Below, piece by piece: positions 1-64,000 of a DNA stretch of 64,000 bases. The notes beneath the pieces are model-generated. The model searched no databases. It was given only the letters and a program-made list of their open reading frames with translations, and had not been told where the DNA came from. Position 1 is the first letter of the stretch. Each line of letters opens with the position of its first letter. Origin of the DNA: Gammaproteobacteria bacterium (GTDB lineage Bacteria; Pseudomonadota; Gammaproteobacteria; Enterobacterales; Psychrobiaceae); NCBI GenBank assembly GCA_013214945.1, contig JABSRT010000019.1:1-64000 (forward strand). Reading direction: 5' to 3'. Made by a program: the position numbers and the translations under genes.

Positions 1-39
1 ACGAGTTTGATTCGTGTCATTGTTGAGAGGAAATCTGTT

Positions 40-122
40 GTAGGAGGGTGCTTTAGCCCCGAGGCTTGGAATAGGTCTCTTGGCCATTTTGATAGCTTCC
101 TCCCGGTTAAAGCCAGTCCTAG
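40..122. repeat. REP-like palindromic unit 1
   Basis: The left arm begins GTAGGAGGGTGCTTTAGCCC and the right arm ends AAAGCCAGTCCTAG. The arms are imperfect reverse complements around an AT-rich centre. The core (GTAGGA...CTTTAGCC / GGYTAAAGCC...TCCTAC) resembles REP elements spread through gammaproteobacterial intergenic DNA. A second unit follows 15 bases later in the same orientation. Confidence 0.6.
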
Positions 123-137
123 ATAGGTTTGTATCTT

Positions 138-220
138 GTAGGAGGGCGCTTCAGCCCCGAGGCTATGAAATATGTATTTAGGTTATTTGATAGGTTCCTC
201 CCGGCTAAAGCCGGTCCTAC
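138..220. repeat. REP-like palindromic unit 2
   Basis: The left arm starts GTAGGAGGGCGCTTCAGCCC and the right arm ends GGCTAAAGCCGGTCCTAC, with the same spacing as unit 1. The two units differ at a few arm positions and more in the central spacer. They lie just upstream of the first gene, where such elements usually affect mRNA ends or act as targets of REP-associated transposases. No such transposase gene is in this window. Confidence 0.6.
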
Positions 221-270
221 ACTCTGACATGTCCGTAACGGTTAATTATTTTTGGTGAGAGATCCCTCCG

Positions 271-2553
271 ATGTATTCAAGGTTTTTTCTTATATCATGT
301 TTTTTGTTCTTCATTAGCATTGGCCAAATCAGTGCGGAGCCCGTGAGCATTGATAAGACAGTGCTTAACGATGCTGACTTGATGATCGCTTTTGAAAGTC
401 GTAAACCTTGGCTCGTCAATCGTAAGATTGTTAGTTCACAAACATCAACGCCTAAGTACCTTAATAACTTAATTAATTCAGAATCTCCCTATCTGCTCAG
501 TCACTCTCTTCAGCCTGTTGATTGGATAGAGTGGCAACCAGATTTTGAAACTGATTTTCAAAGCGGTGGTAGGCTGGTCTTTATCTCTATAGGTTATTCT
601 ACCTGTCATTGGTGCCATGTGATGGCGGAAGAGAGTTTTGCGAATACAGATGTTGCAGAGATTCTTAACCAGTCTTACATCAGTATTAAAGTCGACAGAG
701 AGCAGTGGCCGCTGGTGGATGAGCGTTTTAAATCGGCATTGGAATTATTGAAAGGTGAGGCCGGCTGGCCTCTTAATGTCATATTGATGCCAGATGGCAA
801 GATAGTTTGGATTGACTCTTACCTTAATAAAGATAAGTTTATTAAGCTGATCCAAGGACTTGCTAAGAGATGGCAGAAGCAACCAAAAGCTATATCTAGT
901 TTGGCGAATAGAGTAGACGCTATAGTAAATCCTGATCCACTTCCTACTTCTAATCCAGAAACAAATCCGCTTTCAAAAAGTGATTGGCGAAAGCTATTAC
1001 CTGAGCAACATCAGTCAGTTTATCAAGCCTTACTCAATGAGGAACGTCTCGGTGAACCACGTTTTTTTCGAGAGATTTGGCAACTTGGTTTACTTGATGA
1101 GTATTTAAGAACAGGTAATAAAGCTTATTTAGAGGTTGTAGAAAATCAGCTTGCTGAGATCTTGTTGAGTCCTGTGTTCGATGCCATCGATGGTGGTTTT
1201 CACCGTTATACTCTTGATAGTGAATGGCAGACACCTCACTTTGAGAAGATGCTTTATAATCAAGCATTATTAATCTCTGTATTTAGCAAGGCTTATGCAG
1301 TTTTTAACAGGCCGGAGTATCGGAACGTTGTTGACGATACCTTTGTTTTTTTAGAGCAAACATTTAAAAACAAAAATGGCAGCTATTATAGTGCGATTGA
1401 TGCCGATTATAATGGCCTTGAAGGTCGATATTATCTATTTTCTACTGAGGAATTATCAAAGATCTCCCCACTAGCACGACTTCAATTTAACTGGAATCAA
1501 TTTGAAAGCAGCGATTTTAAATTACCTGCACTTAACAAAACGGATACACCCTCGTTAATGGCAAAAAATTCATTGCTAGCAGTTAAATCTAAGTTAAAAC
1601 TTCCTTATATAGATAAAAAAATGCTCACTTCATGGAATGCATTATTAGTAAGTGCTTATTTAGACGCATATATTAGCTTTAACGATCAAAAGTATTTAAG
1701 CGCAGCCATAAAACTGGCAACAGTTTTAGAGTCAGCCCATGATGAAAATAACACACTGATCCGAGCCAGTTTTGAGGGGCGGTCATCGGGTAATGCCAAG
1801 TTGTCTGATTATGCTTATACGGCTTCAGCTATATTAAAACTGTATCGCATAACACAGCAAGCATCGCACTTATCTGCGGCACATGATTATTACGAAAAAG
1901 GTGCTGAACTTTTTGATAAAAATCATCAAGGTATATTGGCTGACATTGGTATTGATGCTGGTATTAGTATTCGATTAAACGATGGTGAGCTGATTTCACC
2001 CCATGTTGAATTGGCCAATACTGGCATCGGACTAAAAAAATTAGGTAAAAAAACAAATAACAGAGTAGCGGTACAAGTATCGGCCATTAAACAAGGCATA
2101 ATGACGAATGCGAGCAATAGCTATTCGGCAAATCGATTACTATTAGAATTGAAAAATGGCAACTTTGACAAGCTACAATCCTTTGCCAATGGTAATGGTA
2201 AGGTGAGTTTTAATATTGAAGATAATAAAACTTTAATTTTCAATATTAACCTTGCCGATGACTGGCATATTAACTCTATGTCTCCTAGACAAAAAAACCT
2301 AATACCGACTCAATTAATTGCGCGACAAGGCATACTTTCCAGTATTAACTACCCAGAACCTTTACTTAAAATGATGCGATTTGATAACTCGAAATTAAGT
2401 TTATTTGAAGGAAAGTTTACAATTCAAGCTAATTTTTCAGGGCTCTCAGCTCTAGGTGAAACCATCGAGCTAAGTCTTCAAGCTTGTAACTCAAATATCT
2501 GTTTACGACCTGAAAAGTTGAAATTTTTTATCCCGGCCTCACCTCTTATTTAA
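271..2553 (+). CDS. DUF255 thioredoxin-like protein with C-terminal DsbD-N-like domain
   Basis: This 760-residue protein has a signal peptide (about residues 1-22). Residues 66-200 match the DUF255/YyaL thioredoxin-like domain, with an SPYLL segment and a C112-H-W-C115 redox motif followed by His116. The middle resembles the alpha/alpha-barrel region of YyaL/SPATA20 proteins, which are usually cytoplasmic. The last 100 residues (LADDWHINS..., then LQACNSNICLRPEKLKF) look like the DsbD N-terminal domain, whose paired cysteines accept electrons in the periplasm. The combination suggests an exported thiol-disulfide protein, but the substrate is unknown. It converges with the next gene, the two stops overlapping by 8 bases. 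Confidence 0.8.
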   Translation: MYSRFFLISCFLFFISIGQISAEPVSIDKTVLNDADLMIAFESRKPWLVNRKIVSSQTSTPKYLNNLINSESPYLLSHSLQPVDWIEWQPDFETDFQSGGRLVFISIGYSTCHWCHVMAEESFANTDVAEILNQSYISIKVDREQWPLVDERFKSALELLKGEAGWPLNVILMPDGKIVWIDSYLNKDKFIKLIQGLAKRWQKQPKAISSLANRVDAIVNPDPLPTSNPETNPLSKSDWRKLLPEQHQSVYQALLNEERLGEPRFFREIWQLGLLDEYLRTGNKAYLEVVENQLAEILLSPVFDAIDGGFHRYTLDSEWQTPHFEKMLYNQALLISVFSKAYAVFNRPEYRNVVDDTFVFLEQTFKNKNGSYYSAIDADYNGLEGRYYLFSTEELSKISPLARLQFNWNQFESSDFKLPALNKTDTPSLMAKNSLLAVKSKLKLPYIDKKMLTSWNALLVSAYLDAYISFNDQKYLSAAIKLATVLESAHDENNTLIRASFEGRSSGNAKLSDYAYTASAILKLYRITQQASHLSAAHDYYEKGAELFDKNHQGILADIGIDAGISIRLNDGELISPHVELANTGIGLKKLGKKTNNRVAVQVSAIKQGIMTNASNSYSANRLLLELKNGNFDKLQSFANGNGKVSFNIEDNKTLIFNINLADDWHINSMSPRQKNLIPTQLIARQGILSSINYPEPLLKMMRFDNSKLSLFEGKFTIQANFSGLSALGETIELSLQACNSNICLRPEKLKFFIPASPLI

Positions 2554-3481
2554 ATTTGAAATGTGTCAACAATTTATTAACTTGCTCTGAAAATTGCTGC
2601 TTATTTTTTTTGGTACTTTGGGTTTGAATCAATAAAAAACGTTCTTTTTGATAAGATAATACTTGATATAGCCAATATGTTTGGCCTTTATGCTCTGCGT
2701 AGGCCGTAGTTGCAAGTGCTGGGATATTATCCAGTTTAATCATCTTATTTTTAATAATTTCTACTTCGTCATACCGCTTATTGTTTTTCAAAAAGTGGTC
2801 TGCAAGCTGTTGAATATCATCAATAACGGTTTTAGTTCGCCCAGTACTTATCACAACAAAGTCTGTTTTATTTGTTTCATCTGAAGATCTTAATACAATT
2901 GAATTGGCAAAACGTTTTTTGATTTTAAAATCAGCCGTAGCTGTTAAGTTGAATGGCAAGCCTGTATATAGCCGCTTGTCTGGTTCTGTTGTCACAGATA
3001 ATGTTAATAAACTTTGTTCAACTTTTTTCTTGAATTGAGTTGTCGCCCCTTCTGGGTAGCTGGCCTCCACTTTTATGCTCGATAATTTATCACCGAAAAT
3101 CAGCCAACGTTTTTCAAAAAAAGTACCTGAAATATTTTCCCGTAAGGTAATTAACGTTGATAAAATATCATTAATTTTAACTTCCTGCGTATCAACCAGT
3201 TGCTGTTTGTTTTTTAGTAAATATTCTTCGGTCAAAATTGTAGTGTAGCTAGCATAAGGTATTTCTATTTCTGAAATGTTAATGCGAGAAAAATTTTCAA
3301 CTTGAGAAAAACCATTATTTTCTGGAGTGATTCGAAAGTTTTCTGGCGGTATCAAGCTGACTTCCAAACCATCACTGATATAAAAAGATTGCGCTAAATT
3401 AGCTTGTGCTCTTGTCTCTGATTGACTCCAGCATCCGCTAATTAGGCTTATTACTGTAATAGCAGCAATACTTTTTATCAT
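2546..3481 (-). CDS. putative lipoprotein of unknown function
   Basis: The protein starts MIKSIAAITVISLISGC, a lipoprotein signal peptide whose lipobox LISGC would leave a lipidated cysteine after processing. The ATG at 3481 gives a normal-length signal; an in-frame ATG at 3514 would add 11 residues. The mature part of about 295 residues has no motif I recognise. Alternating hydrophobic and charged stretches suggest a beta-rich periplasmic fold, possibly two similar halves. It converges with the thioredoxin-like gene, overlapping it by 8 bases at the stop codons. Confidence 0.7.
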   Translation of the reverse strand: MIKSIAAITVISLISGCWSQSETRAQANLAQSFYISDGLEVSLIPPENFRITPENNGFSQVENFSRINISEIEIPYASYTTILTEEYLLKNKQQLVDTQEVKINDILSTLITLRENISGTFFEKRWLIFGDKLSSIKVEASYPEGATTQFKKKVEQSLLTLSVTTEPDKRLYTGLPFNLTATADFKIKKRFANSIVLRSSDETNKTDFVVISTGRTKTVIDDIQQLADHFLKNNKRYDEVEIIKNKMIKLDNIPALATTAYAEHKGQTYWLYQVLSYQKERFLLIQTQSTKKNKQQFSEQVNKLLTHFKFK

Positions 3482-3514
3482 TGTTAATCTAAGATATTTT
3501 GGAATACAATGCAT

Positions 3515-4394
3515 ATCAAATAAAGTCTTCTTTTAAGTAAGATCATAAAGTACAAAGGATTTTTATTGTAGCAACAGGGAAGGCTAAATAATAGCAGATA
3601 AATGTCCACTGCACTGTCAACTTATCTAAGCAGGATGAATAAAGTAACGGATTAACGAACTAAGCCATATTTTTGGTGCAACTTGGTATTCCGAAAAAGT
3701 ACGGTCACGGAAAACACGGTAGCTCTTGACGTGCAATAAATAGCGCCCGGGTCAAAACAAATAATTAGCCACCCCATGGCACGATAGAAAACGTTGAGCA
3801 TGCTCATAAGATTTAAATTGTCTCATCTGCCGATCCTGTTCCAAGCTATATTAATGGGATAGCTCACATCCATTATTGTCATACTGTTGTGTGGCGTGTT
3901 CTAGACTAGGCATAACTTCGCGCTTTGCAGCTGAATAACTTATTAGTTTAGCTGTCACTATTTTAAATGGCTTAGCTCCCTGCCCTTTGATGAGTCATAC
4001 GGACGAGAGGTTCCTTTGGTTCGTTAGTTTATCGCTCCAACCTTAGGTTGCCGTTAACCAATAGTCCTAATCGATACCTAGAATAGTTAACTGTTTGGTT
4101 CTGAAGAATTGATATATCTCACTTTTTTATGGCTAATACGAAGTCTGCTCCCGTTGCCACTGTGTATTATTGCTAAGTTTTGTGTTTAAAACTAACCAAT
4201 GAGGCATTTATTGATGATAATGACGTGGAGCATCAAAAGTTGTTGAGTTTCATTTATATTTTTATGACTGTCACTAATGTGTATTCTACCTCAGCCAATA
4301 AGCCTTGAAGGTACCTTTAATGCTTGATTAAATTTTGTACGCCGTTTATTCTTGCAGTATTCACTAAACATTTATGCCTTTGGTGAATTAAAAT
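3515..4394. other. 880-base gene-free stretch
   Basis: Both strands are broken by frequent stops and I see no convincing protein similarity, RNA gene or clear inverted repeat. The length is unusual for this gene-dense genome, so it may be decayed coding or mobile DNA. It should contain the promoter of the sulfur operon that starts at 4407, but I cannot single out a convincing one. Confidence 0.5.
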
Positions 4395-4406
4395 TTGGGG
4401 ACCGAG

Positions 4407-5300
4407 ATGGACTTGCTAGAGTTAATTGGCAATACACCACTTATTGATCTGGACTTTCTTAGTCCACGCCCCAATGATGTCAAACTCTTTGCCAAGGCGG
4501 AATGGATGAACCCCGGCGGTTCAATTAAAGACCGACCCGTTAAGGCGATGTTAACTCATGCAATTGAATCGGGACAATTAAGCCAACATCAAACCATTTT
4601 AGATTCCAGTAGCGGTAATGCCGGAATTTCTTACGCCATGATCGGCGCTGCCTTAGGTTATGACGTCACCATAGTGATCCCCGGTAATGCCAGCGCTGAG
4701 CGTAAGCAACGTATGCTGGCACACGGCGCACAATTAATTGAGACAGACCCACTTGAAGGTTACGATCAAGCTCTGCGCCATGTCAAAGCACTTTACGCTA
4801 GTGACAGTGAGCGTTATTTCTGGTGCGATCAGTACAGTAATCAGTTTAATGTGTTAGCACATTACGAAACCACAGCAGTCGAACTGCTGGCACAGGTGCC
4901 TGCGCCTATTACTCATTTTGTTTGCGGTGTCGGCACCGGTGGTTCACTGACCGGAATAGCACGGCGTCTTAAACAGCATAATAACAATATTAAAATAGTT
5001 GGAGTCAGGCCTCAGATCTGGCCGGGCATTGAAGGATTAAAACCTCTGGGATCGGCCAATGATATTATTCCAGATATTTACGATGCCTCATTGGTCGATT
5101 ATTGGCTCGATGTTAGCAGTGACGATGCAAAAATGATGTGTCATAAACTGGCTGCGCATGGTTATTTTGTTGGCCAGTCTGCTGGGGCTTATTTGGTGGT
5201 TTGTCAGCGTTTAATAAGTAAGCTATCACATGGTGTGGTCACGACTTTACTTTGCGATACGGGTGAACGTTACTTCAGTACAAGGTTGTGGCAGCCATGA
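4407..5300 (+). CDS. cysteine synthase-like PLP enzyme (CysM/CysK family)
   Basis: This 297-residue fold-type II PLP enzyme carries the motifs of O-acetylserine/O-phosphoserine sulfhydrylases: Lys41 in GGSIKDRP as Schiff-base lysine, SSSGNAG at 67-73 for substrate binding, and the phosphate loop GVGTGGS at 174-180. The ATG at 4407 is preferred over an in-frame TTG at 4395 because GGGGAC sits at ribosome-binding distance. The stop overlaps the next start (ATGA). Its partners are a JAMM peptidase and a carrier/E1/rhodanese fusion. By analogy with mycobacterial CysM-CysO-Mec, it probably takes sulfur from a protein thiocarboxylate rather than free sulfide; this is inferred. The acceptor (O-acetylserine or O-phosphoserine) cannot be told. 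Confidence 0.88.
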   Translation: MDLLELIGNTPLIDLDFLSPRPNDVKLFAKAEWMNPGGSIKDRPVKAMLTHAIESGQLSQHQTILDSSSGNAGISYAMIGAALGYDVTIVIPGNASAERKQRMLAHGAQLIETDPLEGYDQALRHVKALYASDSERYFWCDQYSNQFNVLAHYETTAVELLAQVPAPITHFVCGVGTGGSLTGIARRLKQHNNNIKIVGVRPQIWPGIEGLKPLGSANDIIPDIYDASLVDYWLDVSSDDAKMMCHKLAAHGYFVGQSAGAYLVVCQRLISKLSHGVVTTLLCDTGERYFSTRLWQP

Positions 5301-5734
5301 CAATTTATATCAATGATGCTATCAGAGAGAGCATGCTTAAACAGGCTAAAGCGAGTTATCCACTTGAATGCTGTGGCTTTATTGTCGGTAGCAGAGTGAT
5401 GTCAGAGGATAGTTTTAACGTCAAAGGCGGCTATTTTGTCGCATGTGATAACAAAATTAAGCAGCATAGCCGGCGGCGGTTTCTGATTAACCCCGAGATA
5501 TACCAGCAAGTTGAAGATGATGCACAAGAACTCGGACTGATGATCATTAGCATCGTGCATTCTCATCCGGATCATTCCGATTCTCCCTCAGAGTTTGATC
5601 GTCTGCATGCCTGGCCCGGAGTTAGTTACATTATTATTTCGGTGTGTAATGGCCGTATACACAGTTATAACTCCTGGCGACTGGCCGATGATCGCAGCAA
5701 ATTCATGCCTGAAGACATTATTCGAGGAGGCTAA
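5297..5734 (+). CDS. JAMM/Mov34 metallopeptidase (Mec-like)
   Basis: This 145-residue protein has a complete JAMM zinc motif: Glu24 in the LECCGF segment, His88 and His90 in HSHPDHSDSPSEFD, Ser98 and Asp101. Bacterial members cleave after the C-terminal Gly-Gly of ubiquitin-like sulfur carriers; Mycobacterium Mec releases cysteine from CysO. The ATG at 5297 overlaps the upstream stop, implying coupled translation; an in-frame GTG at 5288 is less likely. The downstream gene encodes a carrier domain whose Gly-Gly is internal, so this peptidase could free the carrier, release cysteine from it, or both. Confidence 0.88.
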   Translation: MTIYINDAIRESMLKQAKASYPLECCGFIVGSRVMSEDSFNVKGGYFVACDNKIKQHSRRRFLINPEIYQQVEDDAQELGLMIISIVHSHPDHSDSPSEFDRLHAWPGVSYIIISVCNGRIHSYNSWRLADDRSKFMPEDIIRGG

Positions 5735-5738
5735 TACG

Positions 5739-7175
5739 ATGAACATTATAATGAAAATTCCCTCACCACTGCGACATTTTACCCAAGATGCAGCCTTGGT
5801 TGAGCTAGAAGCAATTCATGTTGGTGAGGCATTAGAACAATTATGTCTGATTTATCCTGATATTAAACCACATTTGCTCGATGAACAGGGTGAACTACGA
5901 AACTTTGTCAATATCTTCCATAACAAGGTTGATATTAGGCAGTTGCAAGGATTAGATACCTTGTTACATGAAGAAAGTGAGTTACGTATTGTTCCTGCGA
6001 TTGCCGGTGGTAGTGAGCTAGCGACGTCGGATTTTTCCACCACCCTGAGTCCCGAGGAACTTAGCCGTTATAGTCGTCATATTTTATTGCCAGAAATTGG
6101 TGTTTCAGGGCAGGAACGACTCAAACAAGCAAGCGTATTAATTGTCGGAGCTGGGGGGTTAGGCTGTCCGGTCAGTCTTTATCTGGCGGCGGCTGGTGTC
6201 GGCAGATTAGGAATCATTGATGGTGATGTCGTCGACGAGTCTAACTTGCAACGGCAAATACTCTATACCGTTGCCGATATCGGCGTTGCAAAAGCTGATT
6301 GTGCTCAGGCTCGTCTAGAACAACTCAATCCTCATATTAAAATTGACAGTTATCGTGAGAACTTGACCAAGAGTAATGCACTGGAAATTATCGGCGATTA
6401 TGATTTAGTCATTGACGGCACAGATAATTTCCCAACCCGCTATCTGGTTAACGATGCCTGTGTGTTACTTAACAAGCCCAATGTTTACGGCAGTATTTTT
6501 AGGTTCGATGGCCAGGCAACTGTGTTTAATTATCAGGGGGGCCCATGTTATCGCTGCCTCTATCCAGAACCGCCACCGCCGGGGCTGGTGCCATCATGTG
6601 CTGAGGGCGGAGTTTTAGGGGTTTTACCGGCGATCATTGCCTCAATTCAGGCAACTGAAGCAATTAAAATGATCACCGGCATTGGCCAATCACTGAGCCA
6701 GCGGTTACTGCTATATGATGCGTTAAAACTTGATTTTACGACCTTAGCTATTCAAAAAAGTCCTAAGTGCCCTGTCTGTGGTGAACAGCCAACGATTCGC
6801 TCCTTGGTGGATTATCAGCAACTTTGCGGACTGGCTCCGAGCAGCGAGCCAGTATTGTTTCAACAAATTAGTCCCCAACAGTTACAACAGCAACTGGCCG
6901 GTGATGACAGTGTGATTTTGATTGATGTAAGGGAGTCTTACGAACGGGCAATTTGCTGCATTGCTGGCAGCCGACATATTGTGATGGCGGATATTGAGCA
7001 GCAGCAGTCACAATTTCGTCTCGATCAGCCACTGGTCTTTCATTGTAAAATGGGCGGACGGTCGGCCAAGGTTTGTCAGCAGTTCGTTGCTAAAGGCTAC
7101 ACCAATATTAGTAACCTATCTGGTGGGATCCTGGCATGGGCTGACCAGATTGATCCCAGTTTGGCTAAATATTAA
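5739..7175 (+). CDS. fused ubiquitin-like carrier / MoeB-ThiF E1 / rhodanese protein
   Basis: The protein has 478 residues. Residues 1-91 look like a MoaD/ThiS/CysO-type ubiquitin fold ending in Gly90-Gly91. Residues 103-350 are a MoeB/ThiF adenylating enzyme: ATP loop GAGGLG 137-142, RYSRHILLPEIG at 110-121, zinc pairs C270-x2-C273 and C344-x2-C347, and the catalytic-type Cys287 in SCAEGGVLG. Residues 375-478 are a rhodanese domain with active-site Cys436 in HCKMGGRS. The start at 5739 follows GAGGAGG. One chain thus holds carrier, activator and sulfur donor, the same set as CysO plus MoeZ in Mycobacterium. Because Gly-Gly is internal, thiocarboxylation would need prior cleavage, perhaps by the adjacent JAMM protein. 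Confidence 0.9.
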   Translation: MNIIMKIPSPLRHFTQDAALVELEAIHVGEALEQLCLIYPDIKPHLLDEQGELRNFVNIFHNKVDIRQLQGLDTLLHEESELRIVPAIAGGSELATSDFSTTLSPEELSRYSRHILLPEIGVSGQERLKQASVLIVGAGGLGCPVSLYLAAAGVGRLGIIDGDVVDESNLQRQILYTVADIGVAKADCAQARLEQLNPHIKIDSYRENLTKSNALEIIGDYDLVIDGTDNFPTRYLVNDACVLLNKPNVYGSIFRFDGQATVFNYQGGPCYRCLYPEPPPPGLVPSCAEGGVLGVLPAIIASIQATEAIKMITGIGQSLSQRLLLYDALKLDFTTLAIQKSPKCPVCGEQPTIRSLVDYQQLCGLAPSSEPVLFQQISPQQLQQQLAGDDSVILIDVRESYERAICCIAGSRHIVMADIEQQQSQFRLDQPLVFHCKMGGRSAKVCQQFVAKGYTNISNLSGGILAWADQIDPSLAKY

Positions 7176-7711
7176 AGCCGGGTGTATATGCCCCCAACTA
7201 CCAACATCGCGTAACATGGTGTTGATCTTGAATTCAGTTTTATCGGTATTATTGTCAGGTTAGAATCATTAATCGTTGTCGTAATAGATGTAGCGAGGTG
7301 ATATGACTCGCGTTCAACAGGTTGTGACGGTGCTACCTTGAGAGAATACTTTGTTCACCTACATTGGCGATCATTTCGAACAAATAGCAGTAACCATTAA
7401 AAAAACCTAGAATTTAACACCAATACTTTCGTCAACATAACCAAGCAAATTAATGATTTTCGAAAACGACATTGAAGAATAAAAATTGCACTCTCATCAT
7501 TAAATTGACCATACCAAGAGTATTCGCTATAGCTACCGACCTGACAATAATCTAGCAATGCAGACATTTAACCTGTTTGCCCCTAAACTAACCCAGCTAG
7601 AATTTGTGATAAAATCAGCATGCTGCAAGGTTTCATCGATTTCACTAACTTAATGCGGCATAAATACGCTAAAATAGGCGCTATTATTTTAGCTTTGAGT
7701 CCTTTATATTA
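7176..7711. other. intergenic stretch of 536 bases
   Basis: I find no supported gene here. Short open frames on the plus strand continue from the rhodanese coding region in another frame and have no recognisable similarity. The only clear structure is the hairpin just before the helicase start, listed separately. Confidence 0.5.
7668..7693 (+). promoter_or_regulatory. leader hairpin before the DEAD-box helicase
   Basis: GCTAAAATA at 7668-7676 pairs perfectly with TATTTTAGC at 7685-7693, ending 18 bases before the helicase ATG. The helicase has only a weak ribosome-binding sequence (GAG at about 7696). An RNA hairpin there could modulate its translation, as known for cold-responsive helicase leaders; this role is inferred. 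Confidence 0.35.
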
Positions 7712-9013
7712 ATGACCACCATAACAACGCCAGCCAACTTTTTAGAACTTGGTATTATCCCGCCCTTGTTAGCTCGATTAACTGAACTTGAGTATCAACA
7801 GCCAACACCTATTCAAGCACAAGCTATCCCAAGCATATTAGCAGGACGTGACTTAATTGGAGGGGCTAATACTGGTTCAGGTAAAACAGCGACCTTTGCA
7901 CTGCCAATATTGCAGCACCTTTTTGAGAAAAAGCAGGCAGAAGGTTCATTGAGCAGCAACACCAGTAAAGGTAACTATGTTACTGGACTTATTTTAGTAC
8001 CGACACGTGAGTTGGCCAAGCAAGTAGCAGACAGCATTAAATCTTATGCGGTGCATTTTAACGGCGCGATTAAAACGATTGCTGTATTTGGTGGGGTATC
8101 AGCCAACACTCAAATGCTTGCATTACGCGGTGGCACTGACATTTTGGTTGCAACGCCAGGTCGCTTACTCGATTTAATTTCAAGTAATGCGATAAAACTC
8201 GATAAGGTTAAAACCTTAGTGCTTGATGAAGCTGATAGGATGTTAAGCCTAGGTTTTACTGATGAAATCGAGGCACTGTTAGCCTTGTTGCCAAATAAAA
8301 AACAAACGTTGTTATTTTCAGCGACCTTTCCTGAGCAAGTACAGACCTTAACCCAAGAGTTACTTAGCGATCCGGTTGAAATACAGGTGCAAAGTGCAGA
8401 TGCCAGCACTTTGGTGCAGCGTGTGTTTACCGTTGATAAAGGCCAAAAAACCGCCTTGTTAGCGCATTTGATTAAACAACATCAATGGCGACAAGCACTT
8501 GTTTTCGTCAATGCAAAGAACAGCTGTAATCACTTAGCCGACAAACTCGAAAAACGTGGGATTGCCGCAGAAGTATTTCATGGCGATAAAGGCCAAGGCG
8601 CTCGTAGTCGGGTGCTTGAAGCGTTTAAAGCTGGCGAAATTGACGTATTAATTGCCACTGATATTGCTGCCCGTGGCCTCGACATCGAAAAACTACCAGT
8701 AGTGATTAACTTTGATTTACCGAGAAGTCCAGCAGACTACATGCACCGCATTGGCCGAAGTGGCCGCGCAGGTGAAGTAGGCTTGGCATTATCGCTGATT
8801 GATTATGAAGACTATCATCATTTCAAAGTCATCGAGAAGAAAAACAAGGTTCGGCTTGAGCGTGAGCAAGTACCAGGTTTTGAAGTGACAGACGTTGTAA
8901 ATGAAGTTATTGCTGCCGCTGATAAACCAATGGCACGACCTGAAGGCACCGGTAAGAAAAAACGCAAAAATAAAGCGCCAGTCAATGCCGATATCTGGTT
9001 GAGAAATTCTTAA
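7712..9013 (+). CDS. DEAD-box RNA helicase, RhlE-like
   Basis: This 433-residue ATP-dependent RNA helicase has a complete motif set: Q motif around QQPTPIQ, motif I ANTGSGKT at 52-59, PTREL near 97-101, motif II DEAD at 172-175, SAT, and the second-domain motifs ARGLDIE and HRIGRSGRAG. The basic tail (GKKKRKNK) is short, as in RhlE-type enzymes acting on ribosome assembly or RNA decay. It is transcribed alone, with a long leader and a strong shared terminator downstream. Confidence 0.9.
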   Translation: MTTITTPANFLELGIIPPLLARLTELEYQQPTPIQAQAIPSILAGRDLIGGANTGSGKTATFALPILQHLFEKKQAEGSLSSNTSKGNYVTGLILVPTRELAKQVADSIKSYAVHFNGAIKTIAVFGGVSANTQMLALRGGTDILVATPGRLLDLISSNAIKLDKVKTLVLDEADRMLSLGFTDEIEALLALLPNKKQTLLFSATFPEQVQTLTQELLSDPVEIQVQSADASTLVQRVFTVDKGQKTALLAHLIKQHQWRQALVFVNAKNSCNHLADKLEKRGIAAEVFHGDKGQGARSRVLEAFKAGEIDVLIATDIAARGLDIEKLPVVINFDLPRSPADYMHRIGRSGRAGEVGLALSLIDYEDYHHFKVIEKKNKVRLEREQVPGFEVTDVVNEVIAAADKPMARPEGTGKKKRKNKAPVNADIWLRNS

Positions 9014-9038
9014 GCTAAAAAGATAAATTGACAACCAT

Positions 9039-9073
9039 CTAAAACGAGACAACGAACTGTTGTCTCGTTTTAG
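9039..9073. terminator. bidirectional terminator between helicase and lolE
   Basis: A perfect 15-base-pair stem (CTAAAACGAGACAAC with GTTGTCTCGTTTTAG) closes a GAACT loop. A and T runs on the two sides allow it to end transcripts from both converging genes. Confidence 0.85.
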
Positions 9074-9074
9074 A

Positions 9075-10316
9075 TTACTGTCCCAAGACCAACGCTGGTT
9101 TAATGCCCGCGGCTTTACGCGCTGGATAAAGCGTGGCGACAAAACTAATCACCAAAGTAACGCCAATCAATAACGCCAAGTCTTGCCACTGGAATTGGCT
9201 CGGAAGAAAGTCGATGAAATAGACATCGCCTGACAAAAATTGTAAGCCAAATAAGCTTTCAATTGTCGCCATTATCGCCGCTAAATTTGTAGCGACTAGG
9301 TATCCAGAAACGCCACCAAGCAAACAACCTAACAGCGCATTTAACATGCCTTGCACGATAAATATCCGCATCACCCGCGCTTGAGTCAGCCCCATGGTTA
9401 ACAAAATAGCAATTTCACTTTCTTTGTCTTGCACCGCCATCACTAAGGTCGACACGATATTAAAACTAGCAACCCCAATCACTAAAAACAACACAATATA
9501 GGTGATAAGTTTGACCATTTTAATGTCGGTATAAAGATGGCCCTGAGTACGAGTCCAATCGCTAACATAAACATGTTTATTGGCAGCCAGCGCAACTTGA
9601 CGCGTGGTTAATTGTGCGCTAAAAACATCGGCGAATTTAAGCCTAATACCATCAACCCCTTGGGCGCTGCCAGTAATATTGCGCGCATCATCAAGGTTTA
9701 TATAAGCCTGAGTATAATCAATCTTGCCTCCAAATTTAAACGCGCCGGCCAAAGTAAAACTAACCGACTTTGGCGTGGTTAGCCGACCATTTACTGCCGG
9801 TTGTGGTAACATCAGATGCACTTTGTCACCCAGTGCCAAGCCCAAATCTTTAATGATGCCTTGACCAAGAATAATCAAACCAGTTTGCACTCTTAATTGC
9901 GACCAAGCAGCGGGCTCAACAAATTTGCTAATGCTTGAAACTTGCGACTCTAATCCGGGATCAATGCCAATCAGTTCGACCCCTTTAAGATCGTTGCCTT
10001 GAATAATCAGCGAACTTATTTTAATAAAAGGAGCAGCACCAACCACATTATTTTGTTGCTTGGCTTGCGCCATTGTCGCGCGCCAATCACGCAACGGCGG
10101 GTTAACCGCGGTAATTTCACCATGGGGTACTACCGACAGCAATTTATTCGTTAACTCACGTTCAAAGCCGTTCATCGCCGATAAAATAATGGTTAATACT
10201 AAAATACCCACCGCAATGCCTAGCATCGCCGACATCGAGATAAAAGAGATAAAACGATTACTGCTTTTGGCCAATAAAAAGCGCAAGCCAATCAACAGTG
10301 ATATAGATTTGTCCAT
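9075..10316 (-). CDS. lolE: lipoprotein-releasing ABC transporter permease LolE
   Basis: This 413-residue membrane subunit of LolCDE extracts outer-membrane lipoproteins from the inner membrane and hands them to LolA. It shows the family pattern: one N-terminal membrane segment (SFISMSAMLGIAVGILVLTIILSAMNGFE region), a large periplasmic domain, and three C-terminal segments ending in the ATLYPARKAAGIKPA cytoplasmic motif. The ATG at 10316 shares one base with the lolD stop, so translation is probably coupled. A longer frame to 10379 exists but runs inside lolD. It is last in lolC-lolD-lolE. Confidence 0.93.
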   Translation of the reverse strand: MDKSISLLIGLRFLLAKSSNRFISFISMSAMLGIAVGILVLTIILSAMNGFERELTNKLLSVVPHGEITAVNPPLRDWRATMAQAKQQNNVVGAAPFIKISSLIIQGNDLKGVELIGIDPGLESQVSSISKFVEPAAWSQLRVQTGLIILGQGIIKDLGLALGDKVHLMLPQPAVNGRLTTPKSVSFTLAGAFKFGGKIDYTQAYINLDDARNITGSAQGVDGIRLKFADVFSAQLTTRQVALAANKHVYVSDWTRTQGHLYTDIKMVKLITYIVLFLVIGVASFNIVSTLVMAVQDKESEIAILLTMGLTQARVMRIFIVQGMLNALLGCLLGGVSGYLVATNLAAIMATIESLFGLQFLSGDVYFIDFLPSQFQWQDLALLIGVTLVISFVATLYPARKAAGIKPALVLGQ

Positions 10317-11008
10317 TAACTGGCCTGCTGCTGGCTGGTTAGGTGCCCTGCTTGCAATGACACAACGCGATCCAGACAACTGGCCAATTCGCGATCATGC
10401 GTCACCACCACAAAACTTGTGCCTTGTTGCTCGCGCAGCGATTTTAACAACTCAAAAATTATTTCGGCATTTTCATGATCGAGGTTGCCGGTTGGTTCAT
10501 CGGCTAAGACTAGCGAAGGGTTATTTACCAGCGCACGGGCAATCGCAATACGTTGGCGTTCACCACCGGACAACTGTGACGGCTTGTGACTAGATCTGTC
10601 CTTTAAAGCTACCTGAGCAATCATCGCTAGCGCCTGCTGTTTGGCTTTTACCCGCGATACACCAGCAATTAATAATGGCATCATCACATTTTCCAACGCG
10701 CTAAATTCGCCAAGTAAATGATGAAACTGATAAATAAAGCCGAGCTCTTGATTACGAAAACGAGCCTGCTCGCGCGCAGATAAACGGTGAATATCCTGGC
10801 CCTTAAATAAGACCTGACCAGCGCTTGGTGTGTCTAAAGTGCCCAATATATGCAACAAGGTCGACTTACCAGAACCCGAACTTCCGGTAACGGCGAGTAA
10901 TTCATGGGAATTAATCGTTAAGTCAAGGGTGTCCAATACCTGTATTTGGTGGTCACCATCACGGTAATACTTGGATATACCTTGGCAAGTCAGCAAACTA
11001 TTATTCAT
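10316..11008 (-). CDS. lolD: lipoprotein-releasing ABC transporter ATPase LolD
   Basis: This 230-residue ATPase has Walker A GSSGSGKST at 42-50, signature LSGGE at 146-150 followed by RQRIAIARAL, and Walker B SLVLADEPTGNLD. The FIYQFHHLLGEFSALENVMMP segment is typical of LolD and related MacB/FtsE ATPases that drive transmembrane work rather than import. Its start overlaps the lolC stop by 8 bases and its stop touches the lolE start, so the three subunits are co-translated. Confidence 0.95.
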   Translation of the reverse strand: MNNSLLTCQGISKYYRDGDHQIQVLDTLDLTINSHELLAVTGSSGSGKSTLLHILGTLDTPSAGQVLFKGQDIHRLSAREQARFRNQELGFIYQFHHLLGEFSALENVMMPLLIAGVSRVKAKQQALAMIAQVALKDRSSHKPSQLSGGERQRIAIARALVNNPSLVLADEPTGNLDHENAEIIFELLKSLREQQGTSFVVVTHDRELASCLDRVVSLQAGHLTSQQQAS

Positions 11009-12242
11009 ATTTTAGTGCCTCTGCAGGGTTCACTTGCCCCGCTTTAAACGATGGATATAAGGTGGCGACGAAAGTGACCGTAATGGTCGCCAGCATTAAG
11101 TAAAATATTTGCAGCGGCCGGATCAAGATTGGCAGACCGCTACTAGGAGCAACAGGATTGGCCAAGGCATTAATACCCAGCAAGGATAAAATATCATTAA
11201 GAAATATCGCGGCGCTTAAGCCTAAAACCAGCCCAATAATTGCGCCCACGACGCCATTAACAACCCCTTGAATGATAAATATATTGGCAATTCGGCGTGG
11301 TGACAAACCCAAAGTAGATAATATCGCAATCGCGGTTTGTTTTTCCGTAACCAAAATAACTAAGGCTGATACGATGTTAAACGCAGCAACTCCTATAATT
11401 AGGCTCAGCATCAGCCACATCATGTTTTTTTCCATTTGCACCGCGGCAAATAACTCCCCATAACTTTGGTGCCAACTGGTCATCGTTGCTTGATTATCAC
11501 TATGTTGTGCAACCAGCGGTGCAATGCTTGCCGTGGTGGCCGTTGCAGCAAAGGCATCGGTTAAATATAACCGGACCGATTCAACTTGATCGCCCGCACG
11601 GCGCAGCAAACGTGCCGCATCCACCCGATGGATTAGCGCAACATTGGCGTCAATTTCTGAGCCTAATTCAAATAACCCAACCACAGTAAATTTACGCTGG
11701 CTCGGCATGCGGCCAAGCGGCGTATAGATACTGCGCCGCGCCGACAATACCCGCACTTTATCTCCGACAGACACCCCGAGTTGATAAGCAAGTGCCCTGC
11801 CGACGATGATGCCATATCTGCCCGCTTCAAGTGACGTAAAATGTCCTGCAATCATATTATGACTAATAACGCTGACACCCTGTTCCAACGTCGGATCAAT
11901 GCCCTGCAATAATACTGCCTGTAACTTATTCGGGCCTTGGATCATCGCACCAGAGTTATTGACTGGAGTCACCGCCTGCACTTGTTCTAGCTCAGATAAA
12001 GAGTTAATCAACGGTTGCCATTGTTCGAGGTTGGCGGGGGTAGATTGCGAGATAAGGACATGAGGTACAGCTCCAAGAATCCGCTGTTTTAGCTGTTGTT
12101 CAAAGCCATTCATTACCGATAGCACCACGATCAACGCCATCACACCTAGTGCGATGCCGGCCATCGAAAATAGGGTAATAAAATTTAAAAAACGACTGCC
12201 TTGACGCGCTCTGGCATAACGCCAGGCAATAAAAAGCGACAT
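11001..12242 (-). CDS. lolC: lipoprotein-releasing ABC transporter permease LolC
   Basis: This is the first gene of the lol operon, a 413-residue paralogue of LolE with the same four-segment topology and the NGFEQQLKQRILGAVPHV region after the first helix. In E. coli, LolC docks LolA through its periplasmic domain. The ATG at 12242 is chosen; in-frame TTG codons at 12251 and 12263 lie closer to a GAGGTG sequence and could be alternative starts. A 231-base gap with a palindrome separates it from the divergent PilZ gene. Confidence 0.92.
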   Translation of the reverse strand: MSLFIAWRYARARQGSRFLNFITLFSMAGIALGVMALIVVLSVMNGFEQQLKQRILGAVPHVLISQSTPANLEQWQPLINSLSELEQVQAVTPVNNSGAMIQGPNKLQAVLLQGIDPTLEQGVSVISHNMIAGHFTSLEAGRYGIIVGRALAYQLGVSVGDKVRVLSARRSIYTPLGRMPSQRKFTVVGLFELGSEIDANVALIHRVDAARLLRRAGDQVESVRLYLTDAFAATATTASIAPLVAQHSDNQATMTSWHQSYGELFAAVQMEKNMMWLMLSLIIGVAAFNIVSALVILVTEKQTAIAILSTLGLSPRRIANIFIIQGVVNGVVGAIIGLVLGLSAAIFLNDILSLLGINALANPVAPSSGLPILIRPLQIFYLMLATITVTFVATLYPSFKAGQVNPAEALKYE

Positions 12243-12332
12243 CGATTGCAAATAACACCTCAATTGAATGGTGAGTCACAAGGGAAATCAACCTAATCTG
12301 CTTAACTAAACAGCAGTTACGGTGCTAATCTC

Positions 12333-12360
12333 TTGTTAGACTGTTAAAAATTGGTATATT
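12333..12360 (+). promoter_or_regulatory. candidate sigma-70 promoter for the PilZ gene
   Basis: TTGTTA at 12333-12338 and TATATT at 12355-12360 are separated by 16 bases, about 130 bases before the PilZ gene start. The match is moderate and the promoter is predicted by eye only. Confidence 0.35.
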
Positions 12361-12376
12361 GATTAATAATCAATAT
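12356..12376. promoter_or_regulatory. 21-base palindrome between lolC and the PilZ gene
   Basis: ATATTGATTA and TAATCAATAT form perfect 10-base arms around a single A. The site overlaps the proposed -10 element, so a dimeric regulator binding here could repress the PilZ gene. AT-rich palindromes also occur by chance, so the role is tentative. Confidence 0.35.
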
Positions 12377-12494
12377 TTCGCGTGATCATAATGCGAAACA
12401 AATATTTACCCAAGCATTTTTTTCCGATGACTGGGATAACTTTAGTTTGAGTGCAGTTAACCCCTGCATTCTTGGTAATTACAGATAAGGGATC

Positions 12495-13073
12495 ATGGTG
12501 AACAATTCAGATCAGTTCTTTTCAATCGAACACGCTTTTCAAGTTAATGCAATTCCGCTCGCACCTGGTGCACCACTGCCAACACAAGAAGCGTTCGAAT
12601 TGTCGATCCCCGCTCCGTTTAAATTGGCTTCGCAAATAAGCACCATTGACAGTCAAACGCTGTCGTCAATTCGCCAGATCGGTGGCGTTGCGATAGAGCT
12701 AGCTGAGTTTCTTAATTTACAGGCAAAAAAAATCGACATGATGATGGGTTATCTCCTGACCACCCATGACGAAGAACAGTTTCGCCATCACGGCATTAAG
12801 TTTGGTGGCAGTCAATTGACTTATCTGTCACCACAACCTTTAGCCATTGAGCAATTGGTCACGCTTAAAATATTTATTTCAGAAACCAACTGCGCGGTCT
12901 ATTGCATTGGACGCGTTACAGCCTGCCAAGTCAGCGACAATCAGTTTATGATTGATGTGCAATACGCCAAAATTATCGCCGACGACCAAGAGCACTTGGT
13001 GCGCACTTCTTTGCAAGTTCAATCGATTGCGCTCAAACAACGCGCCGATAAACGTAAAGAAAATAAGCAGTAA
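12495..13073 (+). CDS. PilZ-domain protein
   Basis: This 192-residue protein lies immediately upstream of mfd, a position held by PilZ-domain genes in related bacteria. The N-terminal half (to about 90) is a YcgR-N-like or unassigned region. About residues 93-175 look like a PilZ beta-barrel (IKFGGSQLTYLS, then alternating strands to DVQYAKI). I do not see a clear RxxxR motif, so c-di-GMP binding is uncertain. It ends in a basic tail. It is probably a cytoplasmic signalling or scaffold protein. Confidence 0.65.
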   Translation: MVNNSDQFFSIEHAFQVNAIPLAPGAPLPTQEAFELSIPAPFKLASQISTIDSQTLSSIRQIGGVAIELAEFLNLQAKKIDMMMGYLLTTHDEEQFRHHGIKFGGSQLTYLSPQPLAIEQLVTLKIFISETNCAVYCIGRVTACQVSDNQFMIDVQYAKIIADDQEHLVRTSLQVQSIALKQRADKRKENKQ

Positions 13074-13162
13074 CTTCATCTCCTAAACATATTTGAGTTA
13101 TACTAGCGCCAATTTAGGTTGTACTGCTTGGTTCAACCGACCAATCCGTTAGTTTTTAATCA

Positions 13163-16100
13163 ATGGTACCTACTATCTTGCTATCGAATATTCCTGCACC
13201 GAGTCAGGGTCAAATTACTCTGGGAAATTTATCCGGCTCAGCCTTGGCTTTAGCTATTATCGAACGCGCTGCCGCTTTTGATGGCTTATCGCTATTACTG
13301 TGTGCCGATACCAGTTCGGCGATAAAATTTGAAGCAGAGCTAGCTTACCTCGCACAAGATCATGCGTTTGATGTCTTGCTATTTCCTGATTGGGAGACCT
13401 TACCTTACGATAATTTCTCGCCCCATCAAGACATCATTTCGCAGCGCCTAGAAACGCTATATCGCTTACCATCGATGAACAAAGGCATTTTGATATTGCC
13501 CGTTGCAACCGCAATGGCCAAATTGCCAGCACCGAGTTTTTTGGCCGGCCATTCGTTATTATTGCAACAGGATGAAATCCGTGAACCGGACCAGCTCAAG
13601 CAACAATTAGAACAAGCGGGTTATGCTAATGTCCATCAAGTGATGGCGCATGGTGAATATAGCCAGCGTGGCTCAATTCTTGATATCTTCCCAATGGGCA
13701 GCCATCAGCCGTACCGGATAGATTATCTTGATGACAGCGTTGACAGCATTCACTTTTTTGACATTGAAACGCAACGTTCGACTGATCGGGTATCACAAAT
13801 TAAAATATTGCCGGCGCATGAGTTTCCGACCAGCAAACTAGCGATTGAACAATTTAGAAGTGCGTGGCGCGACCAATTTGGCGCCAGTAATGAACCCGAT
13901 TCAATTTATCAGCAAGTGACCAAGCAGATTTGGCCCGCTGGCATCGAGTATTACATTCCGCTATTTTTTAGCGACAGTCACGATATAACCGATTACCTGC
14001 CCGCACAAACTCAGCTGTTAACCCAAGGTGATATCAAGCACAACAGCGAACAATTTTGGCAAGATGTTAACCAGCGATATGAAGACCGTCGTTATGACCG
14101 AATGCGCCCAATATTACCGCCGCAACAGCTTTATTGTCGGGTCGAAGAATTCTTCGGTGGTTTAAAAAATTTAAACCGAACTCATTTTGACCATGACGAA
14201 ATACGAAAAAAAGCCGGCCAGTTTAACCTTGAATGCCAGCCAATCACCGGCATTGCAATTGATCACAAAGCAGATGTGCCAACCGCGAACCTAACGGACT
14301 ATTTAGCCAAGAAAAATGGCAGTAAAGTGATATTTTGTGTCGAATCTTTAGGCCGACAAGAAGCGTTGCTCGAACTGCTCAGTCAATCGCGAGATAAATT
14401 TGGTTTTGCCGACACTTACCAACAAGCACTGACCAATACCAGTGATTATGTGGTGATTGTCGCGCCGTTAGAACACAGTGTGGTGTTAACCGACGCTAAT
14501 GTGCTGCTTATTTGTGAAACAGAACTGTTTGGCATTCAAATAAGTCAGCGCCGACGCCGCGAAAAAGCCCGTGCCCAGTCAAGTGAAGCGATTGTTCGCT
14601 CGCTCGCTGAATTGTCAATTGGCCAGCCTGTGGTGCATTACGATCATGGCGTAGGCCGTTATCAAGGGTTAACCTACCTTGAAAATGGTGGCATTAATGT
14701 TGAGTATGTGACGTTAGGTTATGCCAACGATGCCAAGCTTTATGTACCTGTCGCCTCGTTGCATTTAATTTCACGCTACAGTGGCGCCAGTGAAGAGTCA
14801 GCACCACTGCATTATTTAGGCAGCGAAAAGTGGCAAAAAGCAAAACGTAAAGCGGCAGAAAAAATTCGCGATGTGGCCGCCGAACTTTTAGAGGTTTATG
14901 CCCAGCGTGCTATCCGGACGGGTTATCAGTTCAAGCTCGATGTTGATCATTACAATCAGTTCGCCGCCAGTTTCCCCTTTGAAGAAACCGTCGATCAGCA
15001 AAATGCTATTTTACATGTGGTGACTGACATGCAAAAAAATACCGCGATGGACCGGTTAGTCTGTGGCGATGTTGGTTTTGGTAAAACGGAAGTGGCCATG
15101 CGCGCTGCCTTTGTCGCGGTTAATGATGGTAAACAAGTCGCGATATTGGTGCCAACCACCCTGCTTGCACAGCAACATTTTGATAATTTTACCGACAGGT
15201 TTGCCCAGCAGCCGGTTAAAGTCGCCCAGTTATCACGCTTTAGAACCGCCAAACAGCAAGCTGAAACGATGCAACAACTGGCCGATGGCCAAGTAGATAT
15301 TGTGATCGGGACCCATAAATTGATTCAAGGCGATGTTAAATTTGCCGATCTCGGTTTACTCATTGTCGACGAAGAACACCGATTTGGTGTCAGACAAAAA
15401 GAAAAGATTAAGGCGATGCGCGCCAATATCGATATTTTAACCATGACCGCGACCCCCATTCCACGGACGCTAAACATGGCAATGAGTGGCATGCGCGACT
15501 TGTCTATTATCGCAACCCCGCCGTCGCGACGTTTGTCGATAAATACCTTTGTGCGTCAATATGACACCGGTATTATCAAAGAAGCAGTACGCCGCGAAAT
15601 AATGCGCGGTGGTCAGGTTTATTTCCTCCATAACGAAGTCGATAAAATAGAAGATATGGCGCAAGAGCTCGAAGCGCTATTGCCGCAAGCCCGTATTGCA
15701 ATTGCCCATGGACAAATGCGAGAACGCGAGCTTGAAAAAATCATGTCCGATTTCTCGCATCAACGCTACAATTTATTGCTATGTACCACCATTATTGAAA
15801 CGGGCATTGATATTCCGACCGCCAATACGATTATTATTAATCGCGCTGACAAGTTTGGTTTAGCACAACTGCACCAGTTACGTGGCCGAGTTGGTCGCTC
15901 GCATCATCAGGCTTATGCTTATTTATTAACCCCAGATAAAAAACAGATGTCAAAGGATTCAGTCAAGCGCTTAGAAGCGATAGAGTCTTTAACCGATCTT
16001 GGGGCTGGTTTCGTGCTAGCAACCCATGATTTGGAAATTCGCGGTGCGGGCGAGTTATTAGGTGACGACCAAAGCGGCCAGATCCAAACGATTGGGTTTA

Positions 16101-16633
16101 GCCTATATATGGAAATGCTCGAAAGTGCGACTAATGCGCTAAAACAAGGCAAGCAACTGTCATTGGATAATTTATTAAATCAAGGATCAGAAGTCGATCT
16201 AAAAATCCCAGCACTGTTACCCGACGATTACATTTTTGACGTTAATACCCGACTGTCTTTGTATAAACGAGTCGCTAACTGTGGTACTCAAAAGGCCTTA
16301 GACGCCCTGCAAGTTGAGCTAATTGACCGATTCGGTTTGTTACCGTCAGCGGCTAAGAATTTATTTGCCACTGCGGCGCTAAAACAAAGGATCGGGGCAT
16401 TAGGCATAAAACGCCTTGAAGCTGGGCCCCATGGTGGCCAGATTGAGTTTAGTGATAATTCTAAAGTCGAACTAACTTACTTACTATCGCTGTTGCAACA
16501 GCAACCAGCAATTTATAAACTTGACGGCGCCAGTAAGCTTAAGTTTTTAATTAAAACGGAGTCTGCAGAGGATCGACTACAACTGATCGACGCGATGCTT
16601 GACGAATTTGAACAACACCAAACGGAGAATTAA
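13163..16633 (+). CDS. mfd: transcription-repair coupling factor Mfd
   Basis: This 1156-residue protein is full length for Mfd. It removes RNA polymerase stalled at DNA lesions and recruits UvrA. Visible parts are the N-terminal UvrB-like region, the RNA-polymerase-interacting domain (VHYDHGVGRYQGL near 495), and the RecG-like translocase with Walker A GDVGFGKTE near 635, DEEHRFG near 736, TMTATPIPRTLNM and the second-domain QLRGRVGRS. A C-terminal TRCF domain ends the chain. It is followed at once by csiV with a one-base gap. Confidence 0.97.
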   Translation: MVPTILLSNIPAPSQGQITLGNLSGSALALAIIERAAAFDGLSLLLCADTSSAIKFEAELAYLAQDHAFDVLLFPDWETLPYDNFSPHQDIISQRLETLYRLPSMNKGILILPVATAMAKLPAPSFLAGHSLLLQQDEIREPDQLKQQLEQAGYANVHQVMAHGEYSQRGSILDIFPMGSHQPYRIDYLDDSVDSIHFFDIETQRSTDRVSQIKILPAHEFPTSKLAIEQFRSAWRDQFGASNEPDSIYQQVTKQIWPAGIEYYIPLFFSDSHDITDYLPAQTQLLTQGDIKHNSEQFWQDVNQRYEDRRYDRMRPILPPQQLYCRVEEFFGGLKNLNRTHFDHDEIRKKAGQFNLECQPITGIAIDHKADVPTANLTDYLAKKNGSKVIFCVESLGRQEALLELLSQSRDKFGFADTYQQALTNTSDYVVIVAPLEHSVVLTDANVLLICETELFGIQISQRRRREKARAQSSEAIVRSLAELSIGQPVVHYDHGVGRYQGLTYLENGGINVEYVTLGYANDAKLYVPVASLHLISRYSGASEESAPLHYLGSEKWQKAKRKAAEKIRDVAAELLEVYAQRAIRTGYQFKLDVDHYNQFAASFPFEETVDQQNAILHVVTDMQKNTAMDRLVCGDVGFGKTEVAMRAAFVAVNDGKQVAILVPTTLLAQQHFDNFTDRFAQQPVKVAQLSRFRTAKQQAETMQQLADGQVDIVIGTHKLIQGDVKFADLGLLIVDEEHRFGVRQKEKIKAMRANIDILTMTATPIPRTLNMAMSGMRDLSIIATPPSRRLSINTFVRQYDTGIIKEAVRREIMRGGQVYFLHNEVDKIEDMAQELEALLPQARIAIAHGQMRERELEKIMSDFSHQRYNLLLCTTIIETGIDIPTANTIIINRADKFGLAQLHQLRGRVGRSHHQAYAYLLTPDKKQMSKDSVKRLEAIESLTDLGAGFVLATHDLEIRGAGELLGDDQSGQIQTIGFSLYMEMLESATNALKQGKQLSLDNLLNQGSEVDLKIPALLPDDYIFDVNTRLSLYKRVANCGTQKALDALQVELIDRFGLLPSAAKNLFATAALKQRIGALGIKRLEAGPHGGQIEFSDNSKVELTYLLSLLQQQPAIYKLDGASKLKFLIKTESAEDRLQLIDAMLDEFEQHQTEN

Positions 16634-16634
16634 T

Positions 16635-17750
16635 GTGCGCCTGATCCCTAGCTTATTAGCGCTATCACTATTGAGTGCACCAAGTATCGCCGCCCAACGC
16701 TGGTTCGATATCGAAGTCGTTATATTTGAACGTAACGGCGAAAGCAGTAGTGAAACTTGGCCCCATGACACCCCAACCATCGACACCAGCCGCGGAATTA
16801 ATACCCAAATGGCTGCATTGGTACCGTCATTTCACCGCTGCCCAACGCTAAACCAACAGCAAATTGAACAAGTGATTGCGGACAATCAAGTCAATAACTC
16901 AAGTTTGGGACAACCAACTAAGTGTGTCTTGGCGCCACAGGCGAACCGTTCAGCGCGTAATACCGCAACAAATGAATATAGCGCGTTGCTTAAACCGTTT
17001 ACATTGCCAACGCGTTTTAATTATCAGGGTCGCAACTATCAAGTGGTTGCGCCACCACTCATGCCTGCCAATGTGCCACTGCGCGTAAGTGCATCATCTT
17101 TAGCGCGCTCTGGTTCACCTCGGTTATTGCCAAAATCGTCTTTACGCTTAAACTGGTTAGTTAAACGACTAAAACGCCAGAAAAATCTTAACCCTAAATT
17201 GCACATAGGCTGGCGCCAACTGGTAAAACCACGCCATTTAGCCCAACCGTTACACCTATTTGCGGGTCAAAATTTTGCAAATCGGTTTAATCAAGATGGT
17301 TCGGCTATTGGCCCTATATCACTCAATTCCAACCTGGCAGACTCAGCTCTGCAGCAGTGGCCATTATGGGAAATTGATGGCTTGTTTAATGTCTACCTGA
17401 GCCATTATCTCTTTATTGAAATAGAGTTAAACCGCAAGATAGCGTCAACTATTACGTTAAAAATTCCGAATCCGACAGCACAAGACCCAAATTCCCCATT
17501 TGATAGTCAAGCATTGTCAGGATTAGTCAAGCCACAGTCTGGGTCTGAGCCTAATACTGAAACTGAAAGCACCAGCTTAATCAATTCACCATCGAGCAAG
17601 CAACTATTGGCTTCCCCAACTCAACTTGAATCTCAATTTCCTTGGTTAATCAACCACCCAATGATCCAACACCGCCGTGTTAAATCAACAGAGATCCATT
17701 ATTTTGATCACCCAGACATGGGCATTATCGTGCAAATACGTAAGACATAA
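16635..17750 (+). CDS. csiV: CsiV-family peptidoglycan-binding protein
   Basis: This 371-residue protein matches the CsiV family first described in Vibrio cholerae, where it binds peptidoglycan and activates the LpoA-PBP1a synthase. The start is the GTG at 16635, placed right after the mfd stop with GGAG eight bases upstream; it gives a good signal peptide (RLIPSLLALSLLSAPSIAAQ). The family hallmark RWFDIEVVIFER follows cleavage, and HPDMGIIVQIR is at the end. A Ser/Thr/Gln-rich linker lies near residues 295-335. A frame from 16599 would lack the normal signal start. Confidence 0.85.
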   Translation: MRLIPSLLALSLLSAPSIAAQRWFDIEVVIFERNGESSSETWPHDTPTIDTSRGINTQMAALVPSFHRCPTLNQQQIEQVIADNQVNNSSLGQPTKCVLAPQANRSARNTATNEYSALLKPFTLPTRFNYQGRNYQVVAPPLMPANVPLRVSASSLARSGSPRLLPKSSLRLNWLVKRLKRQKNLNPKLHIGWRQLVKPRHLAQPLHLFAGQNFANRFNQDGSAIGPISLNSNLADSALQQWPLWEIDGLFNVYLSHYLFIEIELNRKIASTITLKIPNPTAQDPNSPFDSQALSGLVKPQSGSEPNTETESTSLINSPSSKQLLASPTQLESQFPWLINHPMIQHRRVKSTEIHYFDHPDMGIIVQIRKT

Positions 17751-17867
17751 TAGCTCGGTGTATGGCAATTAAGAGTGCCGCCATAGAAGGCGGTACTTAG
17801 GAAATGTCTGGAACTAATTTCCTGCCATGCTTCGCCCTACCTCCTAAATCCATTTAGTCGTGAACAT

Positions 17868-17894
17868 AAAAAAGCCCTTGTTTAAGGGCTTTTT
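17868..17894. terminator. bidirectional terminator between csiV and the M23 gene
   Basis: AAAAAGCCCTT pairs with AAGGGCTTTTT around a GTTT loop. The T runs on each strand make it a good intrinsic terminator for both converging units. Confidence 0.88.
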
Positions 17895-17920
17895 GTGATT
17901 TGGCTTAACTTAATAATTTT

Positions 17921-18751
17921 TTATTTGACCATTGCTGGCACTAATAATTGCGGGTCAACTCGTTGTCTTAACCAGTTCATGCGCCAGTCAAGGTGAGGGC
18001 CGGTGGCACGGCCGCTGCTGCCAATTTTTGCCACGGGCTGTCCTTGAGTTACCCGATCGCCCGCTTTAACTAATCCGGCGCTGAGGTGTAAAAAAGATGA
18101 AGAAACCCCCATGCCATGGTCGATAATCAAAGTGCCGCCTGAATAAAACATATCAGGAACAAATAACCGCACGATACCATCTGCCGGTGCCACTACGACA
18201 GTGCCCGTTGTTCTGGCAATATCTACCCCAAAATGCGGGCGACTAGGTTTACCGTTATAAAAACGCTGGGAACCGTAAACACCACTGATAGGACCGGTCA
18301 CCGGCCAAATAAATGACTGGTTAAAATAGGTATTATCTGACCATTTACGTCTGGCAGCACCAACCTGTTTAGAATCAAGTCGCGCCCGCTTAATACTGGC
18401 ACTACTTGGTTGACTAATCTTTTTTGAAATACCATTGACCCGTTGAATTTTATAATCTCGGGCTGTCAGCGTCACTGCGTAATTGTGTTGCTTACCATCG
18501 GCTGTGGTGTATTTCAATTGGTGGCTAAGCTTAGAATCACGACCAAAACCAATCACAAAAGCGCCTGAATTATGGATTTTCACCATAGCGCCATCAAGGA
18601 AAAGTTGTGAGTCAGCTAAAATATGGCCATGAATCAAAGCGCCCTGAGTCAAGGTACCTTGGAGCGCTAACGCATCAATTACCCGTTGATTATTTGTGGC
18701 TAGTGCTGTTAATGGCACTAGCATTAAGCTGGTTAAGATCTTGAATTTCAT
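17921..18751 (-). CDS. M23 (LytM-type) peptidase
   Basis: This 276-residue secreted protein has a signal peptide (to about residue 18), a beta-rich N-terminal domain, and an M23 domain from about 150. The first zinc motif HFGVD is intact near residue 172, and SFLHLS is present. The usual HxH motif reads GPHLDW, with Asp in place of the second His, normally a zinc ligand. I believe GPHLDWRMNW recurs in one proteobacterial M23 subfamily, so this may be a conserved variant. It probably cuts or binds peptidoglycan. It shares one base with the upstream QueD-like gene. Confidence 0.82.
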   Translation of the reverse strand: MKFKILTSLMLVPLTALATNNQRVIDALALQGTLTQGALIHGHILADSQLFLDGAMVKIHNSGAFVIGFGRDSKLSHQLKYTTADGKQHNYAVTLTARDYKIQRVNGISKKISQPSSASIKRARLDSKQVGAARRKWSDNTYFNQSFIWPVTGPISGVYGSQRFYNGKPSRPHFGVDIARTTGTVVVAPADGIVRLFVPDMFYSGGTLIIDHGMGVSSSFLHLSAGLVKAGDRVTQGQPVAKIGSSGRATGPHLDWRMNWLRQRVDPQLLVPAMVK

Positions 18752-19638
18752 TATTTTATGAGACAGGCTGCCATGGCACCCTTATCAACTCCTTCGTAGC
18801 CGATAACTGAAATTGTATCGCCCTGATTTTCGTTGGCCAGTGTTTGTGCAATAAATTCGGTTAATTGTTCAACGGTGGTATCAAAGTCAACTACCTCACA
18901 ATGGGCTTGTGGCATCACTAATTCGAAGCGGCCTTGCGGTGCTTCATAAGCTAACCAATGTAGTTGTGGCACATTACGCAGCGGTTCTAAGACTTCTGGT
19001 AAGGTAATGTCTTGCGGAGTCACAATGTCAGATTCGGTGATTAAATAAATATCTTGCCAACGCTGGGCCCAATACTCTTCAAGATCCAACGCTTTTTCGC
19101 CGTTACGTTCAATTTCAATGATAGAACGGTGACCATGAGCAATGCGTTGACAATTACCGTCATGTTTTTTAAGACCGTGACTGTAATGATAAAAAGGTCC
19201 AAACATTGGTTCTGCTGCGAGTTTTAATTCTAAGCCAACAACATTGTCAGGTAATACTTTTCTGATCGCTATAGTGAGATGGTCAATTATCGCTTGCTCG
19301 TCAATCACTGCGGTTTCAATCAGGGCAAAGGCTTCATTGGGGCAATTTAAATAAATAGGTAATTGATCAGGTCGGTCGAGAATTATTTGCGTTTTGTCAT
19401 CGACTAAATTGTAAGAAATCGCATCATTGCCCGTTGGCACTAATAACTTATGATCTACTTCAAAATCGATAACCGCTTTAATTTGTTTTTTAACCAAACC
19501 AAAGTCAAGTACCATGCGTTCTTCGTTAAGACTGCCATCAAGAATAATATCGACAATCAGGCTTTCGCCCACCATGCCACGCTCAGCACATAAATAAGAA
19601 TAATCAATAACGGTTAAGTTATTTACAAAAAGTTTCAT
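18751..19638 (-). CDS. long QueD/6-pyruvoyltetrahydropterin-synthase-like protein
   Basis: At 295 residues this is over twice the length of QueD (about 120). The first half has MVLDFGLVKKQI and Asp62-His63 (the catalytic Asp-His pair), plus PNE at 100-102, but lacks the zinc histidines. The second half has the opposite set: YSHGLKKHDGNCQRIAHGH, with zinc-type His154, His168, His170 and catalytic-type Cys163. The two halves could complement each other. Family members make 6-carboxytetrahydropterin for queuosine or related pterins; the exact product is unknown. It is transcribed with the M23 gene by a one-base stop/start overlap. Confidence 0.75.
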   Translation of the reverse strand: MKLFVNNLTVIDYSYLCAERGMVGESLIVDIILDGSLNEERMVLDFGLVKKQIKAVIDFEVDHKLLVPTGNDAISYNLVDDKTQIILDRPDQLPIYLNCPNEAFALIETAVIDEQAIIDHLTIAIRKVLPDNVVGLELKLAAEPMFGPFYHYSHGLKKHDGNCQRIAHGHRSIIEIERNGEKALDLEEYWAQRWQDIYLITESDIVTPQDITLPEVLEPLRNVPQLHWLAYEAPQGRFELVMPQAHCEVVDFDTTVEQLTEFIAQTLANENQGDTISVIGYEGVDKGAMAACLIK

Positions 19639-19687
19639 AATGGTTCCTGTGGGTAGAAAAACAGTCCACCCGAAAATAAAAAGGTCG

Positions 19688-19693
19688 TCATTA
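19688..19693 (-). promoter_or_regulatory. candidate -10 element for the QueD-like/M23 operon
   Basis: TATAAT reads on the minus strand within GGGTATATAATGACG, about 50 bases before the start at 19638. No good -35 hexamer is evident, so confidence is limited. Confidence 0.35.
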
Positions 19694-19698
19694 TATAC

Positions 19699-19725
19699 CC
19701 AAACCTACAATAAATGCAGGTTTGG
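19699..19725 (-). terminator. weak hairpin after yejK
   Basis: CCAAACCT pairs with AGGTTTGG around an 11-base loop, 50 bases past the yejK stop. The T-rich tract does not follow directly, so it is only a possible terminator. Confidence 0.3.
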
Positions 19726-19774
19726 CCACACATAATTAGAAAAAACAATCGCGAGATAATATTAAGACGTCAGC

Positions 19775-20797
19775 TTAGAAATCTGACTTTAAGCGTCTGG
19801 TTAGTTGATCGCGTAAATTGGGTGGAATACCAACAATTGTCAACTTGTCATTTTCTAAATCAACAATGATCCGTTCACCCAGATGTTTTTGTTCAAAACC
19901 AATCGACACGCCGCCACCGGTACCCGCGAATTTCTTTAATTGGCGTAAAGTCGCGCGATCGCCAGGGATCTCTTCTTCTAACTCATAACCTTGCTGCTCG
20001 GTATATTGATAAAAACCTTGATCAGCACCTTCGGAGATTGTCTTTGATAATTCACGAATACCAATTTCTTCACCGCTATCGATTTTGTCTTTGCAATAAT
20101 CGAATACTTTTTCGCGATATTGTTCTTTTTCACTGCGGCTTAATTCAGATGCATCACAATAATCGTCAACCGCGTTAAGCAATTTTCGATTTTGTTCTTT
20201 AGCATTAAAGCCTTCTTTACAGCCCATGAAATCAAGAAAGAAATCTGACACTTTACGACCAGCACGTCCGCGAATAAAAGAGATAAAGCGTTTTGAGTCT
20301 GGCTCGGCTTGCCACATGCTAAGATCAATGCGCGCAGCGAGTTGTAAATTGTTTAGTTCAAGATGCTGGTTGCTTAATACATCGAGGCTTTCATCTACGA
20401 CAATCGAATCTTTTGGTGATATCAGCGCGACAAACAAATAGTGACTGGCCGTATGTGTGTAGTTAGCCAGCATTAAATAACCTTGTTCGGCAAAGTTATA
20501 TTTCGACAATTCAGTTTGCAACAATTGGATTGCTTGTTGAGAAAATGCCACAAAATCATTGTCTTGATCTAAATAATCAGACAATGAACGAGCAAAAACA
20601 CCCTGACCTTCTTCATCGTCAATAAAATAACCGTAACCTTTGCCTTGCTTACTATTGTAGATACGGTGCAACTCACTGACCAATAACTCAACATCTCGCG
20701 TAGGCGACAACACTTGGTCTCGCGCCGAAAAAGTAACATCCCCTTCAGCGGTAGTATTAATTTGATGCAATATAATATGCTTGATCGATACGCTCAT
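19775..20797 (-). CDS. yejK: nucleoid-associated protein YejK (NdpA)
   Basis: This 340-residue protein matches YejK/NdpA in length and sequence: it starts SVSIKHIILHQIN, includes FIRGRAGRKVSDFFLDFMGC, and ends near GIPPNLRDQLTRRL. YejK is a cytoplasmic nucleoid-associated protein reported to bind topoisomerase IV and gyrase. The gene is divergent from yejL-yejM, as in E. coli and Shewanella, sharing a 180-base regulatory gap. Confidence 0.93.
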   Translation of the reverse strand: MSVSIKHIILHQINTTAEGDVTFSARDQVLSPTRDVELLVSELHRIYNSKQGKGYGYFIDDEEGQGVFARSLSDYLDQDNDFVAFSQQAIQLLQTELSKYNFAEQGYLMLANYTHTASHYLFVALISPKDSIVVDESLDVLSNQHLELNNLQLAARIDLSMWQAEPDSKRFISFIRGRAGRKVSDFFLDFMGCKEGFNAKEQNRKLLNAVDDYCDASELSRSEKEQYREKVFDYCKDKIDSGEEIGIRELSKTISEGADQGFYQYTEQQGYELEEEIPGDRATLRQLKKFAGTGGGVSIGFEQKHLGERIIVDLENDKLTIVGIPPNLRDQLTRRLKSDF

Positions 20798-20977
20798 TTG
20801 TTATTAGTCCAATCTAAAAATTTACTGTATTATAAGCTGGTTTTTAAAGATTGGTAACTGCGTTAGCTTAAAATAATGTCTTGGCTCGGTGTTAATGAAC
20901 ACTAAAAGCACTTGCAAGCACATTTAAATACCGCAATCGATCCAACTCTCATCACTTTTACTAGAGAAATAAGTTTT

Positions 20978-21202
20978 ATGGCCGTTAAATCAAAATATTC
21001 AAATGAACAAGTCGAACAATTAATCATGCAATTGCTTACCGTACTGGACAATGAAAACGCCAAAGCCGATCTGAGCTTAATGGCATTAGGTAACGCCGCG
21101 ACGACTATCATCAATACGAATGTGCCGCCTTCTCAGCGCAAACAAGTTGCAACCAGTTTTGCAAATGCACTTAGTTCATCGATTAGTGTTGACCTACACT
21201 AA
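20978..21202 (+). CDS. yejL: YejL family protein (DUF1414)
   Basis: This is a 74-residue small cytoplasmic protein, the usual YejL length, starting MAVKSKYSNEQVEQLI and containing LSLMALGN and VPPSQRK. The function is unknown. The ATG at 20978 fits the family start; an upstream frame to 20912 adds residues unlike the family. It precedes yejM in the same direction, as in many gammaproteobacteria. Confidence 0.92.
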   Translation: MAVKSKYSNEQVEQLIMQLLTVLDNENAKADLSLMALGNAATTIINTNVPPSQRKQVATSFANALSSSISVDLH

Positions 21203-21318
21203 CCGCAACTAATTGTAACAATAACACCCTGATATTTTTCAACCACAGGGTGTTCGCTTGTTGCCCTAACAAGCTCATCATGTGATAATTTGCTGATTAT
21301 TTTAATTTTTGAGTTGTT

Positions 21319-23061
21319 ATGATAGATACTGGAAATACTTACAAAGACAGAGTGTCGCGCTTAATCGGCTGGGGCCACTGGTTTTTGGTTGCCAATATTG
21401 TCTTAGCTATCGCGATGTCGACCCGTTATATTTTTGCCAAAAATGTCGACGACACGTTCATTAGCATTGTGTACCTCATATTTACTCTCGCTGGACATTT
21501 CGCCTTACTCGGTATAGTCAGCTATATCGTCATTTTGTTCCCGCTGACGTTTTTGTTTCCATCATCCAAAGCAATGCGAGCGATTGGCGCTGTTGTTGCG
21601 ACGGGGGCGATTGTTGCCTTGCTGATTGATGGCAGTGTCTATCAAAATTATCAAATTCATTTAAATTTATTGGTCTTTGATCTCGATGGCTTTAATTTAG
21701 ATAGCAGTATCGGCTGGAGCAGCATTGCTTTATTTTTATTAGCCTTATTAACGGTAGAGTTAACGTTAGCCAACCTTATTTGGAAGCGCTTAGCAGTGAT
21801 CCGCCAATGGAATATCGGCAATAAAGTCGCCAGCGTATTTTTTGTCGCATTCTTTATCAGCCACCTTATCCATATTTGGGCCGACGCCACTCTTTACCAG
21901 CCGGTGTTGAGCTATGATCGAACCTTCCCTTTGTCACATGGTTCAACCGCCCGTAGCTTACTCAATAAATACGGATTTAATGTTACATTGCGCCAAGAGC
22001 GGGAATTAAGTAATAGCCCAACGACTATTACCTACCCGTTGCACCCATTACAATGTCGAGCTAATGCTGCCAATAATTTATTAATCATTAATTTAGCCAC
22101 AGCAAACCAGCAACTATTAACACCACAAGTTATGCCGTATTTAACCGATTTTGCTGCCAAAAGCATCGTTGCTACCCAACATATTTCAACCAGCCTAAAC
22201 CCTAGGTTGGCAAAATTTAACCTCGACACTGGGTTGCCGGCGCAATATAGCCATATTTTTAATGCCAACCAGATGCCGCGTTTACTCAATCAGCAAGCAC
22301 GTGCTTATGGCTTTAAACGTGAATTTATCAGTGACACAAATACCAGCATCAACCAAGCGGTAGCACAACACGATCAGACCGTAACAACTAATTTAGTCAA
22401 CTTCTTGAACGACAGTTCAAGCGATGCGTTATCTGCCAGCTTTTATGCCAACATTACTTTATTTTCAAGTCAGGAGTTCGACTCACCCGCTGGTTTTATG
22501 CCAAAGGTCACGCTTGAACAACAGAGTTTATCAGCACCAGAACGGATATTAGCCCGTCAATATCTGCGCTCATTAAGCTATATTGATCAATTAGTAAAAA
22601 GCATTGTTACGCAGGTCGACTTGACCACGACAACCGTTGTTATCACTGCCAACAGGGGCATGGATTTAACCTCTCTCTATAATAGCTCTAACCAATATTC
22701 GAAAGTGAACTTGCACGTACCATTGATTATTTCTTTACCTAATACAGCAAGTGGAACCATTAATAAATTAACCTCTCACTACGATGTCCTGCCAACGTTA
22801 CTTAAACATAGCTTTGGTTGTACCAACCCTGCCAGTGACTATAGTGTCGGCAATGATTTATTAAGTACTCAAACCAATGATCTTATCTATATTGGCGTGC
22901 CTGATGATTTTGCGATTTATCAAAGCCAGAAAATTGCTGAAATTAGCCGTCATGGTGATTTCAAGTTCTATAATGAGTCTTATCAACGCCTAAATGGCGT
23001 TTATTTACCTTTCCAAGCATTTATTGACTTAATGGCCAAACAGCAACGTTTCTCACGTTAA
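21319..23061 (+). CDS. yejM: inner-membrane sulfatase-like protein YejM (PbgA/LapC)
   Basis: This 580-residue protein has five predicted N-terminal membrane segments (DUF3413 region, to about 190) and a periplasmic alkaline-phosphatase/sulfatase-like domain. In Enterobacteria, YejM/PbgA/LapC senses periplasmic LPS and controls LpxC turnover through LapB, and its sulfatase domain lacks full catalytic residues. The context yejK-yejL-yejM supports orthology. Its role here should be LPS homeostasis. Confidence 0.92.
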   Translation: MIDTGNTYKDRVSRLIGWGHWFLVANIVLAIAMSTRYIFAKNVDDTFISIVYLIFTLAGHFALLGIVSYIVILFPLTFLFPSSKAMRAIGAVVATGAIVALLIDGSVYQNYQIHLNLLVFDLDGFNLDSSIGWSSIALFLLALLTVELTLANLIWKRLAVIRQWNIGNKVASVFFVAFFISHLIHIWADATLYQPVLSYDRTFPLSHGSTARSLLNKYGFNVTLRQERELSNSPTTITYPLHPLQCRANAANNLLIINLATANQQLLTPQVMPYLTDFAAKSIVATQHISTSLNPRLAKFNLDTGLPAQYSHIFNANQMPRLLNQQARAYGFKREFISDTNTSINQAVAQHDQTVTTNLVNFLNDSSSDALSASFYANITLFSSQEFDSPAGFMPKVTLEQQSLSAPERILARQYLRSLSYIDQLVKSIVTQVDLTTTTVVITANRGMDLTSLYNSSNQYSKVNLHVPLIISLPNTASGTINKLTSHYDVLPTLLKHSFGCTNPASDYSVGNDLLSTQTNDLIYIGVPDDFAIYQSQKIAEISRHGDFKFYNESYQRLNGVYLPFQAFIDLMAKQQRFSR

Positions 23062-23272
23062 GTTTCAAGCGTCTTTATGATCTAAATTGAATAAATAACG
23101 GCTGAGCTCCCCCCAATAGTTGAGCCGTTATTATCAGTCCCCCATCTACCGCAGTACCAATTACACGTTACTCAGCTAAACTATTTATTAAACCCGTTAT
23201 CGATCAAGTTCCAGCTTACTAAATCGTCACGCCTATAAACTGATAAGCAGTCATAAAATTGTGGAGTAATTA

Positions 23273-25582
23273 ATGAAGAGTAAAATAACTGGATATTCCT
23301 TTTCTCTCTTGACTCTGTTCATTGCAGTTATCGCAGGATTGGTCGCTTATAATCACGAGGCTGCCGCTAATTCTGGTGCCAAAACTGTCAGCGCGACGCA
23401 GCAACACCAAAGCCGCAAGACATTAATCGGCAACAACCTTAATGACTGTTTAGATAAATTAGGTAGCGGTGGCTGGTGTGAAATTATCGCATCAAATAAG
23501 CACCGTTCAATTTCATCGGTGTGGCCCAAAGATATACAACGCCGCCTTAGAATGTCGACCGGACCATCATCAGTCTTAAGGGCATGGAATGGCGCGGCAT
23601 TCGACGAGCAAACCGGGATCATGTATTTCACTGGCGGTGGTCACGCAGATTATGGCGGCAATGAGGTTTACCAATTCAACTTAAATGATGGTCGGTGGTC
23701 TCGTATCACTGATCCCTCACCGTTAACTCGGCTGTTTGTGTTACGCGATTACAATAAATCGGAAAAAAAACCCGCCAGAAAACTCTGCTGGCGTGGCGCA
23801 AACCCAATGAAACCCGGCAGCGCTCATACCTACGATGGCATTATCTTTAGCCAAAAAACACAAACAATATTTGTATTATCTCACGGCGCGGCTGGCGGTT
23901 CATGTTTTGAAGATAAAGAGGATAAATATAAAAACAGTCAGCTAATTTTCGCTGCTGCTGAGGGCCGTGGCAGAGGCATGTATGAGTTTAACCCGTCGAA
24001 AAATAAAGTGCATAATAATTTACAGCCACTGTCGTGGCGGAAAGTGTTCACCGACCAACAAATGAAAGGCATAGCACCAAACTATCCTCGAACGGCTGAA
24101 TTAGCCGACGGTCGCTTAATTATTGGGACCTCTGCCCGCACAATAATTTATGATCCGATAAAAGCAACCATCAATCCTGGTGATATATTTACGAACCAGC
24201 CAGGTTATGGTGATGGGCTAATGCACTACGATGATAACAATAAGCTGTTATGGTCGCTTCATCGTAACGGATTGCTGGCGTTTAATGCGATCACGGGCAA
24301 GTCAGTTCACCGCTTAGTGACCAATATGCCCAATGGTAAATCTATTGCAATCGATAAAACAGGCAACCTTGTTAGCTGGAATGGGGCAGGAAAAATAGCA
24401 ATATTAGACCCTAAGTTTGTCGACCGTGGCTGGCAGGTGATTAATTGGCGCAACTATGGACCTATTGAAGGTGATGAAAGAGTTTACAGTAAGTGGGTTT
24501 ATTTAAAAAAACAGGATGTATTTGCTGGCATTGCAAGCCACAAAACCGGTTTTTGGATTTATAAGCACCCAAAAACACCAGCGATTTTTCCGGCGACGGT
24601 CAAGAGCGAAAAATACAGTCCGGTTGATTTAAACAAAATGATCAAAAAGACTAAACCCGGCACTCAGCTGGTGATCAAGCCAGGAATTTACGGCCAAGGG
24701 CTCTACATAAATAAGTCCATTAACATTAATTTAGCCGGGGTATCACTCAGAGGTAAAAGCCGCAATAGAGCCATTATAAATATCGATTGCAACGAATGTG
24801 AAGTGATTATTAATAACTTCAACGGTAATGGCTTGGATGCAAACTGTACCAATGGTAATTGTGCAGGAATTAAGCTTGCGGGCACCAATGTGCGATTACG
24901 ACTGCTCAATTCTCATATTAAAAACACCGCTATCGGCATATTAACTGACAACCGCGGCGGAGGAATTATTGTTGATAATAGTTTGATCGAGAATACTGGC
25001 CGTTACAATAAATCAAGACGGCTGGGCCATGGCTTATATGCTGGCGAAATTGATTCGGTAATTTTTCGCAACAGTACTATTAAGTCAGCATTCGGTAAAG
25101 GCCATTTATTTAAAAGCCGCGCAGCTAATACTTTAATAGAAAACAGTAATATAATAGGATTGAACGGTCGTTACTCACGAATAATTGATTTTCCGTGTGG
25201 CGGCTCTTTAGTGGTTAAAAACAGCACGCTACATCATGGGAAATTCACTGATAATTCTGATTTGTTTAGTATTGGCACTGAGAAAAAACACTGCAAAAAA
25301 CAGATCCCAGCTTCTACCGTGATCATGACTGATAACTGGATTATTATCGACCGTGAACGGACAGACGACGAACCAGGTAAGAATAGAGGTCCCACCCGCT
25401 TATTTACTTGGCATGCCCCAATTGAACAAGCATTGATCACTGGCAACACGATTATAGAAAAGACCGGTCAGTTAAAATATGATGCTAAAGGGCGAATATC
25501 CGGACTAAAAAGTAAAAATAATTTCTTTTTAAGTCGTAAATCCGCGGGCTTAACTTCGCAAGGGTTACCATTGCGTCACTAG
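23273..25582 (+). CDS. exported beta-propeller plus beta-helix protein
   Basis: I do not recognise this 769-residue protein as a named family. An N-terminal hydrophobic segment (about 8-25) is a signal peptide or anchor. Residues 95-430 show Kelch-like propeller features: FDEQTGIMYFTGGGHADYGGNEVYQF, repeated LADGRLIIG and LLWSLHRNGLLAFN blades. Residues 445-750 have a run of short Asn/Gly-rich strands (INLAGVSLRGKSRNRAIINI, then IKNTAIGIL and VDNSLIENTG), typical of a right-handed parallel beta-helix as in pectate-lyase-like proteins. Paired cysteines (ECEVI, CTNGNC) fit disulfides. It may bind or cut polysaccharide, but no catalytic set is obvious. The start follows GTGGAG, and it is monocistronic. 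Confidence 0.65.
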   Translation: MKSKITGYSFSLLTLFIAVIAGLVAYNHEAAANSGAKTVSATQQHQSRKTLIGNNLNDCLDKLGSGGWCEIIASNKHRSISSVWPKDIQRRLRMSTGPSSVLRAWNGAAFDEQTGIMYFTGGGHADYGGNEVYQFNLNDGRWSRITDPSPLTRLFVLRDYNKSEKKPARKLCWRGANPMKPGSAHTYDGIIFSQKTQTIFVLSHGAAGGSCFEDKEDKYKNSQLIFAAAEGRGRGMYEFNPSKNKVHNNLQPLSWRKVFTDQQMKGIAPNYPRTAELADGRLIIGTSARTIIYDPIKATINPGDIFTNQPGYGDGLMHYDDNNKLLWSLHRNGLLAFNAITGKSVHRLVTNMPNGKSIAIDKTGNLVSWNGAGKIAILDPKFVDRGWQVINWRNYGPIEGDERVYSKWVYLKKQDVFAGIASHKTGFWIYKHPKTPAIFPATVKSEKYSPVDLNKMIKKTKPGTQLVIKPGIYGQGLYINKSININLAGVSLRGKSRNRAIINIDCNECEVIINNFNGNGLDANCTNGNCAGIKLAGTNVRLRLLNSHIKNTAIGILTDNRGGGIIVDNSLIENTGRYNKSRRLGHGLYAGEIDSVIFRNSTIKSAFGKGHLFKSRAANTLIENSNIIGLNGRYSRIIDFPCGGSLVVKNSTLHHGKFTDNSDLFSIGTEKKHCKKQIPASTVIMTDNWIIIDRERTDDEPGKNRGPTRLFTWHAPIEQALITGNTIIEKTGQLKYDAKGRISGLKSKNNFFLSRKSAGLTSQGLPLRH

Positions 25583-25588
25583 CAACGT

Positions 25589-25626
25589 GAATAGCGTCGA
25601 CAGCCTTGGTGCTGTCGACGCTATTC
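25589..25626. terminator. perfect hairpin between the propeller/helix gene and nadE
   Basis: A 16-base-pair perfect stem (GAATAGCGTCGACAGC) closes a CTTGGT loop. It lies between two converging stops. No strong T tract follows on either strand, so it may act as a stabilising or roadblock structure rather than a classical terminator. Confidence 0.6.
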
Positions 25627-25629
25627 ATA

Positions 25630-26448
25630 TTAACCATAAATCGTTGGAATTGCCTGACGTTTATGTTGGGTCCGTTGGTAAATAGCAATTAAGCGCGCTT
25701 CAATATCGGCCCTAACCGTCTTGCCTTCAAGGAAATCATCAATTTCATCGTAGGTAATGCCCAGTGCTTCTTCGTCTGTTAATTGAGGTTTATCACACTC
25801 TAGATCTGCGGTGGGTGCCTTGCTTACTAATAACGTCGGCGCACCTAATTGGGTTGCTAAAGCTCTGACCTGACGCTTATTAAGGCCAAACAGTGGTGCA
25901 AGATCACAAGCACCATCGCCAAATTTAGTATAAAAACCCGTAATATTTTCAGCAGAGTGGTCAGTGCCGATAACTAGGCCACCAGTGAGCCCTGCGACAT
26001 GATATTGCGCTGACATTCGCATTCTTGCTTTTAAGTTACCTTTAATGAAATCACGATTAACCTGGCTACTAACGGCTATCTTATTAAGATCGCACTCAGC
26101 GACTAAGCTTTCGGTCGCATTTTTAATATTGACGGTGATAGCCTGGCTTGGCGAGATAAATTCGATAGCCAGTTGTGCTTCGGCTTCATCTTGCTGAACG
26201 CCATAAGGCAGACGTACCGCATAAAATTGATAAGCAGATTCAGACTGACCTTGATTGAGTTTATCAATAGCCAATTGAGCCAACTTGCCCGTTAATGTTG
26301 AATCAATGCCACCACTAATACCTAATACCAGTGATTTTGCGCCACTGTTAACGAGTTGCTTGCTGATAAAATCAACCCGACGATTTATTTCAAGCTCAAG
26401 ATCAATTGTCGGTAATACTCGCATTTCATCTAATATTGTTTGTTTCAT
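25630..26448 (-). CDS. nadE: ammonia-dependent NAD synthetase NadE
   Basis: This 272-residue enzyme makes NAD from nicotinate adenine dinucleotide, ATP and ammonia. It has the N-type ATP pyrophosphatase loop SGGIDS at 45-50, and [26 protein letters not shown] followed by KAPTADLE typical of NadE. The length matches E. coli NadE (275). ATG 26448 is taken as start; ATG 26463, adding five residues, is equally possible. The remnant frame upstream ends only six bases before 26463, suggesting nadE once followed another gene in an operon. Confidence 0.93.
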
Positions 26449-26469
26449 CTTAATTCTTTTCATCTCGAG

Positions 26470-26740
26470 TTAGCCCTGATGCCATAATGCCAAAGCCTCG
26501 GCTATTGCGGGATCTTGCGGGTATAAAGTTAAGCTTGGTGCTAACGTATGGTTAAACAAATAAGCAACGGCAAGCGGATTAATATTATGAACCGAGCATA
26601 TAAGCGTTGGTGCTGCTTAGCTAATGCGCTTGAGTCCATTGGCAATCGTTTGACACGACATTAGCGTCGGCATGACGCAACCGCCCTGGCAATAAATACA
26701 AACTAAGTGTTTTAGGAAATAATTTTAAGATCTCTTTCAC
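26470..26740 (-). pseudogene. decayed reading frame upstream of nadE
   Basis: Reading the minus strand from the GTG at 26740 gives KEILKLFPKTLSLYLLPGRL and then a stop. Past that stop the same frame gives LSSTNAYMLGS, and after a one-base shift NINPLAVAYLFNHTLAPSLT up to a stop at 26470, just before nadE. The text reads like protein on both sides of the breaks, which fits a gene inactivated by a nonsense codon and a frameshift. I do not recognise the family. Confidence 0.4.
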
Positions 26741-26786
26741 AAGTTACTTCAGGGGCCCAACGATTGGGATTTCTTTACCAGATAAT

Positions 26787-27125
26787 TTACCATTGTTGGG
26801 CCTTAACAACCACTTGTTTCCTATGATATCTTGCCGATAAGCTTGGCAAGATATCAAAGGACTGTGCGGTCAAAATTTGCAGTCGTGAACAATACAATGC
26901 GGCACAGGGTTTAGATTGGTGGCCAGCGCGATAATACAAACCTGCGAGTAGGTTATCGTTAATCTGCGGCAGCCCCGGAACCAAATTTTCAACTAAATTA
27001 TCGCTGATCCGTCCCTTTAGGTTCAGAATGTGTCGAAATAATGTTCTGATATCACAAGCCGAGCACATAAATTTCACATCATCAACACCTGTAGTGGCGC
27101 TCGTATACATTACAAATATAAACAC
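26787..27125 (-). CDS. hypothetical 112-residue frame, possibly a remnant
   Basis: The frame has four cysteines (CSACD and CAALYC) and no recognised domain. It lies in the 830-base gap before nadE with poor spacing to any ribosome-binding sequence, and its start falls inside a palindrome. It may be part of the same decayed locus or simply non-coding. Treat it as doubtful. Confidence 0.2.
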   Translation of the reverse strand: MFIFVMYTSATTGVDDVKFMCSACDIRTLFRHILNLKGRISDNLVENLVPGLPQINDNLLAGLYYRAGHQSKPCAALYCSRLQILTAQSFDILPSLSARYHRKQVVVKAQQW

Positions 27126-27143
27126 TATATTGAAATATAGTGT
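27122..27143. promoter_or_regulatory. 22-base operator-like palindrome
   Basis: ACACTATATT and AATATAGTGT are perfect 10-base arms with a GA centre. The spacing fits a dimeric helix-turn-helix repressor. It lies 155 bases before the DEAD-box helicase and at the head of the doubtful minus-strand frame. Function is inferred. Confidence 0.4.
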
Positions 27144-27296
27144 CCAACTGATGGAAGTTGACCAGCACCTAACCTGATAGTTAAGCAGTTTTAACTTAAA
27201 CTGGTAAATAGTGAACTAAAGCGGGATAAAAAATTAGTAGATAAGCAAACAACGAATTATAATGGCGGTTAATTAATTTTTGTTACGGAACACATT

Positions 27297-28637
27297 TTGT
27301 CTTTCACTAATTTTGGCTTAGATCAGCGGATCATCACGGCGTTACAACACCTAGATTTTAACCAACCTACCCCGGTTCAAGAACAGGCAATTCCAGTTGC
27401 AATCGCTGGCAAAGATATTCTGGCTTCATCGCAGACGGGATCAGGAAAAACAATCGCTTTTCTATTGCCTATTATGCAAAGATTGTTGCGAACAAAAGCT
27501 TTCTCAAAACGCGATCCTCGTGCACTTATATTGGCACCAACCCGCGAATTGGCGAATCAGGTCTATACTGATTTTAGAAAATTAGCCAGTGGTAGTCGTC
27601 TCAGTGCCAGCCTAATTGTTGGTGGTGAGTCGTTCAATGACCAAGCCAAAGTCTTACGCAAAGAACCTGACATTATTATCGCAACTCCCGGTCGTTTTGC
27701 TGATCATTTAAAACACCGTCACATTGCGTTACACGCCTTGGAAGTACTCGTACTTGATGAAGCAGATCGGATGTTAGATCTTGGATTTTCAGCCGATTTA
27801 ACCACCATTAATGCCAGTGCAGACCACCGAAATCGTCAAACCATGTTATTTTCAGCGACCATCGATGACGTCCAAATTACAAATTTGGCAGTCGAAGTAT
27901 TGCAAAATGCCCAGCGTATTGAGATTGGTCACTCCACGGACCAACATCAGTCAATTACTCAGCAGCTTTATTTAGCCGATCATGTTGAACATAAAGAAAA
28001 ATTGTTGCTTGAGCTAACAAAATCACCTTTTGAACAAATATTGATTTTTACCGCGACAAAAGCTGACAGCGGGCGCTTAGCCACATTATTAACCGATCAT
28101 GGCCTATCTGCATTGCCGTTGCACGGTGATCTCGCCCAAAATGTTCGTAGCAAAACCATGGATGATTTTAAGCGCACCACCATCAAGATATTGGTTGCAA
28201 CTGATATTGCGGCCCGCGGACTCGACATTAAACACGTTAGCCACGTGATTAACTTTGATTTACCAAAACACCCTGAAGATTACATTCACCGAATTGGCCG
28301 AACAGGTCGTGCCGGTAAAACTGGCATTGCAATTTCACTGGTTAGTCGCCGTGATTGGCAAAGCCTTGAACGGATCCAACTGTTACTTAAAAAGACCTTC
28401 TCTTTTGAGAAAATAGAAACAATGGTTGCGCGCTTTAAGGGCATTAAACCAGTGAAGCCAAAGAAAGTGGCTAAAAAGTCCAGCCAAGGTCCCAATAAAC
28501 ATTCAAGTAAAAAGACCGGAGCCAATAAAACGAAAGTAAAAGCAAAGAAAGACGATAAGTCATTTGCAAACGCTGTTGAGGTTGGTCACTTACCAATGAT
28601 GAAGAAGAAAATTAAGCCTAGTACCGAAGAATCTTAA
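27297..28637 (+). CDS. DEAD-box RNA helicase
   Basis: This 446-residue helicase has Q motif QPTPVQ, motif I SSQTGSGKT at 44-52, motif II DEAD at 154-157, SAT, ARGLDIK and HRIGRTGRAG. The C-terminal 70 residues are highly basic (KPKKVAKKSSQGPNK and similar), likely for RNA binding. The start codon is TTG; the next in-frame choices would cut into the Q-motif region, and GGA lies upstream. It resembles the RhlE/SrmB group, but I cannot assign an orthologue. Confidence 0.88.
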   Translation: MSFTNFGLDQRIITALQHLDFNQPTPVQEQAIPVAIAGKDILASSQTGSGKTIAFLLPIMQRLLRTKAFSKRDPRALILAPTRELANQVYTDFRKLASGSRLSASLIVGGESFNDQAKVLRKEPDIIIATPGRFADHLKHRHIALHALEVLVLDEADRMLDLGFSADLTTINASADHRNRQTMLFSATIDDVQITNLAVEVLQNAQRIEIGHSTDQHQSITQQLYLADHVEHKEKLLLELTKSPFEQILIFTATKADSGRLATLLTDHGLSALPLHGDLAQNVRSKTMDDFKRTTIKILVATDIAARGLDIKHVSHVINFDLPKHPEDYIHRIGRTGRAGKTGIAISLVSRRDWQSLERIQLLLKKTFSFEKIETMVARFKGIKPVKPKKVAKKSSQGPNKHSSKKTGANKTKVKAKKDDKSFANAVEVGHLPMMKKKIKPSTEES

Positions 28638-28649
28638 ACTCTTTACTTG

Positions 28650-28682
28650 CTAATTGATTAGTGATTATCACTAATCAATTAG
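28650..28682. repeat. perfect palindrome after the DEAD-box gene
   Basis: CTAATTGATTAGTGA and TCACTAATCAATTAG are separated by TTA, 12 bases after the helicase stop. The AT-rich stem without a T tract precedes the stronger terminator and could protect the mRNA 3' end. Confidence 0.55.
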
Positions 28683-28695
28683 GCGCTTAATAAAT

Positions 28696-28733
28696 AAAAA
28701 GAGCGGCTAAGATTAATCTTAGCCGCTCTTTTT
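28696..28733. terminator. bidirectional terminator
   Basis: AAAAAGAGCGGCTAAGATT is followed at once by its reverse complement ending in TTTTT. The fully symmetric structure can terminate the helicase gene and the converging MOSC reductase gene. Confidence 0.88.
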
Positions 28734-28813
28734 ATTTCAAATATACGACACTAACAATATTTTATTATGCCCTACTCTCAACTGTTTCCAACACGATAGG
28801 TACACTCTCAAGC

Positions 28814-30745
28814 TTATAAGTCCACTTCTAAGTCAGAACGGGCATAACTGCAACAGGGTAAAAATTCTCCATTGTTCCTCTGGTCACTGTCTATTGCCAT
28901 AGCATTTGGCGCATGTAGCTCACCACGGATTATTTGGCTATTACAACTGCCGCAAATACCAGCCAAGCAACTATATTCGGGATAAATACCAGCTTCTTCT
29001 GCTGCAGCAAGGATGGTTTGATCGCCGGTGATATCAACTTCGATTGCGCTTTTTAAAAATTTCACTTTGTAACTTACACTGCTCTGCGCTAGCTCAACCT
29101 CGGTCGTATTAACCACAAAACTTTCCTGTGCATATTGCTCCGGCACTAAACCAAGATCCGTTAACAGCATTTTAGCGTTAGTCATAAAATCGTTGGGACC
29201 ACAAACAAGCACATCTCGTTTTAGAACATCAGGGCAAATAGCGCTGATCATTGCACCAGATAAACGGCACGAGCGATTGCTTACGCCGAAGTGGTCTAAC
29301 GCACTTTGGCGAGTAAAGTTACAAGACAAGCTCAAGTTTTGGTTCGATTTGGCCAATTGCTGTAACTGCTCGAAGCATATTAAGTCGGCCTCCGTTTTGG
29401 CGCTGTGGTGAAAATGAACATCGATGGCTAATGCCAAGTCAGTAATATATCGCACTATCGACAACATTGGCGTAATGCCAGATCCCGCTGAAATTAACAG
29501 TAACTTACTGCGATTATTTTCACCCAAATGAAAATCCCCACTCGCAGCCGAACTGTTTAAAACACTGCCAACTGAAAAGTTATCGTGCAACCAATTAGAG
29601 ACGATGCCAGCGGTCACTCTTTTTACGGTTATCGATATAACATCGGGTTTCGAAGGGCTCGATGACAGCGTGTAACATCGATTATGTCGTTTGCCCTCGA
29701 TTATCACTGAAATTGTAATAAACTGACCTGGTAAATAGCTAAATCGCTCGATTAAATCAGCGCAAAAAACAAACGTTTTAACATCTGCTGTTTCAGCGAT
29801 GATTTGAACACAACGCAATAACTTTGTAGCCCTGGCGCCACTAGCACTGCTAACAGACTTACTGGACAATGCTAATTGCTTAGCTAAACGACGCTCAACA
29901 ATAGGTGGTTGCCAATTATCTGCATATACCGGTCGCGGTTTAGTTTTTAGTAGTTCAACCTTATCGCCAACGTTGATTGTGCCGTCATTTAACGCCAACA
30001 TATTTTCCCCAAACATCACCTGAGTACCATTAGCTTGCTGGCGATAAGTGCTTAACGTTTTTAAGGGCTCTAAGCTCGGAGCTAATGTCGCTGTTGCGGG
30101 GTCAATAGTTGTAAAAATACAGCGACTGCAAGGTTTAGGTAAATCAAATACCACCTGACCGATCCTTATTTGCGCCCACTCGTCCTCTGCCCATGCTGGC
30201 AAGCCACTAATGGTAATATTTGGTCGAAAGTTAGCCATAGCAACGGGTGTAACTAAGCGTTGATTTAAATGAGTAAGCGACTCATCGTTAGTTAGCAATA
30301 CCGGAAAACCATCGGCAAAGGCAACTTGGTGCTCATCGTGCCCTGCTACTGGCCGATTAGACTGCTCTCCAAAGTACAATAAACGCAGCGGTTCGCCCAA
30401 TAATTCACTCAGCCATTGATCGGCTACAGCGCCACAGCCCTGACCCGACACGTTATTTCCCCAAACTGACGTTGCATGATAATCAGCCGACAGTGTAGCT
30501 AAGTTTACAGTAAGCGTTTCACAGCTCGGATGTTTTAAGACTAATGCATCATCTTGATATTGACAGACTATAGTGGTTATTTTCGGGTGAGTCCGGCCTG
30601 TCATAAAAGTGCCATCGATTTTTGTCAGCATAAATCGTCTGTCACCGAGCAAGCCTGTATTAATGACTTCGACCGATTGGCAGGCAATAGCCGCAGCTGA
30701 TTTCAGGGGATAAATGGCTAAACTGCTGACATAAGCGTTCGACAT
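28814..30745 (-). CDS. MOSC (YcbX-like) protein fused to flavin reductase and [2Fe-2S] ferredoxin domains
   Basis: This protein has 643 residues. Residues 1-110 are MOSC-N (YVSSLAIYPLKS start) and 120-265 MOSC, with the conserved molybdenum-ligand-type Cys206 in KPCSRC. Residues 305-540 are a ferredoxin-reductase-like unit: FAD motif RCYTLSS at 356-362, NAD-side GSGITP at 421-426 and CGPNDFM. Residues 557-643 are a [2Fe-2S] domain with Cys593, Cys598, Cys601 and Cys631/632. E. coli YcbX (MOSC plus ferredoxin) reduces N-hydroxylated bases using CysJ; here the reductase is in the same chain. The start at 30745 has AGGTAA six bases upstream. Confidence 0.88.
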   Translation of the reverse strand: MSNAYVSSLAIYPLKSAAAIACQSVEVINTGLLGDRRFMLTKIDGTFMTGRTHPKITTIVCQYQDDALVLKHPSCETLTVNLATLSADYHATSVWGNNVSGQGCGAVADQWLSELLGEPLRLLYFGEQSNRPVAGHDEHQVAFADGFPVLLTNDESLTHLNQRLVTPVAMANFRPNITISGLPAWAEDEWAQIRIGQVVFDLPKPCSRCIFTTIDPATATLAPSLEPLKTLSTYRQQANGTQVMFGENMLALNDGTINVGDKVELLKTKPRPVYADNWQPPIVERRLAKQLALSSKSVSSASGARATKLLRCVQIIAETADVKTFVFCADLIERFSYLPGQFITISVIIEGKRHNRCYTLSSSPSKPDVISITVKRVTAGIVSNWLHDNFSVGSVLNSSAASGDFHLGENNRSKLLLISAGSGITPMLSIVRYITDLALAIDVHFHHSAKTEADLICFEQLQQLAKSNQNLSLSCNFTRQSALDHFGVSNRSCRLSGAMISAICPDVLKRDVLVCGPNDFMTNAKMLLTDLGLVPEQYAQESFVVNTTEVELAQSSVSYKVKFLKSAIEVDITGDQTILAAAEEAGIYPEYSCLAGICGSCNSQIIRGELHAPNAMAIDSDQRNNGEFLPCCSYARSDLEVDL

Positions 30746-31079
30746 GCTGTTACCTAATATGGATAGTTTTATTATCGACAACTTTAACGCACGCAAGTAA
30801 ATTAGACCATAAACATATTAGATAATTGAATTAAATATAATTGATACAGTGAGTTGAATTAACGTGAGTAAATAAAACAACGCCTACAATTGGCTCTAAA
30901 AAGCCATTATTTATTATACTAAATGGAAAAAATAAGGCTAGCATCGATGCTGGTCCAGAACCTCGAACGTAGGTAGAACCCTCATGCCTGCTGCATGAGG
31001 AAGTCCGCCGAAGTCGTGATGGTTTTACGGCGACTTGCTGTTCAAATGGCAACACTATAATACAGCAGAGCCGATATTA
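30746..31079. other. intergenic stretch holding a dispersed repeat
   Basis: No gene is supported. A minus-strand open frame of 74 codons at 30831-31055 lies inside the repeat and is taken as non-coding. The stretch should hold the promoter of the MOSC reductase gene. Confidence 0.5.
30925..31072 (-). repeat. dispersed intergenic repeat, copy A
   Basis: Read on the minus strand it begins GGCTCTGCTGTATTATAGTG and runs through GAACAGCAAGTCGCCGTAA to TCTGGACCAGCATCGATGC. The same beginning, middle and end occur at 35110-35204 in the other orientation, with the centre missing there. The centre here holds a hairpin, CCTCATGC/GCATGAGG with a CTGCT loop (30980-31000). This is a family of non-coding repeats, origin unknown. 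Confidence 0.65.
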
Positions 31080-32402
31080 TTAATCAATGCTGACAAGCGA
31101 TAAATAGCTGCTTTTAAATTTCAGTATTTCAATATTAGAAAGCCTGTTAATGCCATCACGATCATCGACCAAATCTGTCACTACGATCGAACCATCTGCT
31201 TGTTTTTCGACTGTATATTCAGATGAAACACCGCTTAAAATCACCCTGTTGTTACCACTATTTCCCGTGATATTATTATCAAGTTGGTTAACTACAACGG
31301 CCGTATTTTTAGTACCTGTTAAGGTGATATCTTTTAAATATTGCGAGTGATTGGTGTAACTAAAATCAGAATTGAGCCTTAAACTGAAGAATTCGCCAGC
31401 AAACTCAGCCGCAATTCTAGCGTTATAAGTTAAATATGGGTGAAAAAACTTGTTAGTCATTAGCTCAGTCCCAGCTTGATCTTCGGTTGATATTTCAGCA
31501 CGATTTTTGGGTGCGTAACCGCCCCACATGCTCCGAGTAGTGACCCAGTCAAGACTAAGTGTTTTCTCGTCGAGAATAAGTTGACCGGCAGAGGTATCGC
31601 CAACAGTCGACTGCCATGCCCCCCATAAGCCATAATATGCATCGATAACTGAAGCTAAATATTCTTGAGTAAGGCTATTCTCGATGGTTAATTCACTAAT
31701 CCATTCACTTTCCCCACCCCATACTTTATTAGACTGGGCGCTGATTTGTGCTGCACGAATGTCAGCCTGATAAGCAGGTAAGGCGCCTTCAAAGGTTTCA
31801 CCTTGATCAACACCAATGCCATAATCGTGTACTAGATGGAGTATTTCTTCAAAAGAGGCATCGCGGTGATTATAGTCTTGCTGAAAATACCATTTACCCC
31901 CTTCAACTTGTATCTCTTCTTGATATAAAGGCTGACCATCAACTTCACCCGCGGGGTTTGTTCCATCGTCACTGCCATTAAGCAATAAAAGAATGGCACC
32001 GTTTTCTGTCATTTTATTCGCGATTGCTGATTTGTCGGCGCCATAAATTGAACCCGAGTAATCTTTCAAGTAATGGCCTAAAATGGATCGCGCTCGAACA
32101 ATTTGATCATCCGATAATTTATCTTGAGCAACAATGTGAATAGCCTCTCCATTTGGCGCAAGGTGCTTAGCATAACGATTGAATTTATATTGTGGCGTAT
32201 ACACCTTAGCTAGTTCAGGTGGCACCGCAGTAATACCTAACGCAAGGCTGGCACTTGATAGTGGTGGTATAACAACCGCTGTCGTTGATTTTTTCGCTGA
32301 CGTAACGGTCGTTCCAGTGACTGATTTACTGCTGGAATTACAAGCCGTAAGCCCAAGGCTGATGAGGGTACCGACAATACAGGTTACTATTGGTCTTTTC
32401 AT
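31080..32402 (-). CDS. putative lipoprotein with C-terminal calcium-type module
   Basis: This 440-residue protein has a lipoprotein signal (lipobox LTAC, Cys21). Its centre includes EEILHLVHDYGIGVDQG, which resembles a zinc-peptidase-type HxxxH-like helix, though the classic HExxH is absent. The C-terminal part (NNITGNSGNNRVILSG, then DRDGINRLSNIEILKF) resembles the closing segment of haemolysin-type calcium-binding and cadherin-like surface proteins. Localisation to the outer membrane or surface is plausible. I cannot name its function. It stands at the edge of a decayed region. Confidence 0.65.
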   Translation of the reverse strand: MKRPIVTCIVGTLISLGLTACNSSSKSVTGTTVTSAKKSTTAVVIPPLSSASLALGITAVPPELAKVYTPQYKFNRYAKHLAPNGEAIHIVAQDKLSDDQIVRARSILGHYLKDYSGSIYGADKSAIANKMTENGAILLLLNGSDDGTNPAGEVDGQPLYQEEIQVEGGKWYFQQDYNHRDASFEEILHLVHDYGIGVDQGETFEGALPAYQADIRAAQISAQSNKVWGGESEWISELTIENSLTQEYLASVIDAYYGLWGAWQSTVGDTSAGQLILDEKTLSLDWVTTRSMWGGYAPKNRAEISTEDQAGTELMTNKFFHPYLTYNARIAAEFAGEFFSLRLNSDFSYTNHSQYLKDITLTGTKNTAVVVNQLDNNITGNSGNNRVILSGVSSEYTVEKQADGSIVVTDLVDDRDGINRLSNIEILKFKSSYLSLVSID

Positions 32403-32509
32403 TTAAAACATCTCATTTCTTAAGTAGTTGATGTTTTAATTATCCAGCAATTATCTTGTTTTAGTGTAAGGGAGTGTAAGCAATAGCGGCTTAGTTATCA
32501 CGCCTGATA

Positions 32510-32944
32510 CTAGAGTCGCACAATAAATTTGGCGCCGCCTAATGGCGATTTAGTAACAATTTTTTTACTGTTTAAGCGCTTTTCCGCTTTTTGTGCAATC
32601 GCCAAACCTAAGCCCAAACCGCCCGTTTTTCGAGAACGACTTTAGTCTAGGCGAGCATATGCGATAAAAATAATGTCATAGTCGGCTTCGTCGATGCCAG
32701 CACTGTCGTCCTCAACACAAATTTCGATCAATGCGTTATCACGACCCTTTGTTGCGACAGCGCTTAATACAACTTGAGCTGCAGCGTGATTAATGGCATT
32801 TTTAAGCAAATTATCAATAACCAAGCGCAAATAAGCACAATCGTTAACAATGTTAAGGCTGTCACTCACCACCAGTTTAATAGCAATGCTTCCTCGAAGC
32901 ATTTAAATCGGAGAGGTTAGTGATAAACTGCAGTTCACGATGAA
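32510..32944 (-). pseudogene. broken sensor histidine kinase (ATPase half)
   Basis: The minus strand encodes the end of a histidine kinase. RELQFITNLSDLNAS lies in one frame, then after a shift DCAYLRLVIDNLLKNAINHA (N box) and CVEDDSAGIDEADYD (G1 box). An in-frame TAA follows at ARLD, after which SRSRKTGGLGLGLAIAQK (G2 box) and GGAKFIVRL finish at a TAG at 32510. The sensor and dimerisation parts are missing, so the gene is truncated, frameshifted and carries a nonsense codon. It may be similar to RstB or QseC types. Confidence 0.82.
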
Positions 32945-32945
32945 A

Positions 32946-33845
32946 TTAAAACTCTCTGATCACGCGAAAACTAAGCCAATCTCCAAGGATCTCAGGAGAG
33001 CGATGATTACGATTACCTGAGCGAGAAAAAATAGCTGGCTCAATCCAATCATTACCACGGATCTGATAAGATTCACAATTGTCTGCTTTGACCAAACTCA
33101 CCAAAGAACTTTCACTGTCACTATCCATCCATGCGTGACCATCAGCAGGTGCACCTTCATAACTATCATGCCAACAATCTGCAACCCATTCATAGGTATT
33201 ACCATGCATATCGAATACGCCATAAGCATTGGGGGGATAACTGCCAGCAGGTGCCGTATATGTGTAACCGTCGGCATCACCGTAGGTATTGGCATTTTTA
33301 TTTATTTGATATACCCCTTCCTTATCAAATGGAAAAGGAAAAGGCCCAGAAGTGCCACCACGGGCAGCATATTCCCGCTCAGCTTCGCTGACCATACGAT
33401 AGTCTTTACCTGTTTTTTTAGCGATCCAATGAACATAGGCTTGAACATCATAATAGTTCATACACACAGCAGGTTGTCGTGTACCTTGAGGATAACTAGG
33501 TTTCCCAGCCTTACAAGCACGACCAGGACGGGTATCGCCATCTTTAATTTTAACCCCGGTTTCCTGTACATAAGCATCCCATTCACTAGACATCACTTGG
33601 AAAGTACTAATGGCAAAGGCTTTTTTGAAGGTAACTTTATGCTGAGGAGTTTCATCAGGCTGATGTCCGAGCTCAGATTCTGGCGTACCCATAATAAAGT
33701 CACCAGCAGGTAATACCACCATTTCGGGGCATATATTACAGTCCTTAAAAAGCGTACCAGGTTTAGGCAACTCATCGGCATTAGCTACTGATATTAAATA
33801 AGTATTACAAAACACCAAGGCAACAAAAAGAGAGTTTATTTTCAT
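32946..33845 (-). CDS. secreted formylglycine-generating-enzyme (SUMF1)-like protein
   Basis: This 299-residue protein has a signal peptide (about 1-23) and a FGE-sulfatase fold: CPEMVVLPAGDFIMGTPESE, then PQHKVTF, the helix DVQAYVHWIAKKTGKDYRM, AEREYAARGG and NAYGVFDMHGNTYEWVADCW. It ends SFRVIREF as in this family. Periplasmic relatives include PvdO, which acts late in pyoverdine maturation. The neighbours are remnants of an NRPS and a diaminobutyrate-type aminotransferase, so this could be a surviving siderophore-maturation enzyme. Many other SUMF1-like exported proteins exist, so that role is only suggested. Confidence 0.8.
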   Translation of the reverse strand: MKINSLFVALVFCNTYLISVANADELPKPGTLFKDCNICPEMVVLPAGDFIMGTPESELGHQPDETPQHKVTFKKAFAISTFQVMSSEWDAYVQETGVKIKDGDTRPGRACKAGKPSYPQGTRQPAVCMNYYDVQAYVHWIAKKTGKDYRMVSEAEREYAARGGTSGPFPFPFDKEGVYQINKNANTYGDADGYTYTAPAGSYPPNAYGVFDMHGNTYEWVADCWHDSYEGAPADGHAWMDSDSESSLVSLVKADNCESYQIRGNDWIEPAIFSRSGNRNHRSPEILGDWLSFRVIREF

Positions 33846-33947
33846 AAAATCATTCCACTATTAATAGTTAATCTAATTAATAATAACGAATGTATGCCAT
33901 AAAGATTTACAATATTGCGTGTTTTTTTTCTTTATTATCAATGTAAC

Positions 33948-34250
33948 CTATAAAAACTTTGAGAATAAAAGCGCTTTTGGATCATGGCTGTAACCTCGGC
34001 CGACTCCCGTTCCCGCTATGCATAGTTCAGCAATGGCACCGGTCGGGACCAGATCAAACCCTTTATCCAATAAATATAAACGGTTATTGTCCATCGGGGT
34101 ACCTATCGGTAAATAATGACTGGTTGTTGATGCTTTATCTATCCTGAAAAAAGCAACATCGTCAGAGCATTCCGTCGGTCCATAGGCATTATTAACCCAA
34201 TGCTCGGATAGTAATTCAGCCACTGCCCTGCCAGCACTGGCCGCATCGCC
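33948..34250 (-). pseudogene. NRPS adenylation-domain remnant
   Basis: The open part on the minus strand reads [16 protein letters not shown] (core A5), [18 protein letters not shown] (A6) and [19 protein letters not shown] (A7), ending at KALLFSKFL. This is about 90 residues of the roughly 500 of an adenylation domain. No condensation or carrier domain remains. Together with the aminotransferase remnant, it implies a lost non-ribosomal peptide locus. Confidence 0.85.
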
Positions 34251-34251
34251 T

Positions 34252-34653
34252 CACTGGTTGGTAGTAAGCCAACGCAACAGCGGCGTTCGACTGCGAATCT
34301 CTTCAAAAATCACCGCCACGGGCAACGATAATCATAAGGGTATGGTAAGAATTACCCCACTCTAAGCAAAGCCTCTAATGCCGCTTTTGGCTGACGACTA
34401 CCCTAGGCTAATCGCGCCTTAGCTCATACCGTGATAGCCCCTTGGAAAGAGAGAATAGTATTGCGCCCTGTCGCCGTGCGTACTAACTTGAATGCGGCTT
34501 CTACCGCATCAGTGCCGCTCGGCCCACAAAATTTAATTTTGGCTTGTGTTGAAAAATCAGTCGGCAATATAGAAAATAAATATTGAACAAACTGATCTCT
34601 TATTGGGGTGGTAATATCCAGTGTTAACGACGCGAATAACTGCGAGCATTAGA
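34252..34653 (-). pseudogene. class-III (diaminobutyrate-type) aminotransferase remnant
   Basis: Reading the minus strand from 34653 gives LDITTPIRDQFVQYLFSILP and then KIKFCGPSGTDAVEAAFKLV and TATGRNTILSFQGA. Further on, in a shifted frame, comes LPYPYDYRCPWR, then a stop. These strings match the PLP-binding segment of 2,4-diaminobutyrate aminotransferases (PvdH/EctB/Dat type). Several stops and frameshifts and the missing ends show that it is dead. Such enzymes supply diaminobutyrate to siderophore NRPSs such as those of pyoverdine. Confidence 0.82.
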
Positions 34654-34660
34654 CTCCTGT

Positions 34661-34699
34661 TCTATTTTTCGAGTCAATATCAGAGACTCGAAAAATAGA
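34661..34699. terminator. long hairpin in the decayed region
   Basis: TCTATTTTTCGAGTC and GACTCGAAAAATAGA are perfect 15-base arms with a nine-base loop. The T run within the stem is terminator-like, but no intact gene adjoins it. It could be a relic terminator or a mobile-element end. Confidence 0.5.
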
Positions 34700-34779
34700 T
34701 AAAGTATTTCGTTGTCTGTATTACTATTTCCGATCACCGAAATATCTTTACCGTTGGCCTTACCCGCAAAGTAGGAAAG

Positions 34780-35003
34780 GCGGTAAAGTCGGAGTACATT
34801 CATGGTGTTGTGTTAATAACAAACCTGCAAACAAATTGGCAAAAAGTGATTTAGAACATGCGCCGTTATTAACGTACTCACGAGAAATGTTAGGAAAAAA
34901 AATGCCCAGACTTTTACTTTTCACCCTTAATGCCGAAAATTTTGACAGCGTGCATTGGATGACTACAGAGCAACTTAACAAATATCAACTCATTACTAAG
35001 TGA
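34780..35003 (+). pseudogene. remnant of a ClpP-like periplasmic protein
   Basis: The plus strand reads GGKVGVHSWCCVNNKPANKL, SREMLGKKMPRLLLFTLNAE and ENFDSVHWMTTEQLNKYQL, then stops at 35003. These strings recall the C-terminal part of secreted ClpP/crotonase-fold proteins sometimes annotated as alpha/beta hydrolases. The N-terminal two-thirds and any start are missing. The family match is from memory and only moderately sure. Confidence 0.5.
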
Positions 35004-35109
35004 TTTCAAGCTAAAGCAGCCGAGTGCTTATAGGTTTAGCCACGGCAGCAAAAATAGCAGCCATTGCAACGGCCCATACAGAATCAGGTTGTATACATCT
35101 AAGGCATTT

Positions 35110-35204
35110 GGCTCTGTTGTATAAGTGTTGCCATTAGAACAGTAAGTCGCCGTAACCCATCTATGGGGGCTCTGGAGTAGCATCTATGCCACTCAAGTTT
35201 TTCC
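35110..35204 (+). repeat. dispersed intergenic repeat, copy B (shortened)
   Basis: It begins GGCTCTGTTGTATAAGTGTT and continues GAACAGTAAGTCGCCGTAA, matching copy A with few differences, then jumps to TCTGGAGTAGCATCTATGCC. The central hairpin of copy A is absent. The relationship shows these are members of one repeat family. Confidence 0.6.
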
Positions 35205-35206
35205 TG

Positions 35207-35280
35207 TGAAATCACAACACTTTCAACAAGTTAGGTGCGCAGAAACATTTAATGTAACAGATTCAAGGCATTTGGATATG
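35207..35280 (+). repeat. diverged tail of the MITE-like element
   Basis: ACTTTCAACAAGTT, ACATTTAATGTAACAG and GCATTTGGATAT align in order with the end of the element at 47698-47991 (ACTTTCAACTAGTT, ACATTTAAGGTGAACAG, GCAATTGGTAT). The start of the element is not recognisable here, so this is probably an old, partial copy. Confidence 0.5.
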
Positions 35281-35342
35281 GCGTAATCGGCGGTTGACTA
35301 CTCACTTATAGTAGTCAACAGCATTCCAGAATGTTTATAAGT

Positions 35343-38177
35343 TTAGTTTGATTGTAGTACCAAACCCGCTGGTAAAGCGTCGCCATAAACCCGCTTGGTT
35401 TCAGCCTCATTAAGTATTTTGACCTGACTAACCATTTCGATCCAACTTGTTGGTGCCTTAGCTTTGCTGAGCTTGTCGATAACCTGCGCGATTAGACTGT
35501 CGTCAAGATCACGCGTACGATCGCCGCACTTGCGCACCATCATGACGGCGGCAAAAGCAATGAATTGGTCTTTTTTCCAATCGTGCTTAAGTAGTTGCGG
35601 CAACCAAGCGGCTATCTGAGTCGGAGCAATCACGTTATGAGCGCTGCCATAAAATAGTGAACGGCTGCAAATACGCCCGATTGCCCACCAATTAGCTTGC
35701 GCATTGGCCGATTTTTTCGTGCGTTCAAGCAACCATTGCACTAACTCTATTTTGGTCGCAAGCGATAGATGCTCTAACGATGCCGCCAGTCGTACCATGT
35801 CTTCGTAAGATTTAGTCGCGAGTTCAGCGACAAGCTTACGGTTTTTTAAATTGCTTGGATTAATGTAAGGAGCAATATCATGATAAATCTGTTGCTGGCG
35901 TTGCTCGTTTAAGCCACCGGCTGCGCGGCGCCAAAAAGTCCACCACTCAGCCCAGCTTGGCGTGGCTTTGTTAAACTGTAACCCGGTGGCATAAAGTGGC
36001 CATATTTGTTCAACTCGCCAATCATCGAGCGCAAAACCAAATCCCGGGCGCAACATAAAACCAGCCTGCTTAAACCAATTTCGTTCATGTAACTCTGAAC
36101 GGCGACGACGTTTTTGACCCTGTAACAAATAATCAACTAACTCTCTTAATACTGGCGTTTGCCAATCTTCCCGTTTTCCCAGTGCTTTTTCCAATGCCGG
36201 TTTTAAATTTTTGACCGCTTTAGGATCTGTGGTTTTGTTGCTATTACCGTATACCGTCTCGATTGCTGCAATTGCCTCGGGGAATTTGGCGGGCAAAGCT
36301 GATTGTGACCCATCACTTGTTGACTGACTATCTTTTGAATGAGAATCCTTTAAATGAGTAAGTGCTTTACGGATTTGAAATTCAACCTGCCAGCGCTGAC
36401 TAGGATCGTTAACCGAAACACAGGCAAGTTCGAGCGTGCCTACTTGGGTCAATTGACAAACTAACGTGACATCAACCTTAGTTTGCTGCTCATTTTTTAT
36501 CGCGGCGACCAACGGTGGCAAATTAATGTAACGTTCGGTATTAAGTCTCATCAATTGACCCGGATTAAAGACTTGATCATCTGTGGTCGACGCTAAATTA
36601 AACCGTACTGGTTTGCCTAAGGTCAATGAAAAAACATGCTCTTTTAATGCCACTTCAATGTTTTCTTCAGTGCCTTTAGGCAACAAGCAAATGCCCTCGC
36701 CCTCATCGCTATCAAGCACTAAAAAGAACGAACGAGCAGAGCCACCGCCAATTTTTAATTGGCTGCCAGCGCGTGCTTTAGCATAAGCTACTGCGCCAAA
36801 AGCTACCGCAAGATCAGGATTGGTGTTTTCAAGTATTGTTACCGGTGCCTGTTTCCAGTTGCTGAAAACGTCGGCCGCACGGTCACTAAGTAGTTTGCTA
36901 TTAAACAACCCACCATTGAGTAAAATTGCACTAGGGATCGCGGGTCTGTCATCATCGGTTTCCATTCGTAATGCCTTACGACAAGCCAATTGATGTTGAT
37001 TTAAAAATTGCGCTAAATGTTTACTAATCGCTGGATCGGCTGCATAAGGCAAACCAAATTCCACAATTGCACTCTGGCGTACATCAGGTAATTGTGAAAA
37101 GTCAGTCAGTGGTAAAAAACCGTCTAAGGCCAACTGTTGAACTTCAGTACCCGTTAATTCACACGTCTTTGAGCCGCCAATCAGTCGAGAACCGCCGCCG
37201 AGCACGGTAACATTTGCAAATTCTGGGGGTTGATGGCCCAGTAATAATTCCTTAGCCTGACGTGTTTGTTGAATTAATTGCGATAACGCCGCACTCGACA
37301 TTTTTTTATGACCAACACTGAGCCGCTGCTCAGCGGTATAAGCCAGTGCTAAATCTAAATTGTCGCCACCGAGCATTAAATGGTCACCAACCCCGATCCG
37401 GTTCAGTGCCAGATTATGGTCAGTTGCATTTATTTCAACACTGATCAAACTTAAATCAGTGGTACCGCCGCCAACATCACAGACCATTAACAGTGGAATA
37501 TCTTTCAGCAAAGCTTGGGCATTATCACGATTTTTTTGGTACCAGTGGTATACCACAGCTTGCGGTTCTTCGAGCAACACAATATTGTCAAGCCCAGCCA
37601 GTGCAGCCGCTTCGACAGTAAAAGCCCGCGCCGCTTCATCGAACGATGCAGGCACAGTAATCACAACTTGCTGTTGATTAAGCGGTGCGTCTTGATGGTG
37701 ATGATCCCAACACTGGCGCACGTGATTTAAATAACTGGCACTGGCGACCAAAGGTGATACCTTTGCAACCTCGTCACTGCTACCCCAAGGTAAAATGGCG
37801 GCAGTTCGGTCGACCTCAAGGTGCGACAACCAACTTTTGGCACTGACAACTTGGCGCCCTGCCACTTTAGCACCAAGCTCGCGCGCTAGCTCACCAATAA
37901 CAACTAAGGGTAATTCGCCACTGACTCCTTGATGCGACCACGGCAGTACGAGTTGATCACTCGTCAGTTCACCAGCCATTGCATGATAGCGAAAACTCGG
38001 TAACAAGGGCTTTCTCGCCACGACACCCGGCGCAACTAATTGATCGATTTCAAATATTTGGCTTATTTGAGCTTGGCTATTTACCACGCTGTCGTCCAAA
38101 GGACTAAAGGCGACAACCGTGTGAGTTGTGCCAAGATCGATACCAACCTGAAAACGCGGCTGTGCTTGGTTGTTCAT
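35343..38177 (-). CDS. large Hsp70-family protein with C-terminal DUF3731-like extension
   Basis: This 944-residue protein has an Hsp70/actin ATPase domain: phosphate-1 GIDLGTTHTVVAF near 12-24, phosphate-2 CDVGGGTTDLSLI, and adenosine-type ILLNGGLF. It lacks the normal DnaK substrate domain. Beyond about residue 560, a charged linker leads to a 300-residue helical region (RNWFKQAGFMLRPGFGFALD and so on) like the DNA-K-related/DUF3731 family. The start at 38177 is set by GGAG just upstream. It is third in an operon after DUF2760 and the other Hsp70. The paired Hsp70s may work as a dimer; the client is unknown. Confidence 0.82.
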   Translation of the reverse strand: MNNQAQPRFQVGIDLGTTHTVVAFSPLDDSVVNSQAQISQIFEIDQLVAPGVVARKPLLPSFRYHAMAGELTSDQLVLPWSHQGVSGELPLVVIGELARELGAKVAGRQVVSAKSWLSHLEVDRTAAILPWGSSDEVAKVSPLVASASYLNHVRQCWDHHHQDAPLNQQQVVITVPASFDEAARAFTVEAAALAGLDNIVLLEEPQAVVYHWYQKNRDNAQALLKDIPLLMVCDVGGGTTDLSLISVEINATDHNLALNRIGVGDHLMLGGDNLDLALAYTAEQRLSVGHKKMSSAALSQLIQQTRQAKELLLGHQPPEFANVTVLGGGSRLIGGSKTCELTGTEVQQLALDGFLPLTDFSQLPDVRQSAIVEFGLPYAADPAISKHLAQFLNQHQLACRKALRMETDDDRPAIPSAILLNGGLFNSKLLSDRAADVFSNWKQAPVTILENTNPDLAVAFGAVAYAKARAGSQLKIGGGSARSFFLVLDSDEGEGICLLPKGTEENIEVALKEHVFSLTLGKPVRFNLASTTDDQVFNPGQLMRLNTERYINLPPLVAAIKNEQQTKVDVTLVCQLTQVGTLELACVSVNDPSQRWQVEFQIRKALTHLKDSHSKDSQSTSDGSQSALPAKFPEAIAAIETVYGNSNKTTDPKAVKNLKPALEKALGKREDWQTPVLRELVDYLLQGQKRRRRSELHERNWFKQAGFMLRPGFGFALDDWRVEQIWPLYATGLQFNKATPSWAEWWTFWRRAAGGLNEQRQQQIYHDIAPYINPSNLKNRKLVAELATKSYEDMVRLAASLEHLSLATKIELVQWLLERTKKSANAQANWWAIGRICSRSLFYGSAHNVIAPTQIAAWLPQLLKHDWKKDQFIAFAAVMMVRKCGDRTRDLDDSLIAQVIDKLSKAKAPTSWIEMVSQVKILNEAETKRVYGDALPAGLVLQSN

Positions 38178-38226
38178 TGGGACTCCGGAGTGATGAGAGG
38201 TGAAACTAGCTGAAAAGTGGGAATTA

Positions 38227-38254
38227 GGCAGTAATACCATTGGGTATTACTGCC
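38227..38254. other. hairpin between the two hsp70-like genes
   Basis: GGCAGTAATACC pairs with GGTATTACTGCC around a four-base loop, within the 110-base gap. Without a T tract it is more likely an mRNA-processing or stability element that separates the two cistrons. Confidence 0.5.
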
Positions 38255-38287
38255 ATTGCATTGCTATTTAAAGATGTATTGAACGGG

Positions 38288-40111
38288 TTATTTAGCCCGC
38301 ACGTCAAACTCAACCTGCCAGCGTTCGTCGCCGTCACGCGCAATAACCTCAAGGGCTAAAGTACCAACTTCAGTGACGCGTGCCGCTAGTGTCACCGGCA
38401 CAACATCGCCAGCATTGCGACCTTCAATCGGCAAGGTCGCTGATATTTCAGGTAACTCTTCCAGTTCATCAGGCGCCCAAAAATCAAGGTGAGTACCAAC
38501 TTCGTCATCGCGGCGCACAGTCGAGCCGAAAAACTTAAATTGTACCGGTTGGCCAACAACGACCCCAAACTGGCGGTCTGTTACCTGGGTACTAGATCCT
38601 TCTTCCATTCCAAATGGCGCCACACATATAGCTTCTAGGGGGGGTGCCATACCAGGAATGGCCGGCATCGCACTTTCAATGCCAACATAATATGCGCTGG
38701 CAATGCCACCACGAATTCTGACGCCTTTGCCATGACGAACATAACCATAATAAGACGCGCCACTAGCAACGGCTAAATCAAGATCGACCCCAGTCAACAA
38801 TTTAGCTTCGTTGGCATCAGCGTCGGTTAACCAGCCATTGATAATAGCCATAAGCCGTGAAGACAGCAGATCCGACTTTAAAACGCCACCATTAAATAAA
38901 ATCGCCGTTGGTTTGATGAAATCGTCTTCACTTTCACCAAATAGCTCGGTGACCGCGTCGTGTTGACGATTTAGAAAGGCGGCAAGATGACGAGAAATTG
39001 CGGCATCTTGAGCATAAGGCAGACCAATTTGAGTCAGGGCGGTACGCGCTTGCGCAACCGGATGTTCGGTAACGGGCGTCTTAGGGAAAAAACCTTCGAC
39101 TAACACTTGTTGGACTTCTTGCTGAGTTAGTTCAGTTTTCAACGTTGAACCAAGCAATTTTGAACCACGGCTCGGCACCACAATAGGTACTGACTGCAAG
39201 TCACTGTCATTTAATAATGCTTCTTTAGCATCGCGACAGGCGTGTACCATGCCTTGAATTTGCCAAGGTTGTAGATTTTTACCTTGTTGGGCTAATTTAG
39301 CGCGTAAAGTATATGCCAGTGCCAAATCCATATTGTCACCGCCAAGTAAAATATGATCACCAACGGCGACTCGATTTAAGGTTAAATTACCGTCTTGTTC
39401 GGTGACTGCGATTAACGATAAATCAGTAGTGCCACCACCAACATCAATCACTAAGATAACGTCACCGACACTCACTTGCTCACGCCAGTTATCTTCATTA
39501 TTTTTAAGCCAGCTATACACCGCTGCTTGTGGTTCTTCCAGTAATGTTAAATGTTCAAAGCCGACTTCGGTCGCCGCGGCAGCGGTTAGCTCTCTTGCAC
39601 CAGGATCAAACGACGCAGGCACAGTAATAGTAACATCTTGCTCCGTTAGCGGCATTTGTGGAAAGGCCTGTAACCATGCGGCGGCCAAATGTTCTAGGTA
39701 GTATTTACTCGCAGTAACTGGTGAGACCTTAGTTACTTCGTCTGGGCTGTTCAGTGGTAAAAAGGCATTATGGCGATCAACTCCGCCATGCCCTAACCAG
39801 CTTTTAGCGCTAGCGACTAAACGGATCGGCGTTTTACTGCCTAAATTTCTAGCTAAGGTGCCGACCACAATTTGGTTATCAGCAGACCAAGGCAATGCCA
39901 TTTGACCTGGCGCTAATTCAGCTTCGTGGGCTTGATATAAAAATGAAGGCAGTTGATTTTTTTCTTCAACCGAGCCTGCAGCAGTAAGTTGCGGGATCGT
40001 CAGTATTTGTGGTTCAATATTATCGCTGTCACTGTGCAGGTCAACATATGACAGCACGCAGTGAGTCGTGCCTAAATCGATGCCAACACTATATCTTGGT
40101 GATTGGTTCAT
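38288..40111 (-). CDS. Hsp70-family protein
   Basis: This 607-residue Hsp70-like ATPase starts MNQSPRYSVGIDLGTTHCVL, has VILVIDVGGGTTDLSLIAV, the linker-side ILFNGGVLKSDLL and a short beta-rich C-terminal part ending ERWQVEFDVRAK. It lacks DnaK's C-terminal lid. It is clearly homologous along its length to the larger partner next door, so the pair arose by duplication. The ATG overlaps the DUF2760 stop (ATGA), so translation is coupled. Confidence 0.85.
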   Translation of the reverse strand: MNQSPRYSVGIDLGTTHCVLSYVDLHSDSDNIEPQILTIPQLTAAGSVEEKNQLPSFLYQAHEAELAPGQMALPWSADNQIVVGTLARNLGSKTPIRLVASAKSWLGHGGVDRHNAFLPLNSPDEVTKVSPVTASKYYLEHLAAAWLQAFPQMPLTEQDVTITVPASFDPGARELTAAAATEVGFEHLTLLEEPQAAVYSWLKNNEDNWREQVSVGDVILVIDVGGGTTDLSLIAVTEQDGNLTLNRVAVGDHILLGGDNMDLALAYTLRAKLAQQGKNLQPWQIQGMVHACRDAKEALLNDSDLQSVPIVVPSRGSKLLGSTLKTELTQQEVQQVLVEGFFPKTPVTEHPVAQARTALTQIGLPYAQDAAISRHLAAFLNRQHDAVTELFGESEDDFIKPTAILFNGGVLKSDLLSSRLMAIINGWLTDADANEAKLLTGVDLDLAVASGASYYGYVRHGKGVRIRGGIASAYYVGIESAMPAIPGMAPPLEAICVAPFGMEEGSSTQVTDRQFGVVVGQPVQFKFFGSTVRRDDEVGTHLDFWAPDELEELPEISATLPIEGRNAGDVVPVTLAARVTEVGTLALEVIARDGDERWQVEFDVRAK

Positions 40112-40782
40112 AGTTCCACCTCTGCAGCAGCAACGATATTAAGATCATGACCCGGCGCTAACTTAGGTAATTTTGTTGCAGCAACTTTCCAACCTTTATG
40201 GACCAAAATACCAGAGAATGGTGCTTGACCAACAACATTGCCGGTTAGGCGAATTTGCGTTGCGTCGAACCCTGCTGGCAAAGTAATTGGGCTCTCTTCT
40301 TCTTGGTTAACCACTGGCTCCAAGGTGAAATATTGACTAAGCACTTTCTGGCCACCTTCGTGAATAACGCGTGCTGCCGCGCCAACTTCTGCATCGGCAA
40401 AGCCAGTCAGATCTTCACTGATAAAGTCGATAAAGCGGGCTTCTTGCTGCAGCAAAGATAATAATTGCAAGGCAGCAGCTGGGCTGGTTGAGTCAAGTTT
40501 CGCACTTACTTCAACTTCTTTGATCACTTCAACTTCTTTGATTACTTCAATTTCTTTAATCACTTCAACTTCTTTGATTACTTCAATTTCTTTGATCACT
40601 TCAATTTCTTTAATCACTTCAATTTCTTTGATTACTTCGATTTCTTTTTCGACAATTTCATTTTTGCCTTTTTTACTGACATACAATAATGCGAAAATAA
40701 TGGCTGTCGCCGCAAGTCCAGCATGCCCTTGATCTAACAAGTTTGGTGCCGTTTCAAAAATGGCTGAAAAGTCTAAATTCAT
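40108..40782 (-). CDS. DUF2760 protein with membrane anchor and repeat-built helix
   Basis: This 224-residue protein has an N-terminal hydrophobic segment (LAATAIIFALLYVSKKGK), then about eight copies of a six-residue unit (IKEIEV or close), then a globular DUF2760 domain (ALQLLSLLQQEARFIDFI, then GAAARVIHEGG). The repeats should form a long charged helix or coiled coil holding the domain away from the membrane. ATG 40782 is preferred over an upstream start at 40815. It is first in an operon with two Hsp70-like genes, suggesting it recruits or anchors them at the inner membrane. Confidence 0.78.
   Translation of the reverse strand: MNLDFSAIFETAPNLLDQGHAGLAATAIIFALLYVSKKGKNEIVEKEIEVIKEIEVIKEIEVIKEIEVIKEVEVIKEIEVIKEVEVIKEVEVSAKLDSTSPAAALQLLSLLQQEARFIDFISEDLTGFADAEVGAAARVIHEGGQKVLSQYFTLEPVVNQEEESPITLPAGFDATQIRLTGNVVGQAPFSGILVHKGWKVAATKLPKLAPGHDLNIVAAAEVEL
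40508..40651 (-). repeat. 18-base tandem repeat within the DUF2760 gene
   Basis: Seven good and one degenerate unit of ACTTCAAYTTCTTTRATY, each 18 bases, encode IKE(I/V)EV. Units differ mainly at synonymous or Ile/Val positions. In-frame repeats of this kind tend to change copy number by slippage without disturbing the frame. Confidence 0.92.
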
Positions 40783-41234
40783 AGTGCTCTCTCTAACAAA
40801 TGCGCTATTGCTCAATATTGCAACGCAATTGGATAATAAATAACTGATGCCGCGTATTTTACCATTCCATTGCGTTTAAGGCACGCGTTTAAGGCACAGT
40901 ATTCTTTGGTTATCTGATAATAATAAGTAGCTTAATTTTACATTGTCGGTATTTTCCAACGTAGTTATCACAACAGCAACTTAAACTAATGGAGATACTT
41001 TGTTCACAAAGTACTTAAGCATAAATTTGCCGCCCAATTAATGCTGTTATTTGCTTAAATAGCCGGTGAAGATTTTTTTAAGGTATTTTCTGACTGATAT
41101 AACACTTTATAGCACTAGAGTTGGCTAATACATATTTGGCTTAGGTTTAGAATCTATAAGTATTGGGCTTAATAAAAAATCGCCGTAATTAGCAACTAAT
41201 TACGGCGACCTTAAATCCTATTTAGCCAATGAAA
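40783..41234. other. intergenic stretch of 452 bases
   Basis: No gene is supported. A small hairpin, TACTTTG/CAAAGTA with TTCA loop (about 40996-41013), and the proV terminator at the far end are the only structures. It should hold the promoter for the DUF2760-hsp70 operon; none stands out. Confidence 0.5.
41176..41207 (-). terminator. terminator of the proXWV operon
   Basis: CGCCGTAATTAG pairs perfectly with CTAATTACGGCG around CAA. Read on the minus strand, it is followed by ATTTTTTATT, a good intrinsic terminator just after the proV stop. Confidence 0.85.
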
Positions 41235-42482
41235 CTACGCGGTGTTCGACTTATTAGTACTATTTCTTACTTGATCACTTAATATCTCTGCCAATGTTGA
41301 ACGAGACAAGTTCCCTTCAACGTCACCGTCTTCATTTAATACCGGTAACGGCAACACATTGTCTAACATCTCAGGAATGACGGTTTCTAATAACGCATCG
41401 GCTTGCACACCCGGCACATCTTCTAATAACGACGAGTCAATAGCATTGCTATAGTCGCTTTGTTCGACATTCTCTAAGGTGTCTTGCGTAATGATGCCTT
41501 GATAACCATCACCATTGACCACATAACCATAATCGTGTTTTGATTGACGCATTTGGGCAACGGCTTCACCGATTGTTTCGCTCGAGATCCGACAAATTTG
41601 TGGCTGCATCACCGTTTCAACAGTCAAAGCACGAGCGCGATTGACGTCTTTAACAAATGCTTCAACATAATCATCCGCTGGATTTAATAAGATATCTACC
41701 GGGGCTCCTTGCTGAACTAATACACCATCACGCAAAATAGCGATGGTGTCACCAAGACGCAGTGCCTCATCTAAATCATGCGTGATAAACACAATAGTTT
41801 TTTGCAGTTTTTGCTGCAATTCTATCAATTGATCTTGCATTTCACTACGGATTAAAGGGTCAAGTGCGGAGAAGGCTTCGTCCATTAATAAAATTTCAGC
41901 ATCGGTACATAACGCACGTGCTAAACCAACACGTTGTTGCTGACCACCAGACAGCTGATTCGGGAATTGCTTGGCATAACCGTCTAGTCCGACTGTTTTA
42001 AGCCATTGCCCAGCGCGTTCTAGCCGCTCTTCTTTTTTAACACCTTGGACTTGCAAACCATAACCGATATTTTCAATCACTGTCCGATGCGGCATCAGAC
42101 CAAAACGCTGAAATACCATCGACATTTTATGGCGGCGAAAATCCTGAAGTTCTTTCGTGCTTAAGGTCATTACATCTTGACCATCAATTTCTATTGCGCC
42201 TGCTGTAGGCTCGATTAGGCGGTTAAAGTGTCTGATTAAAGTTGACTTACCTGAGCCTGATAAGCCCATTATTACAAAAATTTCTCCCGGATATATATCG
42301 AGATTTATATCAGACAGCCCCAGCGTATGACCTGTTTCGGCTAAAATTTGATCTTTAGATTGACCCGCTTTAACTTTCTCTAAGACCTTTTTTTCGTTAT
42401 CACCAAAGATCTTATACAGATTTTTTATTCTAATTAATGGCGTTTTATTTTTATTATTATTTTGTTGCTTACTGTTGCTCAT
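41235..42482 (-). CDS. proV: glycine betaine/proline ABC transporter ATPase ProV
   Basis: This 415-residue ATPase is for osmoprotectant import. It carries Walker A GLSGSGKST near 68, signature LSGGQQQRVGLARAL, Walker B ILLMDEAFSALD, and a C-terminal pair of CBS-like regions (about 290-410) that sense ionic strength in related transporters. The start at 42482 follows the proW stop by one base. An upstream frame to 42560 lies inside proW. It completes the proX-proW-proV order. Confidence 0.93.
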   Translation of the reverse strand: MSNSKQQNNNKNKTPLIRIKNLYKIFGDNEKKVLEKVKAGQSKDQILAETGHTLGLSDINLDIYPGEIFVIMGLSGSGKSTLIRHFNRLIEPTAGAIEIDGQDVMTLSTKELQDFRRHKMSMVFQRFGLMPHRTVIENIGYGLQVQGVKKEERLERAGQWLKTVGLDGYAKQFPNQLSGGQQQRVGLARALCTDAEILLMDEAFSALDPLIRSEMQDQLIELQQKLQKTIVFITHDLDEALRLGDTIAILRDGVLVQQGAPVDILLNPADDYVEAFVKDVNRARALTVETVMQPQICRISSETIGEAVAQMRQSKHDYGYVVNGDGYQGIITQDTLENVEQSDYSNAIDSSLLEDVPGVQADALLETVIPEMLDNVLPLPVLNEDGDVEGNLSRSTLAEILSDQVRNSTNKSNTA

Positions 42483-42483
42483 A

Positions 42484-43374
42484 TTATTTACCTTCAAAAC
42501 TTTGCAGGGTACGTTTAGCATAACTCTGTGATATTCGATCAAAGATAATCGCGAGCGCAACGATCGCTAACCCATTTAATAATCCAAGCGTAAAATATTG
42601 ATTGGTGATTGATTTTAATACTGGTTGACCTAATCCTTTAACGCCAATCATTGAAGCAATAACGACCATTGCAAGTGCCATCATAATTGTCTGATTGATA
42701 CCGGCCATAATGTTTGGCATTGCGAGTGGTAATTGCACCCCAAATAATCGCTGCATTGAGTTCGCGCCATATGCCGTAGCGGCTTCAAGTACCTCTTTAT
42801 CAACCAAGCGGATCCCTAAGTTGGTTAGCCTAATCACGGGGGGTACTGAATAAATAATTACCGCAATAACCCCAGGTATTTTTCCGATGCCCAATAACAT
42901 CACCACGGGGATTAAATAAACGAATGCGGGCATCGTTTGCATAATATCTAACACTGGAGTAACAAATGACTGCACCCTATTGGAGCGGGCCATCGCAATG
43001 CCTATCGGTAAACCGATAATCACCGACAACAAGGTCGACACCAAAATAATGCTCATGGTGCGCATGGTATTGTCCCACATCCCAAAATAGCCAATTAAGA
43101 AAAACGAACCTGCAACACCCAAGGTCAACTTCCACGAACGACTGGCTAAAAAAGCAAACGCAGCTAATACCGCAATCACTAACCACCATGGTGTGCTTAA
43201 AAGTAGTTTTTCAAACCAGATAAGGAAAGTAAGTAATGGATCGAAAAAGGCCTCTATCGTATCTCCGTATTCGCGCGAAAAACTACGATAAGCGCCGTCG
43301 AGAGTTTTACGGATATCTAAAAGCTGGTGGCGGTCAAGCTGCGGAATTTCAGTTAACCATGATTTTTCTGACAT
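42484..43374 (-). CDS. proW: glycine betaine/proline ABC transporter permease ProW
   Basis: This 296-residue permease has an N-terminal extension (to about 60), then six or so membrane segments. The EAA-type loop (DKEVLEAATAYGANSMQRLFGVQLPLAMPNI) couples to ProV. ProW imports betaine with ProX and ProV. It follows proX after 52 bases that hold an intrinsic terminator, and it overlaps nothing. Confidence 0.92.
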   Translation of the reverse strand: MSEKSWLTEIPQLDRHQLLDIRKTLDGAYRSFSREYGDTIEAFFDPLLTFLIWFEKLLLSTPWWLVIAVLAAFAFLASRSWKLTLGVAGSFFLIGYFGMWDNTMRTMSIILVSTLLSVIIGLPIGIAMARSNRVQSFVTPVLDIMQTMPAFVYLIPVVMLLGIGKIPGVIAVIIYSVPPVIRLTNLGIRLVDKEVLEAATAYGANSMQRLFGVQLPLAMPNIMAGINQTIMMALAMVVIASMIGVKGLGQPVLKSITNQYFTLGLLNGLAIVALAIIFDRISQSYAKRTLQSFEGK

Positions 43375-43393
43375 TGAATTTATTCCCTAAACG

Positions 43394-43416
43394 AAAAAGC
43401 CCGGCTAGGCCGGGCG
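43394..43416 (-). terminator. intercistronic terminator between proX and proW
   Basis: GCCCGGC pairs with GCCGGGC around TAG. On the minus strand the stem is followed by TTTTT. It lies within the operon, so it should partly stop transcription after proX and give more binding protein than permease and ATPase. Confidence 0.75.
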
Positions 43417-43426
43417 ATTCGATTGT

Positions 43427-44434
43427 TTATTTAAGTTCTAATAACGCTTTTTTAATTTTTGTAACCGTTGCAGCATCAAGCCATTTCGACCAAGTATCTT
43501 GATAGTTATTCAAAAAATACTCTGCAGTATATTCACCGTCGGCTTGCTGATCTTCCATCCAAGCTAACAATGTATTCATCTGTGCATTGGTAAATGAGCG
43601 ACCGATCAAATAAGCCAGTGCTTCAGGTGCTCTTTGGGCGAATTTTTCTGTAACCACGCTATCAACAGCTGATGGCGGGTACATGGTCGGTTTAGGATCC
43701 ATACAATCATTTTGAGTAACACACTCTTTAAACTGTTTAACATCAATACCTGAACCAAAATCAACCTTAACCATCTTATATTTACCTAAGATCGCCGTTG
43801 GAGCCCAGTAATAGCCAAACCAAGCTTCCTTACGTTCATAAGCCTTAGCGATAGAACCAGATAAACCAGCACCGGAACCCGGATCAATTAAATCAAAACC
43901 AGCAGAGCTGAGATCCATCGCCGCAAAAAGGTTACTTGAAGATATTTGACAGTTCCAACCGGCAGGACAACCAAAGAAAGCCGATAAAGCTGGATCTTCA
44001 GGATGCTTAAATAATTTAGCGTTGGCTTTAATCCCTTCAATTGTTGCTAAGCTTGGATCTTTTTCAACCATATAGGCTGGCACCCAAAAACCTTCTTCGC
44101 CGCCATCAGATAAAGTAACACCGGCATAACGAATCCGTCCTTCTGCCACGCCTTTATCTAGCGCCTCTTTCATCGCATTACTCCAGAATTCTGGAGCGAT
44201 ATCCGGCTGCCCTTTTTCGATCATTGCAGCACCCGTTGGCATCGTATCACCTGGTACTAGTTCAGCGTCACAACCAAAACCATGCTGAAGAATAAAGCGG
44301 TCGACGTTGGCAATTAAAGTGGCTGAATTCCAGTTCATATCTGCGATAGTTACTTGACCACATTCACTGGCCATTGTGGTCGTCGAAAACGAAGCACATG
44401 TAACCAATAGTGAGGTAGCTAATATTTTTCTCAT
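43427..44434 (-). CDS. proX: glycine betaine/proline-binding periplasmic protein ProX
   Basis: This 335-residue protein has a signal peptide (about 1-22, cleaving near MAS). The mature part starts ECGQVTIADMNWNSATLIANVD, as usual for ProX. Tryptophans (EFWSNAM, GYYWAPTAIL) can form the betaine cage, and Cys pairs (FGCPAGWNCQ, CVTQNDC) suggest disulfides. It is the first gene of proXWV, with a large upstream region; osmotic control is expected from the family. Confidence 0.93.
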   Translation of the reverse strand: MRKILATSLLVTCASFSTTTMASECGQVTIADMNWNSATLIANVDRFILQHGFGCDAELVPGDTMPTGAAMIEKGQPDIAPEFWSNAMKEALDKGVAEGRIRYAGVTLSDGGEEGFWVPAYMVEKDPSLATIEGIKANAKLFKHPEDPALSAFFGCPAGWNCQISSSNLFAAMDLSSAGFDLIDPGSGAGLSGSIAKAYERKEAWFGYYWAPTAILGKYKMVKVDFGSGIDVKQFKECVTQNDCMDPKPTMYPPSAVDSVVTEKFAQRAPEALAYLIGRSFTNAQMNTLLAWMEDQQADGEYTAEYFLNNYQDTWSKWLDAATVTKIKKALLELK

Positions 44435-44658
44435 GCTTGATAATTCCCTAAATTAACAATGAAGTGTTAACAAGAATACAGTATTTTAGGGCGAAAAAGT
44501 TAAAAATTTACAAGATGTTAACAACGGTGGGCTTTTTTGATGCGTTTATTGTTGCAAAAACATACCGAAAACCAATGCTTATTTATCCTATTTTTTAAAG
44601 CAAAAACCTATCGCACCAACAACGAACAAAAACAAACATAACACATTAATAATAAAGA
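44435..44658. other. upstream region of proX
   Basis: AT-rich sequence with no gene. It should hold the osmoregulated proX promoter. I see no convincing operator. Confidence 0.4.
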
Positions 44659-44726
44659 GTTTTAAATGAGTCAGCCAGTCTAATAATGTTTTTTATTGAC
44701 TGTTGTTGCTGACTCACTTTTAAAAC
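44659..44726 (-). terminator. long hairpin after the pepN-DUF2835 operon
   Basis: GAGTCAGC (44668-44675) pairs with GCTGACTC (44708-44715); outer AAAA/TTTT tracts extend it, and CAGTC with GACTG continue the inner stem. It lies seven bases after the DUF2835 stop and probably ends that transcript. Confidence 0.65.
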
Positions 44727-44732
44727 ATCCGT

Positions 44733-44954
44733 TTAACTTAATCGAGTCAAAGAATGGAACTTACCTGATGTTTCAGTGAGCAACTTAAAATCACCGTTTA
44801 TGCCTTGCCGAGTTAGAAATGGCTTAAAATGCTTAGCGGCTAATTCAATAGTGCGGCCTGTAAAATCTCGCACCACAATTTTATCTGCCCCACCGTTATA
44901 AATCGGCAACAGTTGTTCATAACTTAATCGAACGTTAAATAAATATTGGTTCAT
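44733..44954 (-). CDS. DUF2835 family protein
   Basis: This is a 73-residue small protein starting MNQYLFNVRLSYEQLLPIYN and containing IVVRDFTGRTIELAAKHFKP, typical of DUF2835. Function is unknown. It shares one base with the pepN stop and is transcribed with it, a neighbourhood also seen in Shewanella-like genomes. Confidence 0.88.
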   Translation of the reverse strand: MNQYLFNVRLSYEQLLPIYNGGADKIVVRDFTGRTIELAAKHFKPFLTRQGINGDFKLLTETSGKFHSLTRLS

Positions 44955-47554
44955 TAAGCTAGGCTCATATTAACTTTTTCTGCCAAATCTATTGCTAAAT
45001 TTTCAAGTGATGCTAACCGGTTCAGCTGTTGTTTTATTAAATCTCCTCGGACCAAATCATGCTTTTTCCATTGCAATAATGGCGTAATTAAGCGAGAAGC
45101 AATCTGGGGATTAATCGTATTTAATTTGATTAACTGGTCGGTCAGAAATTGATAACCGCTGCCGTCTATCGCATGGAAACATTTCGGATTTGCCATCGCA
45201 AATGAACCGATCAAACTACGGACCCGATTTGGGTTATTCCAACTGAAAGTTGGGTGATCAAAAGTCGCTTTTATTGACGCTATTACGTCATCTGATGGGT
45301 TAGCACCAATCAGTGCAAACCACTTATCCATCACCAGCCCATTAGCCGCCCATTTCTGGTCGAAATGCTGACTAAGCTGTGCCAGACAGTCTAAGTTGTT
45401 GTCATTAGCTGCACTTAACGCGCTAATTGCATCGGTCATATTTTGGGCTTGCTGGTATTGCTGGCTAACTAATGCCTCCACTTCCTCACTAGCATTAACT
45501 GCCATTAACTTTAAACAGCCATTTTTTAGCTGACGCCAACTAATATCGTTGTCTTCACCAATAATCGCAGCCGCTGCTCGATCATAATTGGTGGCTAATA
45601 GGCTGCTAAGTGCTTGGCCAAGCTGCTGCTGCACAAAAGTACGCGCTGCTATAATAGCGTCGATAGCTATCGAGTCGACCTGTTCAAACAGTTCCATCAC
45701 GGATGGTAATTCAAGCATCAAAGCCACAAGTGCGGGATCAATCTGCTCGTTTGACAATACTTGATTAAAACTGGCCATTAGTAATGGATCAACGCACATT
45801 TGAGCGCCAGTGCTGTGAAGATTACTGTTTTCGATAATCGACTTGGTTAAATATTTTTGGGCACTGTCCCAGCGCGCAACATCACTAGAAGAGTAACGAA
45901 TCAAATGCGCAAGTTGTTGATCATCATAGTCAAAACTTAGTTTAACCGGTGCAGAAAAATCACCGAGCAAACAAGCCAAGGGCTTGGAACTAATATTGTC
46001 AAACACAAAGGTCTGTTCGCTTTGAGTTAACTCAAGTATTTTATGGGTGGTGTTAGGCGCAAGTTCAAATAACTGACCATCGTTAGCAATTAATTCAATG
46101 CTAACAGGTATATGCAGCGGGCTGGCGAGCTGTTTACCAGTGGCTAGCGACTGACTTAAGGTAACACTGTAGCGAGCATTGGTTTTATCATAACTTTCAT
46201 TGACCGAGATAACCGGGGTGCCTGCCTGGCTGTACCATAATCTAAATTGGGTTAAATCAACCTCAGCGCCGTGCTCCATCGCGCTGATAAAATCGTCACA
46301 AGTAACCGCCATACCATCAAACTGCTCAATATAGCTCGCCATGCCACGTTGAAAGCCCTCTTCGCCAAGTAAGGTATGGATCATTCTAATAACTTCTGCG
46401 CCTTTATTATAAACAGTCACAGTGTAAAAGTTATTCATTTCTATCACAGCTTCAGGACGGATCGGATGAGCCATTGGTCCAGCGTCTTCGGCAAACTGGT
46501 GCGAGCGCATGACTTTAACCGCACTAATGCGGTTAACAGCACGGGAACCAAGATCAGAGCTAAATTCTTGATCGCGAAATACTGTTAGGCCTTCTTTAAG
46601 ACTTAATTGAAACCAATCACGACACGTAATCCGGTTACCAGTCCAGTTATGGAAGTACTCATGCCCGATCACCGACTCAATGCCATCAAAATCGGCATCG
46701 GTGGCACTTTCAACGTCGGCCAACACATATTTACTATTGAAAACATTTAAGCCTTTGTTCTCCATGGCACCCATATTGAAGAAGTCGACCGCGACCACCA
46801 TGTAGATGTCCAAATCATATTCAAGATCAAAGCGCTCTTCGTCCCATTTCATCGCACGTTGCAATGAGGCCAAGGCATGCTCAGCTTTTTGACGATTGCC
46901 CTTATCAACAAAAAATTCTAACGCCACGTCACGCCCAGAGCGGGTAGTAAAAGTGCCTTCGAGCAAATCAAAATCTCCAGCGACCAAAGCAAACAAATAA
47001 GCAGGCTTTTTAAATGGGTCGTGCCACACCTTATAATGGCGGTTATTTTCTAAGGTACCACTTTCAATGCTATTGCCGTTTGACAGTAAATACGGGTATT
47101 GATCTTTATTGGCGATAATTTTTGTTGTAAAAATAGCCATAACATCTGGACGATCAAGGTAATAAGTTATTCGGCGAAACCCTTCTGCTTCACATTGGCT
47201 GCAAAAGGCGTCTCCAGAAACATATAACCCCTCTAATTTTGTGTTATTAAGCGGGTATATTGTCGTAACAATGGTTAATTCAAATTGATCAGGCACCGCG
47301 ACAATGGTCAATTTATTATTACTGATGCTGTACTGATCCGGCAGCAAAGCCTGAGAGTTAATAGCAATAGAATCTATGACTAAGTCATCACCATCTAATA
47401 CGAGTGGTTCACCTGCATCACCATTACGGATTAATTGGCTAATGGCGGTAACACGAGTTGCTTGGGGTTCTAACTCAAAAGTTAAGTTTACCGTTTCAAT
47501 TAAAAAAGTCGGTTTACGGTAATCTGACAAATATTTAGTCGTCGCTGCGGTCAT
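44954..47554 (-). CDS. pepN: aminopeptidase N (PepN)
   Basis: This 866-residue M1 metallo-aminopeptidase recycles peptides in the cytoplasm. It has the substrate motif GAMENKGLNVF near 260, the zinc motif HEYFHNWTGN near 298, and the ligand Glu in LKEGLTVFRDQEF. Length matches E. coli PepN (870). The ATG at 47554 fits the family start (MTAATTKYLSDYRKP); a frame to 47617 would add 21 residues. It is followed by DUF2835. Confidence 0.95.
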   Translation of the reverse strand: MTAATTKYLSDYRKPTFLIETVNLTFELEPQATRVTAISQLIRNGDAGEPLVLDGDDLVIDSIAINSQALLPDQYSISNNKLTIVAVPDQFELTIVTTIYPLNNTKLEGLYVSGDAFCSQCEAEGFRRITYYLDRPDVMAIFTTKIIANKDQYPYLLSNGNSIESGTLENNRHYKVWHDPFKKPAYLFALVAGDFDLLEGTFTTRSGRDVALEFFVDKGNRQKAEHALASLQRAMKWDEERFDLEYDLDIYMVVAVDFFNMGAMENKGLNVFNSKYVLADVESATDADFDGIESVIGHEYFHNWTGNRITCRDWFQLSLKEGLTVFRDQEFSSDLGSRAVNRISAVKVMRSHQFAEDAGPMAHPIRPEAVIEMNNFYTVTVYNKGAEVIRMIHTLLGEEGFQRGMASYIEQFDGMAVTCDDFISAMEHGAEVDLTQFRLWYSQAGTPVISVNESYDKTNARYSVTLSQSLATGKQLASPLHIPVSIELIANDGQLFELAPNTTHKILELTQSEQTFVFDNISSKPLACLLGDFSAPVKLSFDYDDQQLAHLIRYSSSDVARWDSAQKYLTKSIIENSNLHSTGAQMCVDPLLMASFNQVLSNEQIDPALVALMLELPSVMELFEQVDSIAIDAIIAARTFVQQQLGQALSSLLATNYDRAAAAIIGEDNDISWRQLKNGCLKLMAVNASEEVEALVSQQYQQAQNMTDAISALSAANDNNLDCLAQLSQHFDQKWAANGLVMDKWFALIGANPSDDVIASIKATFDHPTFSWNNPNRVRSLIGSFAMANPKCFHAIDGSGYQFLTDQLIKLNTINPQIASRLITPLLQWKKHDLVRGDLIKQQLNRLASLENLAIDLAEKVNMSLA

Positions 47555-47697
47555 TTTATTCCCTTGATAGTTGCCAATGAGCCGGCTTGATAACCGCTCA
47601 TTTGTTAGTTGTATCATACTAAAACCGACAAAAAAAAACAGCCTGAATCACGAAGCAATTCCCAAACAACAGTGGCTTATCAACAAATAGTGTTGTT

Positions 47698-47991
47698 ATA
47701 CCAATTACATTTAATAATTGACCTCTTGTACTAGTTTTAAATTAACAATAAGGCTACCGCGTCCTGCTCGCAATCCTTACCCCACGTTCTGTAGGTAACT
47801 TCACACCTCTCAATCCCAATAACTCGCTATTGGTCGGCAATATGCTCCTCGATAATTGCTCCTGCATTATCCTAATATCTTACATCCGTGTAAGAACATG
47901 CTGCTCAAGCTTTCTTCATAAAACACCATAACTTTCAACTAGTTGAGAAGCTAGCTACATTTAAGGTGAACAGAGCCAATGCAATTGGTAT
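47698..47991. mobile_element. MITE-like element with ATACCAATT terminal repeats
   Basis: The 294-base segment begins ATACCAATTACATT and ends with the near-exact reverse complement AATGCAATTGGTAT (13 of 14). No open frame lies inside. Sequences such as TTACCCCACGTTCTGTAGGT and CTCGCTATTGGTCGGCAATA resemble a repeat I recall from Alteromonadales genomes. It lies in the gap between prc and pepN. A diverged tail copy is at 35207-35280. It is probably a non-autonomous element moved by an unseen transposase. Confidence 0.65.
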
Positions 47992-48049
47992 TATTTCAAC
48001 AGCAAGGCACTGCCAAGAAAAAGACATGATATGGCTAAATTTTTGGCAC

Positions 48050-48073
48050 AAAAAAGCCGCATTAAAGCGGCTA
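48050..48073 (-). terminator. terminator of the msrC-proQ-prc operon
   Basis: AGCCGC pairs with GCGGCT around ATTAAA. On the minus strand it is followed by TTTTTT, 24 bases after the prc stop. Confidence 0.85.
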
Positions 48074-48096
48074 TTTAATAAAATTGAACTCAAGTA

Positions 48097-50127
48097 TTAA
48101 CTTTTAGCTGTTTTACCAAGATCAATATAATCGAGCATGATAAACGAGGCTTCATCTAATACTGGGTCTAATTCTGGAGCTTTCTTTGGTAAATCGTCAA
48201 GTGATGCCACTTGTTCTAAACCAGCATTTTTACGACGGATATTGGCTCGGTCAAGAGTTGTTTTATCAAGTAACTGACGTTTCTCCTGGCGTATTGACTC
48301 GACCAAACTGACCGTTTTTTTATCTTTTTCTTGCTGATATCTTTTGATATCTTGAGCTAAGAATTGAAACTCAATATTATCGGCAATGCGTTGATGATGG
48401 TTCTTCGCTAGCTGATTTAAATAATTATGGCGATAATCGCTACGCTTAATATATGCAGCCTTGTTAATACTGTCCCAAGGTAAAGTATTATCAGCAACAC
48501 TTTCACCAAAGTCAGCAGGGTTTATTGCCGTCGGGAATGCTATGTCAGGCACAACGCCTTTATTTTGAGTACTTCCACCGTTAATTCTGTAAAATTTCTG
48601 AATAGTATATTGAACAAAGCCAATAGGTTTCTCATAGAAATCGTAAATCCGGCTTAAGCTTCTGTGTTGCTGTACTGTGCCTTTACCGAAAGTCTGTTCA
48701 CCGACTACGATTGCGCGGTCATAGTCTTGCAATGCCGCTGCAAATATTTCCGATGCCGAGGCGCTATAACGGTTAACAAGTACGGTGACTGGGCCTTGAT
48801 AATGAATCGCTTGATCCGGATCTTTTCGGACATCGACTTGTGAATTACCACTTTTGACTTGAACGATCGGTCCTGACTCAATAAAGAGTCCACTAAGATT
48901 GGTAGCCTCGGTTAAAGCACCGCCACCATTATTACGCAAATCAATGATTAAGCCTTCGCTGCCTTGTTGTTCAAGATCAGCAATTAGCTTTTTAACATCA
49001 TTGGTTAAATTGACATAAAAACTCGGGATGGTAATAACACCCACTTTTCGATCTTTAAACTGAGGTAATTGTAACTCTAACAGTTGCGCTTTAGCCGCGC
49101 GATCTTCGAGTTTAATCGTATCGCGAACTATTGGCACTATTTTGGATTTACTGGTACTGGTTGCTTTACCTGAAATAATTTCAAGTCGCACAGTTGAGCC
49201 TTTAGGGCCCTTAATTAGTTCAACCACATCATCAAGCCGCCAACCGATAATATCAATCATTTCCTTATCGCCTTGGGCAACACCTATGATTTTATCTTCT
49301 GGGCCAAGCTGCTCGCTGTTATCAGCGGGACCGCCACTAACGAGCCGTTGAATAACCGTGTAGTCGTCTTTAACTTGTAATACCGCGCCAATCCCTTCGA
49401 GCGATAGGCTCATTTCGACCTGAAAACGTTCAGCGTTTCGTGGTGAAAGGTAACTGGTGTGCGGGTCAATCGAGCGAGAAAATGAATTCATTAATAATTG
49501 AAAAACATCTTCACTCTTGGTTTGAATAATTCTTTTTAGCGCGTTGTTATAACGTTTTGCTAAAGTGGTCGAAATTTCTGACCAATCTTTACCCGTCAGC
49601 TTAAGGTTTAGTGCATCACTTTTAACCCGCTGGCGCCATAATTCATTGAGCTGTGCAGTTGATGTCGACCAATTAGATTTATCACGATCAAATTGGTAAT
49701 TATCTTCAATATCAAAATCCATTGGCTTATCCAGCAACTTTAACGCATAACTAAAGCGCTCAAAACGTCGCTGCAGGTTCAATTGATATATTTTATAAAT
49801 ATCTTCAAGCTGACCTTGTTTTAAGATTTCATCAAACTTAAAACGCAATGGTTCAAACAATTTAACATCAGCAGCAATAAAAATATTTTTATTGTAATCC
49901 ATGCTTTCGATAAATCGGTCAAATATTTTTGAAGAGAACTCATTGTTTAACTCGAACTCTTTAAAATGAGTTCGAGTAAACAGGGCTGTAACCCGAGTAC
50001 TGGAAACTTTATGCTGTGGTTCAGCGCTTAACACCGGAATTTCATCAATCTTGTATTTGGTAGGCAATCCAAACGCACTGGTTGCTACCAGAATTGGAAC
50101 TAATCCTAGTGTTAAACGTTTTAGCAT
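48097..50127 (-). CDS. prc: carboxy-terminal processing protease Prc (Tsp)
   Basis: This 676-residue periplasmic serine protease has a signal peptide, a Prc N-terminal region, a PDZ domain (EGIGAVLQVKDDYTVIQRL) and an S41 peptidase domain with catalytic Ser near 454 in NRYSASASEIFAA and Lys near 481 in FGKGTVQ. In E. coli Prc trims FtsI and degrades the endopeptidase MepS with NlpI. It follows proQ by nine bases. ProQ-Prc linkage is conserved in gammaproteobacteria. Confidence 0.95.
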   Translation of the reverse strand: MLKRLTLGLVPILVATSAFGLPTKYKIDEIPVLSAEPQHKVSSTRVTALFTRTHFKEFELNNEFSSKIFDRFIESMDYNKNIFIAADVKLFEPLRFKFDEILKQGQLEDIYKIYQLNLQRRFERFSYALKLLDKPMDFDIEDNYQFDRDKSNWSTSTAQLNELWRQRVKSDALNLKLTGKDWSEISTTLAKRYNNALKRIIQTKSEDVFQLLMNSFSRSIDPHTSYLSPRNAERFQVEMSLSLEGIGAVLQVKDDYTVIQRLVSGGPADNSEQLGPEDKIIGVAQGDKEMIDIIGWRLDDVVELIKGPKGSTVRLEIISGKATSTSKSKIVPIVRDTIKLEDRAAKAQLLELQLPQFKDRKVGVITIPSFYVNLTNDVKKLIADLEQQGSEGLIIDLRNNGGGALTEATNLSGLFIESGPIVQVKSGNSQVDVRKDPDQAIHYQGPVTVLVNRYSASASEIFAAALQDYDRAIVVGEQTFGKGTVQQHRSLSRIYDFYEKPIGFVQYTIQKFYRINGGSTQNKGVVPDIAFPTAINPADFGESVADNTLPWDSINKAAYIKRSDYRHNYLNQLAKNHHQRIADNIEFQFLAQDIKRYQQEKDKKTVSLVESIRQEKRQLLDKTTLDRANIRRKNAGLEQVASLDDLPKKAPELDPVLDEASFIMLDYIDLGKTAKS

Positions 50128-50136
50128 AAAAATCTC

Positions 50137-50784
50137 CTATTTTGTTGCTAATAAATGTTCTGGCTTAACCTTTACTACCATACCCGATGTTAACTGTACT
50201 TTAGCTTCAGATTTAGCGATATCGACAATAACACCTTGCATCGGTGATTTACCAAGCGTCACTAAGACCTTTTGATTAATAGAAAGTGCCGCAGTATTTT
50301 CTACTTTCTCGCCAACAGGCTGAGCAGGTGCTACCGCTTGCTTAGGACTAGTACGTGTCGGAACCTTGGCACGTTTAAGTTTAGCAGCTGATGCAGTTTT
50401 GTCAGATTTGTCAGATTTAACAACTTTAGGCGCTTTTTCATCAGCACGTACTTTTGCTTTTTTCTGGCTTTCTTGTAATACTTTTTTAGCATGGTCTACA
50501 TGATCGGCCGTTAATTCATCACCGGCTACACCATCTAAATCGATTCGTTTTGCGCCAGCTTTTGTGCCGCGCAGGTAACGCCAACTGGTGGTATAGTGAC
50601 GAATAGCCCCACGTAATTGGGTTTTGCTAACCATCTCATCTTCGCTTAAACGTGCGGCCAAGTCTTGAAAAAGACCGATTTTAAGTGGTTGAGCGTCACC
50701 CTTAAGTGTAAAACACTTAGGGAATTTTTCTGCTAGATAAGCGATTACCGCCTTATTATCTACAAGTTTAGCTGTACTATTCAT
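50137..50784 (-). CDS. proQ: RNA chaperone ProQ
   Basis: This 215-residue ProQ has an N-terminal FinO-type RNA-binding domain (about 5-120, with AYLAEKFPKCFTLKGDAQPLK and LRGAIRHYTTSWRYL), a lysine-rich linker, and a C-terminal Tudor-like domain (TLGKSPMQGVIVDIAKSEAKV). It binds many small RNAs and mRNA 3' ends. It is placed upstream of prc as in E. coli, where ProQ was first linked to ProP osmotic transport. The gene abuts the small upstream ORF. Confidence 0.93.
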   Translation of the reverse strand: MNSTAKLVDNKAVIAYLAEKFPKCFTLKGDAQPLKIGLFQDLAARLSEDEMVSKTQLRGAIRHYTTSWRYLRGTKAGAKRIDLDGVAGDELTADHVDHAKKVLQESQKKAKVRADEKAPKVVKSDKSDKTASAAKLKRAKVPTRTSPKQAVAPAQPVGEKVENTAALSINQKVLVTLGKSPMQGVIVDIAKSEAKVQLTSGMVVKVKPEHLLATK

Positions 50785-51066
50785 TTATTCTTCCGCGTCG
50801 TTACTAAATTCTTCAATTAAGAATGCTATAAAATGTTCAATCAATTCGTCGTCTAAGTCGACCAATCCAGGTTGATGCTGCCAATAGGGCCAAATCGCTT
50901 CAAGCATGTCGCGAAATAATTCTAAGCCAGTATCTTCGTTCACAGTTTCAAATAATCGGTGGTATACCCGGTTTATATTCTCAGCCGCAATTTCTTCTTC
51001 GCCTTCCCATTCGCCCACTTGCGTGATGTCGAATAAAAATTCGTTAATATCTAGATGTTCATACAT
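50785..51066 (-). CDS. conserved hypothetical acidic protein
   Basis: This protein of 93 residues starts MYEHLDINEFLFD (a second ATG one codon upstream at 51069 is also possible). It is strongly acidic, with LELFRDMLEAIWPYWQHQPG in the middle. I do not recognise a named family. Its stop is directly followed by the proQ start, and it lies between msrC and proQ, so it is likely co-transcribed with proQ-prc. Confidence 0.75.
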   Translation of the reverse strand: MYEHLDINEFLFDITQVGEWEGEEEIAAENINRVYHRLFETVNEDTGLELFRDMLEAIWPYWQHQPGLVDLDDELIEHFIAFLIEEFSNDAEE

Positions 51067-51114
51067 CATAATTGTTTTCCCAAATCACGATAACTGCAAG
51101 GATTAATTACAATC

Positions 51115-51576
51115 TTACTGTTTTTCGCTTAAATTTTGTTCGATCACTCGGGCTAATTGCTCTAATCCGGTTTGATCGGTCTGACTAAACCGTCCTGGTC
51201 GCTCACTATCGATATCGAGCACGCCATAAAGGTTGTTATTTACCAGTAGCGGAATAACAATTTCAGACTGAGAACGAACATCACAGGCAATATGTCCAGC
51301 AAACTGATGGACATCGTCGACTCTTAAGGTTTTAAGGGTCGCTGCGGCAGTGCCACATACACCTTGATTCAGTGGAATTCGGGTACAAGCAACATTGCCC
51401 TGAAATGGCCCTAGGACTAATTGCTGTTGCTTAGCCAGATAAAAACCGACCCAATTTACGTCTAATAATGCCTGGTTGATAAAAGCGCTGGCATTAGATA
51501 ATAGTGCAACCTCATCGGTTTCATGTTCTATTAACGATTCAAGTTGTTTGGATAATAAAGCGTAATCGGTGTTCAA
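51115..51576 (-). CDS. msrC: free methionine-(R)-sulfoxide reductase (MsrC/YebR)
   Basis: This 153-residue GAF-domain enzyme reduces free methionine-R-sulfoxide with thioredoxin. The three family cysteines, Cys64, Cys74 and Cys98, have the spacing 10 and 24 of the E. coli enzyme. Motifs VACTRIPLNQGVCGTAA and IPLLVNNNLYGVLDIDS are clear. It is the first gene of the operon and divergent from rsmF. Confidence 0.93.
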   Translation of the reverse strand: MNTDYALLSKQLESLIEHETDEVALLSNASAFINQALLDVNWVGFYLAKQQQLVLGPFQGNVACTRIPLNQGVCGTAAATLKTLRVDDVHQFAGHIACDVRSQSEIVIPLLVNNNLYGVLDIDSERPGRFSQTDQTGLEQLARVIEQNLSEKQ

Positions 51577-51756
51577 TTTTTTAACCTAGCTACTGCATTG
51601 GCAGGCTACTATACCTGAGTTAAAATAAATGAAAACCCTGTGGCGATTACTCAGGGCTAAAAAATGCGTTTTTTGCCAAATAACGCAATGTTTTTAGCCA
51701 ACGCAGTGATCATTTTTGCTGTATTATGGAAAAATCAGTCCATAAAATAGAACGCC

Positions 51757-53178
51757 ATGTCGATTAATACCCTGTTACCTACCCAATTTATTGACCATAT
51801 TTCATCGCAATTGCCGAGTCATCTTAATATTGATGAGTTTATTACGGCTTGTCATAGACAATTAAGGTTTAGTATCCGAGTCAATACCTTAAAGATAACT
51901 GTCGCCAACTTTTGTCAGTTAATGGATAACCTAGACTGGCAATATCAGCCAATCCCCTGGTGTCAAACTGGCTTTTGGGTCGAATTACCAGCGGGTTCAT
52001 CAGCGCCGGGTAAATTACCAGAACATATTACCGGCTTGTTTTATATTCAAGAGGCTAGTTCAATGTTACCGCCGGTTGCGCTATTTAATCGCGACCAAAC
52101 TAAGCCACCCTTTGAACTGATATTGGACTTAGCGGCGGCTCCTGGCTCTAAAACTACCCAAATCGCTGCATTAATGGCTGATGAAGGCTTATTAGTGGCC
52201 AACGAGTACTCGTCGAGTCGCATAAAAGCCCTGCACAGTAATTTGCAACGGATGGCTGTTAGCAATACAGTGATTAGTCACTACGACGGCCATGTCCATG
52301 GTGACTACCTTGAGAACTGTTTTGACGCGGTATTAATTGATGCCCCCTGCAGTGGTGAAGGCACGGTACGTAAAGATCCGGCCGCATTTAAAAACTGGAG
52401 TCTAAAGCACATTGAAGAGATAAGCCTAGTGCAACGAGGTTTGATCCGATCTGCTTTTATGGCTCTAAAACCAGGTGGCGAGTTAGTTTATTCAACGTGT
52501 GCGTTAAATTTCACTGAAAACCAGCAAGTTTGTCAATTTTTACTCGACGAGTTTAAAGACTTGATTGAAATTATTAATCTTGGAGACTTGTTCAAAGATG
52601 CTGACAAAGCCGTCACAGCCGAGGGTTATTTGCACATTTGGCCTCAATTGTATGACAGCGAAGGTTTTTTTATTGCAAAGTTCAAAAAGCTTGCCAAGAC
52701 AGATCTGGCGCAACCAAAACCTTTTCGCAATAAATTTCCATTTAGCCGCGTAACAAACCGTGAGGCGCCAGCCCTGCTCGAGCAACTGGCGCAGCTTGGT
52801 GTCACCACAATAGATGTTGAGAATTTATACCAACGACAACATGAAGTGTGGTTTTTCCCCAGTGGCATCGAACAATTAATCGATCGGATGAAATTTCAAC
52901 GTCTTGGGCTAAAATTATTTGAGCGTGACGCTAAAACCATTGGGCTTGAGCATCATGCTGCGACAGTTTTTACCACACCACAGGTTGAATTAAGCCAGGA
53001 GCAGCTTGGTGAGTACTTAAAAGGTCGCGACATTCAATATCCAAATGGAGCGGCAGCAAAAGGCATGGTATTCGTTGGTTATCAACAACAAACGGTTGGC
53101 ATGGGCAAATGGGTTGGCAACAAAATAAAGAACAAATTACCGCGTGGTTTGGTCAATGATCACGTGGTACTAAAATAA
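51757..53178 (+). CDS. rsmF: 16S rRNA m5C1407 methyltransferase RsmF (YebU)
   Basis: This 473-residue RsmF-type enzyme uses SAM to methylate C1407 of 16S rRNA. The Rossmann domain shows LDLAAAPGSKTTQIAAL, the general-base motif DAPCSGEGTVRKD near 196 and the catalytic STCALNFTENQQV near 247. The C-terminal part (PUA-like, ending VNDHVVLK) matches YebU. It is divergent from msrC and followed by a terminator. Confidence 0.92.
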   Translation: MSINTLLPTQFIDHISSQLPSHLNIDEFITACHRQLRFSIRVNTLKITVANFCQLMDNLDWQYQPIPWCQTGFWVELPAGSSAPGKLPEHITGLFYIQEASSMLPPVALFNRDQTKPPFELILDLAAAPGSKTTQIAALMADEGLLVANEYSSSRIKALHSNLQRMAVSNTVISHYDGHVHGDYLENCFDAVLIDAPCSGEGTVRKDPAAFKNWSLKHIEEISLVQRGLIRSAFMALKPGGELVYSTCALNFTENQQVCQFLLDEFKDLIEIINLGDLFKDADKAVTAEGYLHIWPQLYDSEGFFIAKFKKLAKTDLAQPKPFRNKFPFSRVTNREAPALLEQLAQLGVTTIDVENLYQRQHEVWFFPSGIEQLIDRMKFQRLGLKLFERDAKTIGLEHHAATVFTTPQVELSQEQLGEYLKGRDIQYPNGAAAKGMVFVGYQQQTVGMGKWVGNKIKNKLPRGLVNDHVVLK

Positions 53179-53211
53179 GCCGTCACTTATTTATATTTAG
53201 ACTACCCTTAT

Positions 53212-53238
53212 GATTGCTAGTTAAGTGAACTAGCAATC
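53212..53238. other. perfect hairpin after rsmF
   Basis: GATTGCTAGTT and AACTAGCAATC pair around AAGTG, 34 bases past the rsmF stop. There is no T tract, so it may only stabilise the RNA end. Confidence 0.55.
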
Positions 53239-53256
53239 TCGTGAGTAGTTCCCCTA

Positions 53257-53293
53257 AGCTCGGAACAACTTGGAATAGTTCCGGGCTCTTTTT
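53257..53293 (+). terminator. terminator of rsmF
   Basis: AGCTCGGAAC pairs with GTTCCGGGCT (one G-T wobble) and is followed by CTTTTT. It is a plausible intrinsic terminator on the plus strand. Confidence 0.7.
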
Positions 53294-53403
53294 CTCCTTG
53301 TCATTTTCGTATTAAGTTTATTGGCCTCTCCTAATATAATGAGGCGAAGTAAACAGTGAAATGAGGCCGTCATCAAATCACTGCTATTTAACTCAATAGA
53401 CCA

Positions 53404-55548
53404 CTAGAAGAATGTTTGTTGCTGCTCGGCCATTTTAACTAATAGTGGCGATGGCGTAAAACGATCGCCATGTTGCTGGCGGTATTCTTCAAGTAGCGTC
53501 ACCAAATGTTCTGCTCCTAATGCATCTATGTACCGGAATGGACCCGCTAAAAATGGCGGAAAACCTATGCCGAATATAGCGCCTACATCACCGTCACGGG
53601 CGCAGTTCAGAATGCCCTCATCTAGACAACGGACCGCTTCATTGAGTAATTGAACTATGCAGCGTTGCGCAATCTGCTGCTTGGTTCTTGCTTGAGCAGG
53701 TTTCACATTTAACAATGTATAAATACTCGCATCAACCTGTTTAGTGCGCTTGGTTAAGCTAAATTTAGGTTTAGTACCGTATTGGTAAAATCCACGTGAG
53801 TTTTTCTTGCCGAGGCGATTATCTTTGATTAATGCCGCAAAGGCAGCCGGTGCTTCAAAACGGTCACCGTGTGCTTGGTGTAAAATCGGTGATATTTTTG
53901 CGCTAACATCAATGCCGACTTCATCAAGTAGCATTAAAGGCCCTACCGGAAAACCAAAATCAACTAAGGCTTTATCGATGTGATCTATCGCCACCCCTTC
54001 GAGTAACTGGTGAGCAGCTTCATTAATATATAACGCTAAAATTCGGTTAACATAAAAGCCGGCCCCATCATTGACAACAATGGCTGTTTTACCCTGTTTT
54101 CGGGCAAAGGCAACCGTCGTTGCAATGGTTTGCGCCGAGGTTTTTTCATGAGCGATAACTTCCACCAGCGGCATTTTGTCTACCGGTGAAAAGTAATGCA
54201 AGCCGACCACATTTTCTGGCCGGGCGGCGGCACTGGCAATCTCGCTTATCGGCAATGACGAAGTATTCGTCGCAAAAATAGTGTCTGGGCGACAGTATTG
54301 CTCAACGTCTTTTACCATTTGATGCTTAAGGGCCAAGTCTTCAAATACCGCTTCAATCACCATGTCGCAATGCGCAAAACCACGATAGTTGGTGCTACCA
54401 CTGAGCTTTAACATTGACGCTTGCAATTGGGCGTCACTAATAAAACGTCGTTGACGTTTTTTATCAAGCAAGCGATAACTGTATTGTAACGCCTGGCTAA
54501 TGCCCTGCTGACTAATGTCTTTAATCCGAACATTAACGCCAGCCTTGGTAGCACAGACATTGGCAATGCCGCCACCCATTAAACCGCCACCGAATACCCC
54601 TACCTGTTTTATTGCTACAGGTTTGGCATCCGTTGCGCCATAGCTCTTCTTCAGTTCAGTGGTTGCGAAAAACAAACTGCGTAAGGCAATTGACTCGGCA
54701 GACATCACTAAATTAGAAAAATGTTCTGCTTCAACATCAAGCCCCGCTTGATAGCCGTGCGCTATGCCAACCTTAATACAATCGATAATAAGCAATGGCG
54801 CAGGGTAATGCCCCTTAGTTTTTGCGATAACGGTCTTTTCCGCCTGGTCAAATAACACCTTACGACCAACGACGTTAGTTTCAAGTAATTTACCGGCTAA
54901 ATCCAACGTGGGTTGCGCGCTAGTACGTTTAACTAAGTAGGGCTTGCCTTTTTTAGCCAATGCAATTGCACTGGCCAGGAGAATACTTTTGGGCACCACC
55001 TCATTAACCAGTCCCATTTTAAGTGCTTGTTTAGGACGCAACTGCTTGCCAGTCAACATCATATCAAGTGCTTTAGCAATGCCAACTAAACGCGGCAAAC
55101 GTTGAGTGCCGCCGCTGCCTGGTAATAAACCCAGCTGTACTTCAGGCAACCCTAAGCTCGTTTTAGCATCGTCACTGCACACTCGGCCATGACAGGCCAT
55201 GGCCAATTCAAGCCCGCCACCTAAACAGGCACCATTGATGGCAGCAACGACCGGGATCTCCAATTGCGATAACTGGTCAAACAGGCGCTGACCCATTTGT
55301 GAAATAACTTTAACATCGGCCGCAGTTTTGCAGTCATCGAGCATCGAAATATCGGCACCCGCGATAAAGTTATCCGACTTGCCAGAGACTATCACTAACG
55401 CCGTGATGCTTGGTGTTGCATTAATTTGATTGAGGATCTCCGTGATCTGCTCAGCAAATTCACCACGCAGCGTATTAACGCTTTCGCCTTTAACATCAAT
55501 CGTGACAATCGCGACATTGTCTTCAACCACTAAGCTAAATGCACTCAT
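53404..55548 (-). CDS. fadJ: fatty acid oxidation complex subunit alpha FadJ
   Basis: This 714-residue multifunctional enzyme has an N-terminal enoyl-CoA hydratase part ([48 protein letters not shown]) and C-terminal 3-hydroxyacyl-CoA dehydrogenase parts ([18 protein letters not shown] loop, [25 protein letters not shown], then the dimerising domains). It carries out hydration and NAD-linked oxidation in fatty acid beta-oxidation, in complex with FadI. The start touches the fadI stop by one base. Confidence 0.94.
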
Positions 55549-56858
55549 TATTCAACCTCCAAAATCATCGCGACACCTAAACCACCTGCCGCACAGGCCG
55601 TGGTTAAACCAAAACCACCTCCACGGCGTTTAAGTTCATTAAGTACCTGAGTTATTAATCGGGTTCCCGTTGCTGCAAATGGGTGACCATAAGCAAGCGA
55701 ACCGCCAAGCACGTTAAATTTAGCCATGTCGATTTGACCAATCGCTTGACTGCGGCCGAGTTTTTCGCGCGCAAAGGTTGTTGACTCAAACATTTTCATG
55801 TTGGCCAGCGCCTGAGCAGCAAAAGCTTCGTGCATTTCAATTAAGGTTAAGTCGTTTAAGGTTAAACCAGCGCGGTCAAGTGCAATTGGCGTTGCGTAAG
55901 ATGGCCCCATTAACATGTCATGGTGGACGTCTATCGCCGAAAATGCATAACTTTTTATATAGCCTAATGGCTTATAACCAAGCTCTTTTGCTCGTCCTTC
56001 ACGCATCATTAAAATAGCCGATGCGCCATCGGTTAAAGCGGTTGAGTTCGCGGCTGTAACCGAGCCATTTTTACGGTCAAATACTGGCCGTAACTTTTCA
56101 TAACCCGCTAAGGTCGAGTCTGTACGAATAGTATTGTCTTGATCAATAAATTTATTGTAGGGCTCAACATGCGCGCTCATCACTTCATCTGCAAATAGGC
56201 CATCTTGCCACGCTTTGGTGGCTAACGTGTGCGAACGATGCGCTAAAGCGTCTTGATCAGTGCGACTAATATTATGGGTTTTAGCCATTTGTTCAGCGGT
56301 TTGTCCCATCGATAACCCGGTGGAGTATTCCGCTACTGCTGGCGGCACTGGCACTAAATCGCCAAATCTTAGGCGTTTAATGATATTAAATTTTTGCGAA
56401 AGGCTGCGCGCTTTATTGAGATCAACCAAGGCATGAGCCAAGTTTTTAGTCACGCCAATCGGTAATACTGATGAGCTATCAGCGCCACCCGCTATCCCGA
56501 TATCTGTGGTGCCACTAAGAATTGATTCTACAATATTAACCGTTGACTGAAAGCTCGTGGCACAGGCCCGTGACACACTGTAAGCATCGGTATTAATATT
56601 CATGCCCGTACCTAACACGATTTCACGTGCGATATTAGGGGCTTTTGGCATTTGAATGACCTGACCGTAAACCAATAGGTCGATTAACTTTGGGTCTAAC
56701 TCGCTACGGTTAACCAACTCTGAGACCACCATTTTTCCTAAATCTAGGGCCGATACGCCATGAAACGCCGTGGCTTGTTTGGCAAATGGGGTTCTAAGAC
56801 CGTCGACAATCGCAATGCGCTCGCCATTTTTAGTGGTTAAATCCTGAATTGATGACAT
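55548..56858 (-). CDS. fadI: 3-ketoacyl-CoA thiolase FadI
   Basis: This 436-residue thiolase matches FadI: active-site Cys in [11 protein letters not shown], His in [17 protein letters not shown], and the second Cys in TACAAGGLG. It cleaves 3-ketoacyl-CoA with CoA to acetyl-CoA. It is first in the fadI-fadJ operon, with a candidate FadR site upstream, and divergent from the moxR-bat cluster. Confidence 0.95.
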
Positions 56859-56948
56859 GAAGTGCTCCTAACGATTGAACTTTTTGTAAGACGTTGATTC
56901 AAAGCCTGCGTTTACGGTGGCTTTTGAGATGGCAAATATCATAGCCGA

Positions 56949-56965
56949 CGAGGTCAGACCACCGC
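56949..56965 (-). promoter_or_regulatory. candidate FadR operator upstream of fadI
   Basis: The minus strand reads TGGTCTGACCTCG about 90-105 bases before the fadI start. It matches the FadR core (TGGTCNGACC) with a poorer outer right arm. FadR represses fad genes in related bacteria, but no fadR gene is in the window. Confidence 0.42.
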
Positions 56966-57170
56966 AACAATTAGTTTGATTCAAGCAAAGAATAAAGATT
57001 AAAAACACGCTAAAAAGTAATTAATATCAATCTTATGTGATAATTTATAACACTAAAAATGCTAGACTATCAGCGCAAGATTAGGTAAAACTTTAGCATA
57101 ATTGACTTTGCACCATCCTAACATCTAACTGGCACTAGCCATTATTCATATAAATAGGTTATCGATTACA

Positions 57171-58127
57171 ATGGCGATTGAAAAATTTACTCAGCTTAAA
57201 CAATATCTAGACTCCCAAATCCTTGGGCAGTCACAATTAACGCAATGCATGTTAATCGGCTTATTAGCCGATGGTCATTTGTTAGTTGAAGGACCACCAG
57301 GATTGGCAAAAACGCGTGCGATTAAAGCATTAGCCGAAGGGATCGAGGGCGATTTTCATCGCGTTCAATTTACGCCCGACTTATTGCCCGCAGATCTCAC
57401 CGGCACCGACATTTATCGACCTGAGACCCATGAGTTTGAATTTCAACGTGGACCTTTATTTCACAATTTAATTTTGGCCGATGAAATAAACCGCGCCCCA
57501 GCCAAAGTGCAATCGGCCTTATTAGAAGCAATGGGCGAGCGCCAAATTACAGTTGGCAGCACCACCTATCAGCTGCCTGAGTTATTTTTAGTGATGGCAA
57601 CCCAAAACCCAATCGAGCAAGAAGGCACCTACCCACTGCCCGAGGCGCAGCTTGATCGCTTTTTGTTGCATATTGCGATTGATTACCCAGACGCGGCAAC
57701 CGAGCACCAAATTTTGGCCTTAAATCGCAATGAAGCGCTTGAGCAACAACCAGTGACAGCGCCTAAGTTAACCCAAAGTGAAATCGTGCAAGCGCGACAA
57801 GCGAGCCTCGCCTTATATTTAGCGCCGCAAGTTGAAGAATATATCGTGCAATTAATCATTGCGACCAGAACCCCTGAACAATATGACCCAAGTTTGGCCA
57901 ATTGGTTAGAATTTGGTGCCAGCCCACGAGCGACCATCGCGCTCGAGCGCTGTTCTCGTGCTCGCGCGTGGTTACATGGCCGCGACTTTGTCAGCCCAGA
58001 AGATGTGCAAGCGATGTTACCTAATGTTTTACGTCACCGATTGTTACTAAGCTATGAAGCGGAAGCGGAGGGGATCACCCCTTCAATGGTTATTGATAAG
58101 TTATTAACCTTGGTGCCGGTGCCGTAA
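57171..58127 (+). CDS. MoxR-family AAA ATPase
   Basis: This 318-residue AAA protein has Walker A GPPGLAKT at 41-48, Walker B LILADEINRAP near 100-110, and ATQNPIEQEGTYPLPEAQLDRF with sensor I and pore region typical of MoxR. MoxR ATPases act as chaperones that assemble or activate partner VWA proteins. It is first in a bat operon, with two bases to the DUF58 gene. Confidence 0.93.
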   Translation: MAIEKFTQLKQYLDSQILGQSQLTQCMLIGLLADGHLLVEGPPGLAKTRAIKALAEGIEGDFHRVQFTPDLLPADLTGTDIYRPETHEFEFQRGPLFHNLILADEINRAPAKVQSALLEAMGERQITVGSTTYQLPELFLVMATQNPIEQEGTYPLPEAQLDRFLLHIAIDYPDAATEHQILALNRNEALEQQPVTAPKLTQSEIVQARQASLALYLAPQVEEYIVQLIIATRTPEQYDPSLANWLEFGASPRATIALERCSRARAWLHGRDFVSPEDVQAMLPNVLRHRLLLSYEAEAEGITPSMVIDKLLTLVPVP

Positions 58128-58128
58128 C

Positions 58129-59064
58129 ATGAAGCTTGAATTACCCCCCTTTAGCAACGGTGTCTCCTTGTGCCATAAAGAGCTATTAGATTATCGGGGT
58201 CGAAATGCGCTAATTGACCTGTCAAAGCGTCGCCATATCAAGTCGCACATGGCAGGTACCCTGCTGGCTAAAACCAAAGGCCGCGGCATGGAATTTGAAG
58301 AAGCCCGCCATTATCAGATTGGCGATGATATCCGTGCGATTGATTGGCGGGTCACCGCACGAACCGGTAAAGTGCATACCAAAATATACCGGGAAGAGCG
58401 CGAACGGCCAGTTTATGTGATGGTTGACCTTAACCCTAATTTGTATTTTGGCTCGCAGCTGTTGCTAAAATCGATTCAGGCCTGCCATGTTGCGGCATTA
58501 ATTGGCTGGTCGGCTGTCGCCAACGGTGACCGAATTGGCGCTTTATTATGTAATAGCCTTGAACACCGCGAATTAAAACCACGCAACCGTCACCACGGCG
58601 CTTTGGCGCTGATTGATTACTTGGTCAGGATCCATAATCAAGGATTAGCACATTTTAAAACCAACCAAACTGGCGGCAACAGCTTTGAACAAAGCTGCAG
58701 TCGCTTACGCCGTGTGGTAAAACCCGGCAGTTTGGTGTTTTTAATCTCCGATTTTAACCAGATAAGTGACAAAGCCGTTAAGCAATTACAGCATTTGGGC
58801 CGCCACAACGAAATCATTGCTTGTCAAATTGATGACCCGATTGACCATCAGCTACCTAGCGATCTCAGTGGCTCATTCGCGGTAACCGACGGCGAAATTC
58901 GGCACCAGTTTATGGTTAACCCTAAACAGCGCAGTGAGTATCAACGTAACGCGCTTAATCATCAGCAACAACAAATGACCTTACTGCAAAAGCTCAACAT
59001 TACGACCATTCATTTTAGTAGCCATTTACCGCTGCTGGCGCAAATCAAGAGGCCACAGCAATGA
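58129..59064 (+). CDS. DUF58 domain protein
   Basis: This 311-residue protein carries the DUF58 core (TKGRGMEFEEARHYQIGDDI followed by RAIDWRVTARTGKVHTKIYR) and a VWA-like region (VYVMVDLNPNLYFG, then LVFLISDFN). It is the usual partner between moxR and batA and overlaps the next gene by four bases. The role is thought to be assembly of the VWA complex. Confidence 0.9.
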   Translation: MKLELPPFSNGVSLCHKELLDYRGRNALIDLSKRRHIKSHMAGTLLAKTKGRGMEFEEARHYQIGDDIRAIDWRVTARTGKVHTKIYREERERPVYVMVDLNPNLYFGSQLLLKSIQACHVAALIGWSAVANGDRIGALLCNSLEHRELKPRNRHHGALALIDYLVRIHNQGLAHFKTNQTGGNSFEQSCSRLRRVVKPGSLVFLISDFNQISDKAVKQLQHLGRHNEIIACQIDDPIDHQLPSDLSGSFAVTDGEIRHQFMVNPKQRSEYQRNALNHQQQQMTLLQKLNITTIHFSSHLPLLAQIKRPQQ

Positions 59065-59549
59065 CCCCGTCACCACTGGACCAACTGCAGCCGCTCATAT
59101 TGCCGACCGAACCCGGTGCTTGGCCACCCGCTATTGGTTGGTGGCTATTAATGCTACTAGTCATTACGGTACTGGTCATCAGCATTAAAACCCTTGTTAG
59201 CTATTGGCGTTTTGAGGCTGTTAAACGCCATAACCTGCGTCAGGTCAAACAAACCCAGTGCCCAGACCAACTTAATCGGCTGTTAAAAATAACGGCGTTG
59301 CATTATTTCCCGCGTGACAGTGTCGCTAATTTAAGCGGCGCCAGCTGGTCACAGTTTTTAAACCGAAATTTAGCGCCAGAGCATCATCAAACCTGCAATT
59401 TTTGTTGTGAGATGCTCTATCGCCCTGCGCTTGCCAATACTGCAGATAATGCTGCAGCTATTGAGCAACAACAGAAATTTCAGGGTGTCGCCATTGCTTG
59501 GTTCACTGGGCTCTCACGTAGAAAAATAAAGGCACTTAAAGATGTTTGA
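59061..59549 (+). CDS. DUF4381 domain protein
   Basis: This 162-residue protein has one membrane segment (WWLLMLLVITVLVISIKTLV) and a cytoplasmic helical tail with conserved SWSQFLNRNL-like stretch. It matches DUF4381, normally placed between DUF58 and batA genes in gammaproteobacteria. It overlaps both neighbours. Function is unknown. Confidence 0.85.
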   Translation: MTPSPLDQLQPLILPTEPGAWPPAIGWWLLMLLVITVLVISIKTLVSYWRFEAVKRHNLRQVKQTQCPDQLNRLLKITALHYFPRDSVANLSGASWSQFLNRNLAPEHHQTCNFCCEMLYRPALANTADNAAAIEQQQKFQGVAIAWFTGLSRRKIKALKDV

Positions 59550-60609
59550 ATTTACATGGCCTTGGTTATTGCTTTGCTTGCCACTGCCACTTGTTATTTA
59601 TTGGCTAATGCCTGCCCGCCCGGTCGTACCAAACGCCGCATTGCGGGTCGCTAATGTAGATCGCTTTCCGGGGCAAACTACCAGTGTTGTTACCAACACC
59701 CGATCTCGTTTAATGCTCGCAGCTGTTGTTTGGCTATTGTTAGTTATCGCCAGCGCGCGACCGCTCTGGTTAGGTGACCCGATGCCCTCGCCTACTCAAG
59801 CACGCGAGCTGATTTTAGCGGTCGATTTGTCGGCCTCAATGGCCGAAACAGATATGGAACTCAATGGCCGTTGGGTCGACCGCTTAACCATGGTCAAAGC
59901 GGTACTGGCCAAATTTATTGAACAACGCCAAGGGGATCGAATTGGGCTTATATTATTTGCCGATAACGCCTATGTGCAAGCACCACTAACGTTTGATTTA
60001 GCGACCGTTAAGCAATTGTTAGACGAATCTTCATTAGGCCTGGTAGGTAAGCGCACTGCTATTGGTGATGCGATTGGGCTGTCGGTTAAACGTTTTGATC
60101 GCCGAGACAAAAACGCCAGTAGTACTAATAATAAAGACGACAATACTAACACCAATAACTCTAGCACCAGCACCTCTAGCACCTCTAGCACCAACAAGAA
60201 GAATGGCAACAGCAATCGCGTGTTAGTGTTATTAACCGATGGTGAAAATACCGCGGGTAATTTGTCCCTCGAACAGGCACTGGAATTGGCTATCGCCAAA
60301 CAAGTGACCATTTATACCATTGGGGTTGGCTCTAATCGCAGTCGTGGTGGTTTTTTCAATCAAGGTTCAGGCATTGATGAACGCGCATTAACCGCGATAG
60401 CACAGGCCACTCAAGGCCAATATTTTCGCGCCACCGACAGTCGCGAGCTGCAGCGTATTTATCAACATTTAGACCAATTAGAGAAAATAGAAGTGAGCCA
60501 ACAAATCCTAAGACCACGTCGTGCCTTATTTTATTGGCCGCTCGCATTGGCATTGTTGTTAAGCTTTGCTGGTATAGCACTTAGATTACGCCAAGGGGGT
60601 TTAGTGTGA
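59542..60609 (+). CDS. batA: BatA-type VWA membrane protein
   Basis: This 355-residue protein has a first membrane segment (about 4-23) and another at 57-71, then a VWA domain with the MIDAS motif D95-L-S97-A-S99, GDRIGLILFA and LTDGENTAGN, and a C-terminal membrane segment. A low-complexity Asn/Ser/Thr stretch (about 189-225) is inserted in the middle of the VWA fold. BatA acts in a complex with BatB/BatD in stress tolerance. It overlaps DUF4381 by eight bases. Confidence 0.87.
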   Translation: MFEFTWPWLLLCLPLPLVIYWLMPARPVVPNAALRVANVDRFPGQTTSVVTNTRSRLMLAAVVWLLLVIASARPLWLGDPMPSPTQARELILAVDLSASMAETDMELNGRWVDRLTMVKAVLAKFIEQRQGDRIGLILFADNAYVQAPLTFDLATVKQLLDESSLGLVGKRTAIGDAIGLSVKRFDRRDKNASSTNNKDDNTNTNNSSTSTSSTSSTNKKNGNSNRVLVLLTDGENTAGNLSLEQALELAIAKQVTIYTIGVGSNRSRGGFFNQGSGIDERALTAIAQATQGQYFRATDSRELQRIYQHLDQLEKIEVSQQILRPRRALFYWPLALALLLSFAGIALRLRQGGLV

Positions 60610-62594
60610 GTGATTTAGTCAGTCAACTAATCAGCAATTTTCATTTTATCAGACCTTGGTGGCTGCTGGCGCTAATACCCGCAGTCGCGCTGTATATACG
60701 CCTATTAAACGCCGCCCAAAAACGTGGTCAATGGCACCGAGTGATCTCGCCGCACTTGGCCAGCTTATTAATTGACAATCAAGCGCAAACAACCACCAAA
60801 TTACCTTGGCATATTTTATTGCTGATCTGGTTGCTAGGTATTATTGCGCTAGCGGGCCCGACGTGGCAAAAACTACCACAGCCGCTGTTTAAGCTCAATC
60901 GCGCTCAAATTGTGGTTATCGATATGTCTCTGTCGATGTATACCACAGATATCAAGCCCAATCGATTAACCCGGGCCAAGTTTAAACTGTCTGATTTACT
61001 CAAAAATTTCAACGAAGGCGAAACAGGACTGGTTGCTTATGCTGGTGACGCATTTGTTATTAGTCCGATGACCGAGGACGTTAATAACCTACTAAACCTG
61101 CTGCCAGCATTAAGCCCTGACATTATGCCCGAATACGGTAGTGATCCGGCATCAGGCATCAAGCAGGCGATTAAATTATTTGAGCAAACCAATAAAAGCC
61201 AAGGTGACATTTATTTAGTCACCGATGGCATCACCCGTGCCGATCAGCGCAAAATCACCAAACTACTGGCTAAAACCTCGTTTAATTTGAACATATTGGC
61301 GATAGCTGGCAATGTCGACGCGCCCATAAAATTGCCTAATGGTGAGTTACTAAAAGACCAACAAGGCAATATCGTAGTACCTCGCTTAGACCCTGCCCCC
61401 TTAATTGAATTAGCGACTAAGTTTGATGGTCGTTATACCAAAATAACCGACAACAGCCGTGATATAAACTACTTACTGCCGCAAGCTGAGGCATCGTTAA
61501 ACAACCAGAAGATTAAACAGTCGGAGCAACAGCGATTAGGGGACAACTGGTACGAGCAAGGGCCCTATTTGTTATTATTTATATTGCCGTTCGCCGCCTT
61601 ATTTTTTCGTAAAGGCGTATTAGCGAGCTATGCCCTGTGCGGCATAACGACGCTGTTATTAATGGGCCCACCGCTGCCGGCGATTGCTGCAACTGATCCA
61701 GCTTCCGCGGCGCTACCGATAGATGACAGCGATCTCAAACAAGCCAGCGCGCCATGGCAGAAACAAATATGGAATAAGTTATGGCACAACGACAACCAAC
61801 GCGCTTTAGCCCAATATAAGCAGGGTTCATACAATGAGGCCGCTGAGCAATTTAATGATAAAAGCTGGCAAGGCGCCAGTTTTTATAACAATGGTGATTA
61901 TGAAGCCGCATTAACAGCCTTCAGCGACGATACCACGGTTGATTCATTATATAATCAAGCAAATAGCTTGGCGCAGCTGCAACGTTTTGACGAAGCAATT
62001 AAGCGCTACCAGCAAGTCTTGGCGCAGCAACCAGAACACAAGGCCGCTAAAGCTAACCTAGAATTGACCAAGAAACTCAACCAGCAGAAAAAACAACAAG
62101 AGGGTCAAAATGGGCAAGGTGAATCATCATCTGAGCAACAATCTAACCCTGATTCCGCTAACAAGCAGCAAGAGCCCTCAGCAGATCAAGAGCCTTCAGC
62201 AGGAGAAAAGTCATCAGCGGATGAACAATCTTCAGACGGTGACAAGTCTTCAACTGGTAATGAGCCTTCAAGTAACGAAGAACCTTCAGCAGGTGAACAG
62301 TCTTCAGCGGAGCAAGAGCCCTCAGCGGGTGAAGAGCCCTCAGCAGGAGAAGACCCTTCGATGACCGATGATAAATCTGCAGCTGATAATACCAATAACC
62401 AGCAAACAGATAATCAGTTAAACGCGCCATTATTTAATGATGAGCAACTGACTAAAGCACAGCAACAGCGGTTGAATCAACTAGTAAGCAAAGTTGTTGA
62501 TGACCCTTCGTTATTATTAAAAAGCAAGCTGCTGCGAGCTTCTCAGCAACGCCACTCGCAACGCACGATCAAAAAGGATACCGTCAATTGGTAA
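60606..62594 (+). CDS. batB: BatB/BatC-type VWA-TPR protein with Pro-Ser-Ala repeats
   Basis: This 662-residue protein has membrane segments at 17-33, 68-85 and near 325-360, and VWA MIDAS D106-M-S108-L-S110 with TDGITRAD. A TPR part (about 405-495, LAQYKQGSYNEAAEQFND and so on) corresponds to BatC. Then comes an acidic tract of imperfect six-residue repeats like EPSAGE (about 515-585), and a basic end. It starts at GTG 60606, overlapping the batA stop. It is a fusion of BatB and BatC functions. Confidence 0.85.
   Translation: MSDLVSQLISNFHFIRPWWLLALIPAVALYIRLLNAAQKRGQWHRVISPHLASLLIDNQAQTTTKLPWHILLLIWLLGIIALAGPTWQKLPQPLFKLNRAQIVVIDMSLSMYTTDIKPNRLTRAKFKLSDLLKNFNEGETGLVAYAGDAFVISPMTEDVNNLLNLLPALSPDIMPEYGSDPASGIKQAIKLFEQTNKSQGDIYLVTDGITRADQRKITKLLAKTSFNLNILAIAGNVDAPIKLPNGELLKDQQGNIVVPRLDPAPLIELATKFDGRYTKITDNSRDINYLLPQAEASLNNQKIKQSEQQRLGDNWYEQGPYLLLFILPFAALFFRKGVLASYALCGITTLLLMGPPLPAIAATDPASAALPIDDSDLKQASAPWQKQIWNKLWHNDNQRALAQYKQGSYNEAAEQFNDKSWQGASFYNNGDYEAALTAFSDDTTVDSLYNQANSLAQLQRFDEAIKRYQQVLAQQPEHKAAKANLELTKKLNQQKKQQEGQNGQGESSSEQQSNPDSANKQQEPSADQEPSAGEKSSADEQSSDGDKSSTGNEPSSNEEPSAGEQSSAEQEPSAGEEPSAGEDPSMTDDKSAADNTNNQQTDNQLNAPLFNDEQLTKAQQQRLNQLVSKVVDDPSLLLKSKLLRASQQRHSQRTIKKDTVNW
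62165..62360 (+). repeat. imperfect 18-base tandem repeats in the batB/C-like gene
   Basis: About eleven units of roughly GAGCCTTCAGCAGGTGAA encode (E/Q)(P/S)SAG(E)-like hexapeptides. Units vary more than those in the DUF2760 gene. The tract sits between the TPR and the C-terminal basic segment and is probably an unstructured spacer. Confidence 0.8.
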
Positions 62595-64000
62595 CACGCA
62601 TAGCTATTTTTTTATTGTTTATCATGATCTCACCGTTTAGTCAGGCGCTTAGTACATTAACAGCCAAGGTTGACCACAACCCTGCAATGGTCGGCGAAAC
62701 TGTCGTGTTAACCATTACTGCTGACGATCATGTTAATGCCAACAATCTCGACACATCAGCCTTGCTGCAGCAATTCATTGTCGGCCAAACCAATATCAGC
62801 CGCACCATGCAGGCTATCAATGGTAGGCAAAAACGCCAAACAAGTTGGAATATTCACTTAATTGCACGGACCACGGGCCAATTCACTATCCCGTCTTTTA
62901 CCCTAAATAATATCAGCAGCGCGCCAATTAAACTCAATGTTGTGAAAGTGTCAACGACCCCTAATCAAACCAACCAAGATGTAATCCTTGAAGCAAAGCT
63001 TGCTAGCACGAACGTCTACGTTGGGCAACATATTACCTATCAAGTAAAATTGTCGATTGGAGTTACTTTGCAACGCGCTCAGTTGCATCCGCCTGAACTT
63101 GCCACTGCGCAAATTTCGCAGATCGGAGAAGACATTGACACCACTGAAATAATTAATGGTCGCCGCTATCGCGTATTTACCCGCACGTATGCAATCCGCC
63201 CAACCGAATCAGGCAGCTTTACCTTGCAAGGCAGTATTTTTCGTGGCGACATTCAAGTGGGGCAACGCGACTTTTTCAATAATGGGCGCTCAAAACCCGT
63301 CACTTTATTAACTGAAAATCAAACTCTCACCGTTAAGGCAATCCCCAATAATTTCCCCGGACAGTGGTTAGTCAGTGACGTGGTCGCCTTGCAGGAGCAA
63401 TGGCCAACGCCTAAAAGCTTTACCGTCGGAGAACCCATCACTCGCACTCTAACCTTAACAGCAACCAATATCGCAGAAGAACAATTACCGCAGTTAAGCG
63501 CTAAACTGCCAGATTCATTTCAGGCCTACCCTGACAAACCAGTGACCCAGACAATAACCCAAGACGGCGTGGTGATTTCACAGTTGATTCAAAAAATAGC
63601 GATGATCCCAACGAAGCCGGGTCAATTTACCTTACCGGCGGTAAAAATTCCGTGGTTAAATGCGGCAACGGGTCAAATCGAATGGGCTATTGTGGCCGGA
63701 CAGCAAATAACAGTTATTGCTAATCCCATTAACCAGCCACAGTTAGCTCCCCAACCGGAGCTTAGTGGTGTAGTCCAGGCTCAGGAACAAGACCATAAAC
63801 CATCTTCCGCCGGTGCAAGTGCGCAACTTACACCGGGCAGACACACTCTCATCTATTGGCAGTTTACCTGTCTATTGCTAATTCTATTATGTATCATACT
63901 ACTTGGACTTTATATTCGGCTACGCAGAACGGTCGCACTATCGCATTCACCAATAGTGAATCCGTTACCTAAGACCAACAACACTAAATACTGGCCCGAG
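62588..64000 (+). CDS. batD: BatD family protein (partial, runs off the window)
   Basis: An open frame starts at TTG 62588, seven bases inside the upstream gene, and continues to the window end for 471 codons. It gives a signal peptide (MVTRIAIFLLFIMISPFSQA), then repeated beta-sandwich segments typical of BatD oxygen-tolerance proteins (VDHNPAMVGETVVLTITADD; ELATAQISQIGEDIDTTEI with YAIRPTESGSFTL; MIPTKPGQFTLPAVKIPWLN). A C-terminal membrane segment (LIYWQFTCLLLILLCIILLG) is reached before the end. The true stop is outside. The start codon is inferred from the signal peptide; ATG 62627 would shorten it. Confidence 0.85.
   Translation, partial: MVTRIAIFLLFIMISPFSQALSTLTAKVDHNPAMVGETVVLTITADDHVNANNLDTSALLQQFIVGQTNISRTMQAINGRQKRQTSWNIHLIARTTGQFTIPSFTLNNISSAPIKLNVVKVSTTPNQTNQDVILEAKLASTNVYVGQHITYQVKLSIGVTLQRAQLHPPELATAQISQIGEDIDTTEIINGRRYRVFTRTYAIRPTESGSFTLQGSIFRGDIQVGQRDFFNNGRSKPVTLLTENQTLTVKAIPNNFPGQWLVSDVVALQEQWPTPKSFTVGEPITRTLTLTATNIAEEQLPQLSAKLPDSFQAYPDKPVTQTITQDGVVISQLIQKIAMIPTKPGQFTLPAVKIPWLNAATGQIEWAIVAGQQITVIANPINQPQLAPQPELSGVVQAQEQDHKPSSAGASAQLTPGRHTLIYWQFTCLLLILLCIILLGLYIRLRRTVALSHSPIVNPLPKTNNTKYWPE

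What the first reader, a model, noticed from the sequence alone, without database searches (positions are those of the whole stretch)
4407..7175. Three-gene protein-thiocarboxylate sulfur system with the carrier, E1 and rhodanese fused
A cysteine-synthase-like enzyme, a JAMM peptidase with intact zinc motif, and one chain with ubiquitin-like carrier, MoeB-like E1 and rhodanese are translated as a coupled set. In Mycobacterium the CysO-CysM-Mec system uses separate carrier, E1-rhodanese (MoeZ), synthase and peptidase. Here all parts lie in three genes and the carrier Gly90-Gly91 is internal, so the JAMM enzyme may have to cut the fusion before the carrier can be charged.
Basis: partly seen in the sequence, partly recalled or inferred. 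Interest (0 to 1): 0.8.

Follow-up and report, generated by a model that had tools for sequence, protein, structure and literature searches.

The report
Sulfur carrier fused to its activator
A bacterium makes its small ubiquitin-like sulfur carrier as the front end of the very enzyme that must load it, so the carrier probably has to be cut free by a neighbouring protease before it can help make cysteine; the same design recurs in several distant bacterial groups.

Summary
Window 4407-7175 encodes a CysM-like synthase, a JAMM/JAB peptidase with intact zinc motif, and one 478-residue chain: a CysO-type carrier (residues 1-91, ending Gly90-Gly91), a MoeB/ThiF-type E1 and a rhodanese. The carrier's closest solved relatives, by sequence and by fold, are two CysO proteins.

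The fusion is not a one-off: 35 distinct fused loci (window included; record titles name six bacterial groups), plus four in an even class sample. Gly-Gly is kept in all 39; Ser or Ala follows in 32. An E1 tree needs at least six fused/separate switches. All 35 genomes have a JAB gene, within 7 kb of the fusion in 34; in the other the contig begins just upstream. In the even sample a JAB lay beside 5 of 5 fused carriers but 3 of 48 uncapped ones.

Best reading: a CysO-CysM-Mec-like pathway whose carrier is made as an E1-capped precursor, freed after Gly91, most likely by the JAMM enzyme, which then also releases the product. Cleavage and sulfur loading are inferred, not shown. Protease uncapping of short caps and cleavage of the MoaX fusion are published. 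New variant of a known kind.

The parts
4407..5300 (+). CysM-like PLP enzyme (297 aa); GSIKDR with Lys41; loop SSSGNAG where its CysM relatives have TSGNTG
   Evidence: Pfam PALP 223.7 bits; NCBIfam cysM/cysKM below their cut-offs; closest solved: O-acetylserine sulfhydrylase B 2jc3 and cysteine synthase B 2v03; family alignment A5
5297..5734 (+). JAMM/JAB metallopeptidase (145 aa), start overlapping the cysM stop
   Evidence: Prok-JAB 76.0 bits; best solved relative 2kcq
5558..5599 (+). JAMM zinc motif HSHPDHSDSPSEFD (residues 88-101); the Glu24 codon is 5366-5368
5724..5730 (+). Shine-Dalgarno-like GAGGAGG before the fused gene
5739..7175 (+). fused carrier-E1-rhodanese gene (478 aa)
5739..6011 (+). 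CysO-type ubiquitin-fold sulfur carrier, residues 1-91
   Evidence: ThiS 36.5 bits; PDB profile search, CysO 4n6e_B 7.7e-29 and 3dwg_C 3.3e-28; fold match TM 0.88-0.91
6006..6011 (+). Gly90-Gly91, inferred cleavage and charging point (before Ser92)
   Evidence: kept in all 39 fused loci (L133); pLDDT under 50 at 87-96
6012..6041 (+). linker (residues 92-101), variable in relatives; no in-frame ATG/GTG/TTG here
6042..6785 (+). MoeB/ThiF-type E1 domain (residues 102-349) with GAGGLG, CxxC/CxxC and Cys287
   Evidence: ThiF 290.7 bits; MoeB 1jw9 alignment; Foldseek 1jw9_B, TM 0.95 by target; motif positions
6870..7145 (+). rhodanese domain (residues 378-469) with the loop HCKMGGRS, Cys436
   Evidence: Rhodanese 59.4 bits

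Best explanation
The operon is a protein-thiocarboxylate sulfur pathway of the CysO-CysM-Mec kind in which the carrier is made as a precursor capped by its own activating enzyme. Proposed steps: (1) the fusion is translated (sequence). (2) The chain is cut after Gly91, most likely by the JAMM enzyme encoded just upstream, freeing the carrier's Gly-Gly end and the E1-rhodanese, which then starts at Ser92 (inferred). (3) The E1 adenylates Gly91 and the rhodanese (Cys436 persulfide) turns it into a thiocarboxylate (inferred from family). (4) The CysM-like enzyme joins this sulfur to an activated serine, giving carrier-Gly-Gly-cysteine (inferred from family). (5) The same JAMM enzyme cuts the Gly-Gly-Cys bond, releasing cysteine or a close relative and the carrier for another round (inferred from Mec). 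Processing and product release are then one reaction: cutting a peptide bond after Gly-Gly, mostly before a small residue.
For: Carrier is CysO-like. The own genome has other carriers in a moa-like and a thi-like cluster (labels by eye), each system apparently with its own E1, and a full-scoring cysteine synthase, so this set looks like an extra, dedicated system; the CysO profile matched nothing else in it. Gly-Gly kept in all 39 fused loci while linkers vary. The only stretch under pLDDT 50 in the fused model is 87-96. JAB in all 35 genomes of the main set. Even class sample: JAB beside 5 of 5 fused carriers, 3 of 48 uncapped. Unfused sister L125 has cysM > JAB > carrier ending GG-KK > E1-rhodanese. 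Fused loci with no cysM in the stretch examined (YcaO/TfuA type; encapsulin type) also have JAB. In the window no start codon near the junction would give the whole E1 alone. Published: capped carriers need a protease such as QbsD (PMC6006322 passage); MoaX is cut at Gly82-Ser83 (PMC4326299 abstract and passages).
Against: No cleavage, thiocarboxylate or product was observed. In cysM-type operons a JAB gene is expected for product release alone; the encapsulin-type locus L066 has a Cys/Met-metabolism PLP enzyme beside JAB, which could call for a release step in the same way. JAB genes are common in the class at genome level (147 of 369 genomes at E 1e-5), so only nearness is informative. Tree-aware pairs were too few for a test (2 on starred branches, median p 0.5). 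Two capped carriers have no JAB beside them: G302 (tail KYC, even sample) and L153 (tail SRR), though both genomes have one elsewhere. Residues after Gly-Gly include Ile, Val, Asn, Gly and Arg as well as Ser and Ala, so no strict site is evident.
Confidence: 0.7

Rival explanations
1. The carrier is freed after Gly91, but by another protease of the cell; the JAMM enzyme only releases the cysteine product, as Mec does in mycobacteria.
For: The MoaX protease was unidentified in 2015 (PMC4326299). In cysM operons JAMM has a sufficient job already.
Against: JAB also accompanies fused loci with no cysM in the stretch examined, and proteases encoded beside the carrier are the published uncapping enzymes for short caps.
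Confidence: 0.15
2. The fusion stays whole. The carrier domain is a built-in docking or regulatory module and never carries sulfur.
For: Ub-like domains fused to ThiF, thought to differ in role from stand-alone ThiS, are described by Iyer et al. 2006 (PMC1779556).
Against: Gly-Gly is kept in all 39 fused loci with linkers of different length and sequence; no other CysO-like carrier was found in this genome (E 1e-6), and the ThiS model found only a MoaD-like, a ThiS-like and a sub-cut-off match besides.
Confidence: 0.1
3. The processed carrier works as proposed, but the product is not cysteine: the CysM-like enzyme makes another beta-substituted alanine, or the set serves a stress or redox role beside the main cysteine synthase.
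For: The enzyme misses the NCBIfam cysM and cysKM cut-offs, has SSSGNAG instead of TSGNTG, and the genome has a full-scoring cysteine synthase on C16.
Against: Closest solved relatives are CysM proteins and the operon type with a cysteine synthase is known (PMC1779556).
Confidence: 0.2

Closest known systems
CysO-CysM-Mec-MoeZ cysteine pathway (Mycobacterium)
   Same: CysO-type carrier, E1 with rhodanese, CysM-like enzyme and JAMM-type enzyme; the carrier matches CysO best (pathway described in passages of PMC3227635)
   Different: carrier fused in front of its E1, so its Gly-Gly is internal; three genes in one operon; substrate of the CysM-like enzyme unknown
Operon type 4c of Iyer et al. 2006 (ThiS/MoaD + E1-rhodanese + JAB + cysteine synthase)
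   Same: same parts list
   Different: in the passages and section read the ThiS/MoaD protein is listed as its own component; no carrier-E1-rhodanese chain with cysM and JAB is mentioned there
Capped carriers with protease uncapping (QbsD system; PtmS2 with PtmS1)
   Same: residues follow the Gly-Gly and, for PtmS2, a JAMM gene lies beside the carrier gene (PMC6006322 passage)
   Different: the caps named there are one or two residues; here the cap is the 387-residue E1-rhodanese
MoaX (fused MoaD-MoaE) of M. tuberculosis
   Same: Ub-fold carrier with internal Gly-Gly followed by Ser; cutting shown to be needed there (PMC4326299)
   Different: fused to the sulfur user MoaE, not to the E1; protease unidentified there
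Ubl-E1 fusions (N-terminal Ub-like ThiF; [quoted passage not shown]
   Same: Ub-like domain in front of another protein (passages of PMC1779556, PMC2948915, PMC11354881)
   Different: no rhodanese, cysM or JAB partner set described for them in the passages read

Membership tests
CysO-CysM-Mec type protein-thiocarboxylate pathway | CysO-like ubiquitin-fold carrier ending in Gly-Gly | tested here: met
   profile E 3.3e-28 to 3dwg_C; fold TM 0.88; Gly90-Gly91
CysO-CysM-Mec type protein-thiocarboxylate pathway | carrier translated with a free C-terminal Gly-Gly | tested here: not met
   Gly-Gly is internal, 387 residues follow
CysO-CysM-Mec type protein-thiocarboxylate pathway | MoeZ-like E1 with C-terminal rhodanese | tested here: met
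   ThiF and Rhodanese domains; the MoeZ equivalog model matched at 460.8 bits, under its cut-off of 647, so the architecture is met but not that model's name
CysO-CysM-Mec type protein-thiocarboxylate pathway | CysM-like synthase accepting carrier thiocarboxylate and O-phosphoserine | not testable with these tools
CysO-CysM-Mec type protein-thiocarboxylate pathway | JAMM peptidase with intact zinc motif in the same operon | tested here: met
Protease-uncapped sulfur carriers (QbsD kind) | residues after Gly-Gly and a JAMM gene beside the carrier | tested here: met
Protease-uncapped sulfur carriers (QbsD kind) | the protease removes the extension | not testable with these tools
   needs biochemistry
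MoaD/MoeB (Moco) system | is the genome's MoaD with its E1 | tested here: not met
   a separate 83-aa MoaD-like protein ending Gly-Gly lies among moa-like genes on C5 (labels by eye) and a separate 251-aa E1 on C9; I saw no moa-like gene among the ORFs listed for the window (80 aa or more to 12000, 150 aa or more beyond)

The most novel reading that the evidence does not exclude
Bacteria repeatedly use a ubiquitin-fusion-precursor strategy for sulfur carriers: the carrier is born locked to its own E1, in either domain order, and the lock is opened by the same JAMM enzyme that later releases the product. This would set a 1:1 supply of carrier and E1, keep unprocessed E1 and carrier inactive until the JAMM enzyme is present, and make JAMM enzymes the general maturation proteases of fused carriers.
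Probability: 0.5. Interest if true: 0.72.

Novelty: new variant of a known kind. Interest (0 to 1): 0.57.

Why it matters
Eukaryotes make ubiquitin as fusions cut at Gly-Gly. Here a simpler bacterial relative appears to do the same with the carrier and its own E1, recurring in distant lineages, which gives a clean system for asking what JAMM proteases first did. It also offers a candidate class for unidentified proteases that cut fused carriers.

Tried and rejected
Sequencing error or frameshift: rejected, the fusion is conserved across genera and other groups.

Separate translation of the E1 from an internal start: in the window there is no ATG/GTG/TTG between Gly91 and the E1 motif; the first is a TTG at codon 26 after Gly91, inside the E1. 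Several relatives do have such codons, so this is shown for the window only.

JAB presence at genome level as a test: weak, because 147 of 369 class genomes have one; I used nearness instead. The Fisher p of 1.4e-7 (48 of 48 fused or capped against 2 of 9 uncapped, counted by genome) ignores kinship and I do not rely on it; the tree-aware test had too few pairs. That count left out L138 and the even sample, which was drawn later.

Comparison with mycobacterial CysM Arg220 (number recalled): not reached, that alignment was not printed.

Prior description: ten paper runs were answered (13, 17, 37, 38, 63, 64, 74, 75, 91, 92); in their listings and in the passages that I opened I saw no description of a carrier-E1-rhodanese chain with cysM and JAB. 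I read passages of PMC1779556 (and its outline and section 12), PMC4326299, PMC6006322, PMC3227635, PMC8346489, PMC2948915 and PMC11354881, no whole text. Burroughs et al. 2009 on the E1-like superfamily (recalled) is not held, so prior mention there is possible.
Full report
WHAT IS THERE. Three genes run head to tail: 4407-5300, 5297-5734 and 5739-7175. The first stop overlaps the second start (ATGA); the third starts four bases after the second stop with GAGGAGG in front. The nearest large ORFs outside are one on the minus strand at 2546-3514 and one at 7712-9013 on the plus strand, so the set stands alone. Gene 1 is a PALP enzyme whose closest solved relatives are CysM proteins. It misses the NCBIfam cysM and cysKM cut-offs and has SSSGNAG where those relatives have TSGNTG. 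Gene 2 is a Prok-JAB peptidase with Glu24 and HSHPDHSDSPSEFD. Gene 3 is one chain: ThiS 6-91, ThiF 111-346, rhodanese 378-469.

THE CARRIER. A profile of 24 carriers (fused, capped and plain; alignment A6) hits the chains 4n6e_B (7.7e-29) and 3dwg_C (3.3e-28) first; the next hit is 1.1e-15 and ThiS is 0.34. The predicted fold of residues 1-91 (mean pLDDT 93.3) matches the same two best (TM 0.88-0.91); their titles name CysO of Amycolatopsis and the sulfur carrier of the mycobacterial cysteine pathway. So it is a ubiquitin-fold carrier and CysO-like. In the model of the whole chain (mean pLDDT 89.3) residues 87-96, the Gly-Gly and the start of the linker, are the only stretch of three or more under 50.

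THE GENOME. Six ThiF-family matches: the window, a 251-aa E1 on C9, one on C26 beside a ThiS match, and three others (C10 twice, C8). A MoaD-like protein lies among moa-like genes on C5 and the C26 pair among thi-like genes (labels by eye). A full-scoring cysteine synthase is on C16. The window set therefore looks like an extra, dedicated system. One further ThiS match was below its cut-off, in a 948-aa frame; the CysO profile matched only the window. Of the nine genomes of the window's genus listed in the order search, two have the fused gene, so it is patchy. The other is G461, whose contig has the same length and match place as L115, a record titled Psychrobiaceae.

HOW WIDESPREAD. In 394 genomes of the order, 21 matched the carrier/E1-start query; 15 of these, the window included, have carrier and E1 in one frame, and the other six have a separate carrier or match only around the E1 start. 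In the named collection a pattern scan, whose patterns do not include the Gly-Gly, gave 40 loci: 25 fused, 13 separate with residues after the Gly-Gly, one separate with a long tail (L138) and one ending at Gly-Gly (L148). Five of the 25 are loci of the order search again (L115, L117, L119, L122, L139), so 35 distinct fused loci are in hand. Their titles name Gammaproteobacteria (among them Shewanella benthica, Moritella, Photobacterium, Glaciecola, Bowmanella), Neomarinimicrobiota, Chloroflexi, Thermoanaerobaculia, Elusimicrobia and Zixiibacteriota. Without the window, 21 of 34 have cysM > JAB > fused gene. An earlier class search with the whole protein (369 genomes) listed only one long match into the carrier besides the window, G231 from residue 7, which has a stop between carrier and E1; G029's match begins at residue 72 with a stop inside. 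Four genomes listed there for their E1 alone turned out to be fused in the other domain order.

AN EVEN SAMPLE. Because the two sets above were fished with fused sequences, I searched the 369 class genomes with the carrier profile: 54 genomes, 56 matches. I read all 56: 5 fused (window included; four are carrier-rhodanese-E1), 1 with a three-residue tail, 48 ending exactly at Gly-Gly, 2 unclear. A JAB gene lay in the fetched stretch (1.5 or 2.5 kb each side, less at contig ends) for 5 of 5 fused, 0 of 1 capped, 3 of 48 uncapped and 0 of 2 unclear. Many of the 48 are other carriers ending in LSGG, so they are a loose comparison, and the profile itself was built from the carriers found before.

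THE GLY-GLY. All 39 fused loci (35 plus four of the even sample) keep Gly-Gly at the end of the carrier. The next residue is Ser in 19, Ala in 13, Val in 2, Asn in 2, and Ile, Gly and Arg once each. In the 32 loci with the carrier-E1 order where the E1 motif could be read (33 less L133), 10 to 37 residues separate the two. A motif kept strictly while its neighbours change points to use of the Gly-Gly itself.

JAB WITH EVERY FUSION. All 14 fused genomes of the order search have a JAB over the cut-off, within 7 kb of the fused gene; so has the window. Of the 20 other fused loci, 19 have one in the locus; L132's contig begins some 350 bases upstream, and its genome has one. Of 13 capped separate carriers 12 have one in the locus, and the genome of the other (L153) has one. 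Of nine separate carriers ending at Gly-Gly that I met on the way (G348, G628, G115, G424, G619, G231, G289, L148 and a second carrier of G461), the genomes of G628 and G461 have a JAB over the cut-off. This is no proof: in cysM operons a JAMM is needed anyway to release cysteine. More telling are fused loci with no cysM match in the stretch examined: carrier-rhodanese-E1 beside YcaO and TfuA genes (L062), and carrier-E1-rhodanese beside a type 2A encapsulin shell protein (L066) and a class-V aminotransferase that looks like an encapsulin-cargo cysteine desulfurase (L064). L066 also has a Cys/Met-metabolism PLP enzyme, so an adduct-release role for JAB is not excluded there.

HISTORY. A tree of 69 E1 domains (34 fused, 35 separate; L133 left out because its E1 is cut) needs 8 changes between fused and separate, at least 6 on well supported branches (the bootstrap had not settled and several rows are long). 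L125, from a Moraxellaceae genome, branches with the window group and is unfused: cysM, JAB, a carrier ending Gly-Gly-Lys-Lys, and an E1-rhodanese frame overlapping its stop. Fusion thus looks like an exchange of one cap for a larger one. The tree cannot tell gain from loss.

MECHANISM. E1 enzymes activate such proteins by adenylating the carboxy-terminal glycine (PMC2948915 passage), so an internal Gly-Gly should not be chargeable. Either the chain is cut or the motif is unused; its strict conservation argues for cutting. A protease such as QbsD uncaps carriers with extra residues, and a JAMM gene clusters with the capped PtmS2 (PMC6006322 passage); Mec cuts CysO-cysteine (PMC3227635 passages); the MoaD-MoaE fusion MoaX must be cut between Gly82 and Ser83 by a protease then unidentified (PMC4326299 abstract and passages). 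The adjacent JAMM is the best candidate for both cuts here. Shown here: gene anatomy, domain identity, conservation, co-occurrence. Inferred: cleavage, thiocarboxylate, product.

NOVELTY. The parts list is known (type 4c of PMC1779556), and Ub-like domains in front of ThiF or E1 are known (PMC1779556, PMC2948915). I saw no description of the carrier-E1-rhodanese chain with cysM and JAB, nor of its recurrence, in the searches named in Tried and rejected; one key survey is not held. I rate it a new variant of a known kind.

Noticed in passing
L062 (G739; L139 titled Glaciecola sp. MH2013) 1254-5764: Carrier-rhodanese-E1 fusion with JAB beside a YcaO gene and a TfuA gene: a possible dedicated sulfur source for thioamide formation. 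Bowmanella dokdonensis (L152) has the same fusion and JAB; its other neighbours were not read.
   Followed up: partly
L066 (G719) 3246-7454 and L064 (G737) 4983-9245: Carrier-E1-rhodanese fusions next to a type 2A encapsulin shell gene (Pfam SrpI-like in L066; L064's by likeness to it). In L064 a class-V aminotransferase that looks like an encapsulin-cargo cysteine desulfurase follows; in L066 a Cys/Met-metabolism PLP enzyme and JAB precede. The passages read of the 2021 encapsulin survey name rhodaneses; ThiF, MoeB and sulfur carrier do not occur in its main text (PMC8346489).
   Followed up: partly
L138 7998-8420: Archaeal (Euryarchaeota) carrier with a tail of about 50 residues; the motif IAGG occurs three times from the carrier end on, the last at the very C-terminus, then one in-frame stop and the E1-rhodanese.
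   Followed up: no
L109 7950-8414 (own genome, C17): A second JAB, 53% identical to the window's, stands near an FAD-oxidase-like gene and a glyoxalase-like gene (labels by eye), with no ThiS match reported on that contig.
   Followed up: partly
L161/L216 (G011), L162/L217 (G164), L167/L215 (G061): cysM and JAB matches beside fusions in the other domain order, carrier-rhodanese-E1.
   Followed up: partly
window 40108-40815: 235-aa protein with a run of EVIKEI-like repeats beside two tandem Hsp70-like genes (38288-40111 and 35343-38240; labels by eye).
   Followed up: no
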